Shown: in pieces, positions 1 through 64,000 of the stretch
Layout: each line of letters begins with the position of its first letter
How positions within the stretch are numbered: the stretch's first letter is position 1
The notes under the pieces: model-generated
The model's input: the letters and a program-made list of their open reading frames with translations, nothing else
The model's database searches: none
Told to the model about the DNA's origin: nothing
Translations under genes and position numbers: made by a program
Assembly (NCBI GenBank): GCA_947650365.1
Contig: OX393555.1
Coordinates: 19,075,592-19,139,591 of the forward strand
Length of the DNA: 64,000 bases
Direction of reading: 5' to 3'
Source of the DNA: Chamaelirium japonicum
Lineage: Eukaryota > Streptophyta > Magnoliopsida > Liliales > Melanthiaceae

Positions 1-3000
1 CAATGGCTATATTCGTACGAATGAATTAGAATGGCTATATTCGTACGAATGAATTAAAATGGCTACCTTCGTACGAATAAATTAGAACGGCTACATTCGT
101 ACAAATGAATTAGAGTGGCTACATTCATTCGTACGAATGAATTAGAATGGCTATATTCTTATGAATGAATTAGAATAGCTCATACTAATAAATTAGAATT
201 GCTACATTCGTACGTACAAATTAATTAGAATAGGTACATTCATACGAATAAATTAGAATGGCTATATGCGTACGGATGAATTAAAATGGCTACATTCGTA
301 TGAATGAATTAGAATGGTTATATTCGTATGAATGAATTAGATTAGCTACTTTTGTATGAATGAATTAGAATGGCTACCTTCGCACGAATGAATTAGAATG
401 GCTCCTACGAATGAATTAGAATGGCTACCTTTGTACAAATGAATTAGAATGGCTACATTCGTATGAATGAATTAGAATGACTATATTCGTACGAATTAAT
501 TAGAATAGCTACCTTTGTACGAATGTATTATAATGGCTACCTTCGTACGAATAAATTAGAACGGCTATATTCATACGAATGAATTAATGGTTACATTCAT
601 TCGTATGAATGAGTTAGACTGGCTACATTCGTACGAATGAATTAGAATATCTCATACTAATGAATTCGAATGGCTACCTTTGTATGAATGAATTAGATTG
701 AATACATTCGTACGTACGAAAGAATTAGAATGGTTACATTTGTACGAATAAATTAGAATCGCTATATACTTACGAATGAATTAAAATGGCTACATTCGTA
801 CAAATAAATTAGAATAGCTACCTTCGTACGAATGAATTACATTGGCTATATTTATACAAATATATTAGAATAGCTACATTTGTTCGTACGAATAAAGTAG
901 AATAGCTACATTCGTACGAATGAACTAGAATGGCTCGTATGAATAAATCAGAATGGCTACCTTCGTACGAATGAATTAGAATGGCTACATTTGTTTATAC
1001 GAATGAATTAGAATACCTAAATTCCTTCGAATGAATTAGAATGGCTCATACAAATGAATTAGAATGGCAACATTCATACAAATAAATTAGAATAGTTTGT
1101 ATGAATGAATTAGAATGGCTACCTACATACGAATGAATTAGATTGGCTACCTTTGTACGATTGAATTAGAATAGCTACATTCGTATGAATAAATTAGAAT
1201 GCCTATATTTGTTTATATGAATGAATTAGAATGGTTACATTCGTATGAATGAATTAGAATAGCTCGGATGAATGAATTACAAAGGCTACCTTCGTATAAA
1301 TGAATTACAATGACTACATTCATAAGAATGAATTTGAATGGCTATATTCCTTTATACAAATAAATTAGAATGGCTATATTCGTACGAATGAATTATAATG
1401 GCTCTTACGAATGAAATGGAATGGCTACCTTCGTACAAATGAATTAGAATGGCTACATTCGTAAGAATGAATTACAATGGCTATATTCATTTGTATGAAT
1501 GAATTAGAATGGCTATATTTATACGAATGAATTAAAGTGGCTCGTACGAATGAATTAGAATGGATACCTTTGTCTGAATGAATTAGAATGGATACATTCA
1601 TATGAATGAATTAGAATGGCTACCTTTGTACAAATGAATTAGAATAGTTACATTCGTACGAATGAATTAGAATGGCTACCTTTGTACGAATGAATAATAA
1701 TGGGTACATTCATATGAATGAATTAGAATGGCTACATTCATTCGTACAAACGAACTAGAATAGCTATATTCGTACGAATGCAATACAATGGCTCCTACAA
1801 ATGTATTAGATTGGCTACCTTTGTATGAATGACATAGAATGGCTATATTCGTACGAATAAATTAGAATTGCTATATTCGTTCGTTTGAATGAATTAGAAT
1901 GGCTACATTTGTACGAATGTATTAGATTGACTCGTATGAATGAGTTAGAAAGGCTGCCTTTGTACGAATGAATTAGAATTGCTACATTCGTACGAATAAA
2001 TTACAATGGCTCATACGAATGAATTAGAATGGCAATATTCATATGAATGAATTAGAATGGCTACATTCATTCATACGAATAAATTGGAATAGCTATATTC
2101 GTATGAATGAATTAGAATAGGTCGTACTAATGAATTAGAATGGCAACCATCGTAGGAATGAATTAGAATGATATATTCGAACGAATGAATTAGAATTGCT
2201 CGTACAAATGAATTAGAATGGCTATCTTTGTACGAATGAATTAGAATGGCTACATTCGTACGAATAAATTAGAATGGCTACATTTATTCGTACAAATGAG
2301 TTAGAATGGCCACATTCGTACGAATGAATTAGAATGGCTTATACGAATGAATTAGAATGGCTTATACGAATGAATTATAATGGCTACCTTCGTACGAATG
2401 AATTAGAATGGCTACATTCATACAAATGAATTAGATTGGCTCATACTAATGAATTAGAATGGCTAGCTTTGTACGAATGAGTTAGAATGACTATATTAGT
2501 ACAAATGAAATAGAATGGCTATATTCATTTGTACGAATGAATTAGAATGGCTACATTCATACGAATGAATTAAAATGGCTCGTATAAATAAAATAGAATG
2601 GCTACCTTCATACGAATGAAATAAAATGGCTACATTCGTAGAACAAATTTGAATGGCTCGTACAAATGAATTAGAAAGGCTACCATCGTATGAATGAATT
2701 AGAATAGCTATATTCGAACGAATGAATTGAAATAGCTATATTCATATGAAGGAATTAGAATCGATGTATTCATTCGTACCAATGAATTAGAATGGCCACA
2801 TTCGTACAAATGAATTAGAATGGCGCTTACGAATGAATTAGAATGGCTACCTTTGTACTAATGAATTACAATAGCTACATTCATATGAATGAATTAGAAT
2901 GCCTACATTAATTTGTACGAATGAATTAGAATGGCTACATTCATATGAATGAATTAGAATGGCTCGTATGAATGAATTATAATCGCTGCCTTCGTATGAA

Positions 3001-6000
3001 TGAATTAGAATAGCTATATTCGTACGAATGAATTAGAATAGCTATATTTGTACGAATGAATTAGAATAGCTTCGTTCGTACGAATGAATCAGAATGACTA
3101 CCTTCGTTCGAATGAATGAGAATGGTTACATTCGTATGAATGAATTAGAATGGCTACATTCGTTCGAACGAATAAATTAGAATAGCCACATTTCTTTGAA
3201 TGAATTAGAATGGCTCATACGAATGAATTAGAATGGCTACCTTCGTACGAATGAATTAGAATGGCTACATTCGTACGAATAAATTAGAATGGCTATATTT
3301 GCTCGTACGAATGAATTAGAAAGGCTACATTCGTCTATACGAATAAATTGCGTAGGCTATATTCGTTCGTACGAATGAATTAGAATGACTATATTAATTC
3401 ATACGAATGAATTAGAATGGCTACATTCATATGAATGAATTAGAATGGCTCGTATGAATGAATTATAATCGCTACCTTCGTACGAATGAATTAGAATAGC
3501 TATATTCGTATGAATGAATTAGAATAGCTACATTTGTACGAATGAATTAGAATAGCTTCCTTTGTATGAATGAATTAGAATGACTACCTTCGTTCGAATG
3601 AATAAGAATGGTTACATTCGTACGAATGAATTAGAATGGCTACATTCGTTCGTACGAATAAATTAGAATAGCCACATTTCTTTAAATTAATTAGAATGGC
3701 TCGTACGAATGAATTAGAATGGCTACCTTCATACGAATGAATTATAATTGCTACATTCATATGAATAAATTAGAATGGCAACATTTGTTCATACGAATGA
3801 AGTAGAATGGCTACATTCGTATGAATAAAGTAGAATGGCTCGTATAAATGAATTAGAATGGCTACCTTCGTACCAATAAATTAGAATAGCTACATTCGTA
3901 CGAATGAATTAGAATGGCTATATTCATTCATACGAATGAATTAGAATGGCTATATTCATTCGAATGAAATAGAAAGGCTCGTATGATTGAATTAGAATGG
4001 CTACCTTCGTTCGTACGAATGAATTAGAATGGATACATTCATACTAATGAATTAGAATAGCTCATATGAATGAATCAGAATAACTACCTTCGTACGAATG
4101 AATTAGAATGGCTACATCCGTACGAATTAATTAGAATGGCAACATTCGTTCGTACAAATTAATTTGATGCTACCTTCGTACGAAGAAATTAGAATGGCTA
4201 CATTCGTTCGAACGAATAAATTAGAATGGCTATACTCGTACGAATAAATTACAATAGCTCGTACAAATTAATTAGAATGGCTACCTTCGTTCGAATGAAT
4301 TACAAAGGCTATACTCATAAGAATAATTTGAATGGCTACATTCGTTAGTACGAATGAATTAGAATGGCTATATTCGTTCGAATGAATTATAATAGCTCGT
4401 ACGAATGAATTAGAATGGCTACCTTCGTATGAAAGAATTAGAATGGATACCTTTGTAAGAATAAATTAGAATGGCTATAATTATAGGAATGAATTAGAAT
4501 GAATATATTCGTTTGTACGAATGAATTAGAATGGCTACATTTATATGAATGAATTAGAATGGCTCATACGAATGAATTAGAATAACTACCTTTGTACTAA
4601 TAAATAAGAATGGGTACATTCGTACGAATGAATTAGAATGGCTAGCTTTGTACGAATGAATTAGAATGGCAACATTCATTCGTACGAATGAATTAGAATG
4701 TCTACATTTGTACGAATACATTATAATGGCTCGTACGAATGTATTAGCTTGGCTATTCATATGAATGAATTAGAATGGCTATATTCGTACGAATAAATTA
4801 GAATGACTTTATTCATTCGTACAAATAAATTAGAATGGCTACATTTGTACGAATGAATTAGAATGGCTCATACGAAAGAATTAGAAAGGCTGCCTTTGTA
4901 CGAATGAATTAGAATGGCTATATTCGTACGAATGAATTATAACGGCTTGTACGAATGAATTAGAATGGCAACCTTCATACGAATCAAATAGGATATAGCA
5001 CGTACGAATTAATTAGAATAGCTATATTCGTACGAATGAATTAGAATAAGTCGTAAGAATGAATTAGAATGACTATCTAACACGAATGAATTAGAATGGC
5101 TATATTCGTACAAATGAATTAGAATTACTCGAACGAATGAATTAGAATGGCTACATTCGTTCGTACGAATGAATTTGAATAGCAACATTCGTACGAATGA
5201 ATCAGAATGACTAGTACAAATGAATTAGAATGACTACCTTCGGACGAATGAATTACACTGGCTATATTAGTAAGAATGAATTTGAATGGCTACATTCATT
5301 CGTACAAATTAATTAGAATGGTTATGGCTTGTACGAATGAATTAGAAAGGCTATCATCGTATAATTTAATTAGAATGGTTACTTTCAAACGAATGAATTA
5401 GAATGGCTATATTCGTTCGAATGAATTAAAATGGCTCGTACGAATAAATTAGAATGCCTACCTTAGTACGAATGAATTTGAATGGCTACATTCGTATAAA
5501 GGAATTAGAATGGCTACATTCATTCGCAGAAATGAATCAGAATAGCTATATTCGTACGAATGATTTAGAATGGCTATCTTCGTACAAATGAGTTATAATA
5601 GCTACCTTCATAAGAACGAATTAGAATGGCTACCTTCATACGAATGAATTAAAACGGCTACATCCGTACGAATGAATTGGAATGGCTATATTCGTTCGTA
5701 CGAATGAATTAGAATGACCATATTCGTGCGAATGAATTAGAATGGCTTATATGAATGAATTAGAATGGCTACCTTCATATGAATGATTTAGAATAGCTAT
5801 ATTCATATGTATAAATGAATTAGAATGGCTACATTCGTATGAATAAATTAGAATGTCTCGTACGAATGAATTAGGATGGCAACCTTCGTATGAATGAATT
5901 AGAATGGCTACATTCGTATGAATGAATTAAAATAGCTACATTTGTTCATATGAAGAATTAAAATGGCTATATTCGTATGAATGAATTACAATGACTCGTA

Positions 6001-9000
6001 CGAATGAATTAGAATAGCTACCTTCGGTACGAATAAATTAGAATGGCTATATTCATATGAATGAATTAGAATGGCTTATACGAATGAAGTAGAATGGATC
6101 GTACGAATGAATTAGAATGGCTACCTTCGTACGAATGAATTAGAATGGCTACATTCGTGCAAATGAGTTAGAATGACTACATTTATGCATACGAATGAAT
6201 TAGAATGGATATATTCATACGAATAAAATATAATGGCTCATACGAATGAATTATAATGGCTACCTTCATACGAATGAATTAGAATAACTACATTTGTACG
6301 AATAAATTAGAACGGCTATATTTATTCGTATGAATGAATTGAAATGACAACATTCATACAAATGAATTAGAATGGCTCATACGAATGAATTAGAATCGCT
6401 ACCTTTGTATGAATGAATTAGAATGGCTATATTCGTTCGTACAATTGCATTAGAATGGCTACATTCGTACGAATGAATTAGAATGGCCATACGAATGAAT
6501 TAGAATGGCTACCTTCATATGAATAAATTAGAATGGCAACATTCATACGAATGAATTAGAAAGACAATATTTATTTATACGAATGAATTAAAATGGCTAT
6601 ATTCGTATGAATGAATTAGAATGGCTCGTACAAATAAATTTGAATGGCCACCTTCGTATGAATGAATTAGAATGGCTACATTCATATGAATGAATTAGAA
6701 TAGCTCATACAAATGAATTAGAATGGCTACCTTCGTATGAATGAATTAGAATGACTACATTTGTATGAATAAATTACAATGGCTCGTACGAATGAATTAG
6801 AATGGCTACCTTCGTACGAATGAATTACAATGGCTACATTCGTAAAAATGAATTTGAATGGCTATATTCGTTTGTACGAATGAATTAGAATTGCTACATT
6901 CATACGAATGAATTAGAATGGCTCATACGAATGAATTAGAATGGCTACCTATGTACAAATGAATTTAAATGGCTATATTCGTATGAATCAATTAGAATGA
7001 CTACATTCGTTCGCACGAATGAATTTGAATGGCTATATTCGTACGAATAAATTTGAATGGCTCATACGAAAGAATTAGAATAGCTAACTTTGTACAAAAG
7101 AATAAGAATGGCACATACGAATGAATTAAAATGGCTACCTTTATACGAATGAATTAGAATAGCTACCTTCATACGAAAGAATTAGAATGTTTACATTCAT
7201 ACGAAAGAATTAGAATGGCTACATTCGTTCGTATGAATAAATTAGAATGGCTATATTCGTACGTATTAATTAGAATGGCTCGCACGAATGAATTAGAATG
7301 GCTACTCTCATACGAATAAATTAGAATTGTGATATTTGTACAAATGATTTTGAATGGCTCAAACGAATGAATTATAATGACTACCTTTGTACGAATGAAT
7401 TAGATTGGCTACATTCATACGAATGAATTAGAATGGCTACATCGTTCGTACGAATGAATTAGAATAATTATATTCGTATGAATAAATTAGAATGGCTCAA
7501 ACAAATGAATTAAAATGACTACATTAGTACGAATGAAGTATAATGGCTATATTCGTATGAATGAATTAGAATGGCTACAATGGCTCGTACGAATGAATTA
7601 GAATGGCTACGTTTGTACAAATGAATTAGAATGGCTCATACAAATGAATTAGAATAGCAATCTTCGTACGAATAAATTAGAATGGCTACCTTCGTATGAA
7701 TGAATTAGAATGGCTACATTCGTACAACTGAATTAGAATGGCTACATTCGTTTGTACGAATGAATTAGTATGGCTATATCTATACGAATAAATTAGATTG
7801 GATCGTACAATGAATTAGAATGGCTATCTTTGTGCGAATGAATTAGAATGGCTACATTCGTACGAATGAATTAGAATGGCTACATTTGTACGAATAAATT
7901 AAAATGGCTACATTCGTTCGTATGAATGAATTAGAATGGTTATATTTGTATGACTGAATTAGAATAGATCGAACAAATGAATTAGAATGCCTACATTCGT
8001 ATGAATGAATTAGAATGGCCACATTCGTATGCATGAATTAGATTAGCTATATTGATACTAATAAATTAGAGTGGCTTATACGAATGAATTAGAATGTTTA
8101 GTTTGAATAAATTAGAATGGCTACCTTCGTACGAATGAATTAGAATGGCTAAATTCATACGAATGAATTAGAATGGCTACATTTGTTTGTACGAATGAAT
8201 TAGAATGCCTATATTTGTACAAATGAATTAGAATGGTTCGTACGAATGAATTAGAATGGCTACTTTCATACGAATGAATTAGAATGGCTATATTCGTACG
8301 AATGAATTAGAATAGCTACATTCGTTCGTATGAAGAACTAGAATGGCTACATTAGTATGTATGTATTAGAATGACTCGTACAAATGAATTAGAATGGCTA
8401 CCTTCGTCCGAATGAATTAGAATGGCTACATTCGTACGAATGAATTAGAATAGCTCGTACGAATAAAGTAGAATGGATCGTACGAATGAATTAGAATGGC
8501 TACCTTCGTACGAATGAATTAGAATGTATACATTCATTCTTACGAATAAATTAGAATAGTTATATTTGTACGAATGAGTTAGAATGGCTCGTACGAATGA
8601 ATTATAATGGCTACCTTGATACGAATGAATTGAAATGGCTATATTCGTACGAATGAATTAGAATGACTATATTCATTCGTATGAATGAATTGGAATGGCT
8701 ACTTTTGTACAAATGAATTTGAATGGCTCGTGCGAATGAATTAGAATGGCTCATAATAATGAATTAGAATGGCTACCTTCGTACGAATGAATTAGAATGA
8801 CTATATTCATACGAATGAATTAGAATGGCTACATTCGTTCGTACGAATAAATTAGAATGGCTACATTCATATGAATGAATTAGAATACCTACCTTCGTAC
8901 GAATTAATTAGAATGGCTACCTTCGTACAAAGGAATTAGAATGGCAACATTCATACGAATGAATTGGAAAGGCTGCATTCGTTCGTATGAATGAATTAGA

Positions 9001-12000
9001 ATAACTATATTCATACGAATGAATTAGAATGGTTCGTAAGAATAAATTAGAATGGCTACCTTCATATTAATGAATTAGAATGGCTACATTCATACGACTG
9101 AATTAGAACGGCTCGTACGAATGAATTAGAATGATTACCTTCATACGAATGAATTAGAATGGCTATATTCGTTCGTACGAATGAATTAGAATGGCTACAT
9201 TCGTACGAATGGATTAGAATGGCTCGTACGAATGAATTAGAATGGCTACCTTCGTACGAATGAATTACAATGCCTACATTCGTAAGAATAAATTTGAATG
9301 GCTATATTCGATTGTATAAAAAAATTAGAACGACTACATTTATACGAATGAATTAGAATGGCTCGTACGAATAAATTAAAATAGCTACCTTCGTACAAAT
9401 AAATTAGAATGGCAATATTTGTACGAATGAATTAGAATGACTACACTCGTTCGTACGAATGAATTAGACTGGCTACATTTGTACAAATGAATTAGAATGG
9501 CCCATACAAAAGAATTAGAATGGCTACCTTTGTACAAATGAATAGAAATGGGTCGTATGAATGAATTAGAATGGCTACCTTTGTACGATTGAATTATAAT
9601 CGCTATATTCGTACCAATGAATTAGAATGGCTATATTCATTCATATGAATAAATTAAAAAGACTACATTCATATGAATGAATTAGAATGGCTCGTACGAA
9701 TGAATTAGAATGCCTACCTTTGTACGAATGAATTAGAACGTTTACATTCATACGAATGAATTAGAATGGCTAAATTCGTTCATATGAATGAATTAGATTG
9801 GCTACATTTGTACGAATGAATTAGAATGGCTACTTTCGTATGATTGAATTAGAATTGCCACATTCGTTCGTATGAATGAATTAAAATAGCTATATTTGTA
9901 CAAATGATTTAGAATGGCTAGTACGAATGAATTAGAATGGCTACCTTCGTACGATGAATTAAAATAGCTACATTTGTATGAATGAATTAGAATGGCTACA
10001 TTGTTCGTACGAATGAATTAGAATAGCTATACTTGTACGAATAAATTAGAATGGCTCATACGAATGAATTAAAATAGCTACCTTTGTATAAATGAATTAG
10101 AATGACTACATTCGTTCGTGCGAGAGAATTAGAATGGATTCATTCGTTCGTACAAAAGAATTAGAATGACCTGTACAAATGAATTAGAATGGTTACCTTC
10201 GTACGATTGAATTCGAATGTCTATCTTCATACAAATGAATTAGAATGGCTATATTCGTTCGTACGAATGAATTAGAATGGCTATATTTATACGAAAGAGA
10301 TAGATTGGATCGTACGAATGAATTAGAATAACTATATTCGTACGAATTTATTAGAATGGCTACATTCGTTCATATAAATGAATTAGAATGGCTATATTCG
10401 TACAAATGAATTAGAATGGCTTGTACGAATGAATTAGAATGGCTACCTTCGTACGAATGAATTAGAATGGCTACATTCGTACAAATAAATTAGAATAGCT
10501 ATATCAGTTCGTATGACGAATTAAAAAACTTACATTCGTACGAATGAATTAGAATGACTCGTTCGAATGAATTAGAATAGCTACTTTTGTACGAATGAAT
10601 TAGAATGGCTATATTTCCTCATACGAATGAATTAGAATGACTGCATTCATACAACTAAATTAGAATGGCTCATACGAATGAATTAGAATGGCTACCTTTG
10701 TACGAATGAATTAGAATGGCTACATTTGTATAAATAAATTAGAATGGCTATATTTGTTCATACGAATGAATTAAAATTGCTATATTAGTATGAGTGACTT
10801 AGAATGGCTCGTATGAATGAATTAGAAAGGCTACCTTCGTACAAATGAGTTAGAATGGCTACATTCTTAAGAATAAATTAGAATGGCTACATTCGTTCAT
10901 ACGAATGAATTAGAATGACTATATTTGTACAAATGAATAAGAATAGCTCGTACGGATGAATTAGAATGGCTATCTTCATACTAATGAATTAGATTGGCCA
11001 CATTTGTTCATACGAATGAATTAGAATGGCTCGTATGAATGAATTAGAATGGCTTCCTTTGTAGGAATGAATTAGAACGGCTATATTCATTCGTACAAAT
11101 GAATTAAAATGGCTACAATGATACGAATGAATTAGAATAGCTCGTATGAATGAATTAGAATGGCTACCTTCGTACAAATAAATCAGAATGGCTACATTCA
11201 TATGAATTAATTAGAATGACTATATTTGTTCGTACGAATGAAATAGAATTGCTACATTCGTACGAATGAATTAGAATGGCTCGTACGAATGAATTAGAAA
11301 GGCTACCTTTGTACAAATGAATTAGAATGGCTACATTCGTACGAATGAATTAGAATGACTCGTAAGAATGAATTTGAATGGCTACCTTCATACGAATGGA
11401 TTAGATTGGCTACATTCGTACAAATGAATTATAAGGGCTACATTCGTTCATACGAATGAATTAGAATAGCTATATTCATACAAATGAATTAGAATGGCCC
11501 GTATGAATGACTTAGAATGGCTACCTTTGTATGAATAAATTAGAATGACTACATTCATTCGTACGAATGAATTAGAATGGCTACATTCATATGAATGAAT
11601 TAGAATAGCTCATATGAATGATTTAGAATGGTTACCTTCGTACGAATGAATTAGAATGACTATATCCGTACGAATTAATTAAAATGGCTATATTCGTTCG
11701 TACGAATGACTTAGCATGGCTATATTTATACGAATGACTTAGCATGGCTATATTCATACGAATGAATTAGAATGGCTACCTCTGTACAAGTAAATTAGAA
11801 TAGCTAAATTCGTTCGTACGAATGAAATAGAAATACTACATTCGTACGAATGAATTAGAATAGCTATATTCGTACGAATGAATTAGAATGGCTACCTTCA
11901 TACGAATGAATTCGAATGGCTATATTCGTATGAATAAATTAAAATGGCTACATTCATTTGTAGGAATGAATTAAAATGGCTACATACGTACAAATGAATT

Positions 12001-15000
12001 AGAATGGATGTACAAATAAATTAGAATTGCTACCTTCATACGAATGAATTAGAATGGCTACATTCGTACGAATGAATTAGAATGGCTACATTTATTCGTG
12101 AATGAATTAGAATGGCTACTTTCGTACGAATGAATTAGAATGACTCGAACAAATGAATTAGAATGGCTCGTACAAATGAATTAGACTGGCTACCTTCGTA
12201 TGAATGAATTAGAATAGCTATATTCATACGAATGAATTAGAATGGCTCATATGAATAAATTAGAATAGCTACCTTCGTACGAATGAATTAGAATGGCAGC
12301 ATTCATACGAATGAATTAGAAAGGCTACATTCGTTCGTACGAATAAAATAGAATAGATATATTCTTACGAATGAATTAGAATGGCTCGTACGAATAAATT
12401 AGAATTGCTACCTTCGTACGAATGAATTAGAAGGGCAACATTCATACAAATGAATTAGAAAGGTTATATTCGCTTGTACGAATGAATTAGAATGACTATA
12501 TTCGTACGAATAAATTAGAATTGCTACCTTCGTACGAATGAATTAAATGGCTACATTCATATGAATGAATTTGAATGGATTGTACGAATGAATTAGAATG
12601 GCCACATTCGTACGAATGAATTAGAATGGCTACATTCATACGAATAAATTAGAATGACTATATTCATTCGTATGAATGAATTAGAATGCCAACATTCTTC
12701 AAATGAATTAGAATGGCTCGTACGAATGAATTAGAATGGCTACCTTCGTACGAATGAATTACAATGGCTACATTCGTAAGAATAAATTTGAATAACTATC
12801 TTTGTACAAATGAATTAGAATGACTATCTTCGTACGAATGAATTAAAATGGCTCGTACGAATGAATTAGAATGGCCATCTTCGTACGAATGAATTAGAAT
12901 GGCTATATTTATACGAATGAATTAGAATGACTATATTTGTTCGCACAAATAAATTACAATGGCTATATTCGTACAAATGAATTAGCATGACTCATACAAA
13001 AGAATTAGAATGGCTACCTTTGTACAAATGAATAAGAATGGCTCGTACGAATGAATTAGAATGGCTACCTTTTTACGAATGAATTATAATGGCTATATTC
13101 ATACGAATGAATTAGAATTGCTATATTTGTTTGTATGAATGAATTAAAACGACTACATTCGTATGAATGAATAAAAATGGCTCGTACGAATGAATTAGAA
13201 TGGCTATGTTCGAACGAATGAATTATAACATTTACATTCGTATGAATGAATTAGAATGACTATATTCGTTCGTATGAATGAATTAGAATGGCTACATTCT
13301 TACGAATGAATAAGAATGCCTACTTTCGTACGAATAAATTAGAATGGCTACATTCAATTGTACGAATGAATTATAATGGCTATATTTGTACAAATGATTT
13401 AGAATGGCTCGAACGAATGAATTAGAATGGCTACCTTCGAACGAATGAATTAGAATGACTAAATTCGTACAAATAAATTAGAATGGCTACATCGTTCATA
13501 CGAATGAATTTGAATAACTCTATTCGTACGAATAAATTAGAATGGCTCATACGAATGATTTAAAATGGCTACCTTTGTACGAATGAATTAGAATGGTTAC
13601 CTTCGTACAAATGAATTAGAATGGCTCGTACGAATGAATTAGAATGGCTAGTTTCGTACGAATGAATTAGAATGGCTATCTTTGTACAAATAAATTAGAA
13701 TGACTACATTCATTCGTACGAATGAATTAGAATGGGTATATTCATACGAATAAATTAGATTGGATTGTACGAATGAATCAGAATTGCTACCTTTGTACAA
13801 ATAAATTAGAATGGCTATATTTGTACAAATGATTTAGAATGGCTACATTCATTCGTACGAATGAATTAGAATGGCTATATTTGTACGAATAAATTAGAAT
13901 TGCTATATTCAAACAAATGAATTAGAATGGATCGTACAAATGAATTAGAATGACTCGTATGAATGAATTAGAAAGGTTACCTTCGTACGAATGAATTAGA
14001 ATGGGTATATTCGTACGAATGAATTAGAATGGCTATATTCATTTATACGAATGAATTAGAATGGCTACATTCGTATGAATAAATTTGAATATCTCGTACG
14101 AATGAATTAGAATGGCAACCTTCGTACGAATGAATTAGAATGACTACATTCGTACGAATGAACTAGAATAGCTACATTCGTACGTATGAAGAATTTAAAC
14201 GGCTACATCCATACGAATGAATTACAATAACTCGTACGAATGAATTAGAATGGCTACCTTTGTACGAATGAATTAGAATGGCTATATTCTATAAATGAAT
14301 TAGAATGGCTTGTATGAATGAATAAGAATGGATCGTACGAATGAATTAGAATGGCTACCTTTGTACGAATGAATTAGAATGGCTACATTCGTGCAAATAA
14401 ATTAGGATGACTACATTCATTCGTACGAATGAATTAGAATAGGTATATTCGTACAAATGAAATAGAATAGCTCGTACGAATGAATTAGAATGGCTACCTT
14501 TAATACGAATGAATTAGAATGGCTACATTCGTATGAATAAATTAGAATGGCTACATTTATTCGTATGAATGAATTAGAATAACAACATTCATACAAATGA
14601 ATTAGAATTGCTCGTACGAATGAATTAGAATGGTTACCTTCGTATGAATGAATTAGAATAACTATATTTGTATGAATGAATTAGAATAGCTACATTCGTT
14701 CGCACGATTGAATTAAAATGGCTACATTCGTACGAATGAATTAGAATGGCTCATACGAATGAATTAGAATGGCTACCTTCATATGAATGAATTAGAATGA
14801 CTCATACAAATGAATTAGAATAGCAATCTTCGTAAGAATAAATTAGAATGGCTACCTTCGTATGAATGAATTAGAATGGCTACATTCATACAATTGAATT
14901 AGATTGGCTACATTTGTTCGTACGAATGAATTATAATGGCTATATCTATATGAATGAATTAGATTGGATCGTACAATGAATTAGAATGGCTACCTTTGTA

Positions 15001-15503
15001 CGAATGAATTAGATTGGCTACATTCGTACGAATGAATTAGAATGGCTACATTCGTTTGTACGAATGAATTAGAATGGTTATATTTGTATGAATGAATTAG
15101 AATGGCTCGTACGAATGAATTAGAATGCCTACCATCATATGAATGAATTAGAATAGCCACATTCGTACGAATGTTTTAGAATAGCTATATTTGTACAAGT
15201 GAATTAGAGTGGCTCTTATGAATAAATTATAATGGCTAGTACGAATGAATTAGAATGGCTACATTCATACGAATGAATTAAAATGGCTATATTCATACGA
15301 ATGAATTAAAATGGTTCGTACGAATGAATTAGAATGGCTACCTTCGTATAATTGAATTAGAATGGCTATATTCGTACGAATGAGTTAGAATAGCTACATT
15401 TGTTCGGATGAAGAATTAGAACGGCTACATTCGTATGAATGTATTAGAATGACTCGTACGAATGAATTAGAATGGCTACCTTCGTACGAATGAATTAGAA
15501 TGG
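1..15503. repeat. Short-monomer satellite array with higher-order structure
   Basis: The whole stretch consists of one degenerate motif of the type CATTCGTACGAATG followed by AATTAGAATGGCTA. Monomers come in three lengths that differ in the linker: about 23 bp (GGCTCGTACG...), 28 bp (GGCTACCTTCGTACG... or GGCTACATTCGTACG...) and 32 bp (GGCTACATTCGTTCGTACG...). They recur in the order 23-28-28-32, often with one more 28, giving a higher-order unit of about 111 or 139 bp; the stretch 8580-8720 shows one clearly. The array begins before the window and stops sharply at about 15503. No transposon interrupts it. Long minus-strand frames inside it, reading like NSFVRMNVAILIHSYE, are only the repeat translated. 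Confidence 0.97.
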
Positions 15504-15532
15504 ATATGCATTAATTGTTTTGTCATTCTTAT

Positions 15533-15557
15533 CCCCCCCTCCCCCCCCCCCCCCCCT
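15533..15557. repeat. C-rich homopolymer tract at the array edge
   Basis: A run of almost pure C (two T interruptions) lies about 30 bp after the last satellite monomer. It marks the transition from the array to unique sequence and may be a place where sequence or assembly is unreliable. Confidence 0.85.
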
Positions 15558-15783
15558 CTAAGAAAATCCTAGCTCTACCCTGATTGTGTTGTACATATTT
15601 CTTTCAGGAAATTCTACTCACAGCCCACAAAAAACTAACTTAAATTTGACAAATTACCCAATATGTCCCCGGTTCATCCCTGCTTTTTTGCTAAGGCAAC
15701 CCATGCTCGCTCTGGCGACAAAAATTTCTCTCCCTGAGCACTCAAAATCCTTCTCTAGAATCCAGATCTTTAGTATGCCTCCT

Positions 15784-15822
<39 letters not shown>

Positions 15823-16461
15823 TGGACCAGTCACAGAGAATCTAGAGAGAGATCAGATAAAAACTCTTGAAAGGGGGTATATGACTAATGCATCACAAGA
15901 ATGGAACTTGAAAATCCACCCACATCCCCAGCTTCACAGAATCCCTTCATAACAAGTGTTTACAAGTAAGAAACTGTACATTAAAACAATATCAAAGTTC
16001 CACCCCGCTACGTACCTCGCCCAAGCCGGCAATTTGGACCTGAAACACGAATTCAATTCAAAATCCATCATCCACATCCTGCAGTCATTCTATCTTCACA
16101 CCCCCAACATCAGTCCATACTTCATAGCAGGTGTTTACAAGTGAGAAGCTACACATATACAGATTTCAAATCCTTGAAACATTCTTGCTGAGATCAACTA
16201 AATTTAGCTTAGACCAAAAAAAAAAAATTACAATAATACCAAGGGGTTGCACCAGAGGATCCCAGCCTGCCACAGACTACAGCTACTCTTCTTCGCCCCC
16301 TGATACCGGCTTGCGTCTCAGAAGAGCATTTCCGAGGTCTTAGACTTCCTACCTCCTGCATCCGAGAATCAAGGATGATCGTGTTAACAAGGCCAGACGG
16401 CAGTAGGGTTTACAGGTGGGGCCCGAATCAGCTCTAGTTATCGCGGGACCATCTGACCAAC
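15558..16461. other. 3' flank of the ARF gene
   Basis: About 900 bp of low-copy-looking DNA lies between the satellite and the ARF stop codon, and should include the ARF 3' UTR. I see a GA microsatellite at 15785-15819 and an imperfect direct repeat (GTGTTTACAAGTRAGAA at about 15954 and 16131). I did not find a convincing minus-strand AATAAA signal. Short plus-strand frames here have no recognisable product. Confidence 0.5.
15785..15819. repeat. GA microsatellite
   Basis: A nearly perfect (GA)n run in the 3' flank of the ARF gene. Confidence 0.9.
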
Positions 16462-18143
16462 TCATTCCAGGTGGTCATATGATCCAGCGGAAGGGTTGCC
16501 TGAGTTCTGGTCACACTGACCCCTCCACGCATTTCCGCCATCTGAGCTGCTGCATGCCTGATTCGGAAGAAGGCTGTTCCCCTGATCGACGTCCAAGCCC
16601 ATTTGTTGTTCCTCCTGCGGGGACAGGATCCTGATGCACCGAACGCAGCTCACAAACTCCCTGCACATTCGGATAAAGCATTACTGACCAAAACAAAATT
16701 GGGAAACCTTTAAGGGAAAATTAGTTGTAGGTTCCTGACACTTTCCGATTTTAACGTTAAGGACAAAAAAAGTTTGCTGCTAGCGTTGAGTCCCTGGACA
16801 AGTTACACTTTTTGCAACAAGTCCTTTGTTACTTGCTCTCTTTAGCCGAATAGTTACTCTGTGGTTCGAATCGTGACACCTTTTGGACTGAATTGTTACT
16901 CTCTATGTGCGAGATAAAGAGGAAAAGGAATAAGAATTTAGTCCAAAACAAGTAACTATTTGGTTCAAAAAGAGTAAGTAACAAAGGACTTATTGTTAAA
17001 AGTGTAACTTGTACAGGGTCTTAATGTCAAATGAAACTATGTCCTTAATGTCAAATGGAACTTGTTCCAGGGACCTATCTCTAAGTCTCCCAAATTTTAA
17101 GTGTAACTTGTACACTTAAAAATGTAACTTGTACAGGGTTCAAAAAGAGTAAGCAACAAAGGACTTATTGTTAAAAGTGTAACTTGTACAGGGTCTTAAT
17201 GTGAAACGAAACTGTGTCCATGATGTCAAATGGAACTTGTTCCAGGGACCTATCTCTGAGTCTCCCAAATTTTAAGTAGATCTTGTGTTCTGCTTTATCA
17301 GGAAACGTGAAATTACTGTTATTTCATTATATAATGTTTCTTTCTAATTTTCCTCCTGTTCCATTCATATTTACTGATGTCATCATTTCAATATAATTTA
17401 TTGCTATGCATGAATTATAGATGATAATTATCTGACCCGACTGTTAAGAAACCATTTGACCAAAAAGCTTAAGTAGGGAATGGGCCAACAATGTATATCA
17501 GGCTAACTTCACGCATGGTCCTTTCCCGCACGTGGAGAATTAAATAGATGACCAATACCGGCATAAATAAATGGAGGTAACAAGACTTGAATCCAAGACC
17601 TCGTAGAAACCAGAGCTTTGATATCATGTTAAGTAACCATATCAGCCAAAAGTCACCTTGCAACATCATAGGTAAGCAGAGTGATCAGATATTTGTATGG
17701 TATCTACCAGCAAGATTCTCTGCACCCAATCATGCACTATATTTTATTTGAAGTTTTCCATAAGTTTGTCTTCTAATAGAAAAAAAAAATCCTATTTAAG
17801 TGATGAAATCAGGTTCCCTTTACTGGAAGTCCTCCATGCATGGCTCTGTTAAAAGCCTTAAATCCTAGTAATGTAAGGTTGGCATCATATATTAAAAAAA
17901 CTAATTTAGGGTTAAATTGTGCCTTTTAAAAGTTAAAAAGGTTTGAACTTACTCCCAAGGGTCGTCTCCCACGAGTAGAACATCAGTTTCATGATCTACA
18001 TATACCAGTTTCCATGCACTTCTCTGCCGATCTTCAAGCTGTCCCTCTATGCTGAACATACGGGCAAGATCATGTTTTAACTCATCGTAGCCGGAGTAAC
18101 GAGTTATGTCTATCGATCTACCTACTGCTCCTCGCTTATATAC
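16462..18143 (-). CDS. ARF19: ARF coding exons 13-14 (PB1 domain and C-terminus)
   Basis: Exon 13 (18143-17953) reads [20 protein letters not shown] and runs to GDDPWE; exon 14 (16660-16462) continues [20 protein letters not shown] and ends [12 protein letters not shown] with a stop. The PB1 fold has both faces: the invariant Lys in VYKRG and the acidic OPCA motif ([17 protein letters not shown]), so head-to-tail binding to Aux/IAA and other ARFs should be possible. The Copia element of intron 12 separates these exons from exon 12 by 5.2 kb. Confidence 0.95.
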
Positions 18144-21100
18144 CTACACGAGAAGATCCAAAGGAGAATTAGATCCGGCAAGTGACTAAAAAGGAAGAAA
18201 AAGTAGAAATAAGGAAACATGATGTGTTCGTCATGCAAACTACCAATGATATTTATAAAAAAAAAATGGGTTGAGCCCAGCTTGACAATATAAACCCTAC
18301 AATGCTTACATTCCTAGGTGAAGAACTAAGTTCACAATGATGCAAAAGATGTAGATTGTATACACAGAACCAAACAATTCTGTTTGTAAGTCTGTTTCTT
18401 ACAAACAATGGGTAACACTTACCAACTAGATTTATTACAATAGTTACGTCTTTTAATATTGTTTCACCATTGCTCTTTTCTTTCACTATAAACTAATATA
18501 GAAATATTAATTTTACTTTACACAGAATTATTTATCACTACCCAATGGGTTATTTGAACATTACATTATACACTTCTGAAACCGATGAAAATTGTTGGGA
18601 AAGATATGGAAAAACTTATATTGCCAACAAAAATAACACTTAACTGGGTTGATTTTGTGAATAATAAAGATTCATAAGGCCGACTCAAAATAGTTGAGAT
18701 ATGGCTATATGCGTATGATTCTAGTTAATTTTTATTTTTATTAAAATTAATGTTTTTCTAAAGAAATACAAGGTTAATTTGCAATGTATTTTAATTATAG
18801 ATGACGCAAAATTTTGCATATGCCGGTTTTTTTTTTTCCATGGTTGACGGAGCTTAAATCATACAACCAAAAATATAGATTTACCTACTCGTTAACTAGC
18901 CTTTTTGGTTTCATGGCATGCCCCTCTTGCAAAATTGTCTTAGTCAAGTTTCTAGCACCAATCTCAAAGGATTGATGCCGGGTTGACAACCATTGGACAA
19001 CAATCTTCTTTATTAATGAATATTGTAGTTATACATATGAGTTAGATGTATAGGACTCATTCCCTATACATGTATGTGCCTATATATTCATGGTTATTTG
19101 CCCTAATGACAATCGTCCGTTATTCTCCCAAACCTTAACCGTCTCTCTCTCTCTCTCTCCTAGGGTTGTGGTAATATGGTGTCAGAGCGGGTGTAATCCC
19201 CTCGCCATCCTCTTTCGCTGCCTTCCTCCCCGATCCGGCGACCTTGCCTGCGCTCGCGACGAGTTGCACCCTGAGTCCAAACCCACACTCGGCACTCCCG
19301 CACCCGATCGGCCCTCCATCGGTTTTAGTCGACCCCTCCAGCAGTCCACCGGCCTTTTGCTTGCCCTTCTGCAGCCAGCTGACTATCCGTCGGCGCTCCT
19401 GCAGCTTGCCGGTCTTTCGTCGGCCCTTCCTGCAGCCCACCAGCTATCCGCTGGCACTCCTGCAGCCCGCCAACCCTCCGTCGGCCCTCCTATAACCCGC
19501 CGACTATCCGTCGGTTCTTCTGCAGCCCGCCTGCCCACCGCCGACCGTCCTGCAGCCTGTCGGTCTTCCGCTGGCCCCTCCTGCAGCCCGACAACCCTCT
19601 GTCGGACCTCTGCAGCCTGCTGACTATCCGTCGGACCCTTCTGCAACCCGCTGTCGGCCTCCTACAATCCGTCGACCATTTCTGTAGTTCTGCCGGTGTT
19701 TCTACCGGCCCTCCCTTGCCTACTGACTCCTTGCTACTTGTGCCACGTAGCGCGTCATTCTGCCAACAGAGTCTCTGCGTCTTCTGCAGCTCTCGATGGA
19801 TTTTTCAGATCAATCGTCGATGGAGACTCCTGTGCAGACGACCCCTGTACAGTTCTCGACGACACCACTCGAGTAGACGAGGGACTTCCATTCTATCTCG
19901 ACTGACTTTTCCTTGGTCACGATTATTTACTGGACTGCGTGGTTTGTCACCGTCCGAAATGTCATGGATGGCCGAGCTCTGTATGGGTATCTTGATGATT
20001 CTACACCTGCTCCTGTTGATACCTCTAGAGCAGGGTCCTCTGACACCTCGAACCTGTGTGATCGTCGAGCCCGGACGTTTCTGGTTGCCTCGGTTGACCG
20101 CTCGCTTCGAACTGACCTGGTCACCTTCTACCGCAGCAAAGCTCTAGGTTCATCTCGTGGAGCGCTTTGTGGAGCCGAGTGGGGCCCGAAAATATCAGCT
20201 TCTCTCGTAGGCTCAGTCTGCTCAACAGGGGAAGCAGACGATTCAATAGTTTCACAGCCTTATGCATAGCTACTGGCATGAGCTCCAGGCTTTGGAGCCT
20301 CCTCTGTTAGAGGTGTCCAGAGTCTGTGCCTCCTGGCGCGAGCTTCAGTTCTTTCGGGAACGAAATTTACCAGTTTCTTATGGCTCTTCGACCTGAGTTC
20401 TCTCTCCTCACGGAACAGCTGATCCATAGGAATCCGCTTCCTCGCCTTGATGCTGTTGTAGCTAAACTTATTGCCGAGGAGACCTGTCTTTGCACTGTTG
20501 CAGCTCATCGGACCTCGGTACCCTCAAGTTATGAGGGTGTTCTTGCAGTTGCTCCACCTCCGGGACTCACTCCCACTGCTCCGCTCTTTCACGGTCCCTC
20601 CCATTCCTCCAGCGCGTCCGGTGGCCCATCTAACATTGATCGTTTTGGCTTTGCTGCAGTCACTTCCTACCCGCCCTCGTTCACTGCTTACCTTACCTCC
20701 CTTCATACTGACAGAGCGCTCAGGTCCTACAGAGAGGCACTGCAGTACCTTGTGTGGCAGCAAGCTATGCCTGAGGAGTTCAAGGTTTTGAGCAAACTCA
20801 GGCGTGGAAGGTTCTCCCTTTGCCTGCTGATGTTGAGCCCATTAGCTGCAAGTGGATCTTCAAGATTAAGCGTCATCATGATGGCTCCATTGATCGGTAC
20901 AAAGCCCGTCTCGTTGCCAGAGGCTTTACTCAGGAGTACGGGAATGATTACGACAAAACTTTTGCTCCGGTGGCTCAGATGACCACCATTCAGACCCTCC
21001 TTGCTATTGTTGCTGCTCGAGGTTGGCCCCTGCTTCAGTTGGATGTGAAGAATGTGTTCCTTCACGGTGATCTCTTCGAGGTTGTTTATATACAGCCTCC

Positions 21101-22690
21101 TCCTGATCTCAGCACGCCCTCTCAGCACGTTTGTCGTCTCCGTCGGGCTATTTATGGACTCAAACAGGCTTTTCATGTCTGGTTTGAGCGTTTTCGTCGT
21201 GCAGTTACAGAGATCGGCTTTGTGGAGAACTTCCAGGATCACTCCATGTTTGTGCAGATTTCTCCCCAAGGCAGGGCAATTATCATTCTCTTTGTTGATG
21301 ACATGATCCTTACTGGTGACGACTCGGGTGCCATAGCCTCTCTTCAGCAGCATCTTCAGAGTCAGTTTCAGATAAAGGACCTTGGTCCCCTGCGCTACTT
21401 TCTTGGCCTGGAGATTATTAGGGGTGCTTGGGGAATTTTGCTTTCTCAACAGTACATGGCTGACATCCTGGATCGTGCTGCTCTTTCTGACTGTCAGACA
21501 GTTGACACTCTTTTGAGCTTCATGTAAAGATCCGTCCTACTGATGGTGAGCCCCTATCAGATCCTACTAGGTAGCGAGAGATTGTTGGTCAGTTTGTCTA
21601 TCTTTGCATCACTAGGCCGGATATTGCACATACAGTTAGTATTTTTAGCCAGTTCGTGGATACACCTTACTCGGCTTATTATGATGTCCTTCTTCGGGTC
21701 CTTCGGTATCTACCAGGCACTATTATCAGATCACTTCTTTTCTTTTCGACCTCCTCTTTGGTTCTTCGTGTATAATCCTGCTGATTGGGCCGGTGATCCG
21801 ACTATACTCGTCACTCTACTACTGGATATTGCCTGTTTCTGGGTGACTCTTGATCTCTTGGAAGAGCAAGAAGCAGCAGGTTCTCTCTCCAGCACTGAGA
21901 CCGAGTTTTGTACAATGGCTACTACTACTAAGGAGGTTGTTCATTTACGACGTCTTCTTCGTGATTTTGGTGTCGCTACTTCTGGCCCTACAGCTCTTCA
22001 TTGCAACCAGGGTTTTAAATATCGGCCGATACCGGTACGTACCGGCCAGTACGTACCAGTTTTGGCCGGTTCGAGACCGGTACTGCATCCAATCCCGATA
22101 CCTAGCCCGTACCGGCCGGTACCGGTACTTATCGGTCCGTATCGGTCGGTTCAAGCCGGTACCGACCGGTACGGACCGGTACCGACAGGTTAAAGTTTTT
22201 TTTTTTTTTTTGGTTTTTTTCGGGGTTTTTTTCTCAACCGGTATCGGTCCGTATCGGCCGGTACCGGTACGTACCGGCCGGTACATACCGGTTCGGGACC
22301 GACCGATACCGTGATTTTAAATCTTGATTGCGACAACAAGAGTGCTATTCAGATTGTCAGCAATCCGGTTTTCCATGAACAGACAAAGCACATCGAGCTC
22401 GAATGTTACTTCTCCAGAGAGCAGTACGAGGCTGACTCTATCTCTTTGCCCTATGTGTCTTTCGCAGAACAGATTGGTGATTTTTTCACAAAGTCACATC
22501 CCTCTTCTCGTTTTCAGTTTCTTATTAATAAACTCTCAGTGTTTGATCCACCGTGAGTTTGAGGGGGAGTGTTAATGTATATTGTAGATTATACATATGA
22601 GTTAGGTGTACAGGACTCATTCCCTACATATGTATGCGCCTATATATTCGTGGCTATTTGCCTAATGAGAATCACCTGTCATTCTCCCAA

Positions 22691-22738
<48 letters not shown>

Positions 22739-25700
22739 CTAGGGTTGTGGTAGCATTCTTTATAGTCAATCCCATCTTGCATCTGGAAATCCATCTCCCA
22801 ATTTTCTAGACTACATACTTGCAAACTATAGTGAGAACTTATGAGAGATAACCAGCCCCACCCCATACCCTTCACTTTCTTCGCACTAATTTTGAGATTT
22901 CCGTGACTATTAATCTGAGGCGATCTATTTCACAATATTAGTAATGTACAAAAACTTGAAAAAAATTGATTAGCTTGGGTAGGATCAAGTAAAGAATTAC
23001 ACTAGGAATATAACCAACCAACTAGCCTTATCAAACCTATCTGAGCTCCACTTCATGAACTTAATACTACAGTAAAATCAAAAAAAAAATAAAGACATGC
23101 TGATTTTTGCATAATAAGTGGATACTGAACATTGTATTTGACAACCAACTAGCCTTATCAAACCTATCTGAGCTCCACTTCATGAACTTAATACTACAGT
23201 AAAATTAAAAAAAAAATAAAGACATGCTGATTTTTGCATAATAAGCCGATACTGAACATTGTATTTGACACACATAAATTTTATTATTGAACATCTAAAC
23301 TCTGTGCTCGTGAAACAACAAACCTTGGTGTAAGTCCGGATTCGTTGAAACGGGGGTGCCGGGGCCCAAGAACTTTTGTTCAAGAAACTACTCTCATCGA
23401 TAACAGAATCGATAGAATTGAATGCCATATCAGGAACCCCGAATGATTGGGAAACAATAGACGACGATAGCTCCTGTTGAGCATCTTTCGAGTTACTATA
23501 GTCAGCAATTGCATTTCCTGCGATGTGACTCTGGTACTTTCCCGAATCAACAGTGTTTGCCAGCAAGGGGTTGGTAGTCAGAGGTATTCCCAATGGATCT
23601 TCAATATTAACCCCAAAAAGGACATTAGTCCTAGGATCAGCACCCTGTACCTCACCATGTGGAGGTGCATCTCTAAACATTAATGGATGATTGAAAGACG
23701 AAAGTGGTAAGCTCTGTTGTAAAGGCCCGTCGTTCTGAGAAAGGCAGACTGAGGTCGCTGAAGAGGATGTGTCCACGTAATCCAATTGCGCTGTGTTGCT
23801 CAGATACGTTTGACGGGCAACAACTCCCTGACTTTGCACCTTAGGGAGTGCCGTCGAATGCCTCACATTTTGCTCGGATTTCGGAATCTCCTTCGCTACG
23901 TTGGGGCTTGCTGCCAGGGCTTCAAAAGAGCTGGGAGTTAACATTGTCACTGTCGATTGAGGGATCTTATCGGCCATGATTGCGCTGCGAAGGTGGGCCC
24001 TGTTTTGTATTGGCTGAGGAAGAACAACACTATTGTTTGTGGAAGGCGATGTGGAGCATGATGGGACATCGTCCGTGATCCCCGACTGCGCTCCAGCAGC
24101 TGGCAAAAAAGAGCTTCCGGTTGTCGGCAGAAGGTTCGTCGGTGCAGAAGGAAGGTTAGCAGCAAGGAGATCAGACGGAGGCAGTCGTGCGGCCAACGAA
24201 GTAGCTTCGGCGCATTGTTGAGAGATCGCTTGTTGCTGAGAAAGCGAGTTGGGGTTTGATCGATGCTGCGGTGCTTCCAAGAGTACTCTCGGCTGCTCTT
24301 GGATTTGGGTCAGATTAGGCACTTGCACTGGTGACTGCGACAAGAAAGACTGCTGCTGCTGCTGCTGCTGAAGCTTCCGTAGCAACTGAAGGTGGATCTG
24401 ATGTTCTGATAACTGGAATTGCTGGTTTGTTTGGTTGGTGAGCTGACCAGGCATCCTATTTTGCTGTAGCTGTTGCTGCTGTTGAATCTGTTGTTGCTGC
24501 ATTTGCTGTTGTTGCTGTTGGAGCTGTTGGTGCTGCTGCTGCAGTAGTAGCTGCTGATGTTGTTGGGGGTGACTATTGTGGAGATTGGTTTGCACTTGCT
24601 GTTGATTCTGTATGATCGGATGTTGTTGCTGGATTTGAGTCTGTACCAAAACTTGAGGCTGTATGAGATTAGCCTGGTTTTGGCTCATGGAAACTGTTTG
24701 ATTAACCAATTGCTGATGTGGCCTCTGCTGCACAGAGATATCTTGCATTTGCTGATGTGGCCTGGTAACGGAGCCCAACTGGTTCAGGGAGACGGGCACC
24801 TTTGGAAGTTGATCGATCTGTTGGGTCTGCTGAGGCAACATAGGAGCATTGAACTGTAGGTTGTCCTGCTGCAAGAGCTGGGCCTGCAAGCCCAACTGCC
24901 TCGGAAGATCAGTAGCTCCAATGTTCTGGATCGGTCCAGCTAGCGAGCGCATGTAATCAGACTGCATGTTTGAGTTAGCGAGCGAAGGATTGTGCTGCAT
25001 GTTCATCCACTGGACTAGGCTCAGACCAGGCATCACAGTGTTTTGTGACTGGGAATCCTTTATGCAGATCTCCTCGCCGAGCCACGGCATTGCCCTTTTA
25101 AAAAGATTTTCCATTTCAGACGCCTCGTCATCTGCAACATTGATCACCAATTAGCTAGATGGAAATTTCTCACTAAATTTTGTGAATATAATAAGATAAT
25201 AAGAGTAAAAGGGTGAGTAGCACTGTTATATCAGTAATTACAGTCATGGTTGATATAGGTCATTTTGTCCTTTCTGTTATTGGGCCTTAGCACCATATTC
25301 TTCTTTATTTTTAGTTACTTATTTTGTCCCAACTCACCACCGAATGCAGAATTTGGATAAAAGTCGAAATCCTACCCAAATTAAGCATTAGGAAATTTTT
25401 AATACAGTATCAATATCTGCATATGCATAATAATGGTTCCCCGAATTCCTCTAAATCTGACCATAAATAATGTAATCTGGTCTTAGCATTTTAAGATGCA
25501 TGGCACACAAGCAAGGTATCAAGATGTCACATCATCTCGTGAGCAGCTTCTTCCCATTTTTTCTGTTCTCATCAGTAGATATTGATGTTGAGCCTCGCAA
25601 GGCTCAGCTAACAATCGTGGAACCCGACATTCAAGAAGGTAAATAGTCTAATAAATTCATGTATATATATACCAATTTTTTTTAACCCAACCTTTTCAAA

Positions 25701-28700
25701 CATTGCTGCTTTGGACCCATTAGAACTCAAGCTCCTTATACTGTAGGAATAACAAAAATCAGACTCCTGACTTCTTATCCTACACCAACCAAGTCTCCAA
25801 CTAATAAAGACTCAATCACTTCGGTTCTTTTCACCTTCTTTTCCACCTATTACTTCCCTCTCCCCAAATTTTCGCAAGGTCGCTGCACAATGTGCAACTT
25901 ATTTTATACTTTCATTTAAAAGAGTGTGGAAGCTATTTACAAATGTTTATGCAGTAATCTAGAATCAAGGCAACGAAGTTTTTCTGCAGCGTGAAAATTT
26001 TGTCGTGCCATCTACCTGGCATTCCAAGTTGTCTTGGACGCTTTGATCTGAAAAAAGGTGGGGGGCATATGAAGAAAGGAGCTTGTACAGGTTCAATCTC
26101 CCAGATGGAGACCCTGTTGCGCCTTTCGCCAGCTGCAGACTCATCCCACCCTACCTGTTTAAGAGCATAGCATACCGTCTGAGTCAATTCAAACAAAATC
26201 AATTTATTACGGTTAAGACTTTAGAGATAATCCAATAATGCAAAACCAACCTGCAAGTTGCGCCATTGCGAGTTTTTCCATCTTACAGGATCTAAATCAC
26301 TGATACCGGTAATTGTACCCATATACCTGTAGCAAAAATAACTGTTACTTTCCAGCATTTTTCAACTTGACCAAATCTACAAAATCAGACGGTTAATGTG
26401 ATGTAAGTGGTCAAGGTCAAGGTAAAGAAATTTTTTTTTTTTATTTTTTATACCCAAAAAAACAATTTTAGATATAGTAGAAAGAAAGTTTGGTTTACTT
26501 AATGAATGAGAAAAACCATAACAGGATAAAATCTTCGTCTTAAAACCAGTAATTCGCCAACTCAGAATCTAACTCTAGGTCAATGACTATGCAGTCATTA
26601 CAATTATATTAATATGATTATCACAGAGATATGCTAGTATTGCCATACCTTCTTGTTCCTGAGTCTTCAGTTTCAAACATCATTCGGAAGCGCATGCCCA
26701 GGGATATTTGGTTGCTGTAGACTGCCTTTTGGTACTTGGCCAAAGGAACGACAAATTCTGACGGACTAGCCCTACAGAAAGACTAATGTCACTTCAAAAA
26801 CAAGTAAAATCAATTTGATAGCCAGATAAGGAAAGAAAAGAAAAAGAACCGACCTGGGATTATAAAATATTGTAAATGGGCTGTGGTTTGCAGCAGCATG
26901 GGCTGCTGCAGCAAGAATGCCTATATGCATACTATCGCTTGACAGAACTGATGATGATAGGTTAGTAGGTTGCCTGTTAGCACGTCTAATGCCCAAGAGC
27001 AGCTGCTGTTTTTCATCCCTACTCGCACGCCCAAGAGGAGAATCAAAGAAAATTAGTCATCTTAAAAAGTGTATTTACGGGAATAACTTGACCATATAAA
27101 GCAATGCAATTAAAAAAGAGAGATTTATGAGAAAACAGGAAATAGGAGGACTAAGTTCATTATTTTAATTAAAAAAATGGAAGAAACAAATACAACTTTC
27201 CCTTTTGGACAATTACAGTTTCTTGTCAGACTATAAAAAGGTGAGTAGGTACTCCAAACAAGAGCACTGTGCTCTCTATTGCCTTGGGATTATTTGGAAG
27301 ACTATTCATTATACAAACTAAGAATCAGTACAGTGATCCATATGCTGTTCATTGGCTAAATTACCTAATAAATAAGACAGAATCTCCAGCAAAGAGCCTC
27401 TTTCCACTCACAAATAGGCTCCATCCAGTAGTGAGTAAGTGCCTTTTTGGTTGACCTAAGGCCACAGAGAGAAGAAATAAATTAAAACCTGTCAAACATT
27501 CAAAGGACAAAGAAGAATATACATGTGAAAATAAAAATAATAAACATACACACAAGTTTTCAGAGTGGTTTGATCCCCCAAATAATAACCTGAGACTGTG
27601 TCAACTTAAAAGGATTCTTCATAATGTGACTCATTAAGATAGCATTGAAATTAGACTAAATCACATGTAGGCCCCCTGTAGTTTGACCAATTATCACTTT
27701 CAACACCTCATGTTTAAAACCATACAAATGCCCATTTAGATTTCCTTGCATAAACACCACCTCATGAGGGAAAGTGATAGGGTTTTCTAACTATACTGTT
27801 ATAAAGACACATTTGCGTTGGATAATTTTTCTTCTATATACTTGTGTTGTTGAGTCCTTATCTAGTGACTGACTTTGATGGTCCATTGTGAGGCTTGATT
27901 CTTTCAAACTGTCCTTTTGTATAAATTTAGAGTAGATTTTAGCGAATAATTTTGCTCACCATATTTACAATTTTACGGTAGGGTTTGTATGTGTTTTATT
28001 AGCTCAAATGTTTCATCCCTTTCCTCAGTAGTTAGCAGAAATCTGGAGTAACCCTAATAGAAAATCTTGATATAAAATTAAGATAATTGAGATGGCCAGA
28101 AAAAAAATCTTGACATAAAATATAAGCTCCTTATTATCGTTAATTGAATATGAATCTGTTGAGTCATTGAGCTCATTCTGGCCTGGGAATTTATTTGCTT
28201 ACCTCGATAGATATGGCGGAATGTCCATAGGTTATCATGTAAGTCTCTGGCCTGCAGTTCTTGAGCAGGTGGCTGCATTGAGAAATCCTACATAGAATTC
28301 AACAAGAATTTAGATCAAATCTTAGTTTAAGGTCCATGATGCTTAAATTACCAACATAGGGAAACATCTAGCATAAAATACATACAAGAGGAGGGAAGAT
28401 CTTTTCAGCAGCACGACGGGGTACAGAGAAACCACCATGAGTGCTTGTATCACTTGCAGTCAGAGTTTTACAGAAGAATTCCGTTTGTGGCTTATTCGGT
28501 TTCATTGCAAAATCTGACGCTAGTAGTGCCTTCTCATCATACTGAGGAAAATCATAAATAATAATTAATTAATTAATTAATCACTAAAGATGGAGGGCTT
28601 ACACAGGGTCCTGCAAGCTCAATAATACATTCGGCAAGAGAACATGTTCATGCATCCCTTATAGTTAGCAAGCATTCAATTATTATCAAAAGTCAAAACT

Positions 28701-31700
28701 AATGCACCGAGACCATGAGGATGCTAAAGGTTTCAAATGTACTCAGATCTCCTCTTACACTGGCCATCTATGATTCTCACATATAGTAAATCAAGAATAT
28801 TTCTGCTTCTACACACTTTATCTCAATCGCCATTATAATAATAGGCTTACAAGAGCTCAGAATGAGACTAAACCATTTGACAGGAGTGCATGTTTGTGCA
28901 TTATGAATTATACTAGCAAGATTTCTGTGGGTGACAAAACAGTCACACCTTCCACCATCCACACGCCCTAGATAGATGGCCACACCTGGCATTACCACCC
29001 TCTTGGTCGAGCCTGGAATGACCAAGGCTCCAAAGGCACAAGACAGAAGTGTCAACCCAGCCTCCAAATGGGACCGAAATTACTACTTGCAAGTTGCAAC
29101 CAACAACAGACTCGGGCTACGGCCTGACCTCCACTCAAGGTCAGGGCTACAGCCTGACCATATTCAAGGTCAGGGCTACAGCGACCCCCGAAGTGATGTA
29201 GGGAAAATTGACTAGATGTTAAGCTGGATCGTACAATTTATCATTGGAGTAGACTATTTCCGTATTTTGCATGGATTCCAGAGAGAAGTTTTATACTTAA
29301 TTTAATGTTGTTTGAGTTCCAGGGATATGTCCATCATTTAGTTATTTGTTTAGCTTTTATTAGTCATTGGCCAATTATGGACATAATAGTCATTTTATAA
29401 TTATTTAGCGTGTCATGTTAAGATTAGGAGTTCTAATCCTAATCAGATTAGAGTAGTAGCCTTAGGGGTTTGTTGCCTATTTAAAGGCCACTGATCCTCT
29501 CTTGCTAATCAGTTTTATGATGAATAAAAATACGGAGTTTTCTCTCTATTTCTTGGTGGATTCCAAGATCCCCTAGTGGATTGAAGGGCTTATCTTTCTT
29601 ATGGAGTAAAGGACACCCTTGGTGGATTCGAGTGGCTTCTACCAGGAGGAAGATGTTGTTCATCCTCATTCACGCTTCCGCCAACGCTGGTAACATCAGA
29701 CCTTGGTGCATATGTTGCTCATTGCGTCACGAACCAGGGCATCAATCCTGATCCCGATTCAAGGCAGACAGACAGCCTTCAGATGGGGTCCAAGTCAAGC
29801 ACATGAGAGTACCATAGCTTGCAAGCCCAAAGAATGTAGGTTAGACGTTTGAAACGACCAATCACGTACAAAGCCATTGAGCCAACCATAGTCACCAAAT
29901 TTTGGGTTCATCAATAATTCGGTTCGTGTAAAGATCGAAAAAAAAAATGGCAAAAATCAGGAAATTCCAAAAAAAAAAACCAATGAAAAATTACAGTTAC
30001 TATTAAAGATTACTTTCAAACTTTTGGCCTATGTTTAAACGAATAAGACTTTAATAATTTAAAAATATAAACATAAAATATTAGACAGAAATAACATCCA
30101 ATCACAATTACTTTTTTTTTTGCACGAACCACAATTACTACTAATCAATAAAACTACATAAATATCAATATACACCTTGCCAAAATAAATATTCTAGAAA
30201 CCCATATGTCAAAGGTCATTGATTAAAAATTTAAAATTCACTATATCCTAATTAGAATTCAGCAACTCATCAAAAGCATCAAATATCAAATTTGTATCAT
30301 CCTCTGCTGCTATGTTTTCTTAATTTTATGTGGCTTCGCTATCACCAAAACTTCCCTGTTAAAGCGCGACATTAAGAAATCCACAATAAAAAACAATGAT
30401 ATTGGTGGCTAGAATAAGTTGCGGTTAAAATCGATATTTTTTTAGCTTATGTTAAGTTCATGTTTAAAACATGAATTTTTCAGTAAGTAGGAGATTTTGG
30501 TGACTATGGCGCCAACGACACCCCCTATCATCACAACGTTTGTCCTCATTTGAGGTAGCATTTCCATCAGGGACATACCATATATGACAATCAAGATATT
30601 GTGGGATTTCATCACACTGGTCACATCCCAGAAGATTGCACGCGATGATTGACAAGACTAACACGACCGTTGAGATCATGATTTGCTAAAGGCATTGCCT
30701 ATCCCCCAATCATCCTAGCCAATTTGACTTGAGAGGTGGAGGGCCCTAGGGATCTTGGATACCCGAGTCTTTTTGTAGTTTAGATGTGTGCTGACAAACC
30801 AACTCCCCTTCCTAACAATCAGCATCAGTGCACCGGTGAGTCAACTTCAACCCTTGACGACCATGTCATCCGTCCTTGATCTTTGGGAGAGGTGAAGAAC
30901 CAAAAATCTCCAACACTTTCATTTGTTAGAGCATCTCCAACAGACTCGTAGCTCCGCTCCCTATTTTAGAGCGTAAAAACCACCACATTAGCTAAAATAG
31001 GGAGTGGAGGAAAGGAGCCTCCAACCAGCTCCAAGCCCACTCCCTATTATAGTGGAATGTCCAAATATTTTCTGATTTTATTAAACACCCAACGTTTATT
31101 TTTTTAAACTTTGGCAACAAATATATTTTAAACAGTCCAATTTAAAGCTCCATGTGGGGTGGGGTCTACAGCTAGCGAGCAGCTGCTAGCTCGCCAAGAG
31201 TAGCGAGTGATTGTCCGTTCCCTAAACTAGCAAGGAAGTTTAACGAGCCGGTTGGAGGGGGATTTTGGGTCCTTCAGTCGCTAGTTTAGCGTAGGAGCGG
31301 GAGATAGGAGTCCGTTGGAGATGCTCTTCTTGGTTCCTAAATGCACCAGTTTCCAAATGTAATCAACTTTTGATCATGAATAAAATCATCTCCAATTTTG
31401 TCATACAGTAAACAGTCAATATCTCTGATACTACATACTTCATAGCAATCATCATTAAAGTCGAATACCAAAGTAATTCGAATCCCTCTAAAAGTACTTT
31501 AATGAAACGGTAACCCCAAGTGCCCCATGAAAATCTAGCTAATCAATAAACAATGTCAAAGGTATCATTAACTTCCAAACTAACAATTATTTCTGAATAT
31601 TTAAAATTCAATGTTGCTAGGGAGGGAATAGAGGCTAAACTAGATGTTAGATAGTTGAGTACTACAAGCCTGCGTCATAGTTTCTTTTTCCTTCCAAGGA

Positions 31701-33295
31701 AATGACTAAAGTATATAAAAAGTTAAATCCTAAACTTTTAAATTTATGATTTAGCAGGCTGGCAAAAAAAATTAAAGAATACTTACAGTATTGACTGGCT
31801 GAAGTGTCATCTGAGCATATACTTCATCTGTCTCTGCATCCGCCTAGAAAATTACCAAAAAATATACACTATTATTTAAATGATTATAGCAAAATGCTAT
31901 TTTAAAAAAAAATCAATTAGATCAAAAGGATTAGATCGAAATAGTGGCATACGTGCAAGGTGACATTGTGAAGAAGGCAAATTAACTTCGAGGGGAGATT
32001 CGGATAGTTTGGAATGTGAGCATCGATATCCTTTTGCATAGAGGCCGCGACCTGAAAATGGAAAATGGTCAACAGTCTAAAACTGAAACATGATAAAACT
32101 CTTACCAACAACTGGTTGCAGCTTTCACCAAATTACCTTGACATACCAACAGCTAGTGCAAAACCTATAGTGTTCCAAAATTTGTGATTTCTCCACTCAT
32201 CCTCATGGCAAGCTGTGAATTCTTATGAGTCGACACTCGACAGTATATATGTAGAAATGTGGAGAATTTTGTGATCACTTTCAAAGCCTATATCGAAATT
32301 TCAAGAATCCACGGATCACAGAAGGTCTCCCCCCAAAACCCCCGAAGATCAAACTTTTCTTTGAGCTACAAGCAGCATCAATCTGCTTTCGGAAAGTACA
32401 AAAGTGTCAATTCGCACGCTCGACTCTCCCGTGCTTTGATTTCGATCACCGCGATGCGGAAAGGGCTTGGACAGACTCATCAAAGGTGGCTGTAATTATT
32501 CACGAAGCCAATGAAATTCCATCTAGATGACGATGAGGGTGCCGATTCGCAATTCGCCAACTGAGCTCCCGCTCCGCACTTCTTTCTGCCCACGGTCTAA
32601 TTCGGTGGTGAAACCGAGTTCCTTCCTCACTTCTCTCCATCTGTTCTCTCCCCAAATTATAGGGTTTCAACAAAAATCTACAGACTATGTGAATTGATTC
32701 ACATACTCGACCGTTGAATTTCCCTCTTACCGTAAAAACCACAAAGAATTTGCAGCCCATTTATTGCAAAAAAAAAAAATTTGCAGCCCACCAAAAATCT
32801 CATCAATGAGACGCTTTGAACCCAAATGAAGGTATAATTAACGAGAAATTATACGATAAAAGGAAAAAGAGAAAAAGGGCAAACATGAATAAAATTGACG
32901 ATATTAATTGTTGGAAGCGGTTTCCAAGCCCCACACAGCATTGTGGCGCACGGTAGCAGAGGTGGGCGCAGGATGGCAAGAGCCGCCATGCTGCCGGGAT
33001 CTTTGTCGGTTTACCTGCTCGCTGTGGCCCTGGGGGAAGTAGACGACGAGGCTCCCGGCCGGCGGCAGCGCCACCAGCGGCCCGGCGCACGCGTGCCACA
33101 GCTCCGGGTTTATCGGCTTCCGCTCACCTGCGAGCACGACACGTGTCAGGACCCGATTTGACCGCCCTCCTTCCCGGCGGTGACGGGAAGCGGAAAAGGA
33201 GAGGGCGAAATAGCGGTTTATTTAGTTTAGAATCCCGTTCCGCTACCTTCGCAAGGATTCGGCGCCGCCGCGGCGACACCCACAGGCCCCTTCAT
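16462..33295 (-). CDS. ARF19: Auxin response factor, class A (ARF7/ARF19-type), 14 coding exons
   Basis: A nuclear transcription activator that binds auxin response elements and is held in check by Aux/IAA proteins. Coding exons on the minus strand: 33295-33247, 33127-33015, 32051-31953, 31843-31787, 28541-28386, 28287-28203, 27455-27365, 27018-26854, 26771-26649, 26326-26251, 26154-26016, 25131-23324, 18143-17953, 16660-16462. All introns are GT-AG, every phase fits, and the sum is 3351 nt, giving 1116 residues (AtARF19 is about 1086). Domain order: N-terminal dimerisation part with [13 protein letters not shown]3 DNA-binding domain (about 126-230) with [16 protein letters not shown] and [21 protein letters not shown]/auxin_resp region (about 250-370); Gln-rich activation region (about 385-985); C-terminal PB1 (about 985-1085). 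The start was chosen because an in-frame TGA lies 36 nt upstream and MKGP matches the usual MK start of this clade. The Gln-rich centre and the [13 protein letters not shown] tail point to ARF7/19 rather than ARF5/6/8. The exact orthologue number is uncertain. Confidence 0.97.
16725..17277. repeat. Foldback (MITE-like) repeat with partial tandem duplication, ARF intron 13
   Basis: The arm at about 16735-16860 is the reverse complement of about 16965-17098 (shared core GTCCTTTGTTACTT / AAGTAACAAAGGAC, and ACAAGTTACACTTTT). The right arm is then duplicated in direct orientation at about 17142-17275. I found no clean target duplication, so the superfamily is open. Confidence 0.65.
17442..17690. 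repeat. Dispersed-repeat fragment bounded by short direct repeats
   Basis: A segment between two similar blocks, TGTTAAGAAACCATTTGACC at about 17443 and TGTTAAGTAACCATATCAGCC-like at about 17630, contains GCTTTGATATCATGTTAAG. This resembles common plant transposon or LTR debris. The family is not identified. Confidence 0.35.
18144..19005. other. Intron 12 sequence between exon 13 and the Copia element
   Basis: AT-rich intron DNA. I see no gene, RNA or repeat boundary I can support here beyond the splice acceptor beside exon 13. Confidence 0.5.
19011..19176 (+). repeat. 5' LTR of small Copia element
   Basis: It matches 22570-22755 almost throughout, including the TATATATTC box and the CT-repeat before CCTAGGGTTGTGGT. 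The CT tract is shorter here than in the 3' LTR. Confidence 0.9.
19330..19690 (+). repeat. Degenerate GC-rich tandem repeat in the Copia leader
   Basis: A roughly 33 bp unit around CTGCAGCCCGCC and ATCCGTCGG recurs about ten times. It accounts for the Pro/Ala/Ser-rich frames on both strands here, which are not independent genes. Confidence 0.7.
22008..22326. mobile_element. hAT-type MITE nested in the Copia element
   Basis: An 8 bp near-perfect target duplication ATTGCAAC (22000-22007) / ATTGCGAC (22327-22334) flanks ends CAGGGTTTTAAAT and (reverse complement) CAAGATTTAAAAT. The inside is made of inverted and direct copies of CCGGTACCG-like words with a T-run. It is non-coding. The 8 bp duplication and CA(G/A)G ends fit the hAT superfamily. 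Confidence 0.8.
22570..22755 (+). repeat. 3' LTR of small Copia element
   Basis: Begins TGTTAATGTATATTG directly after the polypurine tract and ends GTTGTGGTAGCA before the target duplication TTCTT. It contains a (CT)n run of about 45 bp at 22687-22737. Confidence 0.92.
23016..23270. repeat. 127 bp tandem duplication in intron 12 beside exon 12
   Basis: Two nearly identical copies with a period of 127 bp (the AACCAACTAGCC start recurs at 23016 and 23143). The second copy ends about 50 bp from the exon 12 donor site, so the duplication is recent and sits in the 5' part of the intron in gene orientation. Confidence 0.92.
23324..25131 (-). CDS. ARF19: ARF coding exon 12 (Gln-rich activation region)
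   Basis: A single 1808 nt exon encodes residues about 385-987. It begins [20 protein letters not shown], a signature of the ARF5/7/19 group, and passes through [11 protein letters not shown] into a Gln-rich region with poly-Gln tracts near residues 580-610 and 640. It ends in RIRTYTK just before the PB1 domain. The stretch [11 protein letters not shown] is also shared with ARF7/19. Reading through the donor at 23323 continues open for about 48 codons to 23180, so retention of the following intron would give a protein without PB1. Confidence 0.96.
25132..26015. other. ARF intron 11, no feature seen
   Basis: AT-rich intron of 884 bp with canonical ends (GTAGAT...GTTGCAG on the minus strand). 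No repeat or gene recognised. Confidence 0.6.
26016..28541 (-). CDS. ARF19: ARF coding exons 5-11 (B3 domain and ARF ancillary domain)
   Basis: Seven exons encode residues 107-384. Exon 5 holds the start of B3 ([18 protein letters not shown]), exons 6-8 complete it through [16 protein letters not shown] and [11 protein letters not shown]. Exons 8-11 carry the auxin_resp segment, including [40 protein letters not shown] and [18 protein letters not shown]. No residue of the conserved core looks lost. Intron 4, upstream of exon 5, is long (31786-28542); the others in this block are short to medium. Confidence 0.96.
27456..28202. other. ARF intron 6, no feature seen
   Basis: 747 bp intron between exons 6 and 7. 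A stretch at about 27655-27780 resembles low-copy repeat debris, but I can give no boundaries. Confidence 0.5.
28558..28580. repeat. AATT microsatellite in intron 4
   Basis: Consecutive TTAA/AATT tetranucleotides next to the exon 5 acceptor side of intron 4. Confidence 0.8.
29197..29695 (+). mobile_element. LTR-like segment in ARF intron 4 (fossil)
   Basis: Starts TGTAGGGAAAATTGAC and ends GCTGGTAACA. It contains a TATA-like CTATTTAAAGG, then GATGAATAAAAATACGG and a leader of the kind seen in Copia LTRs. I found no matching target duplication, and the downstream TCAGACC could be a degraded primer site, so this may be a solo LTR or the left end of a decayed element. The assignment is tentative. 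Confidence 0.4.
30928..31327. mobile_element. MITE in ARF intron 4
   Basis: The terminal inverted repeat AGAGCATCTCCAACAGACTC at the left matches the reverse complement of GAGTCCGTTGGAGATGCTCT at the right with one mismatch in 20. The 400 bp between are non-coding and partly self-complementary. The target duplication is unclear, so I do not assign it to hAT, Harbinger or Mutator. Confidence 0.8.
31787..33295 (-). CDS. ARF19: ARF coding exons 1-4 (N-terminal dimerisation region)
   Basis: Exon 1 is only 49 nt ([16 protein letters not shown] plus one base) and ends at the donor G|GTAGCG. Exon 2 begins after CTCGCAG and carries [17 protein letters not shown] and [13 protein letters not shown]. 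Exon 3 gives [18 protein letters not shown], and exon 4 gives [19 protein letters not shown]. Exons 1 and 2 are strikingly GC-rich compared with the later exons, a 5' gradient common in monocot genes. Together they encode residues 1-106. Confidence 0.95.
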
Positions 33296-33360
33296 CGTCG
33301 AGGGCTCCGGCGGCTCCGCCGCAGGCACTCACCAGCCGGCCACGGCCGGGAACCGCCCCA
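33241..33360 (-). promoter_or_regulatory. ARF start region with 10-codon upstream ORF
   Basis: On the minus strand an ATG at 33361 opens MGRFPAVAGW and stops at TGA (33331-33329). This stop is in the same frame as the ARF start codon and 33 nt before it. The ATG at 33295 is therefore the first usable start for the main frame. Whether the uORF is in the mRNA depends on the transcription start, which I infer to lie upstream near the CT tract. Confidence 0.6.
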
Positions 33361-33610
33361 TGCCCCCCCTCCTCCCCCTGCGGAAACCGGACGCTGGCAG
33401 CCGTGCGGCGCGCCGGGAACTAGATCCGATCCCCGTAAGACCGCTTCCCGGAAGCCGCCGACAACCCGCCGGCGGCGTGGAAGCCGGCCGTGTACGGTCG
33501 ACGGCGAGGGCGGCCCGCTGCAGGGACCAGCGCACTCGTGTCTCGGAGGGGGAGCTCCCTCAGATCCCGCAAGCTCGGCTCCCGACAAAGGAGAGACCGA
33601 AGAAGCTCTA

Positions 33611-33645
33611 GAGAGAGAAAGAAGAGAGAGAGAGAGAGAGAGAAG
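33611..33645 (-). repeat. GA/CT microsatellite in the presumed ARF 5' UTR
   Basis: A (GA)n run on the plus strand reads (TC)n in the gene orientation, about 320-350 nt before the ARF start codon. Pyrimidine repeats are frequent in plant 5' UTRs and core promoters and can bind BPC/GAGA-type proteins (family knowledge). Confidence 0.75.
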
Positions 33646-33729
33646 GGAACAAGAAAGCAGGCGTGGCGTGTCTTCTTCGAACCGGGAGGTCTCGATGAGC
33701 AGCTAGCATAGCAGCCTAGGCAGCTGAGC

Positions 33730-33760
33730 CCGGCCTTTTTATTTCATATTTTCCCATTTT
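33730..33760 (-). promoter_or_regulatory. Possible ARF core promoter (AT-rich box)
   Basis: In gene orientation an AT-rich block, ATATGAAATAAAAAGG, lies just upstream of the GC-rich leader and the CT tract. It is not a canonical TATAWAW, so this is only a candidate. Confidence 0.3.
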
Positions 33761-34027
33761 AACCCCAACCCCGCGGCCGTTAATAACACTCTGAACCTCC
33801 GTTGTCGCCGGTCCCACCACATCGTAAGCCGTCCTTTTCTTTCTTTCTTATAGAAAAGCCCTCGGTCGTGTGGAAAAGTTCGGACCAGTCCTCTACCGAA
33901 GCAGCGGGTGTCTCAACGGCCCACAACCATGATACCGCCCCAGCCCGGCTGCATGATATGCCGATTTGACGAAACTACCCTCATCTTACGTCGCTCGGTA
34001 CACGCCCGCCACGTGTCATGCACAGAC

Positions 34028-34250
34028 TGGTTTGTGAGTTAGCCCGGTTGGTGTTACGTTGCATCCTTTGGGCGCAGGTCCTCGGTTTGAATCCTGCGGG
34101 CCACGAAAGCTGTCGTCGAGCGAGCATGATCATGTCGGTAGAAAAAGACACAATTACGATGGTATGTTTCGAACCCTAGTAGGTGGTGGGGGTATTCATG
34201 TTACCATGTATTTGTACGAGTAGATTGTGACTTGACTAGTAAAAAAAATA
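34028..34250 (+). mobile_element. Candidate tRNA-derived SINE
   Basis: It has a box A-like GTTAGCCCGGTTGGTGTTA and, about 35 bp on, a box B-like GGTTTGAATCC in the spacing of a tRNA promoter. About 150 bp of unrelated body follows, then an A-run at 34241-34248. Target duplications were not found. It is not a functional tRNA gene: no cloverleaf closes. Confidence 0.5.
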
Positions 34251-34975
34251 GATAAATTATATTTTACCCTTCTAAAGTTTAGCCCAAAATCACTTAACCC
34301 TCATGGTTAATAAGCTACATTTTAAAGAGGTATTTTACTAACATTTTAAACTATAGGGCCGAGTTGGAATTAAAAAAAATTTCAGGGTGGTTAAATGATT
34401 TTAGGCTAAACTTTAGGAAAATTTTATTCATACCCCAAAAATATATACTTAGCTCCCATTTTCAACAAACTTAAACAAACCCTGTTTTCTTTTATCATAC
34501 CACATTCATATCACACCTCATCTTAAATACACCTTAGTTAAATGCCCCGTCCCACCTTGATTAATCCTCAATAAAACACCCACCCTTTTGAATATATCCC
34601 AATTATGTATCCTCTTAAATACACCCCGCTCTTAAATATATCCGGACTTCTCTTTTTTCTCTATTGTTAGAGGGGTTAGATCTCCTATAGAGGAATCTGA
34701 TCGGAAGAATAGGAGATTGAGTTCGTCGAGTCTCATTATCGTTGCAGTTACCGATAACAATGACTCCATATCCACCACCATCGGTTTCTTCTCAAATAGT
34801 ATTCAAGGGGTTCTGTATTTAAGCTAACTTCTAGTTGGTATGTGGAGTGCAAGATAAGGGTATAGTATGAATTTAAAAAACTCTCAAAAAGATATTGAGC
34901 AACAAATGGGAGATAGAGGTAATTACACATTTTTGGGGTATGAATAAAATTTTTCAAACTTAGAAGGATAAATTG
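34250..34975. repeat. Composite foldback / MITE-like repeat
   Basis: Two inverted-repeat systems overlap. The first has arms about 34254-34305 and 34375-34430 (CTAAAGTTTAGCCCAAAATC against its reverse complement). The second has arms about 34416-34447 and 34926-34958 (TTTTATTCATACCCCAAAAA). They share the middle arm, as if one MITE had inserted at the end of another. Confidence 0.6.
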
Positions 34976-35357
34976 TTAGCAGGAAAAAAAATAAAACAAG
35001 AAGACTTAGTGATAGGTTCCTCGTCAAAATATTCACTAACCTAACGGACATACAAATTGTTAGCGTAAACATATCTCTTATTATACTTCAATTTTATATT
35101 TCATAACACTCCTTTTTAAAACGAAACTCAATCCTAAATCTACATATTTATAGACCATTGCTTAAATATTAAGCCTAGAAATTCTAAACCGAACTCTTTT
35201 GTCCTCCGCGGCTTCTCATCGTCGTCGAGACGGTGAGCAGTTACACCTCCAGGCGTTGCTCCTGCATGTCGTTGTCGCCGCCATTTCTCTTGCTTGTGAT
35301 TGTCTCTGTCACCACTGATAGAGAGAAATGAAAGAAAGGAAAGACGATAGCGAGGAT

Positions 35358-35889
35358 TAGGGGTGCAACTTGGGTCAGGTAAAACCGAGAACCGACCCAA
35401 CCCAATCTAAATTGGTCGGGTTAATTCGGTATTTTAACTAAACGAGTTGGTTCAGTTCTAAGCTTTGTGGACCCGACTAAATAAGGGTTGGTTCCGAGTT
35501 GAGGATCGGATAAACCCGACCCGACCCAACCTGAGAACCGATCTCATATATATTAGGCCACATATATATGTCACGGGTTGGACTTTTGAGCTACATCATA
35601 CTAGCTAGCACCCGAGTAAACATTAGTTCTTTGCTAACAATGAGCCAACTATCAAAAGAACTCAACGGTACGTTGGCTAAAGCCAAAAGTGGGGACCTCC
35701 AACTAGCTAGTAAATAACCAATGGTTATTTATTTTTTAAACCAATTACCAATCAAAGAACCGACCCGAACCAACCCAATCTTAGTATGGGTTGGGTTGGT
35801 TCAGATTTCAATATGGTAGAACCGAACTAGTTTGGTTCGGTTTCGGGTTAACTCAGACCCGAATCAACCCGACCCGAGTTGCACCCCTA
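35358..35889. mobile_element. hAT-type MITE upstream of ARF
   Basis: Ends TAGGGGTGCAACTTGGGTC and (reverse complement) TAGGGGTGCAACTCGGGTC form a terminal inverted repeat. The 8 bp flanks GCGAGGAT (35350-35357) and GCAAGGAT (35890-35897) match at 7 of 8. The interior is rich in ACCCGACCC/GGGTTGG words and has no coding capacity. Confidence 0.88.
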
Positions 35890-36149
35890 GCAAGGATAAT
35901 TTGGATTTCTGGTAGCCCTTTCACCAAACCGATCCTTTGACCTCGGACATTAGGCTAATCTCTTCTTATGCTCATCTTTGGAAACCGATCGTTTGTCAAG
36001 GACCTTAGCCACATCACCCCCATAAAACAAAGCTAGTCGCTTACTTTTCTTCGTCCGCTTGCTGTTATATGGCCTGAGTGTTGTAAATTGAGACATTAGA
36101 GGGGTTTATTTGAAAACTGTGGCATTTTATAATTTTAGAGACGAATGAA

Positions 36150-36560
36150 ACCAGTGGTGCCGCACGGTACGACTCCCAAGCAGAGCTAGATTCACGGGCC
36201 GGGTCCACCCCAATCGGACGGCCGTAATCGGCTGTCGTACCATGCGCCCGTCCGCACTGGCTTTTCGATTTTTCGGCTGGCAAGAGGGCGCACGGAACGC
36301 CCCAAAAGCGAACTCGGCGCCTCTCCTGCGGTGAAGGCGGCCGGCGCCACGTGCGTTCCGTACGGGAGGCGCCGGTATCGGAACGTGGGCCCCGACCCCC
36401 GGTCAGTGCCGATCGTTCCGATAACACACATTTCACTGTTGACAATGATCTGTGCGGCTAACGGATCAGAAGGGACGCAGGGGCATCGGGCTACAGTGAC
36501 TTGAATGCAGGGGTGGAGTCGCGCCACGGCGGAGCAGGTTGTTAAGGTGCTCAAGCATGC
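36150..36560. other. GC-rich segment without a recognised gene
   Basis: A GC-rich island-like stretch with a G-box core CACGTG at about 36346. Minus-strand frames here (for example 36065-36445) have no recognisable domain and cross low-complexity sequence. It might be remote promoter sequence of the ARF or remnants of another gene; I cannot decide. Confidence 0.4.
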
Positions 36561-36733
36561 TTAATTATCACCCAAATCGGGCCTAATTATCCGGCGACGC
36601 CGACGTGGCAACCGTGTCGGCGGCTGGCCCCCCCCAAAGCGCCCGGCGCGACAGTGACAGTCTCGGCTTGTAAATATTCTGCACTTTCTTCTCTCGCTTT
36701 TATTTTGCTTTAATGGTTTTTTTTTTAAAAAAA

Positions 36734-36994
36734 GGGTTATTTTGACTTTGCCTCCAAAATTTGTCATTAATTAGACTTTACCCCCTATATTTTCATTGAT
36801 TAGACTTTACACCCAATACTAACTGCTCCGTTGGCTCACCATCTAAGAGAAAGGGTGAGCTGACGAAAAAGGAATAAAGTTCTGGGAGTGAGCTGACGGA
36901 ACAGTTACTTTTGGGGGGTAAAGTCTTATTAATGAAAAATGGGGGGTAAAGTCTAATTTAAGGCAAATTTTTTGGGGCAAAGTCAAAATAACCC
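36734..36994. mobile_element. Palindromic MITE
   Basis: Almost the full length is an inverted repeat: GGGTTATTTTGACTTTGCC at the left meets its reverse complement at the right, and the arms stay similar through ACTTTACCCCC to CTGYTCCGT in the centre. It is flanked by an A-run and a T-run that extend the complementarity. RNA from it would fold into one long hairpin. Confidence 0.85.
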
Positions 36995-37132
36995 TTTTTT
37001 TTTTCAAGTTGGGGGGCGATTCGGAGGAGCACGAGGGTGGGCCCCGGCCCTGGAGGTACTCGGTCCCCGTGTTTGAGGCGGGCCCCGCGGGTTTGACCGC
37101 CGGCCAACCTGGTCGCGGTCCCCAGAGCCGAC

Positions 37133-37159
37133 GGGGGGGGGGGGGGGGGGGGGGGGGGG
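37133..37159 (+). repeat. Run of 27 consecutive G
   Basis: A pure G homopolymer between the MITEs, within a GC-rich stretch (37010-37240). The length should be taken as approximate because such runs are error-prone in sequencing. Confidence 0.85.
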
Positions 37160-37395
37160 ACGGGACGTGAGGGGGCCAATGAGCGGCTGAGATCCGTCGT
37201 ACGTCGCGGTGTCCTCTCGTGGCACTGGCACCATGGGAAAGATCCGGTGGAGATCCACATCACAATCCAAACCCGTATCGACCAACAAATGGATGAGCTA
37301 TCAGGAGCAATCAAGCTCATCCAGACGAGCAGGACATCAGATTTTTTAATTATTTTTAATGGTATATCCACAGGACTTTTGCATACAAGTGATGG

Positions 37396-37738
37396 ATATT
37401 GATATTACAAATAACCCCCTTATTTTTAAGTTTTATATATAACTCCCTAACATAACTTATTTTTGTAAAAAAAACTTATATGCGTAGCTTTATGATCATT
37501 TCATGCTTGGCTGTCCTTGGTGCTCGTGCACGCCACCGTCGTCTGAGGGGGAGAGGAATGTAGGATGAGGATGACGGCGAAAAGAAATGGTGACGACGTC
37601 ATACACAAAGACCAAGTAACCCAATGGTAAAGTGGTTTAAAAATTAGCTATATGATTTTTTTTTTGACAAAAATCTAGATATGTTAGGAGGTTAATAATA
37701 AAACTTAAAAAGTCAAGAGGTTATTTATAATATTAATT
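37396..37738. mobile_element. MITE-like inverted repeat next to the Copia insertion
   Basis: Arms of about 60 bp (left 37396-37455; right about 37672-37738) are reverse complements, with AAGTTTTATATATAAC-like and AGGAGGTTAATAATAAAAC words facing each other. The centre is unrelated. Superfamily not assigned. Confidence 0.7.
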
Positions 37739-37754
37739 TTTGTGAGGTAGGAGT

Positions 37755-39978
37755 TGTTGGAAATGATGTCAGAGGCGCAACGGAAGCCGGACTCGATCTG
37801 AGGATCGAAACGGTGTGCGGAACATGTTTTAAAAATTTTCTTAAGAAACAATCATATGCGCAAGATTGAAACGAAATGCAAACGAACCCGTATGGTCATC
37901 TATCGAAACACATCATAAATATTATGCATGCAATTCAATAGATCTAAGATTTAGTTTATTATACCTCCGCGCGGGATTTAGCACCGTGATGTTAATCTTC
38001 CAAGTTGATGATGACAGAAGTATCCACGTGAGCGGGAGAAGCCTCGTTCTTCTTCGGGTACACCCGATCTTGCAAATCGATCCGGATCCTTGCACTCCAA
38101 TCTCTGAGTGCTTCGGAGTGCAAGCTTTCTCTTCTTTCATATCACACACACTCTGGGAGGAGAAGAAGATGAGATGAAGAGGATTTTTTCTTCACACCTT
38201 AGGTCAAACCCAAGAATGAGAGAAATGAGTGCCCAAAAGAGAGAGAGAGAAAGGCCAAAACCGAACACCGGGGAAAGGGGGATCGGTCTTCTTTGAAAAA
38301 TCTGAGAGAGGCTCGATTTTTCCTTGCCTAATATGCCTTGAAAACCGTGCCCCCCCTCTCTCTTTAGCCATATGAACCGTTCCCCTCTCTCTCTCTCTCA
38401 CTTATTAATTCTCAAAAATAAATGTCACTATTGTATAGTTGTCATATTAGGTTTTGTAATTAAAGGGAATAGATTCAAATCATTTCAAATCTGAATTAAT
38501 TCCTTTAAATATGAATTTGATGGCCATGCATTTCAACCCTAATGAGGGGGGCGACCACTAGGGCATGCGGGATATTTTGAAATGACCAAAATACCCCCCA
38601 TGCATCTAGTAGCCATTCACCTCATAAGAGAGCATACATGGTCTATCTCCGTGTATGATAAAGTACTCTAATACTTAGGGCACCTCATCCGTACCTATTT
38701 AACATACCATGGAGTGATAAATAGTATTTTTACTATTTACTGGGGTACTCTTAGTAAAACATGAGGTGCCCCTATAGTAAAAATTACTAAACACACATAC
38801 CGTGTTCGAGGGCGACACACACACACAGAATGAACTCCTCATGGTATTATGGCAACAACGTGTGTCCCTACACTACTCTGGGGTTGCCCCTAGTGAACAC
38901 ACTTAGTCCTATGTAACCACCATCCCCTAGTGCAATGCACTGACGGAACACAAGACGATTAAGGCATTATTTCTTCAACTCATATTGTGCTGTGAGACAA
39001 GGAGAAAGTAATGATCCGTAACAATAGTGGATAAGGTGGAACCTTCAGGGACTAGGATTCATGGCTTCCAACCGGACCCGATCGACACACTACCCAAGTG
39101 TCCCTATCAATCCTCTGGGTTCCGATTAACCTGCGTGGCCACCCAGAGTATGACGCAGGCTGCACTCCAATTCTCTTAGACTTACTAAGCTCTCTCGCAT
39201 ACCCCTACTCTCCGCTTAGTTAGGTAATTAGATGTCCTTTCACTCAGTTCCATGTGTCAACTTGAGCGGTGGAAAGCACCGTCAGACTCAAGCGACCATA
39301 TGACTAGGTTCCTTCTAGGTTGATTAACACATCGTACCTCCGGTCATTTTGGCCAAACAATCGGATCCGGTCTAATAGCTCAACTGTTAACCATCAGGCC
39401 TGGTTTTAGTACAGTGTATATTAAACCAAGGAACGTACCTCCCAATGGGGATGTGAATAGCCTGCAGGAGTGGCATGCCAATGCAACGCCAGCCCGGCAA
39501 CCCAGCATACCGTGGTATTGGGTCGTGGTTAGATCCCTCACACGTTGGGGAACCAAAGTTACCCAAACTGGTTAGTCCACCGATCATGGTTCCTTAGGGT
39601 TTAGGACCTATTACCCTAAGCAGAAACACGGCTATGTGCACCGGTGTTTGCTCACCGATCTGTGCACCGTGTTGGTTCTGTTCAACCATAGAAACTGTAC
39701 TTAGCAATGACCATTGTAGAGAAACCCATGCCCTGTCATTCCAACAGCTTAACCTGATAGGGCGACCAACCCTAATCAGAACTGTGAATAATTTAGGCTA
39801 ATAGTACTAATCAACTGAGTTTCCCACTCAAATGAACCACTATACAGCCATGGCTTTTTTCAGTTCAGTATATAGAACACGTATAATATGCACCAATTAA
39901 GTTATTCTAATATAAATATCAACTCATTTATTAATCAACCATGGTTTTTACAAGCCCTAGATCATATCTTACTCAACA
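37755..39978 (-). repeat. 3' LTR of the large Copia element
   Basis: In element orientation it begins TGTTGAGTAAGATATG and ends ATTTCCAACA. It aligns with 46192-48382 along its length. Confidence 0.95.
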
Positions 39979-39992
39979 ATCTCCTACTTGGT

Positions 39993-42900
39993 CTAGCGAG
40001 GAAAAACGGTTCTGACTCCCATAGCTTCTATATGCTGCTCCAATGCCTTTGTAAAGGGATCAGCAACATTGTCTGTAGATGCTATCTTAGTCACCGCTAC
40101 TTGCCCTTCCTTCTGAAACTGCCATATCAAGTGGTAGGGCTGTGCAAAAACCGACCCGAACCACCTAACCGAACCGAAACCGATCAAAATTTAACCGAAA
40201 TAACCGAACCGAACATCAAACCGAACCGAAAACAAACCGAACCGATAAAACCGATTAAATCGGTTTTGGTTTCGGTTCCCGAGTATGAAACACCGAACCG
40301 AAACCGAAAAAACCGACCCGACTTCTTAAATCATAAACACAACGGCCATAATACTTTTGTTTCCAGTAAGTGCAAGTACGTACGAAGTAATTATGTTACA
40401 TTTACAATGCTTCAAAAGAGTGAACGTCGGTTGATTTTGCTTTGAACTTTCATTTTGGCACTATGTAAGAACATAATCATCCACTTATTTGTGATGAACT
40501 GACGATTAAGATTCAAGAGCCAAGGGTTCTAGCATAACTCATATTAACCGAAACCGAACCGAAAACCGATCACACCGAACCGACAAAAACCGACCATTTC
40601 GGTTTCGGTTTCGGTTTTGATTTTTTGAAAACTGAAAAAAAATAAAACCGACAAAACCGACACCGAAACCGACCGACAAAACCGACGCTCACCCCTATCA
40701 AGTGGAACTTGCATTCAATATGTTTTCCCTTCTGGTGGTGCCTTGGCTCCTTGGCCTGTGCTACCGCTATACTATTGTCGCAATAAAGGACAATAGGTGA
40801 CTGAGCCTCTGGTACGCACCCTAAGTCCAATAAGAACTTTTTAAGCCACACCGCCTCTTTTCCAGCTTCGCACGCTGCAATGTACTCAGCATCAGTGGTG
40901 GAGTCTACAATGCAACCTTGCTTCACACTCCACTAACTTACTGCTCCTCCTACTAACATGAAAACATAATCTGAAGTTGATTTTCTGGATTCCACATCTG
41001 ACATAAAGTCAGCATCCGTGTATCCAATTAGCGTCAGGTCCTGTGAAGTGTAAACTAACTCATAATCCCTCGTACGATGAATGTACTTAAGTATACTCTT
41101 TACAGCAGTCCAGTGTGCTGGACCCGGGTTCGACTGAAACCGACCCATTATATCTACTGCAAAATAGATATCTGGCCTCATGCATTGTATGACATATATT
41201 AGACTACTCACTGCTGAAGCATAGGGTATCTTCTGCATCTCTGCCTTCTCCTCAGGTGTCTTAGGATATTGATCCTTAGAAAATTTCAAGTCATATCTAA
41301 ATGGCAAAAAATCCTTCTTGGAGTCCTGCATGCTAAATCTGGCCAGTATCTTATCTATATAAGCAGCTTGTGAGAGCGAGAAAGTCTTGTTCTGGCGATC
41401 TCGAATTACCTTAATCCCCAAAACATAACTCGCCTCACCTAGGTCTTTCATGTCGAATTGCGAGGATAACCAAACTTTTACCATAGATAAAGTTCCTATG
41501 TCATTTCCAATCAGTAGTATATCATCTACATAAAGTACTAAATATACCACTGTAGTATTATCACTCTTTTTGTACACACAAGGTTCATCCTCATTTTGAT
41601 CAAATTCATATGAGCGGATTGTCTGATCAAAACGGATGTTCCAACTTCTGGATGCTTGTTTCAGTCCATAGATGGACCTCTGAAGTTTTCAAACCAGATC
41701 TTCCTGACCTACTGACTCAAAACCTAGAGGTTGCATCATATATATGTCTTCCTCCAAATCCCCGTTGAGGAAAGCTTTCTTAACATCCATCTGCCAGATC
41801 TCCCAATCATAGTGGGCTGCGATGGATAAGAGGATTCGAATAGACTTAAGCATAGCTACCGGTGAGAAGGTCTCGTCATAATCGATATCCCTTCTCGATG
41901 GGGAAACCCTTGGCAACTAGTTTAGCTTTATAAGTCTCAACGGAACCATCAGGTCCTCTTTTCTTTTTGTACACCCACTTACACCCAATAGGTTTAATAT
42001 TGGGTGATGGTGTAACAAGTGTCTAGACATTGTTTTGGGACATAGATGCAATTTCTGCCTCTATGGCTTTTGGCCAAGCAGAACTGTCAGAATATTTTAT
42101 CGCCTCATCATAGCTCAAGGGATCATCCTCCTGAATCTCTGGATCAACTAATAAAGTCTCTCTATAGTATCTTTCAGGAGCTCTGATTTGTCTCCCACTG
42201 CGACGAGGTAATGATGGTACTAAGCGATTCGTTTCTACAGTCTCTGGTAAAATAGTTTCAATGTTACCTCTTCCCTCTATGTTACCGGATGTGCTACCTC
42301 CACCAGTACCTTCTTATCCTTAGGATCATAGAATATACCACTTTTTGTTTCTTTAGGATAGCCTATGAACAGACATATCTTAGACTTTGTCTCTATCTTA
42401 TGCCTCTTGTCCTTTCACACATGTGCAGGATATCCCTATATTATGAAATGTTGCAGTGTAGGCTTTCGCTTTGACCACAGTTCTCTAGGAGTTATAGGCA
42501 CTGATTTGGATGTGACATGGTTTAAGATACATGCTGCTGTTAATAGGGCATATCCCCAAAATGTGGTCGGTAAACTAGCATAACTCATCATACTACGGAC
42601 CATGTCCAACAAGTTCCGATTCCTTCTCTTAGAAACTCTATTCTGTTGTGGTGTACCTGGAGCAGTCAAATGGGATACAATTTCACTGTCTCGGAGATAC
42701 CCAAGAAACTCGTTTGATAGGTACTCACCTCATCGATCAGATCGAAGGGCTTTTATATATCTACCAGTCTGCTTTTCAACTTCGGCTCTGAATTCTTTGA
42801 ACTTGTCAAAGGACTCAGACTTCCGATGCATTAGTTAGATATAGCCATATCTTGAGTAATCATCAGTAAACGTGATGAAGTACTCATTGCCTCCTATCGC

Positions 42901-44458
42901 TTGGACACTCATGGGTCCATATACATCAGAATGAACTAACTCTAATATCTCTGTAGCTCTATTCTCTTTGGCTTTAAAAGCCCTCTTGGTTATTTTACCC
43001 TCCAGACAAGACTCACAGGTTGGAAGGATCTCCGAGGGATCTGTTTCCAGAAGCCCGACCTTGACCAACCTATGAATTCTATTTGAGGCAATATGCCCAA
43101 GTCTTAGATGCCACAATAGAGTTAGATTTTCTGAAGGTTTCTTGCGTTTAGATGAGTTAATATTCAAAGCGGTTATGTTTTCTTTCTCTAATTTAGGACT
43201 TAGAATATAGAGACTATTCTGAACTGTTCCTCTAATAATGAAGGTTCCATTCATTCTAATAGACACACCAGATGTATCAAAAAGAACTGAATAACTATCA
43301 TTCACCATTGAAAAAACAGAAATTAAATTATGTCTCAAGGACGGTACATATAATACGTCTCTTAGAATCAAAGTCTTTTCATTAGAAAAAGATAAATAAA
43401 CATCTTCAACTGCTTCTGCGACTGCAATAGCATCAGTCCCCATGCTCAGGACCACTTCTTTATCAAGTAGCCTTCTGCTTACCTGGAATCCCTGTAAAGA
43501 GTTACAGGTATGGTCAGTGAAACCAGAATCTACAATCCAAGATGCAAAAGAACTGCTACTTGAAAGAAGTGACTCAACTACAAGTAGCTGAGAATTACCT
43601 GTCCTAGCACCCTGAGGCTTTGTGCAGTCCTTTTTCCAATGGCCCTTTTCGCCACATCTGAAGCACTTCGTGCTTGGTGACTTCATCTTGATCTCTTGAC
43701 CTAGAGGTCCCCACATGGTTCTGCAGAGGCCCTGCCTTCAGCTTCTTGTTCTTAGGCTTCTTGCTCAGAAGCTTCTTAGCCTTCAGAGCAGCCCTACGCT
43801 TAGCACTTAATGCCTCACATTTAACCTTGAACTCGTCTTCTGCTGCCTGGAAAGCTCCAAGAAGCTCTGTATTTGTCATCTCCAACTTTTTAAGGTTGAA
43901 GTTAGTGACAAAGCCTTCAAAGGTTCCAGATTGGGACACAAAGAAGATATCAGTCATAACCTCGTTATCCAGCACAATGTTCATGGTAGCCAGTTCGTTC
44001 TGGAACTCAAACATTTTCAGAATATGTTCCCGGACAGGTGTTCCTTCAGACATCTTAGTGCTAATGAGCTTTTTTATTGTGAGGTATCGCGTTACGCGAC
44101 TATACCCGTCAAATATTTTTTTGAGGTATAGCATCATATCAGAAGCATCAGGCATTTCTTCGACTTACTTCTGTAAAGTTATTTGCAAGGAAGCTATGAT
44201 ATAGAACTTGCACATCTTATTAGAATCTCGCCAGTCGGAGAAAGCCTTGATCTCTGCCTCAGTGGCATCTGGACCCGGTAGGTTCAGTTCCTGAGTGGTT
44301 AGGGCTATATTGTGTTTATCGATCCTCAAAACAAGCATGAAGTTGCGTTTCCAGTCCTCATAGTTAGGACCCATAAGCTTGTTATCATTTAGGATGGCAG
44401 ATAAGGGGTCTAGTTTGGTCATCTGAAAAATAAATGGGAGTATATTAGAATGCTTCAT
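39993..44458 (-). other. Decayed Copia coding region (gag, protease, integrase, RT, RNase H)
   Basis: The gag, zinc knuckle, protease, GAG-pre-integrase (LWHLRLGHIASNRIHRL), integrase core, reverse transcriptase (QMDVKKAFLNGDLEEDIYM, YVDDILLIGN) and RNase H (GYTDADFMSD) parts occur in Copia order on the minus strand. I treat it as a fossil coding region, not as a host gene. Confidence 0.92.
40135..40697. mobile_element. hAT-type MITE nested in the Copia RNase H region
   Basis: A perfect 8 bp target duplication TCAAGTGG (40127-40134, 40698-40705) flanks ends TAGGGCTGTGC and (reverse complement) TAGGGGTGAGC. Inside are many copies of AACCGAACCGAAACC-type words on both strands. It is non-coding and younger than its Copia host. 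Confidence 0.93.
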
Positions 44459-46191
44459 AAACTCATTTTATGGTATTTTTAAAATGAGTCAAATTATATC
44501 CAAATGTCAACGCTACCCTCAAAGTGAAGACATATCTATGGATCAATTTTACCATGTATATGAGATCTCGAATTCGGATATACTCGTCCGAGGGGGTAGT
44601 GTGCAGCATCCTCCGCTCACAGCAGGTCTCTCGGACCCAATCCAAATCTGTCACAAACGGGCTATAATGGACCATGGTTTTCTTTTGGCCAGCCCCCCGT
44701 GATCTTCATGCGACGCAACAGGTAGCCTCACGGGTGCTTCGGATACTTACCCACAAGCCTAGGCAATAACAACACGGGAGTTCATGCGACCCCCACGAGG
44801 GCAGGAAAAGCACTTCTCTCCTGGCATTGTGACCACCATATCCCGAAGGAGACTGTTAAGCCTCCGGCATGACAGAAAATAACTCTCACCCGAGCGGGAT
44901 GTTGAGCCATACCCTATCACCTGAAAATTCAGCAGTTGGTCGTGGAGACCAGGGGTACTCACACTGAGTCCTCTTACACATCCCTTAATTATGGTGAGGG
45001 TTATTTTAATGCAAGTATTTTAGATCCTAGGTTGCGACAACCTAGACCTAGACCCTAGTCATATCATGCTCCCACTGGAGTTAAGACCTTTTATGAAGTA
45101 TAGATAGACTTTGAGAGGACCATAGTCCTTATCCCGTGGAGACTTAGTTGTCACCTTTCTCCCGAGAATCACATTACGTACTTTCCAAGCCTTCGATACT
45201 AAATAAAATGATCATTACCCTTTGTGCTCTAGAGCCTAGCCTATGGTCTAGATATATAAGGAAAGGTCTCTGATTAATATGACTCATCGTATGCAACTTG
45301 ATGTTTGATATCATAGATGATCACCACATCACTATTGGTTTCGATGTCAAACCAATTAGGGACATCCGATCGACAACCTCCGTCGGACCTCGACCTAATG
45401 GTGGCATAACCGAGTGTTATGGGATCTAACTACCATCAAACATCATTTAAACGACGGGTGTCATTAAATGGAGATCTAACCTAATGGTCGTAGGGACCAA
45501 GTGGGGAATAGGCATCCCACAAACAGTGGGGAAAGGGCATCCCATAATCTAATACCTAAAACATTAGAATATTTACTTTCACCAGGGTCTTAGAAAATAT
45601 CCAACTACCATCAAACATAAACATCCATTGATATCAAGTTCAGGGTCCGACCCCTGAACCTGACTAGCAATGCTCTGATGATCCCGTTCATGGCATCTTC
45701 CGGATATCTCTTTCTTTGGCCCACCACATCCGGTCTTCTGGTAATGGATTTTCCATCTGATCTTGTCCTCCAAATCTTCAGCCTGTAATTGAAAAATCTA
45801 GTATGCTCTGAGCAATCGCTCGTTCATAAATATTTTTCCTAGGATGAAGAATAATGAAAGGTCTAGAAATAGAAATAATTGGCCGGGAAAAACCAAGCCG
45901 TGGAACAACCTACACGTACTTGTCCCATTAGGCCTTACAACCATCCATCACAGAAAGAACAAAAAATAACTATGCAATCATTTTTCGGGATCCGACCCCC
46001 GAAACCAAACAATCACAATTATTATTTTGTAGCAGCGCCCTGCAGGAAAAACATAGCATGCAACACATATGCATATATGATCTAGCGCATGCAAACCCCG
46101 GTGAATGCATTTGTTCATCAAATACTCATTTGATTCGATTCATAGAAAAATTTTTCATGAATCGCACACCGAAAATGGCTCTGATACTATT
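44459..46191 (-). other. Untranslated leader of the large Copia element
   Basis: About 1.7 kb between the gag start and the right LTR with no domain-bearing frame. The primer binding site is at its right edge (about 46170-46190). Confidence 0.75.
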
Positions 46192-48382
46192 TGTTGGAAA
46201 TGATATCAGAGGCGCAATGGAAGCCGGACTCGATCTTAGGATTGAAATGGTGTGTGAAACATTTTTTAAAAATTTTCTTAAGAAACAATCATATGCGCAA
46301 GATTGAAACAAAATGCAAACGAACCCCTATGGTTATCTATCGAAACACACCATAAATATTATGCATGCAATTCAATAGATCTAGGGTTTAGTTTATTATA
46401 CCTCAGTGCGGGATTTAGCACCACGATGTTAATCTTCCAAGTTGATGATGACGGAAGTATCCACGTGAGCGGGAGAAGCCTTGTTCTTCTTCGGGTACAC
46501 CCGATCTCGCGAATCGACCCGGATCCTTGCACTCCAATCTCTGAGTGCTTCGGACTACAAGCTTTCTCTTCTTCTATATCACACACACTCTAGAAGGAGA
46601 AGAAGATGAGATGAAGAGGATTTTCTCTTCACACCTTAGGTCAAACCCAAGAGTGAGAGAGATGAGTGCCCAAGAGAGAGAGGGAGGCCACAACCGAACA
46701 CCAGGGAGAGGGGGATCGGTCTTTCTCTGAAAAATCTAAGAGAGGCTCAGTTTTTTCTTGCCTAATATGCCTTGAAAAACATGCCCCCCTCTCTCCTTAG
46801 CCATATGAACCATTCCCCTCTCTCTCTCTCTCATTAATCCTCAAACATAAATGCCACTATTGTATAGTTGCCATATTAGGTTTTGTAATTAAAGGGAATA
46901 GATTCAAATCATTTCAAATCTGAATTAATTGCTTTAAATATGAATTTGATGGCCATGCATTTCAACCCTAATGAGGGGGGCGGCCACTAGGGCATGCGCG
47001 ATATTTTGAAATGACCAAAATGCCCCCCATGCATCTAGTGGCCATTCACCTCATACGGGAGCATACATGGTCCATCTCCGTGCATGATAAAATACCAATT
47101 TAACATACCATGGAGTGATTAATAGTATTTTTACTGTTTACTGGGGTGCCCTTAGTAAAACATGGGGTGCCCCTATAGTAAAAATCACTAAACACACATA
47201 CCGTGTTCTAGTGCGACACGCACACACGAAATGAACTCCTCATGGCATTATGGCAACAACGTGTGTCCCTACACTACTCTGGGGTTGCCCCTAGTAAACA
47301 CACTTAGTCCTGTGCAATCACCATGCCCTAGTGCAATGCACTCACGGAACACAAGACGATTAAGGCATTATTTCTTCAACTCATATTGTGCAGTGAGACA
47401 AGGAGAAAGTAATGATCCGTAACGATCATGGATAAGGTAGAACCTTCAGGGATTAGGATTCATGGCTTCCAACCATACCCGATCGACACACTACCCAAGT
47501 GTCCCTATCAATCCTCTGGGTCCCGGTTAACTTGCGTGGCCACCCAGAGTGCGACGCAGGCTGCACTCCAATTCTCCCAGACTCACTAAGCTCTCTTGCA
47601 TACCCCTGCTCTCCACTTAGTTAGGTAATTAGATGTCCCTCCACTCGGTGCCATGTGTCAACTTGAGCGGTAGAGAGCACCGTCAGACTCAAGTGACCAT
47701 ATGACTAGGTTTCTTCCAGGTTAATTAACACATCATACCTCCGATCATTTTGGCCAAACAACCGGATCTGGTCTAACAGCTGAACTATTAATCAACAGGC
47801 CTGGTTTTAGTACGGTGTATGTCAAACCAAGGAACACACCTCCCAATGGGGATGTAAATAGCCTGCAGGAGTAGCATGCCGATGCAACGCCAGTCCGGCA
47901 ACCCAACACACCGTGGTATTGGGTCATGGTTAGATCCCTCACACGTTGGTGAACCAAAGTTACCCAAACTGGTTAGTCCACCGATCATGGTTTCTTAGGG
48001 TTTAGGACCTATTACCCTAAGCAGAAACACGGCTATATGCATCAGTATCTGCTCACAGATCTGTGCACCGTGTTGGTTCTGTTCAGCCAGAGACACTGTG
48101 CTTGGCAATGACCATGGTGGAGAAACTCATGCTCTGTCATTCCAATAACTTAACCTGATAGGACGACCAACCTAATCAGAACAGTGAATAATTTAGGCTA
48201 ATAGTACTAATCAACTAAGTCTCCTACTCAGATGAACCACTATACAGCCATGGCTCTTTTCAGTTCAATATATAGATCGAACACGTATAATACGCACTAA
48301 TTAAGCTATTCTAATATTAATATCAACTCATTTATTAATCAACCATGGTTTTTACAAGCCCTAGACCATATCTTACTCAACA
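46192..48382 (-). repeat. 5' LTR of the large Copia element
   Basis: The partner of 37755-39978. CT-rich and GA-rich short runs (for example 46815-46835) occur at matching places in both LTRs. Confidence 0.95.
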
Positions 48383-48387
48383 GGAGT

Positions 48388-49014
48388 ATGCAAAAATCCC
48401 TATTATAAATCGATAGATAATATTATAGAAAGAAAAAAAAACAACTCACATCAATAACAAAAATGACATGAGAAAACTCTTTAATATATGACATCTCGTT
48501 TAACCGTACACCACACTTTGACACTGTAATCCACCTGACCATATTCAATCAAGCACCCATCAGTTATATCTTCCAATTCATCATTGTCATATGCGCTCCG
48601 TGTCTAATGCCCTCAGATTAATCGTTTTTAGGTCTTCTACTCGCTAGTGATGATTGGCAATTGCAACTGACGGCGTCCATATCAGCCGCTCATGTGACTC
48701 CATCAATCGCACGTCAGTGGCTCTCACAGTTGCACATTGACGAACAGTTACTGGCACTGATCGGTGCCTCCACAATGAACTATCGGTACCTCCGTCATTT
48801 TGCTCGTCAATAACTGTAATAGCCGCATAGGGGTAACTCTGTAACCGTACCCCAGACCATGTGATAGAGACTTTGTAACTGTGTCTAGTGCCCCAATCTA
48901 TCGTTCCCAATACCTCACGATTCTTACTCACCACCTATATGGTGCTCGGATCCTGCATCAGTGGTCTCCATGTGCACCCAAATGTGTCTACTCATATTCG
49001 TGCACACCACGTCT
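48388..49014 (-). other. Unidentified low-copy-looking stretch with a 96-codon frame
   Basis: Between two large insertions lies about 630 bp that matches no element I recognise. A minus-strand frame at 48934-48644 (no ATG at its start) contains SYPYAAITVIDEQNDGG and PVTVRQCATVRATDV and does not look like simple repeat translation. It may be an exon or a remnant of a gene or transposase. I do not assign a function. Confidence 0.3.
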
Positions 49015-49019
49015 CTATC

Positions 49020-49760
49020 TGTCACGCCCCAGAAATCTAAAACTGATCACTGGGGTGTGAGGTGAGAAAAACCAAGGGTTTTAGGGTTTGGTCAATTGTT
49101 TACTCCAATTAGGGTCTCTCACAGGGCTTCTACTTTCTCAAGAAATATTTTAAAACTTATGTTTTACAAAAATATTTTTATTTTGAAAGAAAGTATAGAG
49201 ATACAATTTTATCGACAGAGAGATGATCACGCTCGACCCTCAACCGGGCAATCCTCTCAGCATGTGCGGCCTACCCATGCCCCACCTGCTGACAGAAGTC
49301 CATCTTAAGGGAGCACGAGGCTCAAGCCTCTGACGGCGAGCCGAGTAGCCTCGCCCGCTCTCTAGCACTCGGGCATTGATTTAGAGGCCCTATCTACATG
49401 GCTAGTCAATTAGGTTAATTATTTTCTTATATTTCCATCGTGATCTACCCTAGGCTTGGGGCCTTGAGGAGAGGCCTACCCAAATGAATTCAGCTGGATC
49501 ATTTCCACTAAGTATCACAAAACACTAAAACTAGATAGCTATAATATTAATCCAATTGATTACATTACCAAAAATAAGGAAAGACTACAAGATGACAAAT
49601 TGAAGATAAAATACTATCATAACCCTAACTCCACCTTTGGCCTCCCACTGCTACTCCTGAACCTCCGTACCTGTAGGAGAGTCTACTCATGAAAAAGAGT
49701 AGCCCCTAATGGAAAATTGGAAGATTAGCCAAATTAATGACTAATCTTAGGAACCTAGCC
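49020..49760 (-). repeat. Truncated inverted copy of the Gypsy-like LTR end
   Basis: Reverse complement of the last ~740 bp of the unit. Shared landmarks include CATGTGCGGCC, GGGAGCACGAGGCTCAAGCC and GAGGCCCTATCTAC. The similarity ends abruptly near 49760. Confidence 0.88.
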
Positions 49761-50040
49761 GATATTTTAGGACTCTTTAATGAGTACACATCGATTATGT
49801 CTGGGAAGATGTACATCTATAATGATTTGTTTAGCATGGTTGTAAGGTTATTCATTTTGTTAGTTTTTATTATTTTTCATTAACCTTTAGCATTAAAAAC
49901 CTAGCCGATATTTTAGGACTCCTTAATCTTCGTTGACCCTTAGTACTAGAGGCCTAGCTAGTATCTTAGGATTCCTTGATTCTCCATCGACCATTTGTAT
50001 TAGAGGCTTAGTCGGTATTTTTAGGATCGTCCATTGTTTA
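49754..50040. repeat. Degenerate tandem repeat of about 53 bp
   Basis: CTAGCCGATATTTTAGGACT recurs at about 49754 and 49901, with weaker copies near 49955 and 50008 at a spacing of about 53 bp, followed by CCCTTAGTACTAGAGG-like sequence. Confidence 0.6.
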
Positions 50041-51481
50041 GTTCTAGGTATAATAACTGGATTGGTCTTCTTATTGGTTTTTCTCCGGTGTATTATCGGA
50101 GCTTATATGTCATTCCTATAAGTAATGTTGATGACCCTTAGGGGTAGTGGTTTCAAGGAGTGCACAAGGAGATGAAAATCTCTGGTGGCGGTTTGAATTT
50201 CCTTGGTTAGTAGATTTTGGAATACCTCGATAGAGACCCTCGCGATAGGGTACGTGTTGTTCCTCAGAAACTTAGGCAGTGAGTTGTGACTGTCCGGCAG
50301 AGGACATAATGAGGCTACGCACTAACTCGATGATTAGTTTAGTACAGAGTTCTAGCACTTGGCATCGGTATCATAGTTTTTGACTCCCTTCAATCAATGG
50401 AATTATCCTAGTCTAGTGTTCTCTGATTTGTGCTTTAGAGTGTGTCATTCATAGACTTTTAGAGTGGCTATAGTTTAGGACTAGTCACCCATTCATACAG
50501 TGTATGTTATATCCTAGTTTTTGGCTTCTTTCTGTCACTGTGTTAGTTATCCACTTATTTCATTGTTCTCTACTCAGGTAGTGGGTTTCCTTCCTTACCT
50601 GATTCGTGCATCATAGTATATCCTTTAGAAGATTTCCGAGTCATAATAGTATAGTTAGGAGTACGGGTATCAGGTCTTTCATTGATTATTGGTGTTTTAC
50701 GATTCATCATTGTTCCCTCTTTATTCTCGTTCGTTTGTGGCATATTTATGTTATCTTGGACTCAACAACTTCAAGAGTAGTCAGTATGTATGTTGGGGTA
50801 TTCAATTCGTATCATAGTGGTGTCTTCCTTGTAGGTTATTAGGATGGTAGTGGTTGTGTAGGTAAGAGAGGTGTTTACTCCAGAAGAAAATAGTTTAGGA
50901 CTTAGGTCTAGATATGCAAGCTTGAGTGACGATTATCGTCTTTAGTTTGGACCTATAGGTATATGGGGGTAGTTCTGTGTGTATATAGGATTTTTTTTTT
51001 TTTGTACCGTTAGATGAGAGTGTCCCGTGATCTTATTTCATGAGTTAAATTGTTACCTTACTTCTGGATAAGGGGGACGCTCCTTATCCAACGAAAGGAG
51101 ACGATCTAGAATCATGAAAATCTATATTAGTCCATAATGATTAGGATAGAAAATGAAAATCCAAAACTTGTATTCGCAATGCAAGAATTTGGAGTTTTAT
51201 TTCTATCATAATAATTATAAGACTCGATTCGTATAGTGATAGGGTAGTTGAGAGAGTAGAATTGTGAGTAGTAAATGGTCAGAGTTTTTCCTTGGTAAGA
51301 TTTGTTGCAGTGGTTTGGCCATTCGATTGGCAATGTTCTAAGGATTTTTCTTTTGTACTAGCCATAGTTAACATTATATTGTTCTAATCTTGCTTTGATT
51401 TGATAATAAATGTTGGTGGAATTTTATCCTTGGGTTAGTAATTAAATTTTCAAGACGAAAATTCTATTAAGGTGGGTAGGA
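50041..51481 (+). other. Decayed internal region upstream of the Gypsy-like 3' LTR
   Basis: AT-rich sequence without recognisable protein domains. The last 40 bp (CAAGACGAAAATTC, then AAGGTGGGTAGGA) look like the standard internal end of a chromovirus-type Gypsy element. Confidence 0.5.
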
Positions 51482-51844
51482 TGTAATGACCGTGGGCACT
51501 CCAGGATGTTTCACTCAGGGCAACTCAGTTCTTTTTAAATATTATTTTAATGTCATTGTTAGAATAATTATTTGTGATCGAGCGGGACTAGGCAGTGGGT
51601 TCCGGGTATGGGTCATTAGGCTGGAGGTGTCGTGATCGTTACACGAGCATGTGAGCACGCGTAACGACGCATGACACGATTGTTTTTTATATATATAATA
51701 TAATAATAAATAGATATTGTGGCGGGTTTGTCGGACCCGGCGAGGTTCGCACGCCGGCGCATTTCGGTGCAACCCAAGTCGAGGGCGAGTCAGGCTCGGT
51801 GCGAGTCGAGCATGAGTCGACCTCGACCGGTATTAGAAAAAAAA

Positions 51845-51950
51845 AACTAAAATTAAAAACTAAAACTAAAACCTAAAACTAAAACCCAACCAAACCCATA
51901 CCCAACTCTCACCCAAACCCGAACCCAGCCCAAGCCCAACCCATTCCTCT
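51845..51950 (+). repeat. Degenerate AAAACTAAAACC / AACCCAAACCC repeat
   Basis: Short A- and C-rich words drift from AAAACTAAAAC to CCAAACCCGAACCC over about 100 bp, followed by a CT microsatellite. They resemble telomere repeat but lack runs of CCCTAAA. Confidence 0.6.
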
Positions 51951-53997
51951 CTCTCTCTTTCTCTCTCTCTGTTCTTTCCTCTTTCTTGGATTTTTCTCTC
52001 TTTCTTTTCCTTGATCCCTCTCCCTTGGTGGCTACGCGCAGCCGGCTGGAATGGAGGCTGCCGGCGCCGGAGAGGAAGCAGTCAGTCGGAGGAGGAGCTG
52101 CCAGAGCCGATGAACCTCCCCCGACTGAACGGTCAACCCCCCTATTTCCTCCTTCTTTCCTTTCTCTTTGTGTGAATCCGATGACCCCTCTCCATGAGCA
52201 ATCCATCCCGACGACCGCCACCCCATCAACGGTGCCCCATCACCCCTCCAAGTCGACCCACCACCTCGCCTCAACGCCGATCGGCCCCGATCGCCAATCG
52301 CACGGCCCCGACGCCATCGCCGACAACCCCACGACCCGAACCCCTGTGCCTTGTCGTCCAATCAGCCCCAATTCAAAAGCCCGATCCCTTGTCTCCGTCA
52401 TCCGATCAACCTGACCCAGCCCTGTCACTGCCGGTCGACGCCGGCAAGCTGCCTGGCCAGAACCCAGAGTCCCTTTTCTCTCTCTTTCTTTATGTTTATG
52501 TGTGTGTTGTAGTAGTCGCCGACCACCACCTCGACGACCACCTGTGGTCAGGCAGGCCACAGACCCCTCCATTATCTCTCTCTCTTTGTGTGGGTATAGG
52601 TGGGTGCAAGTGTGTGGGGGTGAGCGCCTCCTATGAGCCTCGTCGCCCAACAACGACGAACCCCACCGGCCACTACCCCACCTAGGGTTCACCTTGACTC
52701 CTCCCCTCTAAGTAAACGTATGTGCAAGTGTGAGCGAGTGGGTACGAGCACCTTGACCCTAGTAATCATTCGGACGACCGACGCCGAAAACTCTGAACAT
52801 CTCTCTCAACGAAGCGACTGGAATCCAACCCGATCCAACCTTGTGGAGGTATTGGATCACGGAGTTCGCCGGATAGGATCCGGACCGCTGTAAACCGAAC
52901 CGACACCACTATGTGGGTCTCATTTGCACCCCTTGGGACTGCCGCCAACGGTGAGGTCGGTCGACCCTTATGTGAAACCCGGGAGCATCGCAAAAAAAAA
53001 AACTTCTCCTAAGCTTGTTCTCTGTAACAATGGGGAGTGACAGGTTTTGTAAATTTGAATGCCCTTAGTGGGCATATAATTCAAGTGATCTTATAAATAT
53101 TAATAATTAAAACTCTAAATAGTGGCCCCCACTTTACTGTGTGGCCCCCATCTTAATGGGAGGCCTTTGTTGGTCCCACTTAAGTGAGTAGACCCCACTT
53201 CTGTGAGTCGGCCCATTTAAGTTGGTGGGCCCCACTTAAGTAGCAAACCCTACAACTACATAGTGCATAATAGACGGAATTATCTCGGCCGTCATCCAAA
53301 GTCAGAATTCGGTAAAATTGACGGCAACGGACTAGGTTCTCCGAGACCTACCCATTGGCGTCGGTTTGGCCCCCACCAAACATAGTTACCAAATACCCCT
53401 ACTCTAGGTCCGGTTTGACCTAATATTGATTTGACTATCAATTCACCGTCCCGAGTCGGAACTCGACAAAACGAGTAACCATGGACTCACTTCGACGAGA
53501 CAAAGCTATTAACGATAGGTTGGCCTAGAATTTATAAATTACCAAAAGGTCCCTATATGGGGCCTAGTTTAGCGAATATTTCACTGACCGTAACTTTCAG
53601 ACGGTACCTTTGGTGCATCATTTTGCGTGCTAGTAGATCGGCATCCGATGATGCATAAATTCTCGACTCGGCCAACTCAGGCCTAACCCTGTTTTATTTA
53701 GCAGTGTTACACACTTTGTAATAGTCTTATTAGTGACGTATAAATGTATGCAAATTACCAGTGCGTAACCGGGACGATCCAGTTGTAGATGGAGCAGAGA
53801 CGGATCAAGAGCAGTTAACAGGAGTTTGTGCGTGATCGACAACCAGGTGATTTCTACTCTCCTTCCCGTGGTCTTTGATAGTGGAAAATGAGAACAACTA
53901 GAGTAGGTATCCATGGTACTACATGCGGGTCCCGTCGGGCATCGTCACATGTGGTCACGTGGACCGCTCCTTGCATGCGGAGTCACGAGTCCGGCGA

Positions 53998-54107
53998 TGC
54001 ATGCTTTAAAATATTAATAAAATGAGTATGCTTTAAAATATTATTAAAATAAACATGCTTTAAAATATTAATAGAATAATAATGCTTTAAAATATTAATA
54101 ACAATTA
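53998..54107. repeat. Four-copy AT-rich tandem repeat
   Basis: ATGCTTTAAAATATTAATA recurs four times with spacing of about 28-32 bp. Confidence 0.9.
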
Positions 54108-55837
54108 TTGCATGGACACCGTAATTAGGTATTTTCTTAAATTAAAAGATAAATTGAATAAATAATGATTATCGGGACCCACCCTACTAAAAGGAGTGGA
54201 AACCCTAATATACTAGTTTTGGGGGAGTGTAGGTCGAATCGCTTTAAGAGCAATGTGACCTTTAGCTGTAGTACTATTATGGGTTATGAGAGGAGTGCGG
54301 GACCAGGGTTAAAATGTTGTAAATTATTAATCACCGTATGCATTTTTATCTGTCTCGGTATATATTTAATAATAATTATTTATCGTGTGGAGCATTTGAT
54401 ATTTTGTTAAAATTGATAATTTATCTTGTGGAAAGATTGGACCCCGTGCGCACAAGGGCCGTGAACCACCTTGCGCGCACAACCGAAGATCAGTAGGTTA
54501 GGGGTCACGGGCAAGGGTTGTGATAAAGCCAATAGGTGGTGCCCTCGAGTAGGGATTGGCCTAGCAATCCTGTCCCGGGGTAGTTGAAGCCCCCAAGGAA
54601 AGCAAGTTGGGCGGTAGAGCTCCACCATGAAAGATGGAAAACCCCTTATGATCATATGGGTTATTTGTGCATGGTGTGGGAGGATACACGGTGAGAGAGT
54701 TGGTCCTTTATATCGAAATAAAAGGCCCTATAGTAATGCCTGACTGGGGGCAGGATGAACAAAATATCTAGGGTTCATATTATGGTAGAGGTTTCATATG
54801 ATTGATAATTAATTATGGAGTCTTAATATGGATTATGATATTATAGAGCAAGATAATCTAGTGATATTAGATGGTCATTTTGTTTTGAATAGTTCATTAA
54901 TGCTATAGAATAATGAATGAACTTTATGTTAGATAATCTAGTGACAGACTGCTGGTAGGATTAGGTTACCCTTCGGTAAATATTAATATTATGTACTAAG
55001 GCTGTTAAATTTAATTCAATTAACTCGGTTGTCTCATATTATTAAATACTATTAGGATTTCACTAGCTATTAATTTGGCTAATCTCCTAATTTACCATTG
55101 GGGGCTACTCTTTTCCACGAGTAGGCTCTTATGCAGGTTTAGAGGCTCAGGACCGAAGTAGTGATGGTAGTCCAGAGATAGCGTTGGAGTCTTAGCATGT
55201 CTTTCTTTTTAGTATGTCAATTTTTATAGTAGTACTCTTTCATTCGATGTAATTGACCTGGATTAGAATAAGAGTTTATAAGTTCTTTAGTCTAGTTTAG
55301 TGCTCTGAGTTTGTTAGTAGTAATGTGCCAACTGAATTTTTGGATAAGCCTCTCCTCAAGGCCCCAAGCCTAGTTTAGACCACAATAAAAATATAAGAAG
55401 AGAATTGATCTAATTTGACAAGCCAGTAGATAGGGCCTCCAGACCGATGCACCGAGTGTTAGGGAGCGGGTGAGTTATTCAGCTCGTCGTCAGAGGCTTG
55501 AGCCTCGTGCTCCCTTAAGAGGGACTTCTGTCAGCATATGGGGCACCTGCAGGCCGCACATGCTGAGAGGATAGCCGGGTTGAAGGTCGAGCGTGGTCAT
55601 CTCTATTGAAAATTTTTAGCTATCTCGGTCTCCTTTTAATCAAATATTTTTATAAAATCAAGTTTCTAAAATACCCATTGTTTCTCCCTCTTTCTTCTTC
55701 TTCATTTAGGAGAGAGCCACAGTCCTGTGAGAAACCCTAATTGGTGTAGTTAGTCGACCAAACCTTAAATCCCTTGGTTTTTTTTCTCACCTCACACCCC
55801 AGGGATCGATTTCAGATTTCTGGGACGTGACACTGTC

Positions 55838-55995
55838 GATCCTCGTACACGCTGCTTGCGTCAATATCTTTGTATCTAGTACACAACTCGTAGATCTTTA
55901 CCACGAAAAATGTCGGGCATGCCTCTAATAGCTAGCCCTTGGCACAAATGTGTCATCCAAACTTACCCTTGTCTATCGGTTTCGCTCTATCATGC
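55838..55995. other. Short pre-insertion remnant
   Basis: About 155 bp between the Gypsy-like unit and the solo LTR. It probably belongs to the same original locus as 48388-49014. No function is recognisable. Confidence 0.35.
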
Positions 55996-58119
55996 TGTTA
56001 GAATTGGTGTGTTCTAAGCTTGTAAAACTTTATGTTTTGATCTAATAATAAAGGTTTATAGTTATTTTATGAGATGCATGATTGGTACGTAGCATAGTTA
56101 CGTGTTCTTTTGAGAACAGAGAGCCATGGTTACATGGTAGTTCCCTAAGTTGAAGACTGGGTGGATTGGTCCCATGCAATCTAAATAAGTTTACAGCTAT
56201 GATTAAGTTGGTCACCTCATCATGATAAGCTGTTGGGGATGACATTACATGTGATATCTTCACCATGGTCATCACTAGGCATAGTGTTTCTGGCTGAACA
56301 AAACTAGCACGGTATACAGATTAGTGAGTAGATACTAGTACACTAAGTCGTGTTTCTGCTTAGGGTAAAACAATCCTAAATCCTAAGGAATAACGTCTAA
56401 TGGGCTAACTAGTTGAGTGGTGCTTTGGCGCACCAATGTGTAAGAATCCAATTACGTGATCCAAAACCACGGTGTACTGGGTTACCCGGTTGGCGTTACA
56501 TCAGCGTGTCACTCATGCAGGCAATCCACACCCCTGATGGGAGGTGTGTTCCTTGGTCTGACTTATACTGTACCAAATTCAGGCCTGGTGGTCATCAGTT
56601 TGACTATTGACCGGGCTCGATTACTCGACGGGGTAATTAGAGGTACGATATATAGGTCAAACTGGAAGAAACCAAGTCATATAAGCATTCGAGTATGGCG
56701 ATGTTCTCCACCGCTCGAAGTGCATGCATCATGGCATCAAGTGGAGGGACAACGAGTTTACCACTATTAAGCGGAGAGTAGGGGTATATGGGAGAACATA
56801 GTAAGTCTTAGTGAATTGGAGTGCAGCCTGCGTCGCACTCTGGATGGCTACGCAGGTTAACTCGAGCTCAGAGGATCGATGGTACACTCGGGTAGTGTGT
56901 CTATCGAGCTCAAGTTAGAAGCTATGAACCCTGGTCCCTGATGGTTCTACTTTATCCACATTATGTACGGTTCTTGAACCATCTCCTCGGAACTCAATAA
57001 GCAGTAAGAGGAAGAAAGAAGTCTATACTTCGTGTATGCTTCGCACTAGTGCACGGTAGATGCATAACTACTACTAAGGTAAAACCCTAGACAAGTACAG
57101 AGGCGCATGTAGTTATGCCTCGCCATAAGTGAACTTCGCTACATAGGTGCGATGCACTTGGACATATTGTGAGTTGACTAGTTGACTTTACTTGGGGCAC
57201 CCTCCGAAAACCTCAGTGAATAGTGAAGTCACTTGTAAAGTTCACTTAAGGATAAGTCGCTAAGTCTCGCACACTAGAAATGATCATTTTGAGGTATAAG
57301 GGCGTTTTGATAAAAACACGCGCTCCCGTACCTCACTAGTGGTCGGCCCTAGGTGTGGGAGACCTAGTTAAGATCGGCCCCTATTTGTTAGGGTTGAGAA
57401 TCCGCCAATAATAGGGCTGGCCATAGGGATAAAGAGGCGAATTTGAATTGGTCAAATCAAGCCCTAAAAGTGGGGAAAAGATAAAGATAATGGAGAGATA
57501 TAGGAAGATTCAAAAGGGTCAACCCTATCCCCTTTGGATCCTAATCCAAAAGGGGTAGGCCGGCCTTATAAAAGAGCAAAGGGGGAGGGGGCCGGCCATA
57601 TATGCTAGCCATACCCAAACCCCCATCTCCTCTCTCCTCTCTAGTTCTCTCTCTTATCTCTCTCGTCTTCCTCCCTTGCGACTTCGTCTTCCTCACGTGG
57701 AGTTTCGGAGAAGGAGAATGGTCATTCTTCGGAGGCACTCAGAGATCCGAGAGTGACGTTCCATGCATCGTGTGAGATCGGGTGAACAAGAAGGCATCGT
57801 CTTCCGGCATACAATCAACTTCTTTGGGACGATCTTTTGTCTCCATCGATAAATAAGACAATTATCCGCGGTTAAAATATTTGCACGAAAGGTACACATA
57901 TTTTAACATTGTAGATCTAGCGAGTTCTATGATTTGCATACATGCTAGATATTCATAACGCTAGATTGTTGTTAGGATGTTCGAATCACGTGCACACACA
58001 TGCATGCATATGTAGATTAGTTTCAATAAAAGTTTTAATTGTGTAACATGCATCATGGACGATTTTTTGACTTCTTAATCGCTTTCATTGTGAGCCTCTA
58101 CCATAGGATTTTTCCAACA
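55996..58119 (+). mobile_element. Solo Copia LTR (fossil)
   Basis: Starts TGTTAGAATTGG and ends GATTTTTCCAACA. A perfect 5 bp target duplication CATGC lies at 55991-55995 and 58120-58124. No internal domain is present, so it arose by LTR-LTR recombination. The middle (about 56455-56570) is clearly related to the LTRs of the 37755-48382 element in reverse orientation (shared ACCACGGTGT and GGGAGGTGTGTTCCTTGG), and its last ~280 bp match the partial LTR at 63749. Confidence 0.93.
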
Positions 58120-58124
58120 CATGC

Positions 58125-58208
58125 ATGACCTGACACTTCACGTGGCATCTGTCGACCATCGATTCATCACGACCACACCTGAACTAGCGCACATAGACAT
58201 GGAAGCTA

Positions 58209-58245
<37 letters not shown>

Positions 58246-59320
58246 GGAAGGAAAATGATTTTCAGGCATTCTTTCTATCCATATCGGGCCATCCTGACGT
58301 GGCACCAAATCACAGCATCCGTTGCACCCAATCCTGATAGGTGAATCGCACCCAGACATATTGCTTATCAGAGGGACAATTATGATCAAGTGCCATGCCA
58401 GGATGCTCCAATCCCGATGCAAAAGTAGATGGCTAAATGACATAACTCTCGATTTAGTGATGGAGACGGAGTTGATGACAATACCAAAAGAGATTGTGTG
58501 GTGTTGCTATTTCCTCAACATGTACATTTTTTATCATGTGATTTTTCAAAAAAAAAATCCAAATGTTAAATTTTTTAATATTTTTATATAAAATAATTTG
58601 TGACTCGCCCAAATCTCATTTGACAAAGTAAGGATAAAGATAGGGTGGTTGACTCACGAAAAGTTACGGCACCGGATAGAGCCCAAACCTTTTCACACGT
58701 GCGATGCATTGCATTCCAAGCCGTGTCCCATGTTTGGGGCCACCCAGCATGGCCCCATCAAATAAAGGGGCCAAGCTTTTCACCACCAGAGAATGGGGAA
58801 TGGGGGAGCATCAGCGGAAATGCCGCCGCTTTTGACGGAGAGCGAACATCGATGCACCGCGTGCAATTTGTTAAAAAGGGAAGCGAGCCTGTCAGGACTC
58901 GACACGTGTCATCTCATCTCGACTTTGCCGCCCCCCGCTCGTGGTGTCAGATGCGTGCCTCCTCATCTCGGGATTTACTCCTTCGACGCAGTTGCAGGAT
59001 CTTTCACCTTACTTTTAACCCTCATCTTTTCCTTTAATTACAACGGTGCCCTTATTCTTACCTATGTCAACTTGTTTTGTACTTTGTCTCATGATATCAT
59101 ACTACACTCCTAACAAAATAAAAAATAAATGTAGGTCCACAACAATATTCTCATTTGATTAAGAGAATAATTTTATTTATTTACTCACAATCAGTCCACA
59201 TATAGCGATTAGTTTTAAAGATAATCATTTTCCATGTTTTTTGCATGTAAGCGGATATTTTCAAGCTATTTTAGATGTTTTTTTTTAAATACTAAAAATA
59301 CCCATAAGATCCTGCTACAT
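58125..59320. other. Intergenic stretch without a recognised gene
   Basis: It contains a GA microsatellite (58213-58241) and a moderately GC-rich part at 58660-58980. Plus-strand frames at 58645-59037 and 58793-59113 have no recognisable domains. Confidence 0.45.
58213..58241. repeat. GA microsatellite
   Basis: A (GA)n run of about 29 bp. Confidence 0.9.
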
Positions 59321-59876
59321 TAATTTACAATAGATGCTATAGTGCCACGGATTGCTACAATGAACAATTCACCATAGTTGCTATAGTGCCACGGATTGCT
59401 ACAGTGATATCACTGTAGCATCAAGTATCATTTTTGTGTATTTGAGTACCATTTGAAATCACTGTAGCAATCACGATGAATTAATGTAGCTGCTACTGTG
59501 AAATCACTGTAGCAGCTATAGTGATTTAACATGGTACTCAAATTTACAAAATTGTACTCAGGGAATTGAGTATCATCTCAAAATGGTACTTGGGGAATTG
59601 GATAATATTTCATATATCTGAGTATTATTTTAAATCACTGTAGCAGCTACATTGAAATTATCATACGTCGCTGAGTGATTTTACTGAGTATCAATCATTT
59701 AATATATCTGAGTAGTATTTCAAATCACTGCAGTCGCTAAGTGATTTCACTATAGCAGCTATATTAAAATTATCATACGTAGCTGAGTGATTTCACTAAA
59801 TATCATTTTATATATCTGAGTATCATTTTATATATCTGAGTATCATTTTAAATCAGTGTAACAGCTACAGTGAAAT
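59320..59876. repeat. Region of interspersed CACTGTAGCAGCTAC and GAGTATCATTT words
   Basis: Two word families alternate. One is a near-palindrome around CACTGTAGCAGCTACAGTG, the other is TATATCTGAGTATCATTT. They recur in direct and inverted orientation over about 550 bp right up to the Gypsy LTR. The copy lengths are irregular, so this is not a regular satellite. Confidence 0.7.
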
Positions 59877-59877
59877 C

Positions 59878-60477
59878 TGTGGGTGCAAAAATTGTACCGG
59901 ACCAGATCAGAGCAGCATGGGCCCGCGCAACGGCCCAAATAGGTAAGCCCGCCTGGGCTCACACGGGCCCACTCTACGAGGCTCGCAGATCAAGCCCTAC
60001 CCCTTATTGGGCCCGAACAACGGCCCAATAAGGGCCCAGCGAGGAGGCCCAGAACCAGTGCCACGTTATCAGCGCCACGTCATCACTGCCATATCGGGCA
60101 CGTGCCTACGCTATAAAAGGACCCCCAAGGCATCCAGGAAGGAGGTGGGTCATTCGATCAGAGGAAGAGAGGATTCAGAGCCAGAGCTTACTTCTCTCCT
60201 CCCAGTTTCTTTTCTTGTTGCTCCGTGCAACCCCCACTGTAAAAAGCTTCTCTCGGCCTGTCGAGAGAACGCTTCCCATCTTTATATTTATTATAGTGGA
60301 AACCAGGTGGCACCTCTCGCCCGAAGACGTAGGTCGTAAGACCGAACTTCGACAACAACTCCACGTGTCAATCCTATCTCTCTACTTTCTAATCTCTAAT
60401 TCTACAAACAATCCAACTCAATCAAGGCTGTGGGGTGGGGGTTCCCGATCAAGGCGGCTTGGAAATTTCCCCCCACA
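59878..60477 (+). repeat. 5' LTR of the Tat-type element
   Basis: Starts TGTGGGTGC and ends CCCCCACA (matching TGTGGG/CCCACA tips). It contains a TATA box GCTATAAAAGGACC at about 60110. The primer site follows 3 bp after the end. Confidence 0.85.
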
Positions 60478-60480
60478 ATC

Positions 60481-60500
60481 TTTGGCGCCGTTTGTGGGAT
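60481..60500 (+). other. Primer binding site of the Tat-type element
   Basis: TTGGCGCCGTTTGTGGG, in the standard place just inside the 5' LTR. This form is known from Tat/Athila-group Gypsy elements. Confidence 0.8.
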
Positions 60501-60617
60501 ATCGATAGAGGTCTTACCCACACCTCTACCGACTCCTATTCAACTTGTGGTGACGAGCCACAAGTCCTCCTCCAAATCAACCTCAACGCCTTCATCACGC
60601 CGACATCAACACGCTCG

Positions 60618-62192
60618 ATGGTGAAGGCCAGCACCAACCCACCAAAGGCGAGTGCTAAACGAACAAACGATATGCTGATCGAAGAAGAACAAGAAGTCTC
60701 GGTTGCAACCAACCGAAAAAATGTTCGGGAGCGGCTGGGGCCGCAAGGCAGCCATCCAGAAGGGCACAGCGATCGGCGAGACACGTCATCCCCGAGGCGT
60801 CGATCTGGCAAAGAGCACGCCACCCAAGGGGACAACGATCTAACTACATACCAAATTTCGGCTGCTGATTTCCAGCTGTTGAACCTTTTCAAGAGGAACG
60901 CAGCCCTCGAGCAAGAGAGGGATTCCCCAAAGAAGGTAGCTGAAAGAGCGGGGGTTGTGGCCCACAACTCTCCAACTGCTGATGAAGACCAACCAAGGAC
61001 TCGCCCAACCGTGATTCATCATCTTGAAGAATCACATGTGCCACGTATCGAGAGGCGTCAAGTATCCACACAAGCACCAAGGCAAGCGGTGTGGGATCGC
61101 CTCGACGTCAACGGTGCGCCCAACTATCACGGAGAAGGATCACCTCAGTCAACAGGGTCCACTAGACATTCTATCCCTTCGCACACGAAAGCAATAGATG
61201 CCCGCGAGCTGCTCAACCGACTAAGGCATACTGCCGACGTGGGACGCCGCCATCAAGACCGTAGGCAACTAATCACCTCGGTGGGGCCACTGCATCCCAA
61301 GGTTCTTGCAACACCATTTCCTATGGGTTGGCGAACACCGAACCTACCAAAGTTCAACTGCATCCAGGGAGACCCTGCTCTCCATATCCTGACCTACAAG
61401 CAGGCCCTGACGCCCTACGAATTTGAGAACCATGTTCTCTGCCGTATGTTTGCGGGAAGCCTCGAGGGACCTGCCCTCGACTGGTACTACACACTGCCTA
61501 CCGGTACGGTGGCCACATTCAACGAGTTGGCTGAACTCTTCATGGACCATTATCGGCTAAACTTAAAACCGAAAAAGAGGCTGGATACACTCTACCAGCT
61601 GAAGATGGGCTCCGACGAATCTCTAAGGAGCTTCACGATGAGGTTTCGTAATGAGCATTCTGAGCTCACCGGTCGCTCCTATAATGAGGAGGCCATCATG
61701 CTGGCATTCCAGAATGCTATCCGGCCAGAGCTCCATGTCTACACTGACTTCATCCGGCATCCTCCCAGTAACTTGGAAGCGATGTTCAAGCGCGTACAGC
61801 GGGAGATAGAGGTGGAATACAATCAGCGGGCCAGAAGACTACGCGAGCCCCGCGAGTCTCGTGACTCCCGACATAAGAAAGATGATGAAGCTCCGAATGA
61901 AGCACACTACAAGAAGTCTGCCCATGCCACGTCCGACAAAAAGGTGCAGACCAAAAGGTACAATGAAGATCCGAAAGCCCCTCCATCAGAAAAGAGGCGA
62001 ACTCCAAGGGAGCAAAGGGTGTTCACTGAGCTGAACACCTCCATTGAAGACATCTTCGCATACTTGCAAATGAGCCCTTTTGCAAGTGGCCACAGCCTCT
62101 CCCTCCAAATTCCGACCAGGCGGGAGATACGACAGCCTACTGTGAGTTTCATCGCAGCCATGGCCACCCAACCTCTACATGTCGGAAGTTAA
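60618..62192 (+). CDS. Retrotransposon gag polyprotein (Tat-type Gypsy)
   Basis: A frame of about 524 codons. I chose the ATG at 60618 (MVKASTNPPKASAKR) because the open frame upstream runs back into the LTR without an ATG. The central part (about residues 230-400) is a Retrotrans_gag domain: FNELAELFMDHYRLNLKPKK, LYQLKMGSDESLRSFTMRF and MLAFQNAIRPELHV are typical of plant Gypsy capsid proteins. N- and C-terminal parts are charged and low in predicted structure. This is an element protein, not a host gene, and is treated as a fossil. Confidence 0.85.
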   Translation: MVKASTNPPKASAKRTNDMLIEEEQEVSVATNRKNVRERLGPQGSHPEGHSDRRDTSSPRRRSGKEHATQGDNDLTTYQISAADFQLLNLFKRNAALEQERDSPKKVAERAGVVAHNSPTADEDQPRTRPTVIHHLEESHVPRIERRQVSTQAPRQAVWDRLDVNGAPNYHGEGSPQSTGSTRHSIPSHTKAIDARELLNRLRHTADVGRRHQDRRQLITSVGPLHPKVLATPFPMGWRTPNLPKFNCIQGDPALHILTYKQALTPYEFENHVLCRMFAGSLEGPALDWYYTLPTGTVATFNELAELFMDHYRLNLKPKKRLDTLYQLKMGSDESLRSFTMRFRNEHSELTGRSYNEEAIMLAFQNAIRPELHVYTDFIRHPPSNLEAMFKRVQREIEVEYNQRARRLREPRESRDSRHKKDDEAPNEAHYKKSAHATSDKKVQTKRYNEDPKAPPSEKRRTPREQRVFTELNTSIEDIFAYLQMSPFASGHSLSLQIPTRREIRQPTVSFIAAMATQPLHVGS

Positions 62193-62451
62193 AGCATCAC
62201 ATCGAAGACCTGATCCAAGAAGGGCGGCTTGATGGCTACCTCGCTAATAAGGAACCAGGTCAAGAGTAGGAGAGGTTGCAGCAGTGGAGAAAAGAAAGTC
62301 AATGTAATACGTCGATGCATAATCATAACGTCTGCGGGGCAACCTCTGAAAAAGTGTAACTGTAACTTTGTTATATCAATAAAGTGTCTTTTTTTCTCAA
62401 AATCAAATCTCTCGAAGTTCGATTCCACCATGTTAAGGCATAAAAAAAAAA

Positions 62452-63120
62452 GGCTCCTGGCAAACTAGGTCAACCAAAGACCTTCGATTCCGCCCATTCA
62501 AGTCGGAAGCTCAAAGGTAAGTCGGCTACGCCCTCTCGAGGCTAAAGACCGATAAAAAGGCTCCTGGCAACCCAGGTCAACCAAAGACCTTCGATTCCGC
62601 CCATTCAAGTCGGAAGCTCGAAGGCAATTCGGCTACGCCTTCTCGAGGCTAAAGTCCGACAAAAAGGCTCCTGGCAACCCAGGTCAACCAAAGACCTTCG
62701 ATTCCGCCCATTCAAGTCGGAAGCTCGAAGGCAATTCGGCTACGCCCTCTCGAGGCTAAAGTCCGATAAAAAGGCTCCTGCCAACCCAGGTCAACCAAAG
62801 ACCTTCGATTCCGCCCGTTCAAGTCGGAAGCTCGAAGGCAATTCGGCCACGCCCTTTCAAGGCAAAAGTCCGATAAAAAGGCTCCTGGCAACCCAGGTCA
62901 ATCAAAGACCTTCGATTCCGCCCATTCAAGTCGGATGCTCGAAGGCAATCCGGCTACGCCCTCTCGAGGCTAAAGTCCGATAAAAGGCCCCTGGCAACCC
63001 AGGTCAACCAAAGACCTTCGATTCCGCCCATTCAAGTCGGAAGCTCGAAGGCAATTCGGCTACGCCCTTTCAAGGCAAAAGTCAGATAAAAATGCTCCTG
63101 ACAATCCAGGTCAAGCTAAA
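62452..63120 (+). repeat. 107 bp tandem repeat array
   Basis: GGCTCCTGG recurs at 62452, 62559, 62666, 62773, 62880 and about 62986 and 63093, a spacing of 107 bp (once 106). The unit contains AAAGACCTTCGATTCCGCCC and CTCGAGGC. Six full copies and part of a seventh. Confidence 0.96.
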
Positions 63121-63203
63121 CTATCAACTATACTTATCCGAGGCGAAGAGAATAAGTCCAAGGCAAACGTCACCGCTTTGACATGCACCAAGTTTAAGGA
63201 GAC

Positions 63204-63745
63204 ATCCTTGGCACTCGAAGACAAAGTCCGAGATGACCAATGCCTCGGCAATCTACAAGCCCAAGGCCCAGCCCTTGGCACTCGAAGACAAAGTCCGAGG
63301 TGACCAATGCCTCGGCACTCTACAAGCCCAAGGCCCAGCCCTTGGCACTCGAAGGCAAAGTCCGAGGTGACCAATGCCTCGGCACTCTACAAGCCCAAGG
63401 CCCAGCCCTTGGCACTCGAAGGCAAAGTCCGAGGTGACCAATGCCTCGGCACTCTACAAGCCCAAGGCCCAGCCCTTGGCACTCGAAGGCAAAGTCCGAG
63501 GTGACCAATGCCTCAGCACTCTACAAGCCCAAGGCCCAGCCCTTGGCACTCGAAGACAAAGTCCGAGGTGACCAATGCCTCGGCACTCTACAAGCCCAAG
63601 GCCCAGCCCTTGGCACTCGAATACAAAGTCCGAGGTGACCAATGCCTCAGCACTCTACAAGCCCAAGGCCCAGCCCTTGGCACTCGAACACAAAGTCCGA
63701 GGTGACCAATGCCTCGGCAATCTATAAGCCCAAGGCCCTGCCCAT
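63204..63745 (+). repeat. 67 bp tandem repeat array
   Basis: About eight copies of a 67 bp unit containing AATGCCTCGGCACTCTAC and CCCAAGGCCCAGCCCTTGGC. Copies differ by only a few bases. Overlapping small frames every 67 bp on both strands are repeat translation. Inverted words such as CAAGGCCCAGCCCTTG give each unit a stem. Confidence 0.96.
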
Positions 63746-63748
63746 AGT

Positions 63749-64000
63749 TGTTGGAATCTAATCCGGGTCAGAGGCTCGCAGCGGAAACGATTTGGCGGTC
63801 GAAAGACCATTCATGGTGCACGTTACACAATTTAACTTTTTCATAGAAACTAATCTACATATGTGTGCATGTGTATGCACGAGAATCGATAACCCCTAAC
63901 GGCAATCTAGCGTAATGATTAACTAGCATGCATGCAAATCATAATGCTCGCTAGATCTACATGTTAGATTACACATACCTTTCGTACGGATCTTTTAACC
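63749..64000 (-). mobile_element. Partial Copia LTR running off the window (fossil)
   Basis: TGTTGGAATCTAATCC at the left is the reverse complement of a Copia LTR 3' end. The next 250 bp match the last part of the solo LTR 55996-58119 in opposite orientation (shared GTAGATCTAGCGAG, TATGTAGATTAGTTTC, GCGAGCCTCT). The rest lies beyond the window. Confidence 0.85.

Follow-up and report, generated by a model that had tools for sequence, protein, structure and literature searches.

A dispersed Chio-family satellite array with a five-monomer, 139-bp higher-order unit in Chamaelirium japonicum

The satellite array that opens the analysed window (64,000 nucleotides of Chamaelirium japonicum contig OX393555.1, positions 19,075,592 to 19,139,591) is best read, with moderate confidence, as a small outlier of the Chio family, in which a preformed 139-bp block was amplified and dispersed, and has since been little homogenised and is decaying. 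The array represents a third, rare Chio subfamily, characterized by GGCT in place of GGAT and by an additional 32-bp monomer. The Chio family is already known and its dispersed higher-order variant may be new; the GGCT subfamily was not found in the main texts searched.

Extent and higher-order organisation of the array

TRF detects a single tandem array on the forward strand across positions 1-15503 of the window. The satellite reported there by the initial annotation is therefore a real tandem array, even though base 1 is not its start: the array extends about 9 kb (9.06 kb) further left, to position 937 of locus L009 (about C7:19066528). In other words, the window holds the right 15.5 kb of an array of about 24.6 kb (C7:19066528-19091094), as delimited by TRF, segmentation and calls of the left end and of direction. 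The whole array is one-directional, since all 561 arms in the window, and likewise all arms in the L009 part, are forward, and the only reverse call (L009 747-769) falls outside it. The right flank (15504-64000, with no strand assigned) is composed of retrotransposon pieces and other DNA, according to the cluster scan, ORFs and Pfam. In particular, Pfam on ORFs identified RVT_2 at 20820-21527 and 40933-41577, Pol_BBD with GAG-pre-integrase and a zinc knuckle at 42835-43716, and gag at 60435-62192; a further satellite cluster was not found by the cluster scan of 15504-64000.

Segmentation of positions 1-15503 yields 562 monomers of 28 bp (n = 346), 23 bp (n = 120) and 32 bp (n = 96), named M, S and L, respectively, with S and M differing by the 5-bp ACATT. 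Monomers of this size had been regarded as unusually short for a plant satellite, but they are normal in this plant, whose main satellite is of 23/28 bp (PMC10264360). The repeating order is 23-28-28-32-28 (S-M-M-L-M), for a total of 139 bp. Across the whole array, 28-23 comes after the 32-mer in 124 of 160 cases, a 23-mer comes immediately after it in 3, and the four-monomer cycle 23-28-28-32-23 occurs once. Moreover, the array contains 83 SMMLM blocks, against a mean of 7.6 and a maximum of 20 in 2000 shuffles. Ungapped self-identity within the window is 0.512 at lag 139 (mean 0.372 and maximum 0.398 in 200 monomer-order shuffles) and 0.476 at lag 111 (mean 0.376, maximum 0.406). The order 23-28-28-32 initially proposed was thus correct in being far from random and one monomer short of the actual unit; of the super-unit of 111-139 bp proposed with it, 139 bp is borne out and 111 bp is not the unit. 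A 28-bp period alone, with linkers in random order, is contradicted, as both lags exceed all 200 shuffles. The 111-bp lag fits four-monomer steps within the 139-bp unit together with blocks short of one 28-mer (23-28-32-28, 16 copies in the whole array). The order is nonetheless imperfect, perfect blocks holding 270 of the 562 window monomers.

The positions of the unit are also distinguished by sequence. Specifically, a C at the tenth base (ACC for ACA) marks the first 28-mer after the 23-mer in 90% of 58 exact-length blocks of the array and in 88% of 283 such blocks of other arrays, and is found in at most 3% of the remaining two 28-mers of the block. Because the five positions bear marks other than length, amplification of a multi-monomer block, which the initial annotation had favoured over that of single units, is supported. 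The first step of this process would be the formation of the five-monomer block, in which the 32-mer would derive from the 28-mer by a repeated TTCG and the 23-mer by loss of ACATT.

As for a hairpin-forming dyad symmetry, a trait of the Chio family, the 139-base consensus folds with a z of -6.8, two real window pieces with z of -1.1 and -1.9, and intact CGTACG is present at 0.27 per monomer. The dyad result, which extends to L009 and L011-L032 in addition to the window array, was obtained with templates cut at the dyad and is hence biased toward it; as controls served 3 switches spanning 1-60 bp of unparsed sequence, plus 35 of 42 junctions at which both arms have their full length.

Relation to Chio1 and Chio2

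The holocentromeres of Chionographis (Chamaelirium) japonica are described as built of 23- and 28-bp Chio satellites, and Chio1 is set apart from Chio2 by a deletion of 5 bp together with a single substitution (Kuo et al. 2023, PMC10264360). Genome-wide, the dominant exact 26-mers are GGATCGTACG, of a 23-mer type, with 1,956,045 copies, and GGATACATTCGTGCG, of a 28-mer type, with 446,347. These types show the same two differences from each other and appear to fit Chio1 and Chio2, being matched by their published description. The window types are rare in the genome (M 1,826; M1 759; S 2,879), and the GGCT subfamily amounts to about 2-4 Mb in total. The array itself contains 4 exact Chio1 and 0 exact Chio2 26-mers and is, consequently, built of neither main Chio form. 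The window 28-mer was at one point equated with Chio2, an assignment dropped as the GTGCG 28-mer is about 240 times commoner. A 26-base head-to-head palindrome, considered as the mark of a dispersed element of transposon origin, was also dropped, as 8 of 8 places examined, of 4,185, are Chio1-type arrays.

The array and Chio1/Chio2 share one genome, 23- and 28-bp monomers that are a 5-bp linker deletion apart and, apparently, a palindromic dyad. The array differs from them in having GGCT instead of GGAT, GTACG in its 28-mer instead of the GTGCG of the common 28-mer, a 32-bp monomer and a fixed 139-bp order. In addition, unlike Chio1/Chio2, arrays of the window type are small, mostly one-directional and mostly outside the units where sampled.

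Sister arrays and their divergence

When stretches belonging to one array are counted together, 14 of the 15 arrays tested, the window array among them, contain more SMMLM than any of 200 shuffles, and the arrays sharing the 139-bp order sit on seven chromosomes (C1, C2, C4, C5, C6, C7 and C8). The exception, L017, has a different order, SMLM of 111 bp in 40 copies; this four-monomer unit, ruled out for the window, is the main order there. Amplification of the 139-bp block would have produced arrays of kilobase length, most of them head-to-tail, at numerous sites that lie largely beyond the megabase centromere units, probably in a single wave; a possible route is offered, for instance, by extrachromosomal circles.

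Among 321 blocks from 14 arrays, divergence is 17.05% (0.1705) within arrays and 17.37% (0.1737) between them, in a comparison of exact-length blocks for which arrays L011-L028 had been picked by similarity to the window. The gap of 0.0032, matched by 6 of 500 permutations, is small but probably real. For 78 of the 321 blocks the closest other block belongs to the same array, with 35.0 expected; together with the lower within-array divergence, this excess indicates that local duplication or conversion continued to some degree. An unmerged count had given equal divergence (0.1717 versus 0.1734, one permutation sd; same-array nearest 44 of 315, 25.6 expected), and it was the merging of array stretches that revealed the small gap. 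Recent large duplications within the array find no support in the best of 193 listed self-matches, array-end pairs aside, which spans 342 bp at 86% with a lag of 2.5 kb.

As unit copies are about 17% apart, the higher-order order is eroded rather than fresh. Changes are mainly C-to-T/G-to-A, with transitions at CpG sites at 0.21-0.24 and any change at A/T sites at about 0.04. A/T-site divergence is 0.049-0.058 in window monomers, 0.052 in the Chio1 type and 0.028-0.053 in mixed loci, the larger decay of window monomers being confined to C/G. These near-equal A/T values leave a great age of the array relative to the units unsupported. A plausible course of events is that dispersal was followed by little homogenisation, and that the arrays have decayed mainly via deamination of methylated cytosines and also through the loss or gain of single monomers.

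Alternative origins and comparison with known systems

Alternatively, the array could be an ordinary fragment of a functional CENH3-binding centromere unit, perhaps CL73, separated by retrotransposons or rearrangement, although we consider this unlikely. The array is of the same Chio family, and CL73, a higher-order cluster containing Chio1/2, is reported to be 11.7-fold enriched in CENH3 ChIP (PMC10264360); moreover, 2 of 20 samples taken about 150 kb from ten islands contain Chio runs, and some islands (C1 76.4 Mb, C8 11.0 Mb) may border Chio-rich stretches. However, the published centromere units of C. japonica measure 0.24-4.46 Mb and have mixed directions (PMC10264360), whereas the array measures 24.6 kb, runs in one direction and lacks either main Chio form as its building material. 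Furthermore, a satellite run is present in 0 of 19 readable 300-bp samples around the array (C7 18.5-19.5 Mb), and runs appear in the C7 samples at 20.5 and 21.0 Mb. In the places sampled, the GGCT subfamily lies mostly outside Chio units, and the array presumably has no centromere activity. CL73 is described as resembling it in carrying Chio monomers in higher-order form (PMC10264360), and the two may be the same thing, in which case the islands would not be inert.

The likeness of the arrays might also stem from continuing genome-wide exchange, that is, interlocus gene conversion, rather than from one wave. This mechanism, which the authors of the Chionographis paper propose for units that cluster in interphase, would equally give near-equal divergence within and between arrays; active conversion should, however, hold divergence below the 17% observed among these C-to-T/G-to-A-rich blocks, and we regard it as improbable. 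Far less credible is carriage by a transposon containing a tandem repeat (Helitron, LTR element). It would suit the dispersed sites, and 36 of 210 locus pairs have some other sequence in common once the satellite is masked (window to base 40000 only; L028 without flank), shared repeats that overturned an earlier view of flanks with nothing in common. In L018, L024 and L026 the array is even bordered directly by an LTR-like stretch, but such edges can be later insertions. The junctions compared have no sequence in common, and the most shared flank stretch (L010, L011, L015/L016, L020, L021, L022 and the window near 39 kb) is separated from the array by a variable distance that can exceed 20 kb. 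Inspection of the array ends by eye revealed no target-site duplication, and Chio is described by the Chionographis authors as lacking similarity to annotated transposons.

Amplification and dispersal of a preformed block, the reading that we prefer, invites a more tentative extension. The dispersed GGCT arrays could be a fossil record of holocentromere spread, that is, early-wave seeds from the 139-bp block, with Chio1/Chio2 units later growing from the block or a sister at some sites and others being left behind. If so, the ancestral monomers would have looked much like the S monomer (linker deletion, GGCT retained) and the GTACG 28-mer. For the spread of centromere units along the chromosome, gene conversion and the reintegration of circles are both put forward as possibilities by the Chionographis authors, who call the mechanism unknown. 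A dispersed, small and non-expanded relative of a centromeric satellite provides islands at which these routes can be compared, through the block they share, their points of insertion and whether or not they occur in Chamaelirium.

In human alpha-satellite higher-order repeats, distinguishable monomers follow a fixed order and are amplified blockwise, with near-identical unit copies. The array shares with them a fixed monomer order beyond chance, and differs in that its exact-length block copies are about 17% apart and its arrays are small and dispersed. Another known system is Chama, the 60-bp centromeric satellite of Chamaelirium luteum (PMC12722358), which has TTCGTACGA in common with Chio, a sequence that is also the dyad of the window array. 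Like the latter, Chama is described as forming consistently oriented arrays with a higher-order order; unlike it, Chama has a 60-bp monomer and highly homogeneous arrays of 9.58-15.30 Mb, and constitutes an active centromere (PMC12722358).

Monomer order and extent of the array

In the window, which occupies C7:19075592-19139591, positions 2-15503 constitute a single array, for which TRF reports periods of 28, 139, 111 and (from position 13) 51 bp, the small TRF rows being nested within it; of the periods near 111 or 139 bp that the initial annotation named as a check beside that of 28 bp, both are present. As the array reaches position 937 of the stretch flanking the window on the left (L009), it covers approximately C7:19066528-19091094, that is, 24.6 kb, and a cluster scan of the next 10 kb farther left (L010) detected no cluster of the window satellite. 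Segmentation of the whole array into the best-fitting series of 23 (S), 28 (M) and 32 (L) bp monomers yields 889 monomers (185 S, 544 M and 160 L), among which the 139-bp order SMMLM occurs 83 times, versus a mean of 7.6 and a maximum of 20 in 2000 shuffles. The window part alone (562 monomers) contains 54 such blocks (shuffled mean 4.8, maximum 13), and perfect blocks hold 270 of its monomers. Moreover, when monomer types are disregarded, the window part matches itself with an identity of 0.512 at lag 139, versus 0.372 after shuffling of its monomers (maximum 0.398 in 200 shuffles). Accordingly, the idea of a fixed recurring order of lengths holds in that the order is nonrandom, but the four-monomer series 23-28-28-32 proposed for it has to give way to the five monomers SMMLM: in the whole array, L has M-S as its next two monomers in 124 of 160 cases, and S as its immediate successor in 3.

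Monomer length is not the sole mark of block position. Specifically, base 10 of the first M is C in 90% of the 58 exact-length blocks of the array itself and, for the other arrays (with the near copies L015 and L016 both counted), in 88% of 283 blocks; for the remaining two M of the block the value is ≤3%. The L consensus, TTCGTTCG, corresponds to M with TTCG duplicated. The monomer order of the whole array is eroded, as intervals from one S to the next comprise 72 SMMLM together with partial blocks, most commonly SMM (21), SMLM (16), SM (11) and S (10).

Likeness and decay among dispersed arrays

The same order characterizes other arrays, selected by similarity to the window (islands L011-L028). 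When pieces of the same array are merged (L018/L019 and L021/L022 adjoin), with L024 omitted because of its N and L016 as a copy, SMMLM is more frequent than in any of 200 shuffles for 14 of 15 arrays, that of the window among them; in a first, unmerged run this was the case for 20 of 24 stretches. The arrays passing the test are located on C1, C2, C4, C5, C6, C7 and C8. The exception, L017 (C1:37163500-37173499), displays at its positions 1701-7566 the order 23-28-32-28 (SMLM), of 111 bp, in 40 copies. Pairwise differences of exact-length blocks (321 blocks of 14 arrays, having dropped L016 and L017, the latter with one block) are 0.1705 within arrays versus 0.1737 between them, a gap matched by 6 of 500 permutations, and the closest block lies in the same array for 78 of the 321, versus 35.0 expected. 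These values point to some local duplication or conversion, yet same-array copies are barely nearer than strangers. L015 (C5:79.43 Mb) and L016 (86.29 Mb) are 99.66% identical over 10 kb in opposite orientation, which points either to duplication in recent times or to an artefactual second copy in the assembly.

In phased blocks of 15 stretches (L015 and L016 both included), C has changed to T in 21% and G to A in 24% of CpG sites, the corresponding non-CpG values being 16% and 12%, and A and T sites are altered in about 4%. Change at CpG amounts to 0.18 in Chio1-type loci (L033-L040), 0.17 in mixed arrays (L029-L032) and 0.25 in the window array; at other G and C sites to 0.06, 0.11-0.14 and 0.15-0.18; and at A/T sites to a similar 0.052, 0.028-0.053 and 0.049-0.058, respectively. 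The window array is thus more decayed at C/G, and not clearly older by its A/T sites. At an assumed rate of 5-7e-9 per site and year, 4% A/T change would correspond, as a guess at scale only, to some 6-8 million years. Chio arrays are described as highly CpG-methylated (PMC10264360).

Direction switches and flanking sequence

CGTACG and its arms are palindromic, and TTCGTACGA is reported as common to Chio and Chama (PMC12722358). Across the window array, L009 and L011-L032, 42 direction changes fall at this dyad (22 tail-to-tail and 20 head-to-head), a placement that the templates favour, as they were cut there, 3 further changes span unparsed sequence, and 6,090 joins keep the same direction. 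The window array contains no direction switch, and 39 of the 42 belong to L029-L032 (C2:93.695-93.715 Mb, C1:133.265 Mb and C3:62.155 Mb), where GGCT 28-mers are mixed with GGAT 23-mers. These mixed arrays flip direction every 0.1-3 kb, turning at the palindromic dyad, and L029-L030 seem to repeat themselves at an offset of about 14 kb. Genome-wide, counting dyad junctions only, exact palindromes occur at 4,185 places head-to-head and, for Chio1, at 3,267 places tail-to-tail. Chio units of mixed direction have been described (PMC10264360); no mention of turning points at the dyad was found in the passages searched.

With the satellite masked, other sequence is in common for 36 of 210 locus pairs, and this comparison found none common to every array junction. 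One dispersed repeat occurs in L010, L011, L015/L016, L020, L021, L022 and the window near 39 kb, at varying distance from the array. In L018, L024 and L026, the array border coincides with the end of an LTR-like stretch (84-87% alike), perhaps reflecting a retrotransposon inserting into this satellite. Left of the array, L010 and L009 carry two 1.2-kb direct repeats, 95.5% alike, whose starts are 7.9 kb apart and which resemble the LTRs of a single element; relatives lie at about 39-64 kb of the window and near six other loci. Further along the window, TRF and Pfam place tandem arrays of 107 bp x 6.3 (62447-63114), directly after a retrotransposon gag frame (60435-62192), and of 67 bp x 8 (63206-63743), also after it. 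A GC-rich 30-bp minisatellite of about 10 copies (19363-19653) overlaps an open frame (19090-19623). A glutamine-rich frame of 656 aa on the minus strand (23180-25150), without a Pfam match at E 0.001, is reminiscent of the central region in auxin response factors of plants.

Relation to the Chio satellites and possible dispersal

In Chionographis japonica, which NCBI lists as Chamaelirium japonicum, a deletion of 5 bp plus one substitution distinguishes the centromeric satellites Chio1 (23 bp) and Chio2 (28 bp) from each other (PMC10264360). Genome-wide, 26-base pieces of the 23-mer type GGATCGTACG and the 28-mer type GGATACATTCGTGCG have 1,956,045 and 446,347 exact matches; since the two differ exactly as published, we take them as Chio1 and Chio2, a match by description and not by the published letters. 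Window-array monomers bear GGCT, and their types are far from abundant, with exact counts of 1,826 (M), 759 (first M, M1) and 2,879 (S), although some of the S matches are solitary ones within Chio-rich DNA, where they may represent point variants. The array itself contains 0 exact Chio2 and 4 exact Chio1 pieces. The best-supported reading is that it belongs to a third, GGCT subfamily of Chio. Its abundance is about 2.1 Mb by 759 M1 matches at 2.76 kb each (46 matches in 126.7 kb of arrays, L016 omitted as a copy of L015; mixed arrays included, with 7 M1 matches in L029-L032), or about 4.0 Mb by a 44-mer at 588 places, mixed arrays again counted (a density of 16 matches per 109 kb of L011-L028, with L015 and L016 each contributing); both estimates are rough, because the arrays used were picked by similarity.

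At C7 18.5-19.5 Mb, satellite runs occur in 0 of 19 readable 300-bp samples (20 taken, one all N), and the one or two isolated monomer-like matches in 5 of these are taken as chance. Over C7 9-28 Mb, 2 of 20 samples contain Chio1-type runs (20.5 and 21.0 Mb). Among 20 samples taken some 150 kb to the left and right of ten further islands, such runs are again confined to two (L081 at C1 76.4 Mb and L096 at C8 11.0 Mb; another, L092, includes 69 N), leaving 8 of 10 islands with no run to the left or to the right. On C1 up to 52 Mb, 20 exact M1 places cluster at 14.12, 14.47, 14.92, 37.17 and 47.02 Mb, and Chio-form places, among the matches listed, lie at 1.4-3.2, 10.3-10.9, 17.1-18.1, 27.2-31.1, 40.2-41.1 and 49.0-51.0 Mb, five clusters being insufficient for testing avoidance.

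The best-supported sequence of events is that a ready-made 139-bp block was amplified as a whole, that the resulting arrays were dispersed to many sites, mostly outside Chio units where sampled, and that they then decayed with slight homogenisation. The boldest reading, a less likely one, would make such islands seeds or fossils of holocentromere spread. The searched literature, including passages of PMC10264360 and PMC12722358, holds no description of a GGCT subfamily, and CL73, the higher-order cluster containing Chio1 and Chio2 in the former, may be identical to it. For its dispersal, a single circle-borne wave would be the likeliest route, and circle reintegration is one of the authors' own proposals for the spread of Chio (PMC10264360).
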